Shown here piece by piece: positions 1-64,000 of a stretch of DNA of 64,000 nucleotides. Below the pieces are notes generated by a model. It was not told the origin of the DNA, did no database searches, and saw only the letters and a list, made by a program, of their open reading frames with translations. The DNA lies in the NCBI RefSeq assembly GCF_032118995.1, contig NC_092648.1, positions 511,001 to 575,000 on the forward strand, given 5' to 3'. Both the position numbers and the translations under genes were made by a program. Source of the DNA: Asterias amurensis (taxonomy: Eukaryota; Echinodermata; Asteroidea; Forcipulatida; Asteriidae). Position 1 is the stretch's first letter; each line of letters opens with the position of its first letter.

Positions 1-250
1 AATCAAAACTAATATTTATAAACCTTAGTTAACTTTTTATTCACATTCCTCTCGTTAAAACACATATTTTAGTGACAAAAGCTTTATTTAAAAAAAATAC
101 CACTTCCAGGTGACTTTAATTTGTTAAACATATAAATCGTCAAAAACAATAACTCAAAAAATTATTTTAATGTTCAGGAACATATACTCTAATGTTTGAA
201 GGAAAAAAAATCTAATTCCAGGTGCCTTTAAGTTTGTAGTCCGACCCAAT
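1..250. other. AT-rich sequence, nothing recognised
   Basis: Low-complexity AT-rich DNA with no coding signal or clear repeat boundary. Confidence 0.5.
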
Positions 251-1730
251 TTTTGCTTAGCAAACAAATTTGTCAAGCATGTTTTTTTGCTTCACAGCTA
301 CATGAAATTGGGCCCTTGTTGCAAACTAAATATTTGCTAAACAGATTTGCTAAGTATTCAAGCCATTGTTGCTAGATGCAAACTGGCTTTTGCAAAACAG
401 ATTTGCTATAGCGTGCAGAATTTTGCAGAGCAGATATGTGCTAAGCATACGAATAAATTTTTGCAAAGCAGATTTGCTAAGAATTCAAGCCATTGTTTCT
501 AGATGCAAACTTGTGTTTTTGCCAATTGCTAAGCACGTAGGCCAAGTCATTGTTGTCGGTTCAAACCTAATTTTGCAGAGCAGATACATGCTAAGCGTGC
601 AAGCTATTCTCAGTTGTTGCAAACAAAAAATTCAGCTGATTTGCTAATCATGCAGGCCGTTATTACTGGTTAAAAAATAACTTTAGCTAAGCAGATTTGC
701 TAAGCTAGTGTTCAAGCAATTTGCTAGATGCAAACTTGTTGTTGCCAATCAGGTTTATTAACTGTGTAGTAATTCTTGTTAGCTTGAATACTTAGCATTT
801 GTTTGCAACCAGGGCCCAATTTCATGAAGCTGTTTTAAAAGCATGCAGAAATAAACTGCTTTATAGATTTCTTTGCTAAGCGAAAATTGAGTCGGGCACC
901 AGCCACAACAATACAAACTTAATGTAACTTGGGCTGTAACCTGTTTCTTTTTAGCATACCATTCTGTGCTTAGCGAGTTGTTATGCTTACTGGCTTTATG
1001 AAATGCTGCGCTGTCAGAATGGCTTGCAAATCTGCTAAGCAAAAATGTGTTTGAAACCAGTAAGAATGGCTCGTATGCTAAGCACATCTACTCTGTAAAA
1101 TTTGGTTTGCAACCAATAAGAATAGATTATGCGCTTAGCAAATCCGTTTGTTGTTAAGCAGAAAAACATTTCAAAGCAAAAATTGAGTCGGGCACCATCC
1201 ACAACAAATCAAAACTTAATTTAACTTTGGCTGGTAATGTATTTTTTTAAGCAATACTATTCTGTGCTTAGCGAGTTTTTGTGCTTACAGTCTTTATAAA
1301 ATTGGGCACTGTAAGAATGGCTTGCGCACTAAGCAAAAAATTTCTTTGCTAAGCAAAAATTGAGTCGGGCATCATGCCACAACAAAACAAAACTTAATTT
1401 CACTTTGGCTGGTAATAAATTTTTTAAGCAATACAATTCTGTGCTTAGCGAGTTTTGTGCTTACAGTCTTCATGAAATTGGGCGTTGTAAGAATGGCTTG
1501 CGCACTAAGCAACAATTTTTTTTGCTAAGCAAAAATTGAGTCGGGCATCATGCCACAACAAAACTAACTTAATGTAACTTTGGCTGGTAACGTGTATTTT
1601 CTAAGCAATACTATCCTGTGCGCAGTGAGTTTTTGTGCTGACAACCTTCATTAAAGTGGGCGCTGTGTTCAAACAGACTTGCTAAGCGTGCAAGCCACTG
1701 TTTGCAAACAAATGTTTCCAGAATAAACAT
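250..1730. repeat. Cluster of palindromic MITE-like repeats, partly tandem
   Basis: Many copies of motifs such as TTTGCTAAGCA, ATTGAGTCGGGCA and CATGAAATTGGGC recur. From about 870 to 1660 the block containing AAAATTGAGTCGGGCA recurs at about 879, 1175, 1345 and 1518, so the last three copies are tandem with a period near 172 bp. The same family occurs singly elsewhere in the window, with inverted ends resembling GGGCCCAATTTCATAAAGC. Open frames here are chance products of the repeat. Confidence 0.75.
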
Positions 1731-1879
1731 GCTAGGGGAGAGCAGATTTGATTTTGAAAGCTTGTTGTCTCGTTTATAAAGTCCTGGTTTTGAAAGGGCA
1801 GACCTACAATCAGGAATTTATGTTATATATTCATTTATTATTATTATGAGTTAATTTTTTTATGTTTTCCTTTTTTGGC

Positions 1880-1893
1880 GGGGGGGGGGGGGG
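1880..1893 (+). repeat. Poly-G tract (14 G)
   Basis: A run of 14 consecutive G. It could form a quadruplex and is error-prone for sequencing. Confidence 0.9.
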
Positions 1894-1899
1894 TCACAA

Positions 1900-3240
1900 A
1901 TCAGTCCTTCGCTTATAGAAATAGAGGGAGCTCTTTTAATCGCGCTCCTGAGAATACTCAGGAGCTCAATTTGAGCTCCTAAAAAATCACTCTTCTTAGA
2001 TTGTCAAGGAGCTCAATTTGTTTGATACCATACTCAGTTTATGATTACTAAAATGGTTAGGTCGGATCGGACTCGGACGTACACAAATAAAATTTACAGA
2101 CAATATAAAATAAAACAACCCCGATACCACTCCCGTGTGACAAAATACCGCACGATTTTAAGATTTTATGTTTATTGTTTCCTTTTTCTAAAATGTTTTC
2201 ACATTTGATATAAAGCATTAGAAAATACACATTTTCTTACGAGAAAATACGTCGCTGATCCATGGTTGATCTAGTAGTAGTTCTAGTGTGTATTACACGG
2301 ACGACGTATACAGCAGCGTGTGTGTGTACGTACCTACGTACGTGTAGTAATGTACCCGTCTGCGAGTTCCTAAAGCTAGCAATCTGTTAATTGCGCTGCT
2401 CAATCTCGAGATTGCACAACAGATGTTGATTGAGCTACGTACGCTGACGGTATGCGCTTCGCCCTCACATTTGCGCCGCCTGGAAATGCGCTAAAACTCC
2501 CACGTGACACGTCGAGTCTTGTCTCAATGCGTTTATTGCTGGTTGGTGTAGATTTTACCAATAGAGGGCGCTTAATATCACGCTAGTGCATCGTTCCAAA
2601 GCGACCTCTAGCGTTCAATGTTTCTTTTATTTATTGTCGCACGCAAAGTAACAACGACTGGTGTGAAATCTGCTTTTGTGTTATAAATAAAATACACCGT
2701 AATGATCGCGGAGGAGCGCTGTCGATCGCGCACCTGAAAACAGCCCCAGGAGCGCGGTAGGAGCGCGAGCGCGATTGCGCTCCTCAAAAACGAAGGTCTG
2801 CACAAATATAAGAAAATCACATAGGGATTTGTACATTTGATCAATTTTTGCAATTTTTTCTTTTTGGGAATTGTTTTCCTTTTTTGTTTACAACTTTGGT
2901 GCCTGGACTTCATTCTATTCTTTTATCTTAAAGATAATCTTATTTTTTATACCTAAAAATTGTTTTAAAAATACTTGCAAAAAGCCAAAGTTCGAGCAGC
3001 GACCATTTGTCAACAAATGTTCCGTGGTAACCTAGGCATATATTACATGCCGAGTACCAGTCAAAATTGACCATTGGTCGACAATAGTCAACTATCGAAC
3101 AGTCACCAAGATAAAAAGACTTAAGCAATAATGATGATGCAAATGGGCAAATTAAAATTTTGAGAAAAGTTTATTAGCAAAATCGTCAAACCCATGGTTC
3201 GTAGTAACCCTCTGGTCTATGACAGATCCACCATCAATAA
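1900..3240. other. Gene-less stretch with CpG-rich patches
   Basis: No supported exon. CpG is locally enriched at about 2270-2620 and 2690-2800 against an AT-rich background, and AGGAGCTC/GAGCTCCT inverted motifs occur at 1930-2010. This may be an old promoter or a GC-rich repeat; nothing decides between them. Confidence 0.35.
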
Positions 3241-3242
3241 AA

Positions 3243-3545
3243 TTATTTAAAAAAAGTGGTGTGTCATTGCCGAGCCGATAAGGGCACCGGACTCATGCTC
3301 TGGTGTTTCTTTTCAGCAGAGTGTACGAGAGCCCTGACACTTGTGACCTTAAGCCAGACACTTGACCATTATAGCTGCATCCTTCAGATGGACCAAAGCT
3401 GTATGTCCCGCATGTTGTGTATTGCATTATAAAAGAACCCAGTGTACTTATCATAAAGAGAATGGGCTCGCCCCTGTGTTCATATTGCGCAGCATATTGC
3501 TCCACAGAACCTTGTAAACCGTGACCACGGTGCTATAAAGAATAG
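3243..3545 (+). repeat. tRNA-derived SINE-like element
   Basis: The head, starting near CATTGCCGAGCCGATAAGG, resembles a tRNA-Ser/Leu A-box region. It continues with CTCTGGTGTTTCTTTTCAGCAGAGTG, a segment shared with the clearer SINE at 32.47 kb. The B-box is degraded, so this is an old copy and not a working tRNA gene. Confidence 0.6.
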
Positions 3546-3890
3546 GTTTCACACTTAAAAGCGTAGCTCCCCATACCTTGCAGTAAATAATACTGAGTGC
3601 TTTAATACGCCCCTGGGCGTGTGATAAAGAGCTATGTAAAATAATAAATTATGGGTTTCTGATATAAAAAGACTAACTTACGAGTTTGCAGTTTAATGCG
3701 TTGCCTTGCTGTCCATCACTGGGCAAGTCACATAATAATGTTAGCCTCAATGCTTCCAAGTTTATCCCAGTATTGCACTACTTAGCTTCCACTGCATGCT
3801 TACTGAGCAAATGGAATGTTTCATTGAGCCAATTGCCCCAACAGTTTCAAGAGAGAAGTGAGACCAATGCATGTAGTGTCAACAAATCAG

Positions 3891-4062
3891 GGGCCAATTT
3901 CATAAGGCCTGTAGCAGAAAACTCTTGCTTGACAGAGACTGGATACCAGCCAAAATTCTATAAAGTCTACATTGTAGCAACTGGTGCCCTACTCATTTTT
4001 TGCTCAGCAAAGTTGCTTAGAATTTTATTTTTGCTGAACAGCTTGATGAAATTGAACCCATG
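3891..4062. repeat. MITE-like palindromic element (GGGCC family)
   Basis: It begins GGGCCAATTTCATAAGGCCT and ends with the inverted form GATGAAATTGAACCC. Between them are the TTGCTTAG and CAGCAAAG motifs of the family. Terminal inversion and repetition suggest a non-autonomous DNA transposon. Confidence 0.65.
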
Positions 4063-4465
4063 CATGCAGCTGATGACTGGGTGTTTACTTGTCAAACCAC
4101 ATTCACTCTCCTGGCCCACTCAATTACATTTCACTACACACTCACATAAAGGCCACAACTAATTCCAGACATTCATGGCTATTCTTACCTTTGGGGCTGA
4201 TGTATTCTATTGATTGACTGATTGATTTATTTGATTTATTGCTATTTATTTACAAGTATACACTTAAAAATTGCCTAGGTTCTCCTGTTTAAAAAAACAA
4301 AACATAAAAATATTGTTTAAAATTAAGGAATGTTTCAATTCAATTCAATATTCACACCATGTTTGCATGTCTGTAGACATATTTATGCAAAACTTGTGGA
4401 AAGTGCACATTTGTATTAATGCAAACTTACTTGCAATTGGGCTGATGCAGTGATTATTTTTTATT

Positions 4466-4600
4466 AAGGGAATAAAGGGTAGCGACGAGTTCTTCAGCTC
4501 TGTTTAAAGCCAACAGGGTCGACGGCCGAGTGATAAAGGCCCAAGCCTTTATCGCACGGCAACGACCTTGCATGGTCTTAAACGGACGTTTAAAAAATGT
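4466..4600. repeat. Short hairpin-containing repeat
   Basis: A perfect inverted repeat, GATAAAGGC-CCAA-GCCTTTATC, sits near 4530-4555 in a GC-richer 130-bp segment. It is probably the core of a small fold-back element. Confidence 0.45.
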
Positions 4601-4654
4601 AAAAAAAACCACAATTATAGACACTTTAACAATTGAAAATTCAAAGTTTTAAAT

Positions 4655-5215
4655 AAGGGAATCAATGTGTGGTGAAGAGGTTTTCAACTAGTGGTTTAAT
4701 CCCAACGAGGCCTGGTTCTTGATAATTTTACCGAGACGAAGTCGAGGTAAACTATAAAGAACCAGGCCTCGGCGGGTTTAAACCACTAGTTGAAAACCGA
4801 TTCAACACACTTTGATTCCCATTCATAAATACCTTTTCGGTCAAAAACATCATCACTTTTTGGTCAAAAAGTAAAATAAATGCAAAAATTATAATTGTTA
4901 AATGATTTCTTTCAACACAACACCCCTCCAGCTATGAAATGGTAAAGCCGTCTGCTGCCCTCGGGTAAACAACTCCTTATAAGGGAAAGCTGTGCGCGTA
5001 TCGCGTGATGTGGCACAACTTTTCAGCCGTTGCTCTCGACCAATAGGAATGAAGAAACTGTCTTATAAGAACAGGTTATTATACCACAAGGTCGCGTGTC
5101 ACGCCCATGAATTAACACGTTTTACGGGTCATAAACAAAGGTTTATACACAACCACGTGACGCGCTCTACACCAATAGGAATAGCGAAACTGTCTGAGGT
5201 ATTTATGAATAATTT
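4655..5215 (+). repeat. Fold-back repeat element, copy 1
   Basis: The first 170 bp fold back: GGGAATCAATGTGTGGTGAA at the start is matched by an inverted CAACACACTTTGATTCCC near 4823, with an inner inverted pair around AACCAGGCCTCG. A conserved tail of about 380 bp follows (AACTCCTTATAAGGGAA, GACCAATAGGAATG, TATTTATGAAT). Further copies lie at 9.77-10.32 kb (inverted) and 29.16-29.67 kb. No protein is encoded. Confidence 0.8.
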
Positions 5216-5720
5216 TTGTCAAAAACTTTCTGAAGAGTCTGTTTGATGCACGTGGGTTGTGTGCACGCACGCGCGCTTAGGCTACACGCAGGAAGCGCGG
5301 TTAACACGCGGAAGCCAGTTGGTTATAAACACTCTTTTCATTATCAAAGGTTTATACACCCCCACGTGATGCGCTCTTTACCAATACTCTCTTTATGTAA
5401 TAGAGTGAAAAAGCTCTCTTTGAATTGCCATATGAAGGACAACTCTTTTTTTGAGTGGTCTTCCATCCTTTTAGATTGAAGTTTGCATCTTTTTGAGTGA
5501 TTTTTTACTCTGTTCTGGAGTGAAACCCCCTCTAACAGAGTGAAATAATCACCACTCTTTTTGAAGAGCCATATAAGGGACTCTTTTACATTTAGAGAGT
5601 AGGAATAGCAAAACTGTCTGAGGTATTTATGAACAAGGGAATCAATGTGTGGTGAAGAGGTTTTCAACTAGTGGTTTAATCCCAACAAGGCTTGGTTCTT
5701 GATAATTTGGTTCAAATAAT
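5216..5720. repeat. Fragments of the fold-back element
   Basis: Tail motifs (CACGTGATGCGCTCTTTACC, GTCTGAGGTATTTATGAAC) and a second partial head (GGGAATCAATGTGTGGTGAA at about 5638) show nested or tandem partial copies. Confidence 0.6.
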
Positions 5721-6290
5721 TTTGTAAAAAACTCTTTTTTTGTAAACAAATTTGAAAAACCTTATCATTTTGGGCTATAAGTTGTGTCAACCCAATTACA
5801 CTTGGTGATAATTTCGGCCACACCCACAAAATACAGTTAATGTTTATATTACAAAAACTATGTAGCCTTAAGTTTTAAATGTCATGTTTACATAATTGTA
5901 TTACAGCGGGCTGATTTGTTTCACTGTACATTTAACAGTTAATCACATTGATGAGGCACTGGGTTATTCTAGATTGGTTCTTTAAACATTAATTCAAATA
6001 ATGCAATTTTTGATAAAGACATATTTACATCCTTGGTTGCTCAGATACAACAGTTCTTGTGCAATCTTTTGAAAATGTGAAAAGAACCAATTGTTTCCAA
6101 GCTAATAAAGGTTCTGCGCTCTCCTCAGCATTGATCAAGGCTGTTTTGGAAAGTAAGCCAAAAATGTCTTTGTTTTATAAGCTATAACATGTTTTATAGA
6201 TTATAAAAAAAAAAATGGTTGTTTGGGCTACAACAAAATTATTGTCTGAAATATTTGTTTCTAACCATAGGTTTGTTGTTTTGTTTTCGT
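5721..6290. other. Sequence upstream of the first exon cassette
   Basis: AT-rich, with no coding signal. It ends in a pyrimidine-rich tract leading to the acceptor of cassette exon A1. Confidence 0.4.
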
Positions 6291-6298
6291 TCCTGCAG

Positions 6299-6396
6299 CT
6301 CCAGTCTTCAAAACATCAACATGTCAACAATTGAATGTCTGTGACCCACATATCATCATAAAACCTGGCATAAAGATCTACCTTCTCTGTAAACAG
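6299..6396 (+). pseudogene. Cassette exon A, copy 1
   Basis: Flanked by a good acceptor (TCCTGCAG) and donor (AACAG|GTATG). The core ACATGTCAACAATTGAATGT is shared with copies at 7376, 10482, 14238 and 16099 and, inverted, at 24238. One frame is open throughout (PVFKTSTCQQLNV...) but it differs from the frame open in A5, so frame is not conserved between copies. I do not recognise the family. It is either a decayed exon or part of a non-coding transcript. Confidence 0.55.
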
Positions 6397-6927
6397 GTAT
6401 GTTGCAACACTTACAGTCCCAATTCCTTCTTCCATATCCAAAGTGAAGGATTCAGACTGACTTGGGCCAGTAGGCTCAAATGAAAAGTGCACTTTTAATG
6501 ATTAAAACTTTAAACTAAATCCATGCCATAAAACAGAACTTTGTAAAAACAACTCTAGAACTTTGCCCCTCCACCTTCCCAATGATAGGGTTAAGTGAAA
6601 CTTGTTTGAGGGAAGAATCATTATGACTGAAACCAAGCCTACAAAGTTCATCACTGGACTTAAAATGTTGGTTTGTTTTAACTGATGATAAATTTCACAC
6701 CAACACAAAAACCTCAAGCAAACTGTTAAAGGAATTTGACCCCACCCCCACCCCCCCCCCCCCATCTCCAATTACTGTTGCTTAAAATAATCTTGATTTG
6801 CACAAGTTCCTCTGATTATTTTTTTCAAATTGTTGGTGTTCTGCAAGTAAATTTGATACTAATTCTAAGCTGAAAGCATTTCATTTAAAAGTAAACATTT
6901 GAGGTCAACTGTTTCTTTTTTTCACAG

Positions 6928-7002
6928 GAAGGCTTGCCATCTTCAAAGATGTCTACACTTCAACTGGCCTGTGATTAAGGAACTGCTCTTTTTGATAAAA
7001 AG
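6928..7002 (+). pseudogene. Cassette exon B, copy 1
   Basis: Acceptor TTCACAG and donor AAAAG|GTAAAT. With a one-base start phase the exon is open (KACHLQRCLHFNWPVIKELL...), 75 nt, and it matches B3 residue by residue (KACYLQRCLINWTVIEELL). An open frame shared by two copies hints at past coding. It would follow exon A in phase (AG|G). Confidence 0.55.
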
Positions 7003-7155
7003 GTAAATTTGCGAAAAAGCAAATTAGTAAAACTTGCTCCTTAACAGAACTCGTATTTAAGCCTGATGTAAACATTACACAAAATCATTTAATGGGAAGC
7101 AAGTTTACATAATGCAAATGTTTTCAATTGTTTTGGGTGTAGCAAAGAAAAGTTG

Positions 7156-7233
7156 ACTAGAGTGGGATTTGAACCAACTACCTCCAGGTTAGCGTGCAAG
7201 CGCGCTACTCTACCAACTGAACTTTACTAGCCT
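7156..7233 (-). repeat. tRNA-like SINE head in the cassette unit
   Basis: On the minus strand TTCAGTTGGTAGAGTAGC resembles an A-box region and GGTTCAAATCCC a B-box. Equivalent sequences recur in later units at 13.7, 15.7 and 18.1 kb, so the element was present before the units multiplied. It is not a plausible functional tRNA. Confidence 0.6.
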
Positions 7234-7375
7234 GAGGATGGGGGCCTCCCTATTTTGTTGTCATCTTTGTTTGGTGTGCAAGTAAGAACCCATACAACCA
7301 TATGACTTTGAATTGGCTACAAATAATTTATTTGTTTTTAACAAAAAGAAGTGTGTTTGTTTTGTTTGCCTGCAG

Positions 7376-7474
7376 CTCCAGTCTCCGAAAACATCTACAT
7401 GTCAACAATTAAATGTGTGAGACCTGCTTATCATCATACAGCCTGGTATCCAGAACTACCTTCTCTGTAAACAG
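7376..7474 (+). pseudogene. Cassette exon A, copy 2
   Basis: Acceptor TTGCCTGCAG and donor AACAG|GTAAAT are intact. An indel relative to copy 1 shifts the frame, and no frame is fully open. Its B partner is missing: where B2 should lie, the sequence is replaced by unrelated DNA that includes a DLG fragment. Confidence 0.55.
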
Positions 7475-8215
7475 GTAAATTGAAATGCTACAATCTCAAT
7501 TCCTTCCTCAGTATCCAAAGTGAATGATTCAGAAAGACTTAGGGCCAGTAGGCGCAAATGACATTTGCCTAACACAGGGTCTCAATCCAATCTTATCAAG
7601 TACGACCAATTTGGACTAGAGTGATATCGAAGAAGGGGACATGGAAAGGTTGAGGCCACATGGTGGCAGAAATTGTTATAATTACTGCTTTTTTTACACC
7701 AGATCTTTAAAGAGAAAAACATTTTATTTTTCCAATAGTGGTCAACTACCAAAAGTGCCCTTTTAATGTAAATATTGGAAACTATATACATGTCTGCATA
7801 CAGACCTTGATACATGTACAATTGAGGCAAGTTTCTTGAACACAAATCTAGAACTTTTGAAAATCCACCCTTCCCTGTAAGTCTGAAAGGGCCCTTATAG
7901 GGTTATGTGAAACTTGTTTGAGAGAAGTATCAGTTTGATCCCAATCAACACACTCACAACATCATTTGATAAAAATTTATAAAACAAACTTACAATCAAG
8001 CTTCAACAAGAAAGCGTTTTGTTTTAAAGTTTCGAATAATTGAGCTTTTAATGCCTTCGCTGTGATGATCATATCAGTTAGGGTTAGGTCTGATGTGTTG
8101 TAATCAAAACACACTGAAAACAACAACTGTTTCTGAGCAAGGCTTTAACATCAAAATTGTTAAATAGTTAAATGAATATAACTAGATATAGCAAAGCATC
8201 ATGTATATCCATATC

Positions 8216-8404
8216 AACCTCATCCTCAGAGCCTTGTTTGATTATGACAAGACAAAAGATGAGCGGACTACCCAGTCAAGGATTAAGCTTTAGTCATGGT
8301 GATATCTTACAGGTAACCAATGCTAGCGGTGATGAATGGAGGCAAGCGAGACAAGTCCCTCATTCTGGAGTGGGAAGATGGGTGTCATTCCCAGTTAAAG
8401 GAGG
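8216..8404 (+). pseudogene. Discs-large (DLG) SH3-domain pseudogene fragment
   Basis: Three stretches read in different frames match the SH3 domain of the DLG/PSD-95 scaffold family. First comes RALFDYDKTKD. After a single-base insertion in the AAAGATGAGCGG region comes GLPSQGLSFSHGDILQVTNA, followed by EWRQARQV. A further shift near 8375-8385 gives GVIPS, with a stop replacing the Lys of the family's IPSKRR. Family members have an aromatic Trp pair (EWW); here it is EWR. At least two frame breaks and no guanylate-kinase domain downstream make this a dead fragment. Whether it is a retrocopy or a genomic duplicate is unclear. Confidence 0.85.
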
Positions 8405-9590
8405 TAACAAATTAAAGAAGTCAAACTCTTCATTACAAATAGTTTGTACACGCCGAGTCTCACATTGACCATCGTCAGTATTCAACTTTACTAAGTCGCT
8501 TCTCAGTTATGCACAGTGCACGTGCAACGTGACTTTTATGCACGATTGCTCAAGTTTATGAGTGCTTGACACAACGCTTTTTCAATGGTGTACATGCCGC
8601 AAAACACTCGCCACATTCGATCAAAATATTAGCCAGGTAGAGGAAGACACTGAGGTGGTGGCCAACTGAAGTTTTCGATATAGAGGTTTGTAATTTGGTG
8701 TTTTTCTTTTGTTAAAAACTGCTAAATTATGGGTTTTCCGCAGCACGCTTGACACACGGCACACGTACACATACACTGTATAGCTTGACTATCGATATAT
8801 GATGACAACGCTAAAAAGTTTGTAAAACGAACCATTGCTGCACAGGGATAGGTTGTTCGGTAATAATAAACATGCATGGTTGGACTGAAAAGAGTGCTAA
8901 TATATAAGACTGTCACATACAACACCCCAGCCAATGAATTTGATTTAAATATTTTAATAAAAAAATGATAATAATAACAATGAAGCGGATTTATGCACGC
9001 CCTCCGGAATAATACATCAAGTCAAACGCCCCCACACGCAGAGTGGAACAGGTCCATTTTGCGTATACCACATGCAAAGGTCATGCAAGTTGCAGAGCCA
9101 ACTTAAGCGTGTGGTACCTGTACTTAAACTTCGGTTAGCGGGTGTATTAGTTTAACGAAATCAGTAAACAAAGGTGGCACCATCTTCCTTGTGATCTGAA
9201 GTACCTGGTACTTGTGTAGCAAAAAATCACTGGTGCTCGGGAAGGACAGGGCGGTTGTTTATACACAACGCCTCGGGGGCATGCTCTCATTACTTACAAT
9301 GTAACACGGGTCATGAAGTGACATGAACTTGAAATTTGATTACAGCTGGTGGATTCTTTCAAGATATGAACATCAAAATACCACGAAATGATTGACTAAT
9401 AATGCCTTCAACAGATTATGAAGTAGCAAAAAATTTAAAATGTACATCTACTTTGCCAACTGCCGTATAGTTTGACCTCGTAGACGTTGTGCGCAACAAT
9501 TTCGGGCCGGTAGTGATCGACATGTAATGCGCTATGCGTGAATGAGACTGAACTATTTGTAATGTCATTATTTCCTTCACAAATTAGTAA
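8405..9590. other. Unit-foreign segment after the DLG fragment
   Basis: Not alignable to other cassette units and richer in CpG. At about 9580 the normal unit sequence resumes (CAAATTAGTAATATTTACTC), at the position that follows exon B in other units. The segment therefore replaced B2 and its flanks. No exon is supported. Confidence 0.5.
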
Positions 9591-9767
9591 TATTTACTCC
9601 TAAATAGAGCTCCAAGTTAGGCCTGATGCATACATTACACAAAATCAGGCCATACAACCATTAACTGCCGTGTAGCCAGGGATCACACCCAAGTTTATGA
9701 TACAACCTGGGAAGTGGCAAGTTGTAAACCAATTATGGCAAACTGACTGGGTACAACTGCATTTTAC

Positions 9768-10323
9768 TCAGGATTCATAAATAGCTCAGACAGTTTCGCT
9801 ATTCGTATTGGTGGAGAGCGCGTCACGTGGGTGTATATAAACCTTTGTTTATGACCAGTAAAAAGTGTTGAAACATGGGCGTGACACAAGAGCTTGCACC
9901 TGTGCAAGACAGTTTCTTCTTTCCTATTGGTCGAGAGCAACGGCCAGGACAGTTGTGCCACATCACACGATACGTGCGACGCCCACAGCATTCCCTTATA
10001 AGGAGTTGTTTACCCGAGGGCAGCGGAGGGCGTTACCATTTCATAGCTGGAGGGGTGTTGTGTTGAAAGAAATCATTGAACAATTATAATTTTTGCACCT
10101 ATTTTACCTCTTGACCAAAAAGTGTCGATGTTTTTTGACCGAAAAGGTATTTATGAATGGGAATCAAAGTGTGTTGAATCAGTTTTCAACTAGTGATTTA
10201 AACCCGCCGAGGCCTGGTTCTTGATAATTTACCTGGACTTCGTCTCAGTAAAATTATCAAGAACCAGGCCACGTTGGGTTTAAACCACTAGTTAAAAACC
10301 TCTTCACCACACATTGATTCCCT
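9768..10323 (-). repeat. Fold-back repeat element, copy 2 (inverted)
   Basis: Reverse-complement copy of the element at 4655-5215, with the fold-back head at 10150-10323. Its flanks belong to the cassette unit, so it inserted into the array. Confidence 0.8.
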
Positions 10324-10481
10324 TATTGATGACAGCTGTTGAGTGCTTCAGGAAAAGTAGACAGTGAGCAAAATATGACGTTAAAAATACCTGTTTTCTT
10401 GTTCATAAAAGTTGATTTTTGTGGAGCTTGAAATATCTGTTTTAACAACAAGGTGTGTTTGTGTTGTTTTCTTGCCTGCAG

Positions 10482-10565
10482 CTCCAGTCTCAAAAACATC
10501 TACATGTCAACAAGTAAGAGACCCACTTATCATCTGATATCCAGAACTACAATCTCTGTAAACAG
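10482..10565 (+). pseudogene. Cassette exon A, copy 3
   Basis: Acceptor CTTGCCTGCAG and donor AACAG|GTAAAT are kept. Relative to A5 it carries a small deletion and a stop after LQSQKHLHVNK. It is nearly identical to A5 outside the deletions, so these two copies are the youngest pair. Confidence 0.55.
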
Positions 10566-11429
10566 GTAAATTAAAATCCTACAATCTCAATTCCTTCTAC
10601 AGTATCCGAAGTGAAGGATTCAGAAGGACTTGGGCCAGTAGGCTCAAATAACAGATGGTCCACATGAGAAAAAATTACATAAGGTTCAAATGTTGAAAGT
10701 CATTTCACAATCAAACAACGTATGTATGAGTAGGTGCTTTTTCTCTGTGTGGAGGCGTACATTTTCTCTGTGTGGGAGGACCGTATAGGGGATGTACCAC
10801 GTACTTTGCGCGCATGTACACAACAATTGCAGTCTCCCACTTGTTTTGCGTCAAAGTCCGGCAAGGATTTTACAAAAGGTTTTAGGTACAGAAGGTATCT
10901 GTGGGTAATAGAGGCATTTGTTTTCATTTCTAAAGGTACGTTGTGATTATTTTCAACCACTTTTCGTAGATTTGTTTTCCTGTCGGGCGACAGTAAAGTT
11001 GAGAAAACTTGTGTGCACAACTTTACAAGTAAACAAACCTTCACTTGATACGCAAACAATGTTTTCAAATTGTTGTTGATATCTCTTATGTTTCCAACCT
11101 GAAAGTTTGAATTTGGTGAGTCGAACAAAACAACTGTGAAATTCATTCAAAGGATAACTTCATCCTCTACAAAATAAACTCAACTTGTAATACAAGAAAA
11201 TAATCACACCGACAGTTATCCAATGATTTCTGGATACAGCCTGAAATCAATAGAATTTTCATGGTGCAGAAAGGAGCGTGTGACGTTATGTTTAATATTG
11301 CATGCCTGCTAAAGGGTTAAATGATAACTCTAAATTACAATAAAACCCTAACAGAAGGGGGGCACATGGTGCACTCTAGCATGTTTGTGCCTGTAGCTTT
11401 TTACTAGTATAGCTCTCAAAGTTTGAGGG

Positions 11430-12908
11430 TGTCAGACTCGACAATATAGAAATCGTGTAACTGAAAGACGAACACAAAATAACGTTCACTCAACACGAAT
11501 TAAACTTCAAATATTCTTATTAAATAAATCTTAGGGGTATTTACAACATTTACAACATAATCAAGGTATAAACTGAAATGATGGCTTCCGGACTTTCGGG
11601 TCGCCAGTAACTATTGGTTGTTTAAGCTCACAACATCAAATAAACTTATAAATAATATGCTTTACAGAATGGTTCTTGTGCTCCTTCTCACATCAAGGTC
11701 TAATTATCGCACAACAGTTATAATAAATAAATCAATGTATAATCGTCTCTCTTTGTGCGTCACTTCTCAATTTGTAGGCGACGTAAAACAAATAAATACG
11801 GTACGAGTCGGGTTCTGCCAATCTGGCCCCAAGCCTTAAGTTTCACTAACTGGAACACTTAAGCTTTCATACAATTAACAATGTTCAAATAATTATTGTC
11901 GTTGAAAACCTTCACCGGCGGCGGACCTCCGTCTTGCGGGTGAATCCCAATTAGCGCCACACTCTGTGTCCCTGCCGTGGTCGTCCTTGCGATCCAGACT
12001 TGGGGTACGGTAAGAGGGGTAGCTGATTCCAGGGGTTAAATGGTCATCGATAAACGAAATTAACCAAACTGTCTAATACTGGGTTTTCCAAAAGCACATC
12101 AGATAAATACATTCTTGATACAACATAATTTCGTTAACCACTTCAAACACTTTCGTTGATGTTTTTCATCACGTCTAAACTTAAAAGTTTTTGAGGGAAA
12201 TTCTCCCTATCACTGAAACTGTTTGCACAACAAATTAATTGACTAAATCATCAAACACTTGAATGATATTAATAAACCAGTTCACCATCGTAACCTTGTC
12301 AAACTTCGTATCCGTCCCGACATTTCCAAGTAAGTAATACACTTATCAAAACGTTAAAACTACTCAACTTACGGTAATTAATTATTAGAGAGGAGTCTTT
12401 GGCGTCGCACTGCTGTTGCTGTAGAGATTGGTCAACGTACACGAAGGTGGCTCTCAGCCATAACTTTGGCTGACCGGCCTTATACCGATACGGTGGCTGT
12501 ATCCACTCGCCTGCTGGTTTGGTCGGCAACCCTAACTTTCACATTCAACACCTCCTCTCTCCTCAAGCTCACATTGCTTTCTAACTTTCACAACACATTC
12601 TCACACTCCACATTAACTTTCCTTTCTCCAACTGTTTCAATGCAAAAAAAAAAGGCATTTGCCAAAAAAAGGAAGGGGGGGTTCTTAATTACCATGACCA
12701 TAGTTAACTAAGGGTGGCACGCAAAGTATGCCTACATAACATAGCTTAACAGGGCGTTTCCTGCGCAGTCGACGTGTATGACGTGACAGAAATGCAGCAC
12801 TGCGCGAAATATTTACAAACCGCAGGTTTGGGGAATTTACACTATGTCAGATCGAGAAAAGTAACAATAAAACAATTAAAAACAAATTATCGACATTCGA
12901 CTCAGACA
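11430..12908. mobile_element. Solo-LTR-like insertion (1,479 bp), fossil
   Basis: It starts TGTCAGACTCGA and ends TCGACTCAGACA, so the termini are TG...CA with short inverted ends. It is flanked by a direct 5-bp duplication GAGGG (11425-11429 and 12909-12913). The sister cassette unit near 14670 shows the empty site with a single GAGGG. This is the signature of an LTR retrotransposon reduced to one LTR by recombination. No internal protein region is present. Clean ends suggest a younger age than the surrounding unit duplication. A non-autonomous DNA transposon with 5-bp duplications is the alternative. Confidence 0.65.
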
Positions 12909-13489
12909 GAGGGAATGTCAATTTGTGTGGGAAAAAATAAAAGAAAGGTTAAAAAAGAAAAGAAATGACAGACCAATGATTATGGTACCCTTTAATCATC
13001 AATTGAGCCTTATGATTGCACCCTCGGTCATCAAAGATAAACAGAGTGTGAATCTGTAGATAAAAGGAAGGGAAAGTTTTTTCCAATGGCGGTCATCTAC
13101 AAAAAGTGCACAGAACTTGGTAAAATGTACAACTGTGGCAAGTTTGATAAAAATAGCTCTGAACTTTGGAAAGCTCAAAGGAGCCACTAAGGTTTCCCCT
13201 TCCCTGTAAGTCTGAAAGTGTCAAGTCCAAAATTGTTTGCCAAAGTGTCCAATGGCTTTAAAATGTTGGTTTATTTTCACTGATAATAAAGTTCACACAA
13301 ACATTTTCAAGCGAACTGTTACAGGAATTCAATCTCCCCTTCCAATCACTGTTGCTTAAAATATTGTTGATCTGCTCAAGTTCCTCAGAATAGTTTTTCT
13401 AAATTATTTGTGTTCTGGAAGTATGTTTTATAAAAAATTTAAAGCAATGAAAGTAATTACTTGAAGTCTACTGTTTGTTTTTGTTACAG

Positions 13490-13555
13490 GAAGGCTTGCT
13501 ATCTCCAAAGATGTCTAATAAACTGGACTGTGATTGAGGAACTATTAGTAAAAAG
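13490..13555 (+). pseudogene. Cassette exon B, copy 3
   Basis: 66 nt between TTACAG and AAAAG|GTAGAT. It is open in the same phase as B1 (KACYLQRCLINWTVIEELL). Compared with B1 it has lost nine bases in the middle, which keeps the frame. Confidence 0.55.
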
Positions 13556-13719
13556 GTAGATTTGCAAAAAACCAAATTAGTAATATTTACTTCTAAAAAG
13601 AGATCAGAACTAAGCCTGATGCATACATTTCACAAAATGAATTAATAGAAGCAAGTTTACATGATGCAAAAAATCATCACACGTTGATTTTTAATTTCCT
13701 GGGGTTGAACAAAGAATAG

Positions 13720-13796
13720 AAAACTAGAGCGGGATTTGAACCAACAGCCTCCAGGTTAACGTGCTAGTGCTCTACTGTACCAACTACCTAGCCTGA
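13720..13796 (-). repeat. tRNA-like SINE head in the cassette unit
   Basis: Paralogous to the 7156-7233 copy, with GGGATTTGAACCAACAGCCT reading as an inverted B-box region. Confidence 0.55.
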
Positions 13797-14237
13797 TGTT
13801 TAGGGTCTCCCTATTTTGTTGACATCTTTGTTTGGGAGTGCCAGTAAAAAACTATACAACCGTTAACTGCCGTGTAACCAGGGATCGCACCCAAGTTTAT
13901 GATACAACCTGGGAAGCTACAGCCAGGGGATCACCTTGAGGGGATTTGAAATTTTTAGTTTTAAATATCAAGTTGTAAACCATGTGGCAAACTGACCGGG
14001 TACCATTGCAATCTACTCAGGATTGATGACACGTGTAGTGTTTCAGGAAAAGTGGAAAGAGAGCGAAATATTACTCTATATTTGTTTAGTTATTTATACC
14101 TGCTTTCATATTAATCTATATTTTTTAGTTATATTATACATGGTTGCCTGTTTTGATGTTAATATAAAATGATTTTCTAGGGCTAGAATTATTTGTTTAA
14201 AACAAAATGTGTACTATTTTTGTTTTCCTGCCTGCAG

Positions 14238-14320
14238 CTCTGGTCTCCAAATCTTCAACGTGTCAACAATTTAATGTCTGAGACCCACCTGGCATAAAGA
14301 ACCTCATTCTCTGTAAACAG
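14238..14320 (+). pseudogene. Cassette exon A, copy 4
   Basis: Acceptor CCTGCCTGCAG and donor AACAG|GTAATT are intact. Stops occur in every frame. The ACATGTCAACA core has become ACGTGTCAACA. Confidence 0.5.
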
Positions 14321-15018
14321 GTAATTTGAAACCCTACAATCCCAATTCCTTCTTCAGTATCCAAAGTGAAGGATTCAAAAGCATTTGGGCCAGTAGGCTC
14401 AAATGACAGTTGCTTATCACAGGGTCTCATTCCAATCTTATACAGTACAACCAATTTGGATTAGACTGGCATAGAATAAGAGGACATGGAGTGGTTGAGG
14501 CCCCATGGTTTCAGAAATTGTTAGCAATACTTGATCTTTTTGCATCACTTCCACCTTGAAATGATTTACTCTAAATTGCATTAAAACCCTAACATAAGAG
14601 GGGGTGGGCACATGGCACCCTCTACCATATTTGTGCTTGTAGCTTTAATTAGTATTTCCCTCAAAGTGAGAGGGAAAGTCAATCTGTGGGAAAACTTTGA
14701 AACAAAAATGTGACGGCCCCCCTTCCCTGTAAGTCAGAAAGGGTCCAGTCCCAGTATCAGTTTGACTAGAATCAAGCCTTCGACACTGAACTTTAAATAT
14801 TGGTTTGTTTAAACTGATAATAAGTTCACATCAACACAAAAACCACACGCAAACTGTAGCAGGAATGTTACCTCCCCCTCCAATCACTGTTGCTCAAAAT
14901 AATCTTGATCAGAGTTTCTCAGTCTTACTTAATTGTTGTGCTCTGGAAGTATTTTTTATAAAAAAATGGAAAGCAATGAAAGTAATTATTTGAAGTATAC
15001 TGTTTGTTTTTGTGACAG

Positions 15019-15115
15019 GAAGGCTTGCCATCTTCAAAGATGTCCACACTTCAACAAGTAGATGTCTAATAAACTGGACTGTGATTAAGGAACAACACTC
15101 TTTAGTCAAATTAAG
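15019..15115 (+). pseudogene. Cassette exon B, copy 4
   Basis: Acceptor TGTGACAG and donor TTAAG|GTAAAC. It carries an internal insertion (CAACAAGTAGATGTC) and an in-frame stop in the phase open in B1 and B3, so it cannot code as its sisters might. Confidence 0.5.
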
Positions 15116-15179
15116 GTAAACTTGCTAAAGAGCAAAAAAGTATAAAGGATTTGAGGCATTGCATGGTGAGGTATCAATG

Positions 15180-15509
15180 TATATTTGGTTTGCGGTAACA
15201 CCATGTGTGTGTCTACATGCCAGGTAGAATTGTTCTTAGAGAACTGTCTTGCTTTATTCTACTGCCGCAGAGATGATAATCGGAGGTTCGGGAGACTTCC
15301 CAAGTTCTGAAAAAAACTGTCCTGTTTTTTAACATTTACCAGTGCGGATGGTGAAGTAAATAGACTGGACTACTACTTTAGCTTGTAGGATCGTAATTAA
15401 CTGTAGTGACGCGGATTAAGTTCTGAATTGGTCTCAACGTTTCGACTAGCTTGCTCATCAGTCTCCTGACAAGTAGACACACACATGGTGTTACCGCAAA
15501 CCAAATATA
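15180..15509. repeat. TIR element of the GGTTTGCGGTAACACCATG family
   Basis: Terminal inverted repeats of about 37 bp: TATATTTGGTTTGCGGTAAC at the left end and its reverse complement at 15473-15509. The 330-bp interior has no coding capacity. Related diverged copies lie at 28318-28612 and 59526-59612, and an end fragment near 52420. It is a MITE-type non-autonomous DNA transposon. Confidence 0.8.
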
Positions 15510-15664
15510 CAGCAAAAAAGTAGTCTTCTCTCCTGAATAGAGCTCTCAGTTAAGCCTTATGTAAACAATACACAAAATTAATTAATGGGAAACGAGTTGA
15601 CGATGCAAACAATCATTAGGCATTGTTTTTTATTGTCTTTTGGGGATTTACCAAAGACAAATTT

Positions 15665-15742
15665 ACAATAGCGGGATTTCAACCAAAGGCCACCAGGTTA
15701 ATGTGCTAGCGTACTACTCCACCAACTGAACTATACTAGGCT
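15665..15742 (-). repeat. tRNA-like SINE head in the cassette unit
   Basis: Third paralogous copy, with inverted A- and B-box-like motifs and more decay than the 7.2 kb copy. Confidence 0.5.
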
Positions 15743-16098
15743 GATGCTGGGGGTTGTCTGATTTTGTTGGTAGCTTTGTTTGGGGTGAAAGTAAGAAGCC
15801 ATACAATCATTAACTTCCGTGTAGCCAGGGATTGCACCCAAGTTTATGATACAACCTGGGAAGCAGCAGCCAGGGAATCACCTTAAAGGGGATTTCAATT
15901 TTTTGTTTTAAATATCAAGTTGTAAACCACATGGCAAACTGACTGGGTACAATTGCAACCCACCTGGGTTGAGAAGAAAGGGAGAGAAATGTGATGTTAA
16001 ACATACCTGTTTCCTTGTTTATACAAAATTACTTTTTGTGGAGCTTCAAAAATTTGTTTGAACAACAAGGTGTGTTTGTGTTGTTTTCCTGCCTGCAG

Positions 16099-16190
16099 CT
16101 CAAGTCTCAAGAACATCTACATGTCAACAAGTATGAGACCCACTTATCATCATACAGCCTGATATCCAGAACTACAATCTCTGTAAACAG
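16099..16190 (+). pseudogene. Cassette exon A, copy 5
   Basis: Fully open in frame 0 with phase-2 exit (KSQEHLHVNKYETHLSSYSL...). The inverted copy at 24158-24238 is open in the corresponding frame and shares LSSYSL and RTT. This is the best evidence that exon A once encoded protein. Acceptor and donor are intact. Confidence 0.55.
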
Positions 16191-17451
16191 GTAAATTAAA
16201 ATCCTACAATCTCAATTCCTTCTACAGTATCCGAAGTGAAGGATTCAGAAGGACTTGGGCCAGTAGGCTCAAATGACAGTTACATATCACAGAGTCTCAT
16301 TCCAATCTTATAAAGTACAACCAATTTGGAGTGGAGTGACATAGATGAAGAGAAATGGAAAGCTTTAGGCCACATGCTGGCAGAAATTGTTAATAATACT
16401 TGATCTTTTGCATCACGTCCACCTTGAATTGGCTTGCTTAAGGACACAAGTGTCACGGCTAGGGATTCGAAGTGATGGAAATTTTTTCTTTAAAAATGGA
16501 AATTTTTTCTTTAAAAAATGCGATAGACTTAACAGCGCCCCCAACAGTTGTCATTTAAAGCCATTATGCACTTTCGGTAAACAGTATTGTCCAAGTCCCA
16601 CACTTGGTGTATCACAACTTATATATAAAATAACAAACCTGTGAAAATTTAGGCTCAATAGGTCCTCGGAGTCGGGAGAAAATAACGGGAAACTCCACTC
16701 CTGTTTTGCCGTGTCATGACATGTGTTTATAATAAATCCGTAATTCTTGCTATCGAGAATTGATATTGTTTTAATGTTTTCTCAAAAAGTAAAGCATTTC
16801 ACGGAATAATATTTCAAGAGAAGTCTTTCACCATTACCTTCTGTAAACCCTGTAGATTATTTGTAAATTTTGTATTTGGTTTTTTTCTGTACCGAAAGTG
16901 TATAATGGCTTTAACTACCGAAGGTGCTGCTTTATGTTAATTATTTGAATCGATAAATGTACCTCCAATCCATTACATTCCTTTTTCATCTTGCAGAACT
17001 TGGTAAATTGATAATTGCGGGGAGTTTCATGAAAATAACTCTAGAACTCTGGAAATTACAAAGTTTGCCACTATGTGCCCCCCCCCACTCCCATGGAAAT
17101 CTGAAAAACCCTTTCCTTTTAGGGTTAAGTGAAACTTTTTTGAGAGAAGAATCAATTTGACCGAAATCAGGCCTACAAACTCACAACTGAATTTTATAAT
17201 GTTTTTTTTAAACTGATAATAAAGTTCACACCAGCACCAAAACTTTAAGCAACAATTTGGAAATTGACCTCCCCCTCCAATCACTATTGCTCATTTTGAT
17301 TGATAACAGTCAATATAATCTTGATATGCACAAGTTTCTCAAAACAATTATTCCTGGGTTCCTTTTGCAAGACTTTTGATAAAAATTCTAAAGTGAAAGC
17401 AATTGATTTAAAAGTAAACAATTTGAAGTCTACTGTTTGTTTTTATTACAG

Positions 17452-17490
17452 GCAGGATTACCATCTCTAGAGAAGTCTACAAGTCAACAA
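17452..17490 (+). pseudogene. Cassette exon B, copy 5 (divergent)
   Basis: Acceptor TTATTACAG is followed by GCAGGATTACCATCTC, aligning with GAAGGCTTGCCATCTTC of other B copies. The donor is uncertain; CAACAA|GTAATA is the best choice. Stops fall in the phase used by B1 and B3. Confidence 0.4.
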
Positions 17491-17759
17491 GTAATAATCG
17501 ATTTGATGCCAATACTTTGAGCAACAAATCGTTTATTGCCATCAAGACAGTATGGTTGGTTGCCCGGGGCATGGGGCATAGTTTGCTTGTGGTTGGATGT
17601 TGGTACAATTTAACTGCCGATGCGTCGTAGTTTTGACAACATGAGGGTGCTCCTAAACATATTTGTATCACTTCCAATGGTACATTCATTTTGCTGTTAT
17701 TTAGAGTTACGCTTGCAATTTGTTTGAGTTTGTTGTTGTTGTTGTTTTGCTGTGTTCAC

Positions 17760-17972
17760 ACTTATTTGTTCAAAAATGTTGCAAACGAAGCGAAATAGAC
17801 CAAAGCAGAAACGCGGCCCATCAGGGCATTCTGCTAGGGTGCATGCGAGTTCATCGGTGTCTGCTTCGGCCTAAACCTGAAACCTCTACTCCTGTTATCA
17901 ATATGGAGCCTGCATCAGGACAGCGAGGGTCTATCACTGTGTTAGCCTCCCCACCAATCACTTCTGGAATGG
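17760..17972 (+). pseudogene. Terminal segment C of the + strand array
   Basis: Ends at a strong donor (GGAATGG|GTGAGT). It is homologous, inverted, to 23173-23245 and its upstream flank to about 23450. One frame is open across the segment (...PKPETSTPVINMEPASG...) and joins D in phase. The acceptor is not clear, so the start is approximate. Family unknown. Confidence 0.45.
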
Positions 17973-18112
17973 GTGAGTTGTATTCTGCTTTTGACTTTGA
18001 CTGGAACTGTCTCTCGTAAAAGGTAAATTCTTAAAACAAGCAAATTACTATCAAGTAAGGCCTAAACACATTACACAAAGTCAAGAAAAAGCTAAATTGT
18101 TTTTTCTTAGCA

Positions 18113-18182
18113 AGACAGCATGATTTGAACCAACAGCCTCTATCAGGTTAAAACACTGACAACTGAGCTATCTAGCTCTATG
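18113..18182 (-). repeat. tRNA-like SINE head in the cassette unit
   Basis: Degenerate inverted tRNA-like sequence (GATTTGAACCAACAGCCT) between C and D, matching the copies in the earlier units. Confidence 0.45.
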
Positions 18183-18479
18183 CTGACATTCTCCCTATTT
18201 TGTTTTTGGGTGCTATTTAAAAGCCATACAACTTTAAGCTGTGTAAAGCACACAGTTTACCATAATACAACCTGGGAAGCAAAAGCCAGGGGAACATCTT
18301 TAAGGATGCAACTTTTTAATTTCAAATATCAAGTTATAAACGTATGGTGAATAATAATAATTTTGGGTTGAACAAAGAAAATGATTTAGTTCTGGCGCAA
18401 GAAACATCTCCAAGTGATTTTGCGAATTTAAACTGTTTGGCATCCATAAAATGTCTTATCTGTTAACTTGATCTTTCAG

Positions 18480-18553
18480 AGCCAGAGATGCAGCCAATTG
18501 TTCGCCAAAATCAAGTGCAGAGGGAATTACCTCTACTCTACGGATATCGCTGA
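18480..18553 (+). pseudogene. Terminal segment D of the + strand array
   Basis: Acceptor ATCTTTCAG. Joined to C it reads EPEMQPIVRQNQVQRELPLL... and then a TGA at 18551. The inverted homologue D' reads EPGMQLFPKCNQVQRESALL in the same phase. Conserved phase in both arms suggests a real former, or still active, C-terminus. Confidence 0.5.
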
Positions 18554-18804
18554 GGGCTACACAGTAAAAAGGAGAGCATTGCAATTGCAAACATTAGCAT
18601 CTAGTCTTTAGGACACCTTAGCTGTTTTGTATTTTTGAAGTGATATTAATGAACAACCCAGTAATTTTTCTTCAATTGTGTAAAATATTTCATTTTGTAA
18701 CGATATAGTTAACATTTCTGTAAATAAGTGCACCATTTCAAGCAAGCACATATTATGCGTTTTTACGCGCTACTTGGCGATCTTAGGACCTTGGTGGTGT
18801 GGCA

Positions 18805-18857
18805 CTAACCCTAACCATAACCTTAACCCTAACCCTAACCTTAACCCTAATCCTAAC
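18805..18857 (-). repeat. Interstitial telomere-type repeat block 1
   Basis: Imperfect CCCTAA repeats on the + strand (TTAGGG on the minus strand), including CCATAA and CCTTAA variants, so it is partly decayed. Confidence 0.9.
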
Positions 18858-19182
18858 TAATTGTTTGGAATCCGGAAGTACAAAGCATGGGAAATTCCAG
18901 ACTTATTGCGAAAAGGGACTTGGACACATGCACGTGGCATGTGGGGTCTTAGCCCGGCCGGTTGTTTCACATCTGGTGGTTGATCTTAAAGGTGCACTCC
19001 GGTGTTATCACAAACTATGGTTGACCAAACGGGTTAGTTCCTAGTCTTGGCCATGTGACTAGGGACCGCGTTCGGGAGTAGGGGGTGCCCCCCTCAGACG
19101 GGGGCATGGACCTGGGCGCTCTTTAACTAGAGTATGAGGGACCTGATGATCTCCTGGGCGTGTTTTAGGGATGTCTTGGTAC

Positions 19183-19300
19183 TAACCCTAACACTAACCC
19201 TAACCTTTACCCTAACCCTAACCCTTACCCTAACCCTAACCCTTACCCCATCCCTAACCCTAACCCTAACCCTTACCCTAACCCTAACACTAACCCTAAC
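19183..19300 (-). repeat. Interstitial telomere-type repeat block 2
   Basis: About 118 bp of CCCTAA repeats with scattered variants (CACTAA, CCTTTA, CCTTAC). Same orientation as block 1. A 290-bp non-telomeric segment lies between the two blocks. Confidence 0.92.
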
Positions 19301-19872
19301 ATTGTTTGGAATCCGGAAGTACAAAGCATGGGAAATTCCAGACTTATTGCGAAAAGGGACTTGGACACATGCACGTGGCATGTGGGGTCTTAGCCCGGCC
19401 GGTTGTTTCACATCTGGTGGTTGATCTTAAAGGTGCACTCCGGTGTTATCACAAACTATGGTTGATCAAACGGGTTAGTTCCTAGTCTTGGCCATGTGAC
19501 TAGGGACCGCGTTCGGGAGTAGGGGGTGCCCCCCTCAGACGGGGGCATGGACCTGGGCGCTGATTTAATATAGTATGAGGGCCCTTATGATCTCCCGGGC
19601 GTGTCGGGGCTGGTATCCTGGGACCTGCACGTGGTGGCCCTGCTTTTAACTAGCCTTACCAGGATGATATAGCCAAAATTAAGAAGTAAATTAATGAAAT
19701 TGCTTGAAATGGTGCATTTATACAATACCTAACACTCGACTTTCATGATATAATTTTTATCCAATGTAATTCAGGCACAACCGTTCAGTTAATTAGCTTA
19801 TTTACTCATTGTTTTTATTTAAGCTGTACTGATTGAAAACAAATAAAATTAGTACATTGCTGTGCCAGGCAT

Positions 19873-21487
19873 TTACTCTTTTGACCGATTTGGAACCATT
19901 TTATTTTTCGGCCAATTTTTAAAAATGGGCCTTTTTGAGCCAGAATATTTGGTTTAAAAAACTGCAAGGGGTTAAACTTGGTCTTCTGACCGATTTGAAT
20001 CCAATTTTTTTTTCGGCCAATTTTTAAAAATGGCCCTTTTTGAGCCAGAATTTTTGGTTTAAAAAACTGCAAGGGGTTAAACTTGTTCTTTTGACCGATT
20101 TGAATCCATTTTATTTTTCGGCCAATTTTTAAAAATGGGCCTTTTTGAGCCAGAATTTTTGGTTTAAAACACTGCAAGGGGTTAAACTTGTTCTTTTGAC
20201 CGATTTTGGAACCATTTTATTTTTCGGCCAATTTTTAAAAATGGGCCTTTTTGAGCCAGAATTTTTGGTTTAAAAAATTGCAAGGGGTTAAACTTGTTCT
20301 TTTGACCGATTTGAATCCATTTTATTTTTCGGCCAATTTTTCAAAATGGGCCTTTTTGAGCCAGAATTTTTGGTTTAAAAAACTGCAAGGGGTTAAACTT
20401 GTTCTTTTGACCGATTTTGGAACCATTTTATTTTTCGGCCAATTTTTAAAAATGGGCCTTTTTGAGCCAGAATTTTTGGTTTAAAAAACTGCAAGGGGTT
20501 AAACTTGTTCTTTTGACCGATTTTGGAACCATTTTTTTTTTTTCGGCCAATTTTTAAAAATGGGCCTTTTTGAGCCAGAATTTTTGGTCTAAAAAACTGC
20601 AAGGGGTTAAACTTGTTCTTTTGACCGATTTGGAACCATTTTATTTTTCGGCCAATTTTTAAAAATGGGCCTTTTTGAGCCAGATTTTTCGGTTTAAAAA
20701 ACTGCAAGGGGTTAAACTTGTTCTTTTAACCAATTTTGGAACAATTTTATTTTTCGGCCAATTTTTAAAAATGGGCCTTTTTGAGCCAGAATTTTCGGTT
20801 TAAGAAACTGCAAGGGGTTAAACTTGTTCTTTTGACCCATTTGTATCCATTTTATTTTTCGGCCAATTTTTAAAAATGGGCCTTTTTGAGCCAGAATTTT
20901 CGGTTTAAAAAACTGCAAGGGGTTAAACTTGTTCTTTTAACCAATTTTGGAACAATTTTATTTTTCGGCCAATTTTTAAAAATGGGCCTTTTTGAGCCAG
21001 AATTTTCGGTTTAAGAAACTGCAAGGGGTTAAACTTGTTCTTTTAACCAATTTTGGAACAATTTTATTTTTCGGCCAATTTTTAAAAATGGGCCTTTTTG
21101 AGCCAGAATTTTCGGTTTAAGAAACTGCAAGGGGTTAAACTTGTTCTTTTGACCCATTTGTATCCATTTTATTTTTCGGCCAATTTTTAAAAATGGGCCT
21201 TTTTTAGCCAGAATTTTCGGTTTAAAAAACTGCAAGGGGTTAAACTTGTTCTTTTGACCCATTTGTATCCATTTTATTTTTCGGCCAATTTTTAAAAATG
21301 GGCCTTTTTGAGCCAGAATTTTCGGTTTAAAAAACTGCAAGGGGTTAAACTTGTTCTTTTGACCGATTTGGATCCATTTTATTTTTCGGCCAGTTTTTAA
21401 AAATTCGCCTTTTTAAGCCAGGATTTTTTGTTAAAAAAACTGCAAGGGGTGAATCTTGTTCTTTTGACCGATTTGGGATCATTTTAA
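19873..21487. repeat. 105-bp tandem satellite, about 16 copies
   Basis: The CGATTT/CCATTT-type junction recurs at 19879, 19988, 20092, 20197, 20304, 20408, 20513, 20621, 20727, 20832, 20937, 21042, 21147, 21252, 21357 and 21463. The monomer is 105 bp; some copies are 106 or more through an extra T. From about 20.7 kb two variant types (AACCAATTTTGGAACAAT and GACCCATTTGTATCCAT) alternate, forming a partial higher-order dimer. Because 105 is divisible by three, long frames stay open on the minus strand (35-residue period around FFKPKILAQKGPFLKIGRK); they break at the 106-bp monomers. It fills the loop of the palindromic core. Confidence 0.95.
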
Positions 21488-22127
21488 GCCGGGGAGGGCG
21501 CTCTACATATGCCAAGTATTTTGGAGGCCAAGTACTTCCGCCCACAAGAGGGCGCTATAACGAAAACTTTTAATCAATCAAATTTTCCGAAAATGTTTTA
21601 ATTTGGAGGCCGAATACTTACGACCACTGGAGGGCGCTATAACGAAGACTTTTAGGCAACCGGGAAAATGTGTTTGGTTACAGCGCCCTCTTTTGACTGA
21701 ACTTTACATTATTTTGCTGTTATAACTGCCCTGTTTAACCCCACCCGACCCAAAAAGATAATTTTAATTTGTCTAATTATGAATGTAGGACTGTCTGCCA
21801 GTTTATGACAAAAGTGGCTGCTTAATTTAACCAACCAATGTACTCCAACTTAAGAAATGAAACACAGCTAGACTCCATATCATTTTATTTAGCAAATTTA
21901 TTACACAAAAATCAGCAAGACTTCATAAGGAGATAGTGCCGGTGCCATGACAGGCACAGGAATACTTTTTTTGTACACCAAGGTTTATATTTTTAATGGC
22001 AGTAGGGGCCTTGGCTACAGTTGTAAAATCAAAACCGAGGCTGCTTCTTTCAGCCACAAAAGTTGCATCTGCATAATAACATTTATTGTTTGTTAATTAA
22101 ATAAAAGTAAAGTTCTGGTATATATGC
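21488..22127. other. Unique part of the palindrome loop
   Basis: Contains GAGGGCGCTATAACGAA twice (near 21547 and 21634) and an inverted AGCGCCCTC near 21690. This small motif cluster is unlike the satellite. No gene is seen. Confidence 0.45.
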
Positions 22128-22720
22128 ACAATTGCAAGCAATTTAATTAATTTACTTCTTAATTTTGGCTATATCATCCTGGTAAGGCTAGTTAAAAGCA
22201 GGGCCACCACGTGCAGGTCCCAGGATACCAGCCCCGACACGCCCGGGAGATCATAAGGGCCCTCATACTATATTAAATCAGCGCCCAGGTCCATGCCCCC
22301 GTCTGAGGGGGGCACCCCCTACTCCCGAACGCGGTCCCTAGTCACATGGCCAAGACTAGGAACTAACCCGTTTGGTCAACCATAGTTTGTGATAACACCG
22401 GAGTGCACCTTTAAGATCAACCACCAGATGTGAAACAACCGGCCGGGCTAAGACCCCACATGCCACGTGCATGTGTCCAAGTCCCTTTTCGCAATAAGTC
22501 TGGAATTTCCCATGCTTTGTACTTCCGGATTCCAAACAATGTTAGGGTTAGGGTTAGGGTTAGGGTTAGGGTTAGGGTTAGGGTTAGGGTTAGGGTTGGG
22601 GTTAGGGTTAGGGTTAGTGCCGCACCACCAAGGCCCTAAGATCGCCAAGTAGCGCATAAAAACGCATAATAATGTGCTTGCTTGCAATGGTGTACTTATT
22701 TACAGAAATGTTTTAAGTAG
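22128..22720. repeat. Right arm of palindromic core
   Basis: Reverse complement of 18715-19715 with one telomere-unit copy instead of two. The span 22128-22540 is almost identical to the left arm (one C/T difference within the GC-rich 290 bp); 22618-22720 is more diverged. Confidence 0.9.
22541..22617 (+). repeat. Interstitial telomere-type repeat block 3
   Basis: Twelve to thirteen nearly perfect GGGTTA units on the + strand. It is cleaner than the left blocks and opposite in orientation. Confidence 0.93.
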
Positions 22721-22864
22721 TTTAAAAACCTAATTGAAAAACACCATTAAAACATGTCAGGCCTAATAACACATCTAAAAATTTAAGACAAAATACAGGG
22801 TGGTTCATTCATAACTTGACAATGAACAGCTATAGTGTGTTCTGATTACTAGATGCTGATGTTT

Positions 22865-22965
22865 TCATAAAAGTTGCTTTCCCTTTAGTGTAGCCTTCAG
22901 CGATGTCAGTAGAGCTGATTCCCTCTGCACTTGATTGCACTTGGGGAACAGCTGCATGCCTGGCT
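22865..22965 (-). pseudogene. Terminal segment D' (inverted array)
   Basis: Acceptor CTTTCAG is followed by EPGMQLFPKCNQVQRESALL and a run on to TGA at 22865-22867. Homologue of 18480-18553, with a longer C-terminus because the stop falls later. Confidence 0.5.
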
Positions 22966-23172
22966 CTGAAAGATTAAGTTCAAAGACTAACAGTTAAAAA
23001 AACAAAGCATTCTGATTATTTGCATCATGTTAATTTACTTTCCATTTCTTGGTTTTGTGTAAAGTCTAACTTAAGCGGCAATTTAGGTGTAAATATGACT
23101 AATTGCCTTTTAGGAATGTACCTTTTACTAGAGAGTGCAGTTACTAAATCAAAATTGAAAGTAGAAACTCAC

Positions 23173-23245
23173 CAATTCCAGAAGTGACAGACAGTTGCTG
23201 TCCCAAAACAGGTCCATGTTGACAACAGGAGTAGAGGTTGAAAAC
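23173..23245 (-). pseudogene. Terminal segment C' (inverted array)
   Basis: Acceptor TCTTTAG and donor AATTG|GTGAGT. It matches the end of C (TCTACTCCTGTTGTCAACAT). A one-base difference from C alters the frame in the second half. Homology continues upstream to about 23450. Confidence 0.5.
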
Positions 23246-24157
23246 CTAAAGATCGTGGGGTCTTTAAGATAATGCCCGAATCGGCCGCGTATCTGCCGCT
23301 TAGGTCTACCAACCGCCGCAATCGACTTTTAGTCGGTTGGAAGTGCGCTTAGGGCGAGGCATTCTCAAACCAATAAATGTGAGCACGCATACAGACAGAA
23401 AAACATCAACAAACACAAACAAATTGCAAGCAAAACTTTAAATAACAGCAAAACGAAGCAGAGATTAAAAATTTAACAAAACTGATTTTCTAAAGCTCAA
23501 GAAAAAAGGTAACACTAGGACTGCTCAAATAACAGTGAAGTGTATTTTGCCTTGTGGAACATCGGAAGCCCTCCTGTAACAAAAGAAACGGTAGACTTAA
23601 AAAATTACTTTCAAATGAATTGCTTTAACTTTAGAATGTTTTCCAAAACACTTGCAGAACACCAACATTTTGGAAAATCTATTCCAAGGAGAGCAGATCA
23701 CTGTTGTGGTCCGTAAAAGTTTTTCCAGATTATTTTTAAGCAACATCGATTGGAGGGGGAGGGGGGTTACATTTTTTATGACAAAAAATTTGTTTGTGTT
23801 TTTCCATTTGAATATTGACATTCCCAAGGTGCAATATAAGGCCTAATTGATGACTTCACTTTGATAGTTTGAACCTAACATACATGCTGAAATAAACAAA
23901 ATCAAAATGGACGATGCATATGGTGGCCATTTTGAATTCCCAACAATATAATATGTGACAAATCACTTCCGTTTTTTTTAGGAAACTACAAAAATTATGT
24001 GGAAAGTGTTTAAAAATTTGTTTTGATCAGTTTACCCAAGTTCAACAAATAGTTGCTATGGTAACAGCTGACCTAGATATTTTTACAATAATTATGACCC
24101 AAGATAATTATCGGTCACAAATTTGGTGCTGGAAATTGTGTAAGGGTTTCAATTTAC

Positions 24158-24238
24158 CTGTGTAGTTCTTAATGCCAGGCTGTATGATGATAAAGTGGAT
24201 CCAAGACATTCAATTGTTGACACTAGATGTTTTGGAGA
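24158..24238 (-). pseudogene. Cassette exon A' (inverted array)
   Basis: Acceptor TGTCCGCAG and donor ACACAG|GTAAAT. Open in frame 0 (SPKHLVSTIECLGSTLSSYS...), matching the open frame of A5. It is the only A-type copy found in the right arm. Confidence 0.55.
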
Positions 24239-24692
24239 CTGCGGACAAATCAAAAGAAACACACCTTTTTGTTCAAAAACGAATATTTCTGAACCTTACT
24301 TGGTTCATCGTAGGACCACGAAAGTCATTATTTGTATAGGCTCTAATCAAGAAAACAGTTATGAGTAGCTAAAGGGGTATTTTCTCAAAATTCCAATTTA
24401 TCTAATACAATACTGATGTCATCAATTCTTAGGAGACTACAAACTTAACACCAAAGCATATCTCTACTTGTTTAACTTTTGTAACAATTATGTAAGAGCT
24501 GTTGTATTTGAGCAGCAAAAGATGTACTTTTTCAATTTTGTTATAATTTGGAATAGAACTCTCTATTGAGGGACTAATTCAAATCAAGAAGTATCTGTGA
24601 TAAGCTGGTCCTTATTATTTTCTTATCCTTTATTTTTACGAAGTAAATTATTGTATTTTTGCCTGGCCAGTAGTATAATTTGTTACAACCAA

Positions 24693-25471
24693 GGGCCAAG
24701 TTTCATAAAGCCTGTAAGCACAATAAACTTGCTAAGCCCAGCCAAATCTACCTAGTGTAAACTGGATACCAGCCAAAATTGCCAAAGTATTACTGATGCA
24801 ACTGGTGCCACACACAACTGTTTTGCTTAGCAAAGAAATCAACTGACTAGCATTTTCTGCTGAACAGCTTTAGGAAATTGGGCCCACATCATTTAGGCCT
24901 TTTCCCTCGTGTAAATATTCAGTACTTGTTGAGTGCAAATAAGAAAAAGGGACAGAGAAGCCAGTTATTTGTTTTCTTGTGTCATTATAAACCTGTGTGT
25001 ATTGCAACCCCCGGTCAAGGCTACAGTATTTTTGTCTGGTCAGAAGTATAATTTGTTACAACCAAGGGCCCCGTTTCATAAAGCCTGCAAGCACAAAAAA
25101 ACTTGCCAAGCACAGCCAAATTTTCCTTAGCAGAAACTGGTTTACCAGCCACAATTGCAAAAGGTTTACATTGTTGCAACTGGTTCCCCACACAATTGTT
25201 TTGCTTAGCAAAGAAATCAACTGAGTACCATTTTCTGCTGAACAGCTTTAGGAAATTGGGCCCACATCATTTCTCAGCAGGGCCCAATTTCATTAAGCTG
25301 TGAAGTGGAAAATACTGCGTTGAAAATTACTTTTCTAAGCAAAAATTAGGTGGGAACATGAGTGGCAACAATGTTCTTCTTCTGACAATTTGGCTGGTAA
25401 CTTGTCAGCTAAGCAAGATTGTTCCATTCTTAGCAACATTTTCTGCCTACAGGCTTTGTGAAATAGGGCCC
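24693..25471. repeat. Three successive GGGCCC-family palindromic MITEs
   Basis: Copies at about 24693-24885, 25068-25262 and 25280-25471. Each runs from GGGCC(C)A-TTTCAT-AAGC to the inverted AGGAAATTGGGCCC (or AAATAGGGCCC). The first two are closely similar, including the flanking TATAATTTGTTACAACCAAG, so they probably arose by local duplication. Confidence 0.75.
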
Positions 25472-25612
25472 TTATTGCATTCAAGTATTTCTTTACAAGA
25501 TTATTTTCCAATTTCAACAGCAACATCATGTTGACATTCCGCACAGTTACTCAAGAAATCAATTGGTACTAAGTGTAATTTAATATTAAAGGTTACCTTT
25601 TTGAAAAATTAC

Positions 25613-25700
25613 CTCACTGGAGAGTACTTAAGCTCAATTATCATGGGACAGGCTTGAAAACTGGTTGACGGAATGACCTCTTCGAAGATGGTAAGCTTAA
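25613..25700 (-). pseudogene. Cassette exon B'5 (inverted array)
   Basis: Acceptor ATTGCAG and donor GTGAG|GTAATT. One frame is open throughout (KLTIFEEVIPSTSFQACPMI...). Related to the other B' copies by sequence and spacing. Confidence 0.5.
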
Positions 25701-26204
25701 CTGCAATAAAAATAAAATGCGCAATTCGCAGAATTAAGTATTAAAAATCATTATCCATCATTAACAAAGTGTGTCAGATAGTTTGCTGTTACGTTAGGAA
25801 TTGTTCTGCTGGTTCATTAAAAACAAACGTAAAAGTTTAGTTTTTCAAGACAAAAAGTTACCAAACAACTAAAGACAAATAATTATTTTTGATTGCTGCA
25901 AAATCGCCGGAGCATTTGTTTTTTGCATAAAAAACTCATGGACTTTATCAGTGAGCCAAGGATCACACTCATGTCTACAGTACCATCTGGGAAGTCGTCA
26001 GTCAGTTTCCCTTGTGATTTATTACTTGATATTTGAAGAAAAAAAAACCCCATAAAACTAGTGATCCCTTTGCTGCTGCCTCCGTGGTTGTATTGTAGAC
26101 TTGAGTGCGATCCCCAGCTATTATAAGGCAGTTACAGTTTGTATGGCTTCTAAGATTGGCAAACCAAAACTACAAATGGCCAAATAAGGAGACAGTGTAA
26201 GCAT

Positions 26205-26285
26205 TAGGGCTCCATAGCTCAGTTGGAAACTGCCAGTATGCAAATCTGGGGGTCCCAGGTTCAAGTGCTGACCAAGTCCATTTTT
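26205..26285 (+). repeat. tRNA-like SINE head
   Basis: CTCCATAGCTCAGTTGG resembles an A-box region and GGTTCAAGTGC a B-box. It is the mirror-oriented relative of the tRNA-like sequences in the left array. The anticodon arm does not look functional. Confidence 0.55.
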
Positions 26286-26416
26286 CTATTATATAGTTCA
26301 ACCTACACTTGGGAAACAGCTCATACTGATTGTTTACATGCATGTCATTTTGCTTTGAATTCTGCCTATAGTATTTGGGTATAACTTTTAAAACTTCACT
26401 TTTTATGGGAACTTAC

Positions 26417-26499
26417 CTCTGGAAAATGCTTTCCTCTCTTTGATAGACCAGTCTTTGGCATCGTTGATGATTAGATCTCTTAGGACATGGTAAGCCTTA
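26417..26499 (-). pseudogene. Cassette exon B'4 (inverted array)
   Basis: Acceptor ATTGCAG and donor CCAGAG|GTAAGT. Open in the one-base-start phase (KAYHVLRDLIINDAKDWSIK...), similar in pattern to B1 and B3 of the left arm. The best-looking coding candidate of this array. Confidence 0.5.
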
Positions 26500-27114
26500 C
26501 TGCAATACAAACAAACGCACTTTAAAATCATCACCCAATAAAACACATTAGATTCAGAAAAATGGCTTTTAACTGAGGATTTGTTTTGTACTTTCGAATG
26601 AAACTAAATAAAGTAAACAAACATCAAAGGGGGGGTTCTTGGAGTAGGTTGTACTTAGAAGTATTATTTTTTAAAATGTAAACCAAATATCAAGCATCGC
26701 TTATTATAAGAGATGTCAGAGATACCTTAAAACAATCTCTTCAGGGCGGGTGTTGGTATGATCTTCATTATCAGTGAGCTCTCAGAATTTAGCTTTGGGC
26801 AAATATCACACAAACTTTTAATTACCAAAAGTTGAACATAAAAACATAAAAAAGTTTCTCAGAGAATTATTAATAATAGTAATTTGGGAGGCTTATCATC
26901 CTTACTCGCAGCTAACAGCTAAATTGCGAAGGACGCGGCTACACTGTGTTCGAGAAGCAGGCATGTAAGGGCGCCTTTGGCAGCCAGCCACATCAAACCA
27001 ACATGACCTCAGAGCACAGCCAAGATCAAAAGTGTTTGATTTTTCCAGGGAGGGAGGGAGGAAAACCAGATGGTCTGGAAAACCCTTGTGGCACAGCAGA
27101 GAGCCAACACACAA

Positions 27115-27195
27115 CTCATCTCACATATGACCCTAGCCGAGAATCGAACCGGGGTCACCTTGGTGAGAAATAGCGCTTTAGGCACAAGCCAACCA
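27115..27195 (-). repeat. tRNA-like SINE head
   Basis: GAGAATCGAACCGGGGTCAC on the + strand is an inverted B-box. A degenerate A-box lies near 27180. Confidence 0.45.
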
Positions 27196-27562
27196 TGTTA
27201 ACAGAAGTAATTTTACTGCTTAGAAAAAAGGGGTTAAAACAAGAGCAAAGTGTTTTTTGAGATGTCATAACCAATGAAAATTTCTCTTAATGATGGGTGC
27301 TTGGATGATGTTATTATCTATGAGTCTTAAGATGAAACTTATCAAATAAATTGCATGCAAATTAAATATGCTGCTGTGTATGCTTCTGATTCCCAAAGGT
27401 TTTTATTGGCATTTATTTTAAGTGTTTTACCAAATATAAACGGACCATTTAAAACCAGACTGATCAGTTCCCCACCTAGCCTGTTTATCCTGAACATATT
27501 GCTACACAACAAACACATAAGACTAGCTGTCAATTAGTTTAATTGACTCTTTAGGAACTAAC

Positions 27563-27697
27563 CTTTCACTGGAGAGCAGCTCCTATACCATAAGGCAGTC
27601 TTGAACATCGTCAAGAGAGTGTAGCTCCTTTTTTATAATACAGTCTCTGATACTATACTTGACGGCAGGTAGGTATCTCTTTGTGATTGAAGACTTA
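27563..27697 (-). pseudogene. Cassette exon B'3 (inverted array, long)
   Basis: Acceptor CTTGCAG and donor GAAAG|GTTAGT. At 135 nt it is the longest B-type copy. The B' phase is open for about 38 codons (KSSITKRYLPAVKYSIRDCI...) before a TAG near the end. Confidence 0.45.
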
Positions 27698-28317
27698 CTG
27701 CAAGACAAACAATGCATAGTTTGCAAACTTTACTGTTAATACTAATTATCCATTATTGAAACAGTTAGATTCAGGTAAAATAAATTTAACTTGCCATTTT
27801 TCTGTAAGTTTAGAGAGAAGGTATTGGTTTGATAATCACTCTTAAAACTAATGGTAAAAAGAACCTTTGGCCAGAAGCCTACAGCAGATTTTGATAGTAT
27901 AAAACATTTTGAGAAAAATTTCTGTTTGAAGTAATGTGGTTATTGTAAACAAACGACAGGCGCTCACGCCTGTCAGATTGTGTTATACCTGTAGGGAAAT
28001 ACTCTCACTGGATTTTCAATGACATCTCAAAAATGCGAGCACTCTATATTCAGATGCTAGTTTTTTGTGTGCACCATCTTCATTTTTACAGGACCAAAAC
28101 AATCAAATTGTTCAAAAAAAGCAAAGGTATACTTTGCCTGTAAACAAAATTTAAAAAAATGGTCTATAATTCAAAATAATTGAAGTAAACAAACACTAAA
28201 AACAAAGTTTTTGTAAACACTTGTCACATCAGGATTTGGTTGATCGCTGGAAAAAACAGAGGAGCAGTTTGTGGAGATCAATGTAAAAAGCCTGAAATGT
28301 GTGATTCATCTTAAATA

Positions 28318-28612
28318 GGATTTAAGGCATTGCATGGCTTGGGGTAACACCATGTGTGTATCTACTTGCCAGGTAGACTTTGTTCTCAGAGAACTGTCTT
28401 TCTTTATTCTACTACCGTGGAGTAGATTGTTTGTGTGTTCGGGAGACCTGTCATTTGCTTTTTAACTATAACCCGGGCGGATGGTATAGAAAGTAGGCCG
28501 AGACTACTACTTTAGCTTATAGGATCGTGATTATCTGTGCTACCGCGGAGTGAGTTCTTAAATTGATCTCAACGGTTTGGACTAGCTTGCTCTAGTCATC
28601 TTCAATAGTGAT
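28318..28612. repeat. Diverged copy of the GGTAACACCATG element
   Basis: Shares GGGGTAACACCATGTGTGTA, CAGAGAACTGTCTT and TTCTACTACCG with the 15180-15509 element, but the right terminal repeat is missing. Confidence 0.65.
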
Positions 28613-28669
28613 TCATCTTCTCTTTTTGGGGGTATTATAAATATTCAAATGTTACCTTTAGGAATTTAC

Positions 28670-28752
28670 CTCTTAATAGAGAGTACTTGCAGCTCCTTCA
28701 TCATAGGCCAGTCTGGACATCTACTCGAAACAAGTATATCTCTTTGAAGATA
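28670..28752 (-). pseudogene. Cassette exon B'2 (inverted array)
   Basis: Acceptor GTTGCAG and donor TAAGAG|GTAAAT. Open (YLQRDILVSSRCPDWPMMKE...) but in a different phase from B'3 and B'4 because of a small deletion just after the acceptor. It resembles LQR...NWPVIKEL of left-arm B1. Confidence 0.5.
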
Positions 28753-29156
28753 CTGCAACACAAACAAAATACAGTTTTAAACATAGTGTTTAAAAACAGT
28801 ATCCATCATTACAACAGTAAGATTCAAATAAATGGCTTTCTCTTAAAATTTGTTTGTGTACTTTCAATCAAATTTAAATAAAGAAAACCAACATGGACAA
28901 AAGAACAGAAATATTTTGAAGAAAATTGTGCTAACCAGAACTATTTTGAATGTTGCAATCAAAATACCAAGAAACAGCTTGTTGTTTTCAGTGTGTCTTG
29001 GTTAAAACACATCAAACCCTAACCTAGCTATCATTAAACATCACAGCGAAGGCATTAAAAGCTCAATTATTCCAAACTTTAAATTAACAGAAAATACCAA
29101 AGCAATTTCAGCCTAAATATAATGAGTGTATCTACAACATGGAAGGAAATAATTAC

Positions 29157-29675
29157 TAAGGGAATCAATGTGTGGTGAAGAGGTTTTCACTTAGTGGTTT
29201 AATCCCAACGAGGCCTTGTTCTTGATAATTTTACCGAGACGAAAACCACTAGTTGAAAACCTGTTCAACACACTTTGATTCCCGGTTCATAAATACCTTT
29301 TCGGTCAAAAACATAAACACTTTTTGTTCAAAAAAGGAAAATAAATGCAAAAATTATAATTGTTCAATGATTTCTTTCAATACAACACCCCTCCAGCTAT
29401 GAAATGGTAAAGCCCTCCACCGCCCTCGGGTAAACAACTCCTTATAAGGGAATGTTGTGCGCGTCGCACATATTGCGTGATGTGACACAACTGTTTCAGC
29501 AGTTGCTCTCGACCAATAGGAATGAAGAAACTGTCTTATAAGAACATATGCAAGCTCGCGTGTCATGCCCATGTTTCAACACTTTTTACTGGTCATAAAC
29601 AAAGGTTTATACACACCCACGCGACGCGCTCTCCACCAATAGGAATAGTGAAACTGTCCAAGGTATTTATGAATA
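29157..29675 (+). repeat. Fold-back repeat element, copy 3
   Basis: Same family as 4655-5215. The fold-back head at 29157-29283 has lost part of its inner palindrome; the tail is intact to GTATTTATGAAT. Confidence 0.8.
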
Positions 29676-29834
29676 TAGCTTAAAGACTCTCATATAAAGA
29701 CATACAACAACACTTTAAGACCTACTGAATGTGAATATACCACTTTTATTAGTAATTCCACTCAATAAAGTAATCAAAGTGTATGCATCAAGTGACAAAT
29801 AGACACCAAAACAATAACAAAGCATCATAGCAAG

Positions 29835-29970
29835 CCTGGATCACAGCACCAACAGCAATTTCCATGGTGCTCCTTGCTTTGCTGTGGAGCCCTCTGCAAC
29901 GTTCTATTTCTATATTTCCTCATAGAGGTGCCCTTTACCAGAGGGAAATTGCTTTGCCCCTTCAAGAATG
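29835..29970. repeat. Dispersed repeat (GGTGC-CTTTGC-CATAGAGGTGCCC family)
   Basis: CCTCATAGAGGTGCCCTT and TTGCTTTGCTGTGGAGCCC recur in related form at about 62320-62450. Boundaries are uncertain. Confidence 0.5.
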
Positions 29971-30952
29971 AAGTTCAATGCCTGTCATAGTGCTGTTATT
30001 CTTAAGTACATATTTTTTGTCTGAACATCTTTTTGTTACCGTTTACCCGTGTATCTTACCTGATATAGAGAGAGCGTTTTGTGCTGGTTGGAGACTGCCT
30101 GTAGTACTGACTGAACTATTTATAATTTCTTCCCTCGAGGACTGTGTTCTAGTTATCAAAAGTATAAATAACAATGTTTGTCAGTGACAATAAGTTGTTA
30201 AAGATAAGCAATGAATTTAACAAAGGAAACCACAAAATATCTAAATAGTATTAAAAATTAGTTGCGACTAGTTTCAAAGTCTTAATTAAATAAGGTACAA
30301 TTTAGTCGATCAGTCAATTTCACTGCCAAGCACTATCCATCATTCATTAGTACCTCAGAAAGTTGTGCTCTCTTAATGGTCGAAGCATGCTCAGGTTGGA
30401 GTGTTTTAACAAAAGTTGATCTAGCAAACAAATGGCCTGTAACAAGCTTGTTGGCTTGTTATGCAGAAACTATCTATTACTGGCATTATATTATGTGATG
30501 GCACATGATCAGCTGTGCTTAGTTGGTCACCCTCATTAAACATGGTGTTGGAAAACAAAAGGGGAAAAATCAAATAAACTGGTTTATTTCTGGCTGTTAT
30601 TATTATTATTTTTGCAAGAGAATGATAACTAACATAATGGGAAGCATAAAGCACAACACCAACCCAAGTATTTCTATGGTGATGTTATATTTCAAATCTC
30701 ATAGTCTTGTTCTTGCAAGCTGAACTGCATTAAGAATGGCCGCTGAACGTAAATAGAACAATAATTCTAAACTGTATGAACAAAAATCACAAATTCGGTA
30801 GAATTGTTTGCGTTAAAGGTATTCATTAATGGCAATAACAGTGAGAGGGATGGTTTTTCAAGTGTGTGGTAATGACCAGGTTGGTGGTTGGCCACTGTAT
30901 TGCTCTATTTGATTGGGTTTGAATACTTAAAGTTCATTTTCTAAGAATTTAC

Positions 30953-31032
30953 CTTGAAGTGGAGTCAGCTTAACTCCATTACCAGTCTTGGACATCTACC
31001 TGTGATGGATAGATCTCTTTAGAGAAGGCTTA
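30953..31032 (-). pseudogene. Cassette exon B'1 (inverted array)
   Basis: Acceptor TATGCAG and donor TTCAAG|GTAAAT, with shared GTAGATGTCCAAGACTGG. It has a stop in the B' phase. This is the most upstream recognisable copy of the minus-strand array. Confidence 0.45.
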
Positions 31033-31049
31033 CTGCATAACAAAACAAA

Positions 31050-32465
31050 ATAACAAAAGTGTCTTTAAAAAACAGCATTTCAGATAAGTGGTCTGTACCT
31101 GTATAATTTTCAATGTTTCACATTAGTAAACATTATCCATCATTGATCAATACATCAGGGAATTGGTCCACTCTGATTTGTTGGGTGTAAACAAAATAAG
31201 GTATAATTTGAGCTGGTTCTTGCAAGTATGTGTAAGTATGTGTAAAGCCCAGTTCATACTTCCTACGAATGCAGCACCTGGGACTGAGTGTATGCTTCCA
31301 TAAAGAAAAAAAAGTTGAACTATTAAAAACAAAAGCTTTATGACCCTTTCAGTTTTTGCACCGTTAAACAGCCAATAAAGGATGATCTCAAGATTTCAAC
31401 TATTACCTTTTTTATGGCCAAATAGACATTGTAGATACCGGTTATTAACCATTTTACTCTCAGAATTTGCATTAAGTAATAATCAACTCAAGTCAAAAAT
31501 GCACCCGGCCGCCAAAGTTTTTTCAGCTTAATGGCTTAATGACCCCTTGGCGCCAATGAGGATTTTCCCCTAATTAAGTGTGAACACATTTCTCCAGCTT
31601 TGGCAAACTGTGGGTGCTATTTTCCACATCAAATAGCCGCCACTGACGTCACAATTCCTTTGTCGTGCGGGTTTGTTTGACCCCACGTTTTTCAGAAATT
31701 TGGCTTGGAGAGTTCTGGAGAAAAACCCTATTTGACCATGTTTTACTTGAGGTAAGAGACTCATTATATTTTTGTTATGTTTCCTATGGACTGCAGCTAT
31801 TAGAAAACTGTAATATCTATATATTTGAGATCATCCTTTATTGGCTGTTTAAATAATGGAGGTAGAACTGCCTCCATAATTTAGATAAGACGCTATTTTT
31901 TACCTTTTCAAAAGTCAGATAAGCTGCATCTTGTACGCAGGAAATTACGTCATTAGATTACTATCTGTTTTTTTTTTATAATTATCTTATACAAGGCCAA
32001 GAAAAATAAACAACATGTTGCTCGTCCTGCCCGCTCCAATTTTAGAGGCGCTGATTTGTTGTTAAAAAAAAAAAAAAAAAATTCATCATCTTTCTTTGAT
32101 ATTGGCCTAAAACATTGATATTTCCCCAACGCAAAGACCTTGAGAAAATCCGAGTTTCTTTGAAACATTTTGCCCTAGATCTTTGCACCAGGACATGATG
32201 CCACACTCACAGAATAATTTTGGAGCAAAAGCAAGAAGGACTCTTGGAAAGAATAAAAATATTAGTCGAAATGGACACAGAAACACATGTGAATTGGAGG
32301 ACATGCCGTAAAACCATAAAACCATCTTCACAAACAATATGGCGACCATCTTAGACATGGTGGCCATCTTGAAAAAAAAGGGAAAAAAGACAAGCAACAT
32401 ATTATTTATTTTACTTGGCCTAATCGGTGCTAAAAAAAAAACAGGGTTGCATGCAGTCCTCATCC
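31050..32465. other. Gene-less AT-rich stretch
   Basis: No supported exon. Contains an A run at 32064-32080 and no clear element. Confidence 0.4.
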
Positions 32466-32470
32466 AAGTA

Positions 32471-32820
32471 GGGTGTCGTGGCTGAGTGGATTAGAACACC
32501 GAACTCAAGCTCTGGTGCTTCTGTTCAGCAGAGTGTGGGTTCGAATCCCGGGTGTGAAACTTGTGTCCCTGAGCAAGACACTAAACTATAATTGCTTCTC
32601 TCCACCCAGGGGTAAATGGGTACCTGCGAGGGCAGAGATGGTTCTTGTGATTGATTTAGCCGAGTAGCGCATATTAATGTTGCACAAGGCTGTATACTCC
32701 CACCAGGGAGCTGAGATGGTTTAAGGAGTGATTTAAGGCCCAGTTAACATGGGTAATAATGTGAAGCACTTTGGGACGCCCTCCGGGTGTGAAAAGCGCT
32801 ATATAAAAACAGGTTATTAA
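32471..32820 (+). repeat. tRNA-Ser/Leu-derived SINE, nearly complete
   Basis: The A-box TGGCTGAGTGG and B-box GGTTCGAATCC lie in a tRNA-like head (32471-32545). A body follows (GTGTCCCTGAGCAAGACAC, GGGTAAATGGGTACCTGCGA) and a tail, AAGCACTTTGGGACGCCCTC to AAAAGCGCTATATAAA. A second copy lies on the minus strand at 57192-57462, and a decayed relative at 3243. Open frames inside are incidental. Confidence 0.85.
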
Positions 32821-34080
32821 GTATCTTTTAGGTAGAATCATGTGAATAAAAACATCAATTTTCTTTGTACATTTTAGAGTGAAGGAGGGGGGTATTGAAA
32901 AAGTGTACAGTTTGTACGCTTGTGAAAATGTTCACTGTCAGTTTCACTCTTGAGTCTTGTACAGGCTGGACTCGATGAGAGTATGATTCCAGGCTTGTGC
33001 GGGGGTAGGGAATTTTATTGGAGCAGTTGCTTCAAGTTGTTCAAGTTCGGTGCAATCACTAATGAGTCATCAAGGGCATTCCACTCTACTACGGTTCTTG
33101 GAAAGAATTATTTTTTGTGGATATCCAAGCAGGCTCTGTGGGTTATGAAGCTACTACTATTTGTTTGGCCTGAGCGCTGGGTTGCTGGCATTAGGTTGAT
33201 AGTGAACAGCCCCTAACCAACGTGCCCTTAAAAAAAAATAAAACTTAAAGACACTGGACAGTGGACACTATTGGGTAGAGCTACCTGGTGGGAGTATGAG
33301 TTGGTGGGAGTACAAGATGGTTGACCAAAACGAGCGAGTGAGTGTTGTGTGAAATGACAGAACAATTTCCGTAACCTGCCACACCTTTTCACAAATTTCT
33401 ACAAAAAGGAATAGGCCCATCTCATTTAAGTTAGATACTATTTTAATTCAGCCAAAGTGAAAATGGTGGCAGGATAGGGAAACTTTTCCTGAACACAGTA
33501 ACTTGGAGCACACTTATTTTCTCCGAAATAAAAACTTCTTAACACAACATTACGTGCACAAAAAGCGACCTCATTGCAGCTACCCACGATATTGACACAA
33601 CACAATCTTTGGCACACGTTTATTCCCGACATACAGTCACATACTCCTACATTTTAAACCACACAATTCTCTCTTAATACTTAAACAATATTAATCAAAA
33701 TTACACCTGGAATTACCCTGACATAAATGCGGTTACTTTGAGAACCTTTCAATTTCAATAAATAAATACTGAATAATCAAAATCAGAGATTTAAAACAGA
33801 GATAAGTAAAACCTTTACCCCATAACTTTATGACGTCTGGGTACACACGACATGTACAGACTGACGTCTTCTGTCCGGGGACTCAAAAGTTCGGCTTTCA
33901 AAACTTTGCGCCTAGTGCAGAAAACATCACAATTTCTCCCATTTTTGAGAATGAAACTTCTGCTAAAACGCTTTAGTTTATAACACAAGACAATTCTTAA
34001 CTCACCAGTACACTTTTCCAGTGGCTTTCCTTCAGAACTCCGGTGAAAACCCAAAGTTTTTGGAGCAAAATACATGAAGA
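32821..34080. other. Gene-less stretch with a partial MITE end
   Basis: At 33245-33275 AAAGACACTGGACAGTGGAC resembles the end of a widespread short element. A minus-strand frame at 33815-34075 begins beside the CpG-rich patch and holds a possible donor (ACTG|GTGAGT), but no homology is recognised. Confidence 0.35.
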
Positions 34081-34084
34081 ATTT

Positions 34085-34290
34085 GCATTGTCGTCTGCTT
34101 GTCTTCGAAATTAACGCACATGGCCGGTCGGCTGCGCAGACGACCTCTCCCCCCTCTCTCCTCGAATCACGCCACCTCGGATCTCATTAGCATAACAAAA
34201 GAGCCGTCTTCTGGTTGGCAAAAAGTTCCCACCATATTTGGAAATACGGGACGGGCGATTTTGTTGACAGGGGTGATCAGAGCATATACT
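34085..34290. promoter_or_regulatory. CpG-rich promoter-like patch with CArG box
   Basis: A locally GC- and CpG-rich segment in AT-rich surroundings. It contains CCATATTTGG at 34232-34241, which fits the SRF CArG consensus CC(A/T)6GG, and an ATTAGCATAAC octamer-like motif. It could drive an unannotated minus-strand transcript starting near 34080, or act at a distance on NOP53. Both are inference. Confidence 0.35.
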
Positions 34291-34636
34291 CGTAAACAAA
34301 TACTAAAGTGTGTTTCTTAATTAATGAACCAGTGTTTCCAGATATGATTCTTATTATTGTGCGGATTTGAATTTTCTGAAGAGAACAATACCCTTTAAGA
34401 GAATGGAACAAATGACGGCAGAGAGATCATAGCTTGCGTCTTCAGGTAAGGAGAATTTAAAATTGATCAATACTACCTATCTAATAGTTAACACATCTAG
34501 GTGCGACTGAGAAGAAGGGAACATTATTTTTGTTATAGGGTAATGAGAAATTAAAAAGTGATAAATTAAACTAATTTACATAACCAAGCATGCGCACACT
34601 ACGCCGTGTCGATACATCTCGTCACTGCATGCTGTG

Positions 34637-34656
34637 GGGGCCGGGGGGGGGGGGGG
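34637..34656 (+). repeat. G-rich tract
   Basis: GGGGGCC followed by at least 13 G; potential quadruplex. Confidence 0.85.
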
Positions 34657-34789
34657 ACTGAACGTCAACGCTCATTGGCTAACCAAAAGTCACTGCTTTT
34701 CGTGTGCCTGCTTGTTGAAAACTTTCCAGCGCTTGTAAAGCGCATGCTGATCTGGCGCTTAGAGTTACCATAAAGCATGTAACCACGAA

Positions 34790-34900
34790 ACATTGCTAAG
34801 CACAAAAATATTCTGCCAAAACTACATTGACTGGTGCCGCACTCAATTTTTGCTTAGCAAATATATTTGTCAAACAATATTTTCAGGTTTTATAGAGCTG
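34790..34900. repeat. Partial GGGCCC-family MITE
   Basis: AACATTGCTAAGCACAAAAA and CTCAATTTTTGCTTAGCAAA are family motifs; the ends are lost. Confidence 0.5.
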
Positions 34901-35512
34901 CATACCTGATGTATCACAGATGCAACAATGACAATGACAATGACTAATGGCTTACTTTTTGACCTCCCAAAAATTGGAAAATAAATCTAAAGTTATTTTT
35001 GATAGGTATCAAGAGGCTAAGAGACTTAATTGTTTGAGTAGTTTTGAATAATTAGAATTTCAACAAATACAATACCTAGTATATGGTATTATATTTTTGA
35101 GTTGCACCCTGTCGGTCACGACAATGCGCTCGGTCTGGTGCCTACTTGGTATACAATTAATTAACACAATGGTTTAAACAACTTTGTAAATAAAATTGCC
35201 GTTTCTTTTATAGGGCTCCCCCCATCCAGCCAAGTTGCCCCTCCCCGTCCAACCCCGCCCACCCAACTATGCCTGCGGTGATTAACTATTGAGGGCGGTA
35301 TAACAAGTATTTCTTTCCCTTAATTAGTAGTCTGTGCACTTTATTTGCCGAATCACGTTCAGTTGTATTAACAAATAATAAGTCAGGGGCAAGACCACTT
35401 AGTTTACATCAGGAATACGTGATAGAAATCAATGGTGACGACACACGTGCGATTAACTTGATCATATCCCAACAATCTAACTTAAATTTAGGGGTTTTGT
35501 CAATCAAGAATC

Positions 35513-35640
35513 ATGACGAGTGTACCAGCAGCGAAAAGGAAAAGGGTTGCCATGAATCGCAAGAAGGCATGGCGGAAATATTCCAACATACAAGATGTAG
35601 AAGACTTTCTTGAGGAACAGAGACAGCAGTTGCGAACAGG
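35513..35640 (+). CDS. NOP53: NOP53 exon 1
   Basis: Starts [20 protein letters not shown] and includes [11 protein letters not shown], equivalent to human VDQFLEDVRLQE. Donor GG|GTAAGA; phase 2. Confidence 0.92.
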
Positions 35641-38600
35641 GTAAGAAAAATGCATTGCCATTGCATTGCCATTGCATTGCCATTGCATTGCCATTGCATT
35701 GCCATTTATTGCATCTATTGCGCACACACACGGCGGTGGCAATGTAGAATACTTTACAAACTCTACACGGCAGTAACACTAACAAATCATTCATCAACTC
35801 ACATTAGATCTGATGTGAAGATTTGACTGATTAATTGATTGATTGAATTTTTTGCATAAAAATAAAAACACAGCACACAGCAAAGTCGAAGAGCAGAGCA
35901 AGCATTTTGCTTGGCCCCAGCGGCCAGCCTATCATCCAGGACCGCTGGGATGGGCTTATCGCTTGCACAGATTCTTGTTCAGGAAGTACGTCATGTGTAC
36001 AGTGCATAGAAATATGGTGCAGTGTGAGTGTGATGCATGATGGGACTGCGCATTATTAAACCAATGACAGTGCATGATACGTTTGCCCATCCCAGTGCCT
36101 TTGGTTAAAGCAAGGCGCTGGGGACGAGCGAAAGCAAGCATGTGGTGGGAGAACAACAAGAAGGAATGATAATCCATACTGCCCTATTTCTTTCTCCATC
36201 CATGGAATGGATCAATCATTCAAATTGATAGTGATGATGACCGGAATAAAATAAACCAGAATTGAACTTGTTAGAATAGGACACAAGAAATAAAAACTGC
36301 ACAAACAATGAACAATTAAAAGTTTATTTAAAGTGTGTCAGTTGGAAGGAAAAAATGGGATGTACTGTACAGAATGGCATAACTGTATATCCTCTTTCAC
36401 AGTGAAACCAAAAATTTCATTCAAAAATGACTTATTATTATTTAACAAGTATTTTTTTAAATTTTATGTTCTGCAGAGGTTTGGCATCGGAGAAGTCAAA
36501 TGAAGCTCTTTTCTTTGAAGACAAGACAGCCCACAGAAAAGGACAGAAAAAAACAGGTTATTACTACTTATTGGATCCAAACCAAGCTTGGATCTCTATT
36601 CCTGATAGCATCATTTATTGTTTGGGTCGCCAACAAAACAAATGGACTGAGAAATGAACAAGGAAGGGCAGCCTATTTTCAGGTCTTGAATTTCATCTTT
36701 GAGAGGGCAAGGCCATTTTCTTTTTCTTTGGAAAATCTTATAAAGTCTATGGGAAACTTTTGAAGGGGAACGAAGGCCAGACAAGGGACAACGGAGGCGG
36801 CCTTTGTGTAATTTCTGGCCTCTATTTTGATAAAATTGTATAATTTATTTTGATATTTCTTGTTCATCCTTTAATTACAGCATCAAAGTCAACTAAGCCG
36901 AGAGGCCCCATACAGCATAAAGTTGATCTTCGAATCAGACCACATCCCAGAGTTCCACCTATTCCTAAGTAAGTTTGAAGACTCTGTAAACCTCCCCCAA
37001 ACGTTTAATAAATAAAACAAAAATTTAAATAATAATAACAATAATACTTCATTGTGTTTAAGTGGCATTTAATAAGAAATATGTTGTTATCTAAAACATA
37101 CATGTGTGCAATGTGTTACAGTGGTCAAGTGGTTAGACCACATTAAGAGTCAGTGTTGCTAAGAGTACTTTCCAGAGTTCTATGAACAAAATAACATTCA
37201 TATAACTCGAGTGGGATTCAAACCCACCATCTTTGAATTCTAGAGAAGTGTCATACCAAATAGACCACCGAGAAGCTTAAAGTAGGTCCAAGTTTAACCA
37301 CCAAATATTGACAAAAGTGAGTTCTTTCAATAGAGCGCTTCCCCGCCAAGAAAGGAGGAAGAGCAGCCGGGTTTTACAGATCCAAGCTCAAGAAAGAAAG
37401 GGAATCTACAGTGAGAACAAGCAGAAAAGACTTGATGAGGCAAAACAACAGCGTACGCTAGCGACAGGGAATCGAAAAAGAGAAAAGGAACTATTAGATG
37501 AGCGGAAAGCAACATTTGATTTGTGGGGTGAGCTTCTAAATAATCACATCATGTAACTTGATCTTTCCATGGCAAAACAGTTTAACTCCAAATTCGACAT
37601 TTTGAGAGATGCAAGTACAGAGGTAAGATGATTTGTAATGGAAATGGGAAACGTGCCCTCAATTTACTAACCAAAGATCTTATTTAAAATTTAAAAAAGT
37701 TTGAGTTTTGCCGATTACTGTGGTACAGGCCTGATTCTTCATGGAGGCAACAGAGGCGATTGCCTCCATGCCCCCTGATCATTGCCTTGGTTCCCAACTG
37801 TAACAGTATATGAAGAACATTTACAATTGAATTGACAGTGTATTAAATGAGAAATGCCTTTGTATATGAAACATTCTATAACTTGACATAACTAATTTGT
37901 TGATAGATTGTGACATGGTCAAGAAGATAAAGAAATCAGGTATAGAGGCTGATGAGCATTTTCTACGACAGACAAAAAAGACACCAGCGAAGGTAACTAC
38001 AATCTTTCAAACACTTGTAGTAGATTGTTTGAACAGTCACAACTCTTTGTTTGATTTGAGTAGTCTTTTGTGATTGTATGTCTTATAATAGTAATTATAA
38101 CATTTTGATACAGCTCTTCATGCAACTGTTTCTAAGCGCTATAACCAGATTGATAAAACAGATGGGATTTATTGACTTAAAAGCGTCCAATGAAGTAGCT
38201 GCTTGAATGTTGGTGGGTAGCTTGTTCCAAAGTGTTGGGAGCTATGACTGAGAAAGCACGATCACCATAGCGTGTTCCGGGGAAAGCTTGAAATGAGCGA
38301 TTGAAAAAGAGCAAAGGCGTCGATTAGCTGATGATAGTGAAGATTAACAAAGGGCGATGAGATCTTGGAGATGTCTTGATTTTTTGACAGCCTTTACAGA
38401 GCAACTACTGGATTGTTTTCGTCTATAATTAACTGCTTTACCATTCAATGATTATTTGTTTTTAACTTGCATTGTTAATTTTGTTGAAACAGCTACCTCC
38501 AAGATACCAGGATAAACCCAGCAAGTTCCCAGCAGTAGAGATCATTGCTCCTGGTGCTTCATACAACCCATCGCTTGAAGATCATCAGGTTTGACAATTG

Positions 38601-41600
38601 TTTTTCCTAAACTCCACTCTAGGTACTTAACCAACATTAAGATTGTCTTGCCATAAGCAACCCTAGATCGTCTCTTCCCTGTGTTATTAATAGTATCCAT
38701 AACTAAAGCATTTTTCATGATGACATCTTTGACAGGATTTGGTGAATGCAACTTACGAGATTGAGTTGAAGAAACAGAAAGCTGAAGAGAAATTAGACAG
38801 ATGGCACAAGATTCCCAAGCTCAGCGCTAAACAAGCTCAGGTAAGTAGAGTCTAAAGAGCATCTGAATGGATTGACTGTGGCTCTGGCTCATCAAGCCAG
38901 CAACATCAATTTCTAAGCATGTTCTCTGATTTAGGTTACTAGCTATAGCCATAGCCATATGTCCTGGGCACAATTTCATAATGCTGTTAACAGTTAGCAA
39001 AACAAAATTCTAAGCAAAAATTTAGCTGGGCACCTGTTGGAAAAATGTAAACTTTATGGAATTTATGGTTGGTAACCAGGTTCCGTTAAGAAATAGTTTT
39101 CTGTACTTAGCAAACCGTAAGGAATAGTCATCAAGTATGGGAGGTACATCAAATGATCCATTGAGAATAAGAACTTGTAATCATACATGTAGCTCCTTAT
39201 AACATTCTTCTGTTGAGTCAAAAGATGCAAGGCATTCATGTCTGTTATAGACTAAAAACCATGGACCATTTTTATTTGTTAAGAAGATCTTCATGTCAAG
39301 GAAACTCTGCAAACTCCCACAAAGGATATCAACATCAAGCTGACAATAGCCAATCTCTCTCATACAAACATTGGTTAAGCTTCTATGATTATGAGTTACA
39401 CATATCAAGAAATTGTGATTCAGTAACTAGACGACAACACTTAGTATAAGGATTGTGAAATCTGCAGTTAGCTTGGTAGGATTCAAACCAACAACTTTGT
39501 GATTGCAAGTCCCGCAGTCTAACCACTGGACCACGGTGACCTAATACTGACTTGATTTGTTATGTTTCTAGGCAACCTACATTGATGAGATGTCAGCAGG
39601 ACTCTTCCATGACGATGAGAATCAGAAGGGAGATCCTGAAGATGTAGAAGGTGAAAAAGGTCTCCTCCCGAATCCCCCGACGACGTTTGAGAATCGCAAG
39701 ACAAAGAAGAGGAAACGAAAAGAGAGGGCACTCAAAGAAAAGGTCGGTGACTTTTTCCAAGATTGGAATTTCTAAATCTATTCTATTATAAAGTATGGCA
39801 CATGCATGTGACAAGGGCTTATCTTAGCTGGACTCAGATACTGGAACTTGCTACCTCTCAACATTTGTACTTGCAACTCTGTTCATCAATTCAATCGTAA
39901 AATCAAGTCATACCTATTTTTTATCTTGAGGATCCAGTTCAATTACGTTGTTTCCTTTCCCTGGAATAACTGACTTCAGCAAATTGTAACCATTTGAAAA
40001 ATGTGCTTTATAAATGCTTGTATTTTTATTATTATTTATGCAATGTAGGATTTGTCTTCCTCGCTTTTTTTTCCACTCAGTCTAAGCTTGGTTACTGATG
40101 TGTTTGTCAACAGTGCAACTTAATCCAGTAAGGTTTGCAAAGACACCGTGTAATCAATCTCTTGATGAGTTGTGAAAAATACAAGAAGAACCAGTGATTT
40201 ATCAACTTGACGTAATTAATTTTCACCCTTTGTTCTCTTCTGACCATAAAGGAAAAAGAGATGAAAGCTGAGAAGCGTCTGAAGATACGACAGAATGAAG
40301 TTTATCGATTACGCAGCATAGCTAAGGAGATGGAGAAAGAGAAAGCGGATGCAGCGATAGAAAGAGAAAAACGTCTTCAGAGAGAGAAGGAAAGAGAGAA
40401 GATCCCAAAATCACTCGGACATCACAAGTATCCTTTACTCATTCTAGAATGTTGAAAATTTCAGTTACACTTGGGTTTAATTTTTGCAGTACACCATGTC
40501 TGTAATCTCACTATACTTCTGGAATCTGGGTTATGTTCTCAACACTCTAATGGAGCCAAACGAAAAGAGAGAAGACAATGAAGAATTTCAGGTTTAGATG
40601 TGGGAAAAAAAAGCCACAAAATTATTCCAGGACCTATGCAGTCAAGTAGGTACTGAAAACCCAATCCTCATAGTGGGATTCGAACCAGGGTCCCGGAGAT
40701 GGAAGGTGAGGAAAGATACCACTGCGCCAACCTGACCTTATCATGATTAGTGTGAAACAGTTATTTTCAGTTATTCTCATAAACAGTAACACTTTGACCA
40801 GAACCATTGTTGAAATCTAACCCAACATAGTGGTGTTGGCAAGAGGTGGTGAGATTACCAAATAATACAGTAGTCGAAACAACAAATTATTCAGCAGTAA
40901 TTCCTGCATTTAACACAGTACAAGCCATATAATCTATTAAGTTTTTTGTTGGTGTATACAAACAAAAACTTAATTATTTGATTGATGAATGAACGAATCA
41001 ATACACTTGTTAGTTCTTTAACCATATTGCTACTTCAGATTGGAGGAAGAACCCATGGTGATCAAGCTTAGTGATGAACTGGTCGGAAGTCTACGCCAAC
41101 TCAAGGTACTATCATTGAACAACTGTATTATTGACCAATTGTCCAAAGGCTTTTTCATATATTAACCTCTACCCTTGCAGGTACTCATTTATACCCCTGA
41201 CACCTTATAAGTTTTGTGAATTACAACAATCTTTGGTTTTCTTATTCTACAGCCGGAGGGTAATCTCCTGAGAGATCGTTACAAGAGTCTACAAAAGAGG
41301 AATATTATTGAATCAAGAGTTTGGAAACGGTGAGTTCAGTTTTACTGCAACCCATGTTGGAGTCAAGTCGAGTCAATGAAAAAATTTCTCAGAATTTATT
41401 CTTAATCAGCTGAGTCATTCCTGAACCAAAGATCAATAGTGTAAACAGAAAGCTCTGTTTATATTATTTTTGTCTATTTTTTCTCTGTTTTTTTTTTTTA
41501 AGCGTCGTCTTCTCAATAATTTGAGTTGCGCTATTCTAGAAGTCAACGTCTCGGTGTGTTTTACAGTTTATTTCGCATTTTAGGTGACGCTATATTTACA

Positions 41601-42154
41601 TGGTAAGCATTGCAGACAAATGGCACGTATGACAAGGTGTAGGCAACATTAAGACAAAGTTATTGTTTCCTGTATTGTTTTGTTTCAAGTTTATGACTCA
41701 TTTCGGTACCGTTTTGTTTTCAGAGGTGGCAAGGCTAAGTATAAGGAGTATGAGAAGAAATCACACAAGGAAATAACGTAAGTTTAAATATCTTCAATCA
41801 TGTCTCAATCAAATAGAAAGTGGCAAATTATTTTCCCCCTGCAAGAGGATATGTAACATTGCTTTGAAAGAAAGTAAATAGCAAATGAGATACACATTAA
41901 CCGCGATTTCAACCCTTCGCTCCTCATGAGGTAATCAATGAAATGCTTTTGAATCAGGAAGTGTAAGTTGACATACTGAATGAAATCTCATCTTCTGCAG
42001 AGTGTATGCATGCCCTGAACTGTATCATAAATTGAAAAATTCTCAGCATCTCTGCTGCCACCTAGTGACTCCTTTTGTCCATGATTGATTGTGTTTTTGT
42101 CTACTTCAGTAAAAAAGAATGGATGGATTTATTTGGTTGTTTTTCAGGAGTTAA
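35513..42154 (+). CDS. NOP53: NOP53 (PICT1/GLTSCR2), nucleolar 60S ribosome biogenesis factor, complete
   Basis: Thirteen exons splice in frame to about 442 codons (human NOP53 is 478). Family knowledge: Nop53 acts in the nucleolus on pre-60S particles, binds 5S RNP/uL18-side components and recruits the Mtr4-exosome for ITS2 processing. Seen here: a basic N-terminus ([15 protein letters not shown]); NEALFFED in exon 2 at the position of human EKLFFVD, the arch-interaction motif that docks Mtr4; [12 protein letters not shown] in exon 6, the family's most conserved central motif; an acidic patch with a KKRKRK stretch in exon 8; a charged helical segment in exon 9; and the C-terminal signature [17 protein letters not shown]. 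The start ATG at 35513 follows an in-frame TAG 21 bases upstream. Introns are short (78-1,000 bp). Identification is secure. Confidence 0.96.
35651..35706 (+). repeat. 11-bp minisatellite in NOP53 intron 1
   Basis: Five copies of TGCATTGCCAT begin 10 bp after the exon 1 donor. Confidence 0.9.
36477..36556 (+). CDS. NOP53: NOP53 exon 2 (Mtr4-docking motif)
   Basis: Acceptor TTCTGCAG. Encodes [20 protein letters not shown]. The LFFED motif aligns with the arch-interaction motif LFFVD of human NOP53. Confidence 0.92.
36695..36825. repeat. Dispersed repeat in NOP53 intron 2
   Basis: GGGCAAGGCCATTTTC to the GGGAAACTTTTGAAG region recurs at 45240-45370. Family unknown. Confidence 0.55.
36881..36968 (+). 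CDS. NOP53: NOP53 exon 3
   Basis: Acceptor TTAATTACAG and donor CCTAA|GTAAGT. Encodes a basic, proline-rich segment ([20 protein letters not shown]). Confidence 0.9.
37198..37270 (-). repeat. tRNA-like SINE head in NOP53 intron 3
   Basis: GTGGGATTCAAACCCACCA is an inverted B-box. A degenerate A-box lies near 37265. Confidence 0.5.
37334..37527 (+). CDS. NOP53: NOP53 exon 4
   Basis: Acceptor TTTCAATAG. Encodes a Lys/Arg/Glu-rich helix ending KATFDLWG, matching human RPFYDLWA. Donor GG|GTGAGC; phase 1. Confidence 0.9.
37907..37992 (+). CDS. NOP53: NOP53 exon 5
   Basis: Acceptor TTGATAG and donor AAG|GTAACT. Encodes [13 protein letters not shown], matching human EFFLEQTKKKGVK. Confidence 0.9.
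38493..38588 (+). CDS. NOP53: NOP53 exon 6 (core motif)
   Basis: Symmetric phase-0 exon. Encodes [19 protein letters not shown], nearly identical to human AVEVAPAGASYNPSFEDHQ. Confidence 0.95.
38736..38840 (+). CDS. NOP53: NOP53 exon 7
   Basis: Encodes [20 protein letters not shown], matching human [20 protein letters not shown]. Donor CAG|GTAAGT. Confidence 0.94.
38959..39135. repeat. GGGCCC-family MITE in NOP53 intron 7
   Basis: CTGGGCACAATTTCATAATG and TTCTAAGCAAAAATTTAGCT are family motifs; the right end is eroded. Confidence 0.55.
39280..39545. repeat. Dispersed repeat with inverted tRNA-like end in NOP53 intron 7
   Basis: CAAACTCCCACAAAGGATAT to GATTCAGTAACTAGACGAC recurs at 50745-50915. 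It is followed by an inverted tRNA-like head (GGATTCAAACCAACAA to CCACTGGACCACGGTGACC). Confidence 0.6.
39572..39742 (+). CDS. NOP53: NOP53 exon 8
   Basis: Encodes [18 protein letters not shown], an acidic stretch and then a basic [17 protein letters not shown]. The last part is a likely nuclear or nucleolar targeting signal, and matches human TEKKTEQQRRREKAVH in position. Confidence 0.93.
40252..40427 (+). CDS. NOP53: NOP53 exon 9
   Basis: Highly charged helix ([20 protein letters not shown]), matching human HQELFRLRGIKAQV. It ends IPKSLGHHK, parallel to human PRRLGRLKY. Donor CAA|GTATCC is weaker than the others, but the frame and homology require it. Confidence 0.9.
40670..40740 (-). repeat. 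tRNA-like SINE head in NOP53 intron 9
   Basis: GTGGGATTCGAACCAGGGTC is an inverted B-box with a degenerate remainder. Confidence 0.5.
41039..41105 (+). CDS. NOP53: NOP53 exon 10
   Basis: Encodes [20 protein letters not shown], matching human [20 protein letters not shown]. Confidence 0.94.
41253..41329 (+). CDS. NOP53: NOP53 exon 11 (C-terminal signature)
   Basis: Encodes [20 protein letters not shown], nearly identical to human [20 protein letters not shown]. Donor CG|GTGAGT. Confidence 0.96.
41724..41777 (+). CDS. NOP53: NOP53 exon 12
   Basis: Encodes [18 protein letters not shown], matching human [24 protein letters not shown] in position. Unspliced read-through would meet TAA immediately (ACG TAA), so splicing to exon 13 changes the product by only one residue. 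Confidence 0.9.
42148..42154 (+). CDS. NOP53: NOP53 exon 13, last two codons and stop
   Basis: Acceptor TTTTTCAG, then G-AGT-TAA, giving ...EITS and stop. The 3' untranslated region follows. Confidence 0.65.
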
Positions 42155-42641
42155 AGGACAATGGAGCGAGTAGGATACTCAAGGGGGTCAAGGAGTTCTT
42201 CAAGGTGTTTCAGACTATGTCAAGAATTAAATTGTCATCACTTAAGACTGCTCTGTGTATCATGTATGGTCTCTACATTTCATCTACACATCTATTGAGA
42301 AGCATGTATCCGAGACACTGGCGGCTTCTAGATTGGCCCCTGTATATGCATAAAACACTGTCCCTGTATTGGCCCCTGCATATGCATAACACACCTTTGT
42401 GCCATGTTTGGGGTTTCAAAAGATATCATATTCAGGGTGGCAATACCCCTAACCCCCCCCCCCCCTTATCAGCACGTGTTTAAACAGTATATTTTAAAGT
42501 TTAAGTTTATTATTCGCTTGTCGCAAAAAAATTACATGAATCAAGGATAAACAGTCTTCCAATTGGATTTAAAAAGACACAAAAGAGATGTTACTATTTA
42601 AATCATACCCATACCGAGTCAACATCAGATGTAACTACTTG

Positions 42642-42647
42642 AATAAA
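42642..42647 (+). terminator. Candidate poly(A) signal of NOP53
   Basis: AATAAA about 490 bp after the stop codon, in correct orientation. Other signals cannot be excluded. Confidence 0.5.
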
Positions 42648-42699
42648 ATCATGTATTTCCACTTGACGGCTTTTGTTTATACCTGTTCATGTTTGTTGT

Positions 42700-44200
42700 G
42701 TTGTCATTCAACCCATTAACTATTTCTTGCATTTAAACCATATGTTGGTTAGCAGACTGCAACAGCTATTTCTATTCAGTCATTTATTCTATCAAGTAAG
42801 AAGCTAGAAAGTTCAGCGCTAGAAAGTTCAGCGCGCAAAACTTGATCCCAAGAACTCCATCACTAACTTTTGATGACGTGTCATATAAGTGGTAAACAGT
42901 TGGCAACTACTAAATTCTATTTACTCAAATAAAATTCAAACTTACTCGGTTTTCAATATCACATTTTTCTTTTTAATATTAAGTTTTTCCTTTTTTTTTT
43001 AGTTTTCGGGAAAATACAACACAGTTTATATTGTTTTAGAGTACAAAGCCCAGAAACTTAATGGAAATGAATAATAAATAAGAGATCTAAAAATTAATTA
43101 TTCAAATTATGAACTTATGTGGCAGTTTTGTGTTAAAGAACCCTGATTTAACAAAACAAAATACCTATATAAGCAAAGGATTTAAAACCATTAGATGTAA
43201 GCTTTCGTAGTAAATTTTCTGTACATCTTTTTAGAAGTTAATTGCAAGTTCAGAAGAGAAGTAATTTCAAAACTTTAATATGAGGTATTAAACAAAACAA
43301 ATTATCTGAAACATGGTTATTGTAATAGAATTGAGTACAATGGTCATAATTGTTTAACTCGACAATATTCTGCAGGGAAGGTAGTGGTAAGACTTAAAAT
43401 TTAAATTATTACGTAAAAAACTTGATCTATGTAATAAGTTAGTCTTTAAGTGCAACCACTACCTTCCTTGTTTTATCTATCAGACTAACTCAGCTATTTT
43501 CTCAGTATTGTATAATATACTGCAGTTATATCTTCATTAATTGGATTTAAAGGGGCTCTTTTTCTTCAGATACTTTGTCCAACTTGTTTAGAAGTATTTT
43601 CAACCTTTATACAGCGTGGGGGCTAAACATTTCCTTTAATACAGGCCAGTGAACACTCATTGGCTCAAATCTGTGTTTTGTTCTAAATTTAAGTCATCAT
43701 TTTACTTTGCTTAGACTCTACAAATTTTAAATGACTTTGAGCAGATTAATTTGATTTTGGTAATCCACAAAATGATGGACACTATTACTCGGTACCGATC
43801 CTTGAAGACATGTAAATGAATATAAAGAGTTACAAATTGGAGTACCCAGACTTTTTGACGAATGAAAGTTGTAGTTAAGTCACTACACTTGGTAAGAGTT
43901 CCCGACCATTTTTCTTCCTTCAAAGCGCATTTGCGTGTTATAAGATTTCAAATGTCAAATTTGGTAGAAAGATAACCCTTTTGGATTTGCCAAGATGATA
44001 TTTTAAAGATAATTGCATACATGGGTTTTATATTCTTTACCATGGTAACCATGGTAAACAGTCATTCAGAATAAACAAAATTGTACCAAATAGTTTTTAT
44101 GTCATATCTCAATATATTTGGTAAACCACAAGGGAAACCGACTGGGTAATTTATCTTTTTTTTTTAGCACCCCGAACACAGATATTGACAAAATAGGGAG
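42700..44200. other. AT-rich intergenic DNA
   Basis: No exon, RNA or clear element recognised. Confidence 0.45.
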
Positions 44201-44204
44201 ACCG

Positions 44205-44280
44205 CCAATATAGGGCTAGATAGTTCAGTTGGTAGTGTGCCAGCACGTTAATCTGGTTCGAGTCCCACTCCAGTAAATTT
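44205..44280 (+). repeat. tRNA-like SINE head
   Basis: TAGTTCAGTTGGTAGTGTGC resembles an A-box region and GGTTCGAGTCCCACTCC a B-box. Confidence 0.55.
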
Positions 44281-44345
44281 TTCAATATTTTTGGATCCAA
44301 GGTTACAGCATACAATAAACAACCAATGTCAATCCGAATCACCTT

Positions 44346-44733
44346 AAAGGAACACGTTGCCTTGGAACGGACGAGTTGGTAAAAACAAAAGCGTTTGTAA
44401 CCGTTTTTTATATAATGCATATGGTTGGAAAGATGTTTTAAAAGTAGAATACAATGATCCACACAAGTTTGCCTCGAAATTGCGTGGTTTTTCTTCTACT
44501 GTGCGAACTAACACGGTCAGCCATTTATGGGAGTCAAAATTTTGACCCCCATAAATGGCCGACGTGTTAGTCGTCGAGGTAAAAGGAAAACCACGCAATT
44601 TCGAGGCATGTTTGTGTGGATCATTGTATTCTACTTTTACAACATCTTTCTACCCATATGCATTTCATAAAAAACGGTTACAAACGCTTTTCAAAGACCA
44701 ACTCGACCGATCCAAGGCAATGTGTCCCTTTAA
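44346..44733. repeat. Long-armed fold-back element, copy 1
   Basis: Starts AAAGGAACACGTTGCCTTGG and ends with the inverse (CCAAGGCAATGTGTCCCTTT). The arms fold along nearly their whole length about a centre at 44540 (TTTTGACCCCCATAAATGGC). Open frames on both strands are a by-product. Confidence 0.88.
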
Positions 44734-44960
44734 AACTACTCCTTATTGATTACTATTTTGACCTCCTCTTCTACAACTTAGAAAACTCATTCCTTGCCAA
44801 ACTGTGTTTCACTCATTAGAGACATAAATTATCCTGATGTGTCTGAAAACACTTGACTACAAGACTTCTAGCTAGTCTAACCCGACAACATAATACATTC
44901 ATTCAGGGACTTCTAGCTAGTCTAACCCGACATATATACTCATTCAGGGTATTCGTTTCA

Positions 44961-45093
44961 GAGGTAGATTTCACAAAGAGTTAAGACTAGTCTCATCCCA
45001 AGTTAGGACCAATTACGCGTATTAAAAAAAGAACTAGCTTTATGTTTTTATTATTCCCTAGGACTAGTCCTAACTCTTTGTGAAATCGACCTC
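44961..45093. repeat. Short TIR element (GAGGTAGATTTCACAAAGAG)
   Basis: Terminal inverted repeats of about 32 bp, GAGGTAGATTTCACAAAGAG with CTCTTTGTGAAATCGACCTC; 133 bp in all. Confidence 0.85.
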
Positions 45094-45239
45094 AGGACTT
45101 CTAGCTAGTCTAGCCCAACATAATACATTCATTCAGGGAGTTATACCATTCCAGGACCTTGGCTCTGTCTTAAGCTCCAATTTAGTAACTTTGTGAATCA
45201 AAGAATTGAATAACAGGCATGGAATTTCATTTTTGATCA

Positions 45240-45370
45240 TATTAAAAGGGCAAGGCCATTTTCATTTTGAAAAGGGCACTTTCTTTAGAAGATCTTAAAG
45301 TCAATGGGAAACTTTTGAAGACCAGGGGCAACAGAGGCCGATGCCTGCGCGTAATTCCAGGCCTGGAAGA
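45240..45370. repeat. Copy of the NOP53 intron 2 dispersed repeat
   Basis: GGGCAAGGCCATTTTCATTT, GGGAAACTTTTGAAG and GGCAACAGAGGC match 36695-36825 and a fragment near 37745. Confidence 0.5.
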
Positions 45371-46370
45371 AGTATATGGGAGCCAACTACAGCTGGCTCT
45401 CGTTAAAAAGAGCACTGCTATAGAGAAGTTTAAATGTGAAGCCCCAATTCTTATTCTGTTTGAAGTTTTTTGTTTTGTTGTTCTCGTTTATCAATGTTTC
45501 TTTTACAAAGAGGTAATTTGGCCAGTCCCAGTGCTCTTGTTGTTGAAACGAGAGGCGACTGTACGTGAACAAAATCTCTTTTGATGGCGAGAATTGATGG
45601 TTCTGAAAAGAACCAGGGTTGAGATTTTGTAGCGTATCAGTATTTTGTGACAGGTCCAAAGATTTGACAAAGGATGCTTAATTTAGAGCCAAAGTCAAGG
45701 TTAGGTAAATATCCCAGTTCAATCATAAAATCATCCGATTGGTTGGAAGCTGCTCATGTGATCAACAGGCACACAACATTGTTCTGTATGAACATCTAAT
45801 TATAGAACATTTTCTAGTTAAAGCAAAAGCGGGTTTGTGGCCTTTGCCAATAAACAATCTGGTATTTTGAGACGGATACACTGTCAAATAGTTTTGTTCT
45901 GTTTCTTTTTTCTTTACTGAGGTTGTTTTCTTCTTTTGCAACTATTTAGGTTGATTTAAGTCATTTTAGGGTTAGTTTTCCAGCTATCTGGAAAAAAAAA
46001 GATCTAAAAAGCTTTTAATTTTCCCCGAAAGAAAACGAGATTAATACCATGAAATAATAAAATAATCTATATATATAGGATGACCTGACTTCTACAAAAT
46101 ATTGTCCAACTTTTTTTTCCAACAATCCAGTAACATAAAAACTTTAATTAGGATATTCCCATATCGAGGAATGGCCCAAACAATCTCATCCAATGCACAT
46201 TGGAGAGACGAATTCAGCTTACTGAAGTACCCTATCTAGGCTTAACGTGAACAAGAGGGCAAACCAAAATATTTCACAAAACTTTTAAGAAGAAATTGTT
46301 CTTCCTTCTTAGATTCATTTTATTTGATAGATTTACCTAAGTTGAAGTGGCTGTGTCATCATGATCAACG
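45371..46370. other. Intergenic DNA without recognised features
   Basis: No supported gene or repeat boundary. Confidence 0.4.
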
Positions 46371-46371
46371 C

Positions 46372-46514
46372 AGGCCTGTGGCTGTTCAAGAAGTTATGAA
46401 ATCTCGCCAAGTTACTGCACATGCGCGCACACCCTATGTATTACACCTATGGAGAGCGCGCATGCGCGCAGTAGCTGGGTGAGAGTTCATAATTTCATGT
46501 ACAGTGACAGGCCT
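46372..46514. repeat. Palindromic element with AGGCCTGT ends
   Basis: Begins AGGCCTGT and ends ACAGGCCT. The inner arms (GAAGTTATGAAATCTC; GAGAGTTCATAATTTC) and the CATGCGCGCA centre also pair. Confidence 0.75.
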
Positions 46515-47930
46515 AAGTTTATTCATGACAACACAGCCCTATTTCCCTTTAATGACAGATAGGATAATACAGTTTCACAACATTCTAATTCACAGTCCTT
46601 GATAACTATTTGCATGAATTTGATCAATTTTTAAATCTCATGTAAATAAATTGTTTAATTTGAATTAGTTTGTAACTATTTGACAGACTGATTACAATAA
46701 TTAGTCAGGTAGAACTGCCAAGATAATTCATTCATCAAAAGATGAATGAAATTCATCTCTTAAAAACATTTTTGTTGATAAATTGTAACATTATTCGGTT
46801 ACATTGAGCTACAGCTTCATCTAGACTTGGTAATTTGTACAAGTTAACTTATTTTTTATTGTTTTTTTTTTTAGCAAAGCAAACATTATTGGCATTTGGA
46901 TCCACCACACAGGCTAGCATCATGTCAACAAACTGGAAGACCACAAAAATAATATAAGCATTTCATTACATTGATGGTTTTCAAACTCTACTTTGCATGT
47001 TATTTAAATAAACAAAAGATACGCAAAAAATATGTTCAAACTAAACCAAGCATCACAAAGCTGACACATTTGGCTCATATCACACGTTTGTATCCCTACC
47101 TATTACATTCATATCTTACACAAAGAAAAACTAATGAGTTATTTTCTTGTATTTTTAAGATCATGCATATGCATGACCCTCCTGCATATGCATGACGATA
47201 AAGGCTAATTTACATAACATTGAGTCCCTTATAACATTAACTTAGCCACTACATTATGCATACATATAACTTGTTATTTCACCTAAATAAGAAAACCACC
47301 TCATTCTCCGTATTCCTTAATCTAACCCCCCTCGAGTCATTCATCTAACTTCTTTATCTACAACCATTTTTTTATTTAAATTTTTTTTTAACGTTATTTA
47401 ATACAAAACACATATTTATTAAAATCCTTGGATATGGTAGGGGAACTGCACACGTTAGGGGGACTCATGTTTTACAAACCGTTTTCCATCCTACAATCAG
47501 CCAATATACAATATTTAGACAAACCTAAATGTAGACAAATAATAATTAGTGAATAATAATAATGTATAACTCTGGATTTTGTTACAAAAAAGAAAGAAAA
47601 AAGACTAAACAGAAACAAAATCCAGATTAAAAGAAAAGATAGTTGGAATAATTTACAAAGGTTGCTGCTCTAATAAAGATATTGAATGTAAGAAAGCTAC
47701 AGATGACCGTAATTGGTCATATGACCACAATTGGTCATTCTCTAAGCCTCTGCATTAAATCCACACATTATTCCCATTAAATGGACACCACTAAAGTGCA
47801 GTCAAATTCTGTGTTTAAATATCTTACTTGATTCTAACCTTTCCAATCGTCCTGATTCTCAGTTACAGCGATATAACTGTCAAGTATGGCACACCATCTT
47901 ATCAGAATCCAGAACTTTGGATGTCAATTT
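46515..47930. other. Intergenic AT-rich DNA
   Basis: Only short repeats (TGCATATGCATGAC, twice near 47170-47195). No gene. Confidence 0.4.
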
Positions 47931-48298
47931 TAAATGAACACGTTGCCTTGGATCGGTTGAGTTGGTCTATAAAAAGCGTTTGTAACCGTTTGTTATAAAA
48001 TGCATGTGATTAGAGATATATTTCAAAAGTAGAATACAATGATCCACACAAGTATCACTCGAAATTGCGTGGTTTTCCTTTTACCTCGTAGACTAACTCA
48101 GTCGGCCATTTATGGAAATGGCCAACCGTGTTAGTTTGCAAAGTAAAAGGAAAACCACGCAATTTCGAGGCCAATTTGTGTGGATCATTGTATTCTTCTT
48201 TTTAAACATCTTTCCAACCACATGCATTTTATAACAAACGGTTACACACGCTTTTTATAGACCAACTCGTCCGATCCAAGGCAATGTGTTCCTTTAAG
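47931..48298. repeat. Long-armed fold-back element, copy 2
   Basis: Same family as 44346-44733 (ACACGTTGCCTTGGATCGG at the left end, the inverse at the right). The centre is shortened. Confidence 0.88.
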
Positions 48299-48559
48299 AT
48301 AACCATATGGCCATGGGGCTGTGACTCTATTAGAAAGTTATTAATACATAAGGCTGTATGTATGATTTACAGACAGAGAAACACAACACTCTTAGATGTT
48401 TGTATTGTTACCATGGATACAACCAGTCAGCCAATGAATGACTCTGATCGTAGACATGTGACTTACTCCATCTGATACTCAATACTATACCAATATACCT
48501 AATCCTACCTCAATGAATAAACCAAGTTTGCAGGGTTTACAAATAAGTGTGCCAACACG

Positions 48560-48770
48560 ACCCATTTTCATAGAGCTGCTTAACCACAAAAAGAAACTAA
48601 GCACAAAACAATTCAGCTTACCAGAGAAAGGTTACCAACCAAACTACCATGCCATATGTACTTCCTGTGACAGGTCCCCTGCCTGTTTTTGCTTAGCAGT
48701 GAGTATTTTCTGCTTAACCAGGCCATTAGAATATCGGACAACCAGCCTGCGGCACCTTCTATCTCATAAA
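48560..48770. repeat. GGGCCC-family MITE-like copy
   Basis: TTTTCATAGAGCTGCTTAAC, GCTTACCAGAGAAAGGTTAC and CAAACTACCATGCCATATGT; very similar to 55840-56010. Confidence 0.65.
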
Positions 48771-49078
48771 TACCTATTCTTAAAAAATTAGCGTAAGGAT
48801 TGAACACAATTCCTTGTCCAAATGTTGGGCGATAACTTTTATAGAGCTATAAACTCTGATGACAGAAAAGCTTCATTATTTTCTGTAAAATATAAACTAA
48901 GTTTGAGCAAATCCACCTATGTATATCACAGTTACAGCATGACTTTAAATTGGTTAGGGTCATTGCGTAATGTACTTAAAAACGGGTATGTTGTACTAAA
49001 GATTCTTGAACTGTTTGTGGTGTTGTAGTTGACACTAAGTAATTAGAGAATGCATTGTTTTGTACCAACTATAGAATC

Positions 49079-49320
49079 GGCCCAACTATAGTTGGGCTAA
49101 CCCCAACTACAGTTGGGCTCACGCAAACTACAGTTGTGCTAACCCAACTACAGTTGGGCTAAACCAACCTACAATTGGGCTAACCCCAACTACAGTTGGG
49201 CTAACCCCAACTACAGTTGGGCCGATCCCAACTACAGTTTGGCTACCCCATCTACAATTGGGCTGATCAAAACAGTTGTTGGGATGATCCCAGCTATAGT
49301 TTGGCCTTTCCAACTTTAGT
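49079..49320. repeat. Minisatellite with palindromic core CCAACTACAGTTGG
   Basis: About ten to eleven copies of a 20-23 bp unit (CCCCAACTACAGTTGGGCTA). Each contains the imperfect palindrome CCCAACTAcAGTTGGG. Confidence 0.92.
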
Positions 49321-50113
49321 TGTGTCGATTCCGTAGATGGTGCAAAACATTGTCATTTCTATAAGTTCATGTTGTAAATTGAACATTAATACACTAAATG
49401 TTTGCTCTATTTCACTACTGGTACACTACCCAGATTGATTATTATGTAACACCACATGAATAGTACTGTTCTGACTGCTACACTAACCTTACTTAAAAAA
49501 CACTACCACTAGAATATCAAAAAAAACTGTTTTATCTCAAAAATATCACTCTATGCATTCTGCATTAGTTTGGCAAATGTTGACTGTCAAACGAGGAAGG
49601 AAAAATAATATCGAACGGGGGAAAAGTGCAAAGGGTAACAAATGAAATGTGATATTTACTTAAGCCAATGATTGATGCAAAATCATATAAATATAAAACT
49701 TTTCTTTTAAACAGCCCTCAATACAAACGCAATGAAATAGTCAGATCAAAATGATAGATATTCAAGTCATATATGCAGAACTTGACAAAAGTTTCACACA
49801 TTTATTTTAAAATCTTGTGTTTTTAAAGAGCGTTGATAGAGCTTGAAACCACAGATAGTGACAACTAGAGATTAATTTACGCAAAGTTTACTTTGAGTCG
49901 CTACGTGTGAACCGCCACCCAAGTTCATGGTATAAATGGAATGTGACTGGACCTATACTGAATGTCGGGTTATTTACTGATGTTTCCCGTACGGAGTTGT
50001 ATGAAATTGATTCCGATTTTAAAAGGCCTAACTTTAAAAGAGCTGCCTCAGTGCAAAAAATAGCGAAACCATGCTTACAAGAATAAGGTTACAAGTACCA
50101 TTTCACATTTACC

Positions 50114-50300
50114 ATCTCGGGGCCAGCTCATTTCAGCTTAGCAGAACATTGTTGGGTTAACAGGGTTAAGCAGCTCCATGAAATTAAGTCCAGGGCCCAA
50201 ATTGATAATGCTGTTTGCCGCTAATCAAATTTTGTAAGCTTACTGTAGCAGAAAAATGTGCTAAGCACAAGCGTACTTCATCAAGATTTTCAAGTTAGCA
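50114..50300. repeat. GGGCCC-family MITE copies, diverged
   Basis: CAGGGCCCAAATTGATAATG and AAGCAGCTCCATGAAATTAA show two abutting ends of the family. Confidence 0.5.
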
Positions 50301-52599
50301 GACAAAATCTAGGCCCACATGCACATTCACCATGGGTTTGCATTGTTAAATCACGCGTGAGCTTACCGCGGGTTAGTCAGCATTTACCCCTGATTATGGT
50401 AATCCTAAACAGCAATATGAAATAGAAAATCTGCCAAGGGACGCTCCGTAAGCACAAAATGGCTGCTTGCATTTTTTGTGTGAAATTGAGTCTAGAAGGT
50501 AAGATGCACAAGTAAATCTCAAGTGAGTTGGTTTGCCCATCAGCTATCATTATCCAATGATTCTTAATATTCCGACTGTGTAGCCTTGATGCTACATAGT
50601 TATATCAATCATGATATTGCTGAAGGCAGAATTCCTGCTTAATGGTTCCTAATAAAGCTGATACTATGCAGGAAGACCAACAAGCCACACCATCCCATAT
50701 TATGTTAGCAGGAATTTCTCCCTGAGACCTGGGGCTTATTCTATGTTTGTTTAGATGATCTTCCCATCAAGGGAACTTGGCAAACTCCCACAAGGGATAT
50801 CAACACCCAGCTGGCAACAGCCAATCTCTCGCATACAAACACTGGTTTAACGTCTATATGAATTGCATCAATAAAGAGATTGTGATTCAGTAACTAGACG
50901 ACCAGGCAACATGGCAAAGCTGAACTCAAGCAAAACAAATCAGTGCTGTAGTAGTCAAATACATTTAAAGTAAGCGTACTTCAAAAGGTTACCAAGGAAT
51001 TTTTGCAATTGCTTGTGTGTACCTCACTTTACTAAGCATTTTTCACCTACACCAGCAAAGAATGTAAGCGAAGAATGTTGACTGTAAGCTTAGAATAAGC
51101 AGATCCTTGAAGTTGGATCATGATTTGGAGCAACAGTTCGCAGCACTTTTGGTTTATGTAGTTTTATCAAGTTGGTATATGCAATAATTTATGCGTGAAA
51201 ATCCTCACCAGCACTTTCTATGAATATTCAAAGCCAGATGTCTATCCTCATTTAACGCTGTATTTATTCTTTGCAACACACGCAAAAGCTAAAAGTTTTT
51301 AGTATTAAAAGTTCCACAACTATTTTCCACACTCTAAAATTACTTTTTTGGGGGATGAGTTTAAAAGCCAAGTGAGCAACGATAGCACAGAATGGTTAGG
51401 ATTTACAGGGATGGTTACTAACATTGCAAAACACAAGTTAGTTTTCATCTAATCATCGTCTACAATTAAAATTCACTCCTTATTTAAATATTACCAATGT
51501 ACATTCACATCTCAAGGTTATTTATAACAAAACAAAATGCCCAGTTGTTGCTTTAAGTACAAATTCATTGTGTCGTACTCAGAGGGCCATGCATTTAAAA
51601 GATATTGTTTCTATCTTCAATAAGTTGCACATTGTGAGTAACAATAGTTTGACATAACGCTTTGTGCATTATATTAATGGACTCTTTGGATTAGACTGAA
51701 GATATTAGAGGCCTTTCTTAAACCTTGTCTCAGGCTCCAGGCACCGTGTACAAAATACACGATGCTCCAAAATGCATCCTAAATGCCAAGCTGCGTTTCC
51801 ACTACGTGCGCAGTGCGCGTAGTCCAAGCCGGAGATGGAGCCCAAGGAGAGGTTTTAGAAAGATCCCAGCATTCCATACATCCGTATCAAAAGACTGTCT
51901 TCATAAGACTCAGGTTTCTACAAACACGTGTTAATCCCAAGTTAATCCCATTAGGGAGTAGGTAGAGTGTTGGACAAATCCGGATCTTGATCCAGCTCGC
52001 AGATAAACTCAAGTAGAGGCTAAGTTCACGCAAGGACTATAGTTGACCGTAGTTTGACTTACATTGCTTAAACTGTCTAGTCAACGAAAGTTTGGACTAC
52101 GCTAGTCGACTATTTAGAACCAGCCTACCGGCCATGGTCGCATCGCTGGTTACCGACAGACAGTTTCATAGCACAGTGCAGAGTGGACCACTTATTACAA
52201 AATGATACTGCGGTAAAATTGCTGGTCGCCCTGGTTTATATGACAAGAGTTGTTCGCACTTCAACCTCTGTGCGCATGCCCTTCGTACATCACTGAACAA
52301 CCACTCGTTAACCATTGATCTCCAGAAGACGATCAGAGCCTACTGATCAAAGCGTTGAGTTGAAACCAACGGTTCTTTTCAGAACCACCCCATCATTTAG
52401 AGATAATCATTACATGGTGTTACCGCAAACCTTTACTTTACCCATTGATCCTTACGCGAACTTGAACACAGCTTTAACGACACAAGATTCCATCATGCCA
52501 ACCCACCCGAAACATTCTTTAAGACACTTCGATGGGAATAACATGATACAGTTTTAGAAGACAGATTGCTTCCAGTCCATATGAAGAGATTGTTGTTGA
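50301..52599. other. Region downstream of MRCK; likely includes its 3' untranslated region
   Basis: Contains a dispersed repeat at 50745-50915 (CAAACTCCCACAAGGGATAT, shared with NOP53 intron 7). No supported exon. The end of the MRCK transcript lies somewhere here; a TTTATT (minus AATAAA) near 51266 is one candidate. Confidence 0.35.
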
Positions 52600-52604
52600 T
52601 TTAT

Positions 52605-52717
52605 TTAGTACGATGTTCCTTTAGCGTCTCCGTCCCAGCCTCCAGACCCACCAGAGAGTTGATCTGGATCAACCTGGCTTGTCCTGTGAGGCGTAGGAGG
52701 AGTACTGGAGCTTGAAC
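52605..52717 (-). CDS. CDC42BPA/B: MRCK terminal coding exon
   Basis: Acceptor ATTTTTAG. Encodes [20 protein letters not shown] and a Gly/Trp-rich end, [14 protein letters not shown]-stop, comparable to the LESTDRGSWDP-type ends of vertebrate MRCK. Confidence 0.9.
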
Positions 52718-55700
52718 CTAAAAATCAAACACAACAAAATCAGCATTATTGGGATTGTAATAATAGTACTAATACTAAAAAAAAAAAAATTATATAATAA
52801 TTTAGGTTATTATTATTATTTATCAATTTATATTGTGCCCATTCAAAACAATATACACAAGCGAATAACAATCATGAAATTGTTAATTAAACGAAAAATT
52901 AACATAAGAATAATGATTAGACAAGACTTTTGCACTAATTTGTAATAAAGATATAAACTGAACTAAACTAAACTAAGATAGAGAGAGAGTGACTCACCTA
53001 ATGAATGCCTGGGTGAATGGCTCGACAGAGGTGGTGAATCATCGCTGTAGCTGCGTACTGATCCCTCATGAATGCTGCCCTCGCCTGACATTCCAGAGCC
53101 AGGCTGCAAGACGCCTCCACCGTTGACGTCTCCTCCTCTACCCGCTGATGAGTGCATGGAAGAGGGACGTTCTCGACCCAGAGATCCAGACTTCATACCG
53201 GGGACCCCGGGTTGGAACATGCTACGGACTCGGTTGAAATCACGCCCTCCTTGCTTCTCTTCTCGCAATGGAATCTTCCTCTGTATTAAGACAAACAGGA
53301 TGTGTAAATAAGAATAAGAATATAATTTATAATGCGCCAATTCCAGACGACGCTGTTCCACAACTGCTCTAATGTAACAGTGTTTATGACGGGTTTTGTA
53401 AATTGTGTACAGTTTACTCTATTGATCTTTAAATATGTGATTCAAATCTATATTTTTACATGTACTTATATTTGTACCATTGTTAAGTGACCCTTTCAGC
53501 TACTGCTGATGGTCATTTTGTTTGTATATACCAATAGATAAATAAAGGCGCATGACAAATTACAATAACAAAATCAGCCCATTAAAAATCCCATGACACA
53601 TTAGAACAATATATGCAGAGAGAGAGGATAATTCCCAAAGCTATGAATCAGCAATACAAATATACGTTACAATGTTTAAAAACTCTGAGAACCAAGAAAA
53701 ATCAAATCAACAATCAAAATTAAAAGCTAAAAAGTGAGGCAAGGCAACCATTTGATTGTCAATTAAATGAAGTAAAATACAAAGCTAAATCCAACCAAAT
53801 ACATAAGCCTTAACCACAGAGTAAGCATTTTCATTTATAATGAAGAGTCAATAGTAAGGAGACTTTCCACATCAACCAAAGCTAAGATACAAGGCTTCTA
53901 AGTCACCTAAGAATACTACCTCCAAATCCAGAATATACCATTTTAAAAACCTTTTCTGAGAATCATTTTAATAGTGTAGATTTTGAAAATTTTAATTACT
54001 AATCAAACTAAAAGACTTATTCTACAACTGACCACTGTCTAAAGGTATTCATAAGCTGTGTCCGCATTGTTGGCTACAGCTACGACTACAACATGAATTG
54101 AAGTATAGGACGTCCTTAGCAACATACTAAGCAACAGCCGTAGCTGTAGGCGCTATATTGGATAGACCTTACTGATCATCAAGACTTACCGGTGCAATAG
54201 CAACCAGCCAAGAGAATGCAGTGAATAAATAAAGTCACAAATAACATTAATTTACAAGTCAAATGTTCCTAGTGTATCAAGCAAGCTGATTAAATGGAGC
54301 ATATTGTAAAAATATTTATCATGGGTGAATAGTAAATGAACTGGTAGCATGACAAGTCTAACCACAATGAAACACTCAACCCTAACTTCAGTAAAATATA
54401 TGCTGAGTTTGTCTGATTTAACCAGTTCGTTTCCTGATTAAAAATCCAGTGAAAAGTGCCTGTTTATAAGACCACTGCTTTTGGAAATGAACTGGTTAAA
54501 TAGATAAAGTAAATACTGTACAGCAATAATCAACCATGCTAGACATAGTGGTAAGACTCTATACATTTGTGTGTTGCATATTCATGAACAAGTATATTGT
54601 GTTGCATATTCATGAACAAGTATATTGTGTTGCATATTCATGAACAAGTATATTGTGTTGCATATTCATGAACAAGTATATTGTGTTGCATATTCATGAA
54701 CAAGTATATTGTGTTGCATATTCATAAATCTACCATGCTAGACATGGACATAGTGCAAGCATACCAATCTTACAAGACTCTACAGATTAGTGTGTTTGGA
54801 TGGCATATCTATACAAATGTACACTGTATTATGTACATTGTGTATAACATTATACAAACATTTATCACAGGTGAATGATAAACGCAATGTGATGGTGCCT
54901 ATGGGTGACGCAAAATAATCACAACAATAAATGCACAAGTAACAGTCGCAAGATTGCACTGCATACTACATACATACATATTATTGTGTTTTGGTGGCAC
55001 ATTCATAAAAATGTACATTGTTTATAATAAAATACAATCATATATCAAGGGTGAATAATAAATGAAATGGTAATGTGACAGTACCTATGGGTGACGCAAA
55101 TGAATCACAACAATAGAAATGCACAAGACACAGTTGCAAGATTGCACTGCAATTAAAACTACATACTGACATTGTGTTTTGGGTGGCATATTCATAAACA
55201 TGTGTATTGTTTATAACAAAACACAAATATTTATCAGGGGTGAACCATAAATGAAATCACAGGAGAATGGTTAAAGAAATGGTATTAATGTGACAATACC
55301 TATAAGGGTAGCAAATCAATCAAAACAATATAAATGCACAAGTGGTAGTTACAAGATACCACCGCAATTAAAACTTGGGTACATGTAATACACAAGTAAA
55401 ATCAAGATGAATATGAATGTATTTGCATTGATTTGAAGAAATTAGAAACAAATTCTACATGAACATTCACAAAAAACATTTATGTAACAAATGAATCAAT
55501 TAGCAATATTGACTTCTTCTGATGATGTTAATCTCTAAAAATGTGAAACAATTTTGTCAATTGCTTTCATATCATTATGATAATTTCCAATAATTGAAAC
55601 AAACCCAAATTGCAGATGTATAATTTGGACAATGGGATATCAAGACATAAAACTACAACTGACGCTATGTACTTACCGATGGCAAGTCTCTAAGGATCTG

Positions 55701-58700
55701 TTTCCCATCTCCAGGGCCCATATGAGTGATATGGTTGAAATCTGACGGGGCTGAAATCAATGACTTGCGATCCGTCCTGAAATCAAAATCAAATTTTCAT
55801 TGTCAGATTCTAGTTACAATTCAAACCATTTCAATTAAAAGGTCTTTCATAGAGCTGCGTTAGCACAAAAAGTAGCTAAGCACAACAAAATTATGCTTAC
55901 CAGAACAAGGTTACCTGCCAAACTACCATGTCACATGTACAATTTGGATTGGTAGCTTGCTCATTTCTGCTAAGCAGATAATTGTTGAGCAAAATATTAA
56001 GCAAATGGGCCGAGATGACATTCTAACACTTACTTTTTGATGTCGTCTCTATTCTTGAATGAAAACCTTCCCTTGTCTCTCTTGATGCTCTGTTTGCTCA
56101 CACGAGGAACAACTAAATCATCTGCAGAAACAAACAAAAACATTTTGGTAATACATCAATACATCAATGACTGATGGTAACGACGACTAAATGCCCTGTT
56201 GGAACAGAAAGTTTGAAATTTGTAAACTCTAGTATAATAGTATTATTAGTAATAATAATAATATATTTGATTTATATAATATCTCTAGGCACTTTACAAA
56301 GTATTTCAAATATAAAAATAACAAGTTAAATAATTTACAATTGACTGAATTCTAAGATTAACACACAAGCTAGGTAAATAATTATGTATATGCATTTATA
56401 ATTTATAAACGGTTTGTTGCTAAAAAAATCACATTATCATTCATGGTTTATTAAAAACATTCAATACGGTTGCCACAGGCAAAATTATATTGAATTTACA
56501 AAAATGTACAGTTAAAACATGAAAATTACAGCCAGAGTAAAATTGGGTTAACATTAAAAAAGTAACATTAAAATTCACACAAGCAGACATTTTAGTGGTG
56601 AATGTACAGTATAGAAAAATATGATTGGAAAACATTAACAACAAATTATACATAGTTTTCATTTAGAAGTTTGACCATTGCAGCCAAAAAAAGTGCTAAA
56701 TTACATGACATTGACAATATTAAAACAAACAAAAAGAAGCAATATTACAATTCAGAAAAATAGAGACTAACAAAATACAGAAATGCACACTAAAAAAGAT
56801 AAACAGTCTGCATGAGTAGATAATGAGAAATATACAATTTGATATTTAAGAGGTGGGTTTTCAAGGCACTTTTGTACTATTCAAATGAGGGGATAGAACG
56901 AATGTGATGGGGAGATTCGATTAATATTAACAATAAAAACAGTACTTATATATCGCAATATGAATAAAAATTCCTCAAAGCGCTTAACAGCAAAATATAA
57001 AGCATTACAAATTTTAGAAGATTATTCTGACTCACCACTATCTCTATCATTGTTATGTAGATACATGAGTCTGGGTGTGTGCAGATCTGCTAGGTAACAT
57101 AGGTTGAAGCTACCATCACGGCTTACTGGACGCGTCTGAGGGAAAAAACAACAAAATCAAAATGATTGTGTAACTTTCAAAGATAATAATAATAACAATT
57201 TTTTTATTACGAGCTTTTCACATTATTACCCCTGGTCACTGTGCCACTTGATTCATTCCTTAAACTATCTCAGCTCCTTGGGGAGTAAACAGCCTGTGCA
57301 ACAAATTTGTAGAGTACTAAGATAAATCAATCATAAGAACCATCTCTGCCCTCACAGGTACGTACTTATCCCTGGGTGGAGAGAAAAGTGTCTTGCTCAG
57401 GGACACAAGTGTCATAACCCGGACTCGAACCCACACTCTGCTGAACAGAAACACAAGAGCTTGAATTCGGCCAAAAGACCTTATACTTGACGTTTCCTGA
57501 CTTACCCCTTTGATTGGTATTGTCTGGAACCATTCCATATGATGGACATCAAACATATCCACTGATACCTCACTATAAACCACAAGATGCGGGCAGTTAA
57601 AACCTGAAAATGGAATCAACACTCAGTTGGTTAAACCACGATACTCGATAAGTGAGTTACAAAATAACCTCAAGATGTGGGCAGTTACAACAAGAAAATG
57701 GAATCAACACTCAATTGGTTAAACCACGATACTCGATAATTGAGTTACAAAAAAAACTACAAAGTGTGGGTAATAACATGTAAAACCAGAATATAGAATC
57801 AACACTCAGTGAGTTAAGTCACTCTACTTGATCAGTGAGTACAAAATAACTGCAAGGTGTGGGCAGTTAAAACCTGAATATGTAATCAACACACAGTGAG
57901 TTAGAAAGTAAATATAAAAGGCAAAAGAAGTAACATCAAGTGAAAAGGTCAGGTAAGTTTCTTAATCAACTTTGAATCTTCCAACTTTGAATGACATCAC
58001 ATCATTTGTATTGAAGGTATAGGTTTCATTTCATTTCAACATGGTTTATTAAAAAGAACATGAATCACAGCCAAAAGCTGAATTACTCCTGGTTTACAAT
58101 TAAAACAGCAACAAAGAAGAAAGAGAAAATATCAATTAAAAACAAACATTTTCATTGAAATTACAAAAAGATAAATATACAATAAAAATTGATGAAATAT
58201 CCAACTTTACCCTGATAGCGATTAAACAAAATCGCAAAAATATCATTATACAATGGAGAGATCTAAATATAATATTTATTAAGCAGACGAATAAGATATT
58301 TCAACTTACAGATAGCCGTTGGTACTGCTGGCCACATTAACTCTTGTTTCCTTGTCCTGCGTCCATGGTAATCTACATACACTCCAACGGCTGTAGGTTC
58401 AAGTCAAGAAAATGATCAAGTTTAATGCTGGTAGAATAATAACATTCAAAGGTGAAACTCAGCACATCGTCGGACAAATTAAAGCTGATTATTATTACAA
58501 TTATTATTCAACATTTATTTAGCGCATCTTCAAAGGATTGAAGCGCTTTATATTAAATTCTATAAATCAAAAATCACTAAAAAATGTTTTATAAAACAGT
58601 GAATAAAAATACACTCCAAAATAGCAAAGACTTTAAAAACGTTAAAATTTACACAACAAAGGCAATAGATAGAAAATAATTTACAAGACGGCAAAGATAA

Positions 58701-61700
58701 AAAAGTTAATAATTATGTTTATACAAGCCAAGCACAATATTATTACACAGTAAAAATATTAGAAGCTACACCTAAGGATTAAAAAACTTAAAGACCCACA
58801 AGACAACAGATGTTTCCAAAGAAATATATATAGCCACAGGCTGCCGTGGCACTCCAAAGGCTTTTTCATACACAATATCAACCTCTACCCATTTATACCC
58901 CCGATTGATTTTGGTATTAGAAACTGAATTCACAATAAGAACTTTTTCTTTTCTATTTTTTCTAAAATGCAACATTACAAAATTGATTAAAAAATTAATG
59001 AAGAAAGAAAAATGTTTTGAAGACTTACTCATGAAACACAATAAATATTCTTTGTTACTGATCTGAACGGCTGTCAGTGCGTCTACTGGCGTCTTCTGAA
59101 GATAAGATAGTGAAGGATCTTCCACATTCAGCAAAGCTACAAATCGGAAAACAAAAAATACAATTTAAAAACTTACATGCCTGTTATTTGAAAATAATAA
59201 TAACATAGCATTTATAGAACATTGTGGGTATCAGATCCTTTGCTGAGCTTTACAATTTTAAAAGTACAAAAACACATGAAACCAACAAATATATAAATAC
59301 ACACCAATATTGACATACAAACTAATATGCTGTATGGATTTTGAGGCATTGCATAAAAATAACCTTCTTTACAAGCACTTAAAAAAACATTTGATACAAA
59401 AGCAAACAAAGAAAACAAATAAAGTACAAACCTACACATTTCATAAATAATGATGCAATTAACAAGAATATAAATGAACGTAACTAAAGATAGAGGTGGG
59501 TTTTGAATTGGTGACATACCGACGTTTATTTGGTTTGCGGTAACACCATTTGTAAATGCACTTGCTAGGTAGATTATGTTGAAAACCTCTCTTACTTATA
59601 TTCTACTACCGCTGTACTTACGCTGTATATGCTGTCCCTCTCCTTGTATGCTGAAGAGTCCGAAACCAGACGTGTATCCCGCACACAGTCTTTCTTCAAA
59701 CAGCTCTAGACACGAGCAGGGAGCTGGAAGCGTTAGTTCCTTGACCTTCTTATGGCGTTGTTTGGTGCGATTGAATTCATACACAATGACATGACGCTTC
59801 ATGGCAACACACATACACATAGTAGAACCTTGTCGGATGGTTCCAGTGGTAAACAGTGTACTACCTTTGGGCTCTTCTACTTTGATGGTTGCTACTTCTT
59901 GATTCAAGGCCAGGATGGGAAAGAGACGCAAATGACGACTCCTCCCTAAGCGGGAAAAAAGAATACAGGAACACACTCTTAATCACAAAGTATTCATGCA
60001 ACTACAGTTTGTCAAAAATACTAATAATAATACAGCAACTGTAAGGCGCACTTTCCTGTAAACCATTTCAAGCCGGTCTAGTGAAGTTAAGTAAAATTAT
60101 TGTCAAACTGTAGGGAAAGCAAGCTTAACAAGTGTTTTAAGTTTCTGCTGGAAGAGAGTGATACTGTGCATTTGTCTGAGGTCTTCGAGAAGTGAATTTT
60201 ACTGTTTATAGCGGAGAATGGTGACCGAATTCTGCATTTATGGTCACCATTCTCTACTTATTTTCTTGACTACTATATAACTGTGCTAGCGCCAGAGTTT
60301 TTTGTCTTGGCTGTGTAAGCAAAGAATGCCTAGTAGCCTGCATAATCAAAATATCCCTGCTACCCCGTGTGATGTCATTGCCGATTCTTTGCTTATGGTA
60401 AGCAGAGGCCCAATTTCATAAAGCCTATAAGCAAAAAAATTTATTGTTTAGCAGAAACTGGTTACCCTTTCCAAAATCCACAAAGTTTACGCTGTTTTAA
60501 CTGATGCCCCACCTTCTTTTGGCTTAGCATAGAAACTTGCTAAGCAGTATTTTCTGCTAAACAGCTTAATAAAAATTGATTAAGGGATAGCGCTGCTTAC
60601 CTGAGAAGACTACGATGAGCTGTTCGGTGGGCATAACCTCAACCTGGAATATCTTCTTACTATCTACCCGTACAATGATACCACTAGAAACTTGCTAAGC
60701 AATATTTGATTGATTAAGGGATAGCGCTGCTTACCTGAGATGACTACGATGAGCTGTTCGGTGGGCATAACCTCAACCTGGAATATCTTCTTACTATCTA
60801 CCCGTACAATGATACCACTAGACAGTTGAAGACAGAATAAACCTTCATCCGTCCCAAGCAAAAATCTATCAGAATCTGTCGGTACAATCATCAAAAAGGA
60901 AAATTTTACAGTAGTTCACTATAAAAATTAAGTAATAAACCACCAAGGAAACCGACTGGGTAAATTTTAAATGATTTTGGTTTCTTTGTTTTTCGTCGTT
61001 TTTAAGTTAGAACACTGTTGATATCGCAGCCTTTCTTATAATTGATAGTGGCAGGGTAAATTGGGCGCATTCATAATATCATAGCAACAATATTATTATT
61101 TTATTATCACACAAGGGCAAGTGGAATACAAACAAATTTAGCACATCTGCATCCCATATCCAATGAGGCCGAGGGTGATGAAATTGTTGCCAGCAAATTT
61201 GACGAATAGGTTAAAATTCAATTCAAATTATTCACTTGAAAAACTTAATTTATCCTAGATTAGACAATGACAAACAATTTGGCGGCTCCACAAGAAAAAG
61301 TTTTTAAAATACAAAGAGCGTAACATGCGTAACATCACACTCAGGTTACAACGGATCAACAAATCAGAATCAAGAATTTAAGTTTGCTTGACGATATAAG
61401 CTGAAATAACAAATGTAGCAAAAAAATGTCTGTGAATTTTTTTTCCCTTCTTCTACAACTGCAAGCTCTTCCCTAACTCACCAAGAAAATCTGCACAGTG
61501 GCTCATCTTAATGAGAGTCATACTAGGATCGCAAACCTCCTTAGCGAGAAACACTGGTACTTCCTGGCGCTTGTTACGACGTAGGATCTTATGCAGCTCA
61601 TTCAATGCATTAACCCATTTCTTCTTTTCATGTTCGCTGCATGCTAGGAGTAGAAACTGGGCTGTGATGCCCGGAGGGTTGAGCTGAGAGGCGGCAACCT

Positions 61701-63859
61701 GGAACACATTATCAGGACAAAGTGGGTTTAGTTTAGTTTAGTTTATTACGATAATTGCACAAACATCAAAATACAACTTAGTGCAGAAAGGGAAACCCCA
61801 AACAGGCATGCTGTACCACTAAATGGGACCCTCTATCACACATCAGAATAGAACCAAGAACAATAACAATGCAAAAACAAAAGTAGGAAACATGGAAATT
61901 TATGTATATAATAAAACATTTTAAAAATCACAATAAAAAATAAACAATACAAGCACATTTTATAGACAATTAATAATATAATATAATATCGGATAATAAT
62001 TAATGAAAAAATGAAATTCCAATGCTGCAACCCTCAGTCCTTCTAATCTCTACTTTGGCAATTTAATTGAGAAATATTTGTGAGACTGTCAGGGTTAATG
62101 ACAACTGCAGAGCTTGTTTAATCCCAGAGTTAATTCAATGTTATTAAAGTGAAGTATAATTGATTTGTTGCTCACCTTAAAGATACAGGGTACATCCTTC
62201 TTATCAGCGTGGATTACATCTGATTCTTTGACTGTACTAACTAGAAATTCCTCATCTCTGTAATATCAATGAAAATATTCAATTAAGACTTGAAGCTAGG
62301 CATCAGAACTCCAATTAACCCATGGCACCCACAGGGAATGTAGTGGTGCCCTGTGCTGTGGTGCTCTTTGCAAAGCTCCAATACAAATGCAAATGTTCCT
62401 CATAGAAGTACCGCTTGATAGAGAAAAAATGCTGTACTTTTCAAGGCCAAGTCCAAGTTTGTACTTTTACAATGCAAAGCCAAGGGCATTGACAATGTTC
62501 ACATAAATCTTCACCAAAGTGAAAAAGACAAAAGCATAAATAAAATACATACAAGAATCATAATGACATTGTAAATCTGCGGCAATGTAGAGGATAACAC
62601 AATACAAGCCAAGAGCATATTTCCATTGTGGTCCTCTTAGCTTAAAAAATACATTCAAAATACAGATCATTCAATTTAAATACAATCAACCGAATAACAC
62701 TAAAGGGTAGGAATCAAGGTGGAGGAAGTGAATGGGAATAATAATAATAATCAGCATGAATATTCATACAGCGCCAAAATCCACATAAATACATCTCAAG
62801 GCACCATTCAAATTCATACAAAATGCAAATAAAGTAAAGCAATTAAAAGAAACATTTTAAAAGTTAACGCAAATGATCAAAGATTTATAAATAAAATTAA
62901 AAAAACAAAAAAACAACAACAATGGAATATTATACACACAAACATATCAAGTTTGATAAAAGACTGAGCCTAGAATGATGCAAACTCCAATATCTCTTTA
63001 AAAAAAACACAATATAGAGCAGGGTTTGACAGGTTAGTTGAATAGACAATGCAAGTATCGTGTGTATTTGAACAGAGAATATAGGCACTGTTTGTAAATT
63101 GTTTTGTCCTATTCATACGTCCTCTGTTTGTTCGATTATCTTGTCTCTATCTGTCCACAGGCTGATTACTACAAGCCTCAACTTATCAAATCGGTCTCCA
63201 TACTGTTCATTTTCTTTTACTGTGTATAAACCTTAAAATGCTCTGTCCGCTATTGCATTTTATCTTCCACTACGCGCTAATCCACCAATCAGAAGCTCGA
63301 ACTACTAGGGGGATAAAAACATATATGCTACGACCTCAGTTTTATATCCTACGACCTCTGTTTTTATTACACAGTGCGTAATGTGAAATGTCATTTTGTC
63401 ACGCTCCATATACGGACAGTGAAAGAAAAAATTACATTCTAAACTTTGTGCGAGTGAATGGTGTTCGTCGAGAAATAACGTTCTGAAATTTTAAACTTTG
63501 TGCGTTGCACATGAGACTGGAAGATAAATTCGTTATCGCACGCGCGCTCGTGAAATATGAAAAAATATAGTGCGTCTGCGTCCCATATCCAACTCGACCG
63601 ATTCCACCCGCGCTTGTGTGATAACTTATATTGAATTGACTTGAAATTCCTTACCTCATATCAATGATGTGTGATGGTTCCAGATTGCTCTGATTACTCT
63701 TTCCTTCATACATATCAAACAGGAAGAGTTTAAAGTCACATACTACGGCAAACTGTCTCATCCAGCCCTTACGTACTCCTCCTGGCTTAGGGATCTTCAG
63801 TGTTCCTTCATAGGCTGTTCCAATACCTCGATTAGGATCAACGCCAAGAGGTTTGGCAA
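52605..63859 (-). CDS. CDC42BPA/B: MRCK-type kinase (CDC42BPA/B, fly gek), C-terminal 13 exons
   Basis: The exons splice in frame to 645 codons plus a split codon, ending in TAA. Established family role: MRCKs are Cdc42 effectors of the DMPK/ROCK group that phosphorylate myosin light chain regulators at the leading edge. Order seen: PH domain (63859 to 61482: [45 protein letters not shown]), CNH domain (60875 to 57036: [50 protein letters not shown]), CRIB (55776 to 55677: [18 protein letters not shown], fitting ISxPxxFxHxxHxG), then a Gly/Ser-rich tail. Human MRCK C-termini from PH to end are about the same length. Kinase, coiled-coil and C1 exons are outside the window. Invertebrates usually have one gene for the vertebrate paralogues, so no single paralogue is assigned. 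Confidence 0.97.
52998..53280 (-). CDS. CDC42BPA/B: MRCK Gly/Ser-rich tail exon
   Basis: Acceptor TTAATACAG and donor TTAG|GTGAGT; phase 0 in, 1 out. Encodes [20 protein letters not shown] and a low-complexity Ser/Gly/Pro tail with [17 protein letters not shown], like the vertebrate DSDSPRHSTAS region. Confidence 0.9.
54030..54170. repeat. Small palindromic element in the MRCK tail intron
   Basis: GGCTACAGCTACGACTACAA is mirrored by CAACAGCCGTAGCTGTAGGC. Confidence 0.55.
54571..54724 (+). repeat. 28-bp minisatellite, 5.5 copies
   Basis: The unit begins GTGTTGCATATTCATGAACA and ends AGTATATT. Five copies are identical. Confidence 0.97.
54760..55380. repeat. Tandem repeat of about 186-216 bp, three copies
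   Basis: CCTATGGGTGACGCAAA lies at about 54898 and 55084 and CCTATAAGGGTAGCAAA at 55300, with matching flanks (AATGCACAAG, GCAAGATTGCACTGCA, GGTGAATAATAAATG). The internal GTTGCATATTCATGAACA-like part links it to the adjacent 28-bp minisatellite. Confidence 0.85.
55677..55776 (-). CDS. CDC42BPA/B: MRCK exon with CRIB motif
   Basis: Acceptor GATTTCAG and donor TCG|GTAAGT. Encodes the full Cdc42/Rac-binding motif [18 protein letters not shown], then KQILRDLP, matching vertebrate IQILKDLP. This is the Cdc42-binding site at the C-terminus. Confidence 0.97.
55840..56010. repeat. GGGCCC-family MITE-like copy in MRCK intron
   Basis: TTTCATAGAGCTGCGTTAGC to AAGCAAATGGGCC; closely similar to 48560-48770. 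Confidence 0.65.
56034..56121 (-). CDS. CDC42BPA/B: MRCK exon between CNH and CRIB
   Basis: Encodes [20 protein letters not shown] and FKNRDDIKK, matching vertebrate DELVVPETSDNSRKQMV and RRYSFRV in position. Confidence 0.92.
57036..57135 (-). CDS. CDC42BPA/B: MRCK exon, end of CNH domain
   Basis: Encodes [20 protein letters not shown] and PRLMYLHNN, matching vertebrate VRPLNNEGSLNLLGLETIRLIYFKN. Confidence 0.94.
57192..57462 (-). repeat. tRNA-derived SINE in MRCK intron
   Basis: Minus-strand copy of the 32471-32820 SINE: GGACTCGAACCCACACTCTG (B-box) and GTGTCTTGCTCAGGGACAC are on the + strand. It sits 44 bases downstream of the exon ending at 57506. Confidence 0.85.
57506..57603 (-). CDS. 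CDC42BPA/B: MRCK CNH exon
   Basis: Encodes [20 protein letters not shown] and [11 protein letters not shown], matching vertebrate YLSVYSENAVDIFDVNSMEWIQTLPLK. Confidence 0.96.
58310..58390 (-). CDS. CDC42BPA/B: MRCK CNH exon
   Basis: Encodes [20 protein letters not shown], matching vertebrate IGIYTDCQGRRSRQQELMWP. Phase 1 in and out. Confidence 0.96.
58500..58620 (-). repeat. SINE-tail-like fragment
   Basis: TATTTAGCGCATCTTCAAAG and GAAGCGCTTTATA resemble the GCGCTATATAAA tail of the local SINE family. Similar fragments lie near 56265, 56945 and 62760. Confidence 0.4.
59029..59136 (-). CDS. CDC42BPA/B: MRCK CNH exon
   Basis: Encodes [20 protein letters not shown] and [12 protein letters not shown], matching vertebrate MDAICAVEISSKEYLLCF. 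Confidence 0.96.
59526..59612 (+). repeat. GGTAACACCATG-family fragment abutting an MRCK exon
   Basis: TTTGGTTTGCGGTAACACCA to TATTCTACTACCG matches the left part of the element at 28318 and 15180. Homology ends within about ten bases of the donor GT at 59621-59620. Confidence 0.75.
59622..59945 (-). CDS. CDC42BPA/B: MRCK large CNH exon
   Basis: 324 nt. Encodes [38 protein letters not shown] and [20 protein letters not shown], matching vertebrate RNRHVRLFPMSALDG, LCVAMKRQVLCYELFQSK and IFSEQLCVGFQSGF. Confidence 0.97.
60410..60575. repeat. GGGCCC-family MITE copy in MRCK intron
   Basis: GAGGCCCAATTTCATAAAGC at the left end and CTGCTAAACAGCTTAATAAA near the right. Its right part was carried into the adjacent tandem duplication. 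Confidence 0.7.
60576..60688 (-). pseudogene. Truncated duplicate of an MRCK CNH exon
   Basis: 113 bp nearly identical to 60710-60822 (one difference, GAGAAG versus GAGATG), in direct orientation with a 134-bp offset. It carries the 3' part of the exon and its donor (GTAAGC) but lacks the 5' part and acceptor. Transcribed after the intact exon, it cannot be spliced as a normal internal exon, though its donor could compete. Confidence 0.9.
60735..60875 (-). CDS. CDC42BPA/B: MRCK exon at the start of the CNH domain
   Basis: Acceptor ACCGACAG and donor TCAG|GTAAGC. Encodes [20 protein letters not shown] and [15 protein letters not shown], matching vertebrate ERIALGNEEGLFVVHV and IELIPNDQLVAVISG. 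Confidence 0.96.
61482..61698 (-). CDS. CDC42BPA/B: MRCK PH-domain exon (C-terminal half)
   Basis: Encodes [30 protein letters not shown] and [11 protein letters not shown], matching vertebrate VTASQLSA and ENEKNKWVGVLSELHKILKKNK. The Trp of the last PH helix is present. Confidence 0.96.
62176..62257 (-). CDS. CDC42BPA/B: MRCK PH-domain exon (middle)
   Basis: Encodes [20 protein letters not shown] and KDVPCIFK, matching vertebrate [28 protein letters not shown]. Confidence 0.97.
62320..62450. repeat. Dispersed repeat in MRCK intron
   Basis: GGTGCCCTGTGCTGTGGTGC and TCCTCATAGAAGTACC match the family at 29835-29970. Confidence 0.5.
63230..63630. repeat. CpG-rich dispersed repeat in MRCK intron
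   Basis: TGCGTCCCATATCCAACTCG and GCGCTTGTGTGATAAC recur in decayed, inverted form at about 61080-61170 (ATCACACAAGGGCAAGTGGA, GCATCCCATATCCAATGAGG). Confidence 0.5.
63655..63859 (-). CDS. CDC42BPA/B: MRCK PH-domain exon (N-terminal), first exon in window
   Basis: Acceptor TTTCCAG (63861-63860) and donor ATGAG|GTAAGG. Encodes [31 protein letters not shown] and [18 protein letters not shown], matching vertebrate [18 protein letters not shown] and [15 protein letters not shown]. The exon starts mid-codon; the preceding C1-domain exon lies beyond the window. Confidence 0.97.
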
Positions 63860-64000
63860 CTGGAAATAATAATAAGAATAATAAAAACTTATAAAGCGCA
63901 CAAACCCATATAAGTGCTCGTGGCTCTAAATACAAACAACAACATACATATGTACCAAATTGAAACTATAAGCCTATGTGAGGAAGAAATCCAGAATACA

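Follow-up and report, generated by a model that had tools for sequence, protein, structure and literature searches.

Foldback elements of sea urchins are known as TU elements, and the palindromes of sex chromosomes are inverted repeats in which gene conversion acts from arm to arm. The Tetris element of Drosophila virilis is presented as a combination of modular inverted repeats and tandem repeats that has no conserved ORFs and that shares its repeat unit with satellite arrays elsewhere, and the same paper names the sea urchin foldbacks (PMC4079207). The interstitial telomeric sequences of primates, rodents and the horse, which are inserted at double-strand breaks, form another related class; a published account describes short TTAGGG-type tracts at sites that are vacant in related copies (PMC7215372). 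A literature search on telomere-like repeats together with miniature inverted-repeat elements and microsatellites found no paper.

The locus analyzed here lies within a stretch of 64,000 nucleotides of Asterias amurensis (the window, C1:511001-575000). Genome-wide scans were conducted on an assembly of 491,506,623 bases in 23 contigs, in which C1 measures 38.01 Mb; the published genome comprises 22 chromosomes that range in length from 13.43 to 38.00 Mb, with 491,537,102 bases in total (PMC10625585). A first-pass annotation had described near-identical inverted arms bordered by telomere-type repeats, and the arms were recovered as described: 411 out of 415 positions are identical without gaps (19301-19715 against the reverse complement of 22126-22540) and three of the four mismatches fall within the last 20 bases. 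The inversion stands, and the start of the right arm, previously placed at 22128, was measured at 22126. The repeat finder returned an ungapped inverted match of 507 bp at 97% (19224-19730 / 22111-22617), BLAST and the repeat finder agree that the inverted match reaches about 500 bp at 97-98%, and the longest inverted match in mononucleotide shuffles of 18000-23500 (n = 20) was 39 bp. The tandem repeat search also bore out the telomere-type geometry: CCCTAA repeats border the left arm on its outer side, and GGGTTA repeats do the same for the right arm. The flanks had been called clearly more diverged beyond the telomere-type blocks; this applies beyond 18715 and 22710, where the outer 1-kb flanks display 73% identity over aligned columns (lower with gaps counted), but not directly past the blocks, where about 80-90 bp are still about 94-95% alike. 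A BLAST match at 81.6% (18459-19163 / 22237-22986) takes in the outer core copy, which belongs to a tandem duplication of the repeat block plus 304 bp within the left arm (18860-19159 against 19301-19600, 97%). The window locus is a real, multi-copy inverted-repeat locus as read in the assembled sequence (table 1), and the unit of its central 105-bp array is also found elsewhere in the genome.

The arms appear to be copies of a module, here called module E. It opens with a 27-base inverted end, from which ~90 bp lead to a slot of variable content; the GC-rich core of 304 bp comes next, and a further ~120 bp separate this core from a second inverted end. Among 35 aligned arms, conservation rises from about 0.80-0.91 just outside position 22711 to 0.96 inside (slot excepted), and a degenerate reverse complement of the 27-base end closes the arm near 19725 / 22118.

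Table 1. Features of the inverted-repeat locus, in positions of the window
Feature	Position	Strand	Basis
Outermost ~90 bp of module E in the left arm	18715..18804	+	Conservation step at the matching right-arm border, 35 aligned arms
27-base inverted end, left arm	18719-18745	+	27-mer with 82 genome matches at <=3 mismatches
Telomere-like block 1, CCCTAA type, left arm	18805..18857	+	Tandem repeat search (85% match); slot comparison
Tandem-duplicated GC-rich core (304 bp), outer (first) copy	18860..19163	+	Direct repeat of 19301-19600 at 97%
Second telomere-like block of the left arm (CCCTAA type)	19182..19300	+	Tandem repeat search (84% match)
Inner (second) core copy, with the inner module-E end	19301..19725	+	411/415 identity of 19301-19715 to the right arm
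Degenerate inverted end, left arm	about 19696-19725	+	Alignment of the two ends of module E
Inter-arm tandem array of about 15 copies of a 105-bp unit	19877..21486	+	Tandem repeat search
Core plus inner module-E end, right arm	22118..22540	-	Inverted match to the left arm
Telomere-like block, right arm, GGGTTA on the + strand	22541..22617	-	Tandem repeat search; purest of three, 97%
Right arm, outer part of module E	22618..22710	-	Conservation step; 27-mer matches
27-base inverted end, right arm	22678-22704	-	27-mer matches
Left flank, gene-like unit pointing inwards	16910..18714	+	87-91% to the inverted neighbour locus C1:0.21 Mb
Right flank, related diverged unit pointing inwards	22711..23665	-	95% to the neighbour locus C1:0.21 Mb

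The 415-bp arm has at least 55 matches in the genome (40 of 117 candidates scored), and a 32-mer taken from it matches 55 places with up to three mismatches, compared with none for the reversed control. These 32-mer matches were grouped by position, in a grouping of our own, into 22 loci on C1 (10), C2, C4, C6 (3), C8 (3), C10, C14 and C16 (2). Nineteen of the 22 loci have matches on either strand, with the plus-strand matches always to the left of the minus-strand matches; single-strand matches only were found for the other three (C4, C6:26.09 Mb and C14). For comparisons between loci, 10 kb around 20 of the 21 other loci were used together with the window locus. Inverted matches longer than 100 bp are present in each of the 20 other loci, some of them within the central array only. 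Several loci of the family are segmental duplicates of one another, including C4:0.43 Mb and C6:26.09 Mb (96-98% over most of the 10 kb). Inverted duplicates are formed by the window locus (W) and C1:0.21 Mb (L009), which match at 87-96% over about 16.9-23.7 kb, and by C8:0.70 Mb (L023) and C8:6.63 Mb (L025). The loci multiplied via segmental and inverted duplication, as shown by flank homology, and most of the roughly 22 paralogous loci are inverted pairs in which two copies of module E face each other across the 105-bp array. Eight of the 22 loci lie less than 1.1 Mb from a contig end (binomial p = 0.0008, assuming 22 chromosomes and approximate locus centres; a permutation kept the same eight contigs), and 10 lie within the initial 5.4 Mb of C1. 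These counts led us to consider a subtelomeric family, which was not adopted: the loci are non-independent, and two of them are 6.6 and 11.3 Mb away from the nearest end.

A total of 39 arms from 21 loci could be scored for telomere-like repeats, which are present in 21 arms and absent from 18, the empty arms being continuous across the slot. Filled and empty arms coexist and differ in spacing: the 27-base end and the core are 94-98 bp apart in the 18 empty arms and 122-232 bp apart in the 21 filled ones. The repeat tract starts 70-93 bp within the conserved module and not at its edge. A typical empty slot reads ..GGCACT-CGA-ATTGTTTGG.. and a typical filled slot ..GGCACT-(AACCCT)n..AACTA-ATTGTTTGG.., and the comparison of CACT-CG-AATTG with CACT-[AACCCT]n..AACT-AATTG is compatible with a one-step insertion accompanied by a small deletion or microhomology. 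The slot content is mainly CCCTATTAA, a 9-base variant, in 10 out of the 21 filled arms, and four of these ten (L011L, L013L, L014L and L015R, where the final L and R denote left and right arms) contain a second, inner block of CCCTAA. The module measures ~0.5 kb and has short inverted ends, and the telomere-like repeats within it represent an insertion or expansion. A different tandem unit of 15-26 bases begins 58-64 bp behind the 27-base end in all five copies of an outlying group (L034), and slippage at the slot is possible since this unit starts at about the slot position. We infer that the empty slot is the older state and that the tract originated either as a repeat insertion at a break or through the growth of a slippage-prone stretch. 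A TTAGGG-type tract thus occupies a non-terminal site that is empty in related copies, which resembles the interstitial telomeric sequences as described elsewhere (PMC7215372); unlike those, filled and empty slots occur here side by side as paralogues of a single genome, and the tract is divided among the arms, and between the canonical repeat and its 9-base variant, in the proportions given above.

Gene conversion between the inner arms had been offered as an alternative in the first-pass annotation. Identities of core and flank (1 kb outside) are decoupled: 698 out of 703 arm pairs show greater similarity in the core, which is about 89% alike even where the flanks are unalignable, so constraint or exchange between loci must contribute. 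Within loci, the two cores are at least 97% identical in 7 out of 17 two-armed loci (W 0.984, L009 0.981, L012 0.998, L015 0.979, L018 0.995, L023 0.972 and L025 0.998) and reach 0.70-0.94 in the other 10, indicating that conversion is not general; at L012 the flanks are 99% alike too, and its arms may therefore represent a recent whole duplication. The clear case is L025. Its flanks pair with those of its inverted duplicate (L023L-L025R 0.973 and L023R-L025L 0.958, compared with 0.80-0.81 for flanks within a locus and 80.5% within L025), while its two cores are 0.998 identical to each other and 0.974 and 0.963 identical to their flank-defined L023 counterparts, so that in the core, and only there, the arms resemble each other more than they resemble these counterparts. 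The flank data reject a grouping of L025L with L025R (AU p = 2.6e-5) and the core data reject a grouping of L025L with L023R (AU p = 0.0011); a grouping of L025R with L023L is not rejected by the core data (AU p = 0.173), as expected if the right core overwrote the left one. These rejections are most simply explained by an overwriting of the left core of L025 by the right core, and arm-to-arm conversion of the core is evident at this locus from the tree comparisons.

The window locus does not display this pattern today, as its cores are closer to their counterparts in L009 (0.991 and 0.998) than the arms are to each other within the window locus (0.984) or within L009 (0.981). Any conversion would therefore predate the duplication that separated the two loci, and none since is needed. 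In the flank tree, WL and L009R stand beside L016R and L017L (93/93) and WR and L009L belong to another clade, whereas the core tree unites WL, WR, L009L and L009R in one clade (100/99). The flank data reject the four-arm clade (AU p = 1.65e-26) but the core data do not reject the flank grouping of WL and L009R with L016R and L017L (AU p = 0.136), so that the case for conversion in the window draws on the flank data. Overall, the conflicting trees support, short of proof, an arm-to-arm conversion in the ancestral locus from which W and C1:0.21 Mb descend, a conclusion that the core alone does not yield. Because L016R and L017L carry no telomere-like repeats, the left arm of the window probably obtained its repeats together with the converted core. 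Mapping of repeat presence for the same 29 arms requires two changes on the core tree and four on the flank tree; the core tree needs a nested loss of repeats (L023 and L025), or that part of the tree is wrong. The nearly identical core arms and diverged flanks are reminiscent of palindrome conversion, but in contrast to palindromes the tract of near-identity in the window spans only about 0.4-0.5 kb, where it stops at the inner edge of the module, and high core identity is restricted to the minority of loci listed above.

The geometry of the window copy would fit telomere caps, and CCCTAA is a real telomere unit because C1 starts with (CCCTAA)n (positions 1-606, among the matches listed), which invites the explanation that a telomere-capped linear unit (a linear plasmid, a minichromosome or a chromosome-end fragment) was inserted and spread. 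Against such caps, 18 out of 39 paralogous arms are unbroken and free of repeats, which is the very outcome that the first-pass annotation, the source of the proposal, had set against it. Furthermore, the 9-base variant dominates the slot in nearly half of the filled arms, the module continues past the repeats into a flank common to 35 aligned arms, the left arm contains two blocks in tandem, and the chromosome ends, where copies might have been expected, have none (0 of the 55 arm 32-mer matches lie within 88 kb of a contig end). Captured linear DNA is a tempting reading of the window, but these data make it exceedingly improbable and remove it; the outward-facing "telomeres" would derive from two inverted copies of module E and not from the former ends of a chromosome or linear plasmid. 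Near-identical inverted arms are also prone to being collapsed or duplicated during assembly, yet an assembly artefact is hardly credible given that the other 20 loci all contain inverted matches, many of them with diverged flanks, and that there is no N in these 20 loci or in positions 14001-28000 of the window. A stronger purifying selection on module E than on its flanks, without any conversion, would account for the excess of core similarity in almost all arm pairs, but at L025 the order of relationships is reversed between core and flank, and since constraint cannot reverse an order this explanation is improbable.

A transposon origin deserves more weight and has to be judged by the copies of module E outside the 22 loci. 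The 27-mer has 82 genome matches at up to three mismatches, of which 49, by our count, are away from these loci. Seven such places (L031-L037) were fetched, and all seven contain a related core (67-69% over about 350-400 bp; one is inverted), a second inverted end with 3-7 errors that is located, on the best reading, 470-994 bp away, and a tandem array nearby. All BLAST matches between the window arm and these seven copies fall within 22127-22711, inside module E, which is thus a recurrent modular repeat. Inverted ends that remain nearly invariant while the outlying cores have diverged, matches confined to the module, and nearby satellite arrays as in the foldback element Tetris (PMC4079207) are what a non-autonomous foldback-type or MITE-like DNA transposon, formed by module E or by the E-array-E pair and served by a transposase in trans, would leave behind. 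Conversely, the module has an ambiguous outer limit and homologous flanks, and a target-site duplication could not be delimited; in the one outlying context checked (L034 and its relatives L039-L042, five copies) the flanks are homologous too, and at L036 (C11) the inverted repeat continues beyond the module. A listing of ORFs of at least 130 aa covered 30 sources and displayed the longest 40. A Pfam search of 14 ORFs gave no transposase; its matches were limited to tubulin domains, a CNH domain and a single reverse transcriptase, the last at least 6 kb from the C1:0.21 Mb locus. The locus resembles Tetris and the foldbacks (PMC4079207) in its inverted modules with tandem repeats, in its lack of conserved ORFs and in an array unit that occurs elsewhere in the genome. 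It differs in that no target-site duplication is definable, in that its centre is a 105-bp array, and in that many loci have inverted-duplicate flanks, which are not expected from a simple transposon insertion. Taken together, a transposon is a serious candidate whose chances fall somewhat short of even.

The explanation that we favor, and consider likely, is that the roughly 22 module-E loci arose by duplication and that a telomere-like tract gained in the slot was spread by duplication and conversion. Tracts of (CCCTAA)n or (CCCTATTAA)n would have been gained in the slot of one module E lineage, and tract and core would then have spread to other arms by duplication and gene conversion, including conversion from arm to arm within a locus. 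A more specific version, in which an interstitial telomere tract was born only once at a break or slippage site and spreads as a passenger of conversion between arms and between loci, is possible but rather doubtful. In that version, the process would account for telomere-type DNA, in some cases in outward-facing pairs, at loci on several chromosomes whose flanks clearly differ. The filled and empty slots together with the converted and unconverted arms of one genome offer a series for tracing how interstitial telomeric repeats arise and spread.

Copies of a gene-like unit are located outside module E on both sides and point inwards (about 17.1-18.5 kb on the plus strand and 24.3-23.0 kb on the minus strand), with further copies at 6.6, 13.2 and 14.7 kb. 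The units have splice-like borders, as read by eye, and their convergent arrangement may give rise to long double-stranded RNA. A terminal exon-like piece was considered as coding sequence and rejected, as its frame is lost among the 35 aligned arms. Elsewhere in the window, a CNH-domain frame is present at 59596-59982. ARAGORN and Rfam (at gathering scores) identified nothing in the window; a sub-threshold relic lies at 13721-13793. Among the 20 other loci, L016 and L017 were the only ones in which ARAGORN identified a tRNA-Asn; Rfam, applied with gathering scores to 11 of these 20 loci, recovered the one in L017.

The inverted-repeat locus of the window is flanked on both sides by copies of a gene-like unit, roughly 1.1-1.7 kb per copy, and on both sides these copies face the inverted-repeat centre. 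The flanking unit houses tRNA-Asn sequences, which are present as good genes at two sister loci (L016 and L017) and as a relic in the window.

Gene-like unit copies and tRNA-Asn sequences in the window and at sister loci
Feature	Location	Strand	Remark
Gene-like unit copy	window 6586-7700	+	splice-like borders
Gene-like unit copy	window 13196-14700	+	splice-like borders
Gene-like unit copy	window 14719-16430	+	splice-like borders
Gene-like unit copy	window 17120-18480	+	splice-like borders
Gene-like unit copy	window 22960-24320	-	splice-like borders
Gene-like unit copy	window 24900-26160	-	splice-like borders
tRNA-Asn gene, good	L017:1438-1509	+	
tRNA-Asn gene, good	L016:8259-8330	-	
tRNA-Asn relic, degenerate	window 13721-13793	-	21.7 bits, under the gathering score of 29

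The cores of the L016 right arm and the L017 left arm are only about 70% alike to the opposite arm, and likewise to the arms of the related locus L015, although in the same comparisons the 80 bp adjoining the 27-base end show about 90-95% identity. A further sister locus, L012 (C1:2322001-2332000), is palindromic; its arms, each about 3.4 kb long, are 96.7% identical, and this palindrome is probably younger than that of the window.

Many matches to the 105-bp unit were identified in three stretches of about 5-17 kb each on C6 of the genome assembly (G000:C6:23732072-23741426, 24251266-24256877, and 24459022-24476055), and a genome search with the arm 32-mer gave no match near them. These stretches are possibly a satellite that grew from inverted-repeat loci such as that of the window.

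Two frames with Pfam domains accompany sister loci: an unbroken tubulin-like frame with tubulin domains (L027:1575-2975), which is separated from its locus's arm by about 4 kb, and a reverse transcriptase frame (L029:5822-6667, RVT_1), possibly of LINE type, which flanks the C1:0.21 Mb locus.

The window also contains two repeats, about 370-390 bp long and partly self-complementary (44344-44735 and 47927-48300); positions 44344-44733 share 97.9% identity with L009:1247-1636 at the neighbour locus. A roughly 550-bp repeat is present in three copies (4652-5210, 9773-10327, and 29157-29675) with 83-89% mutual identity and in both orientations, and a 28-bp unit is tandemly repeated at 54570-54725 (5.6 copies, 100% matches).
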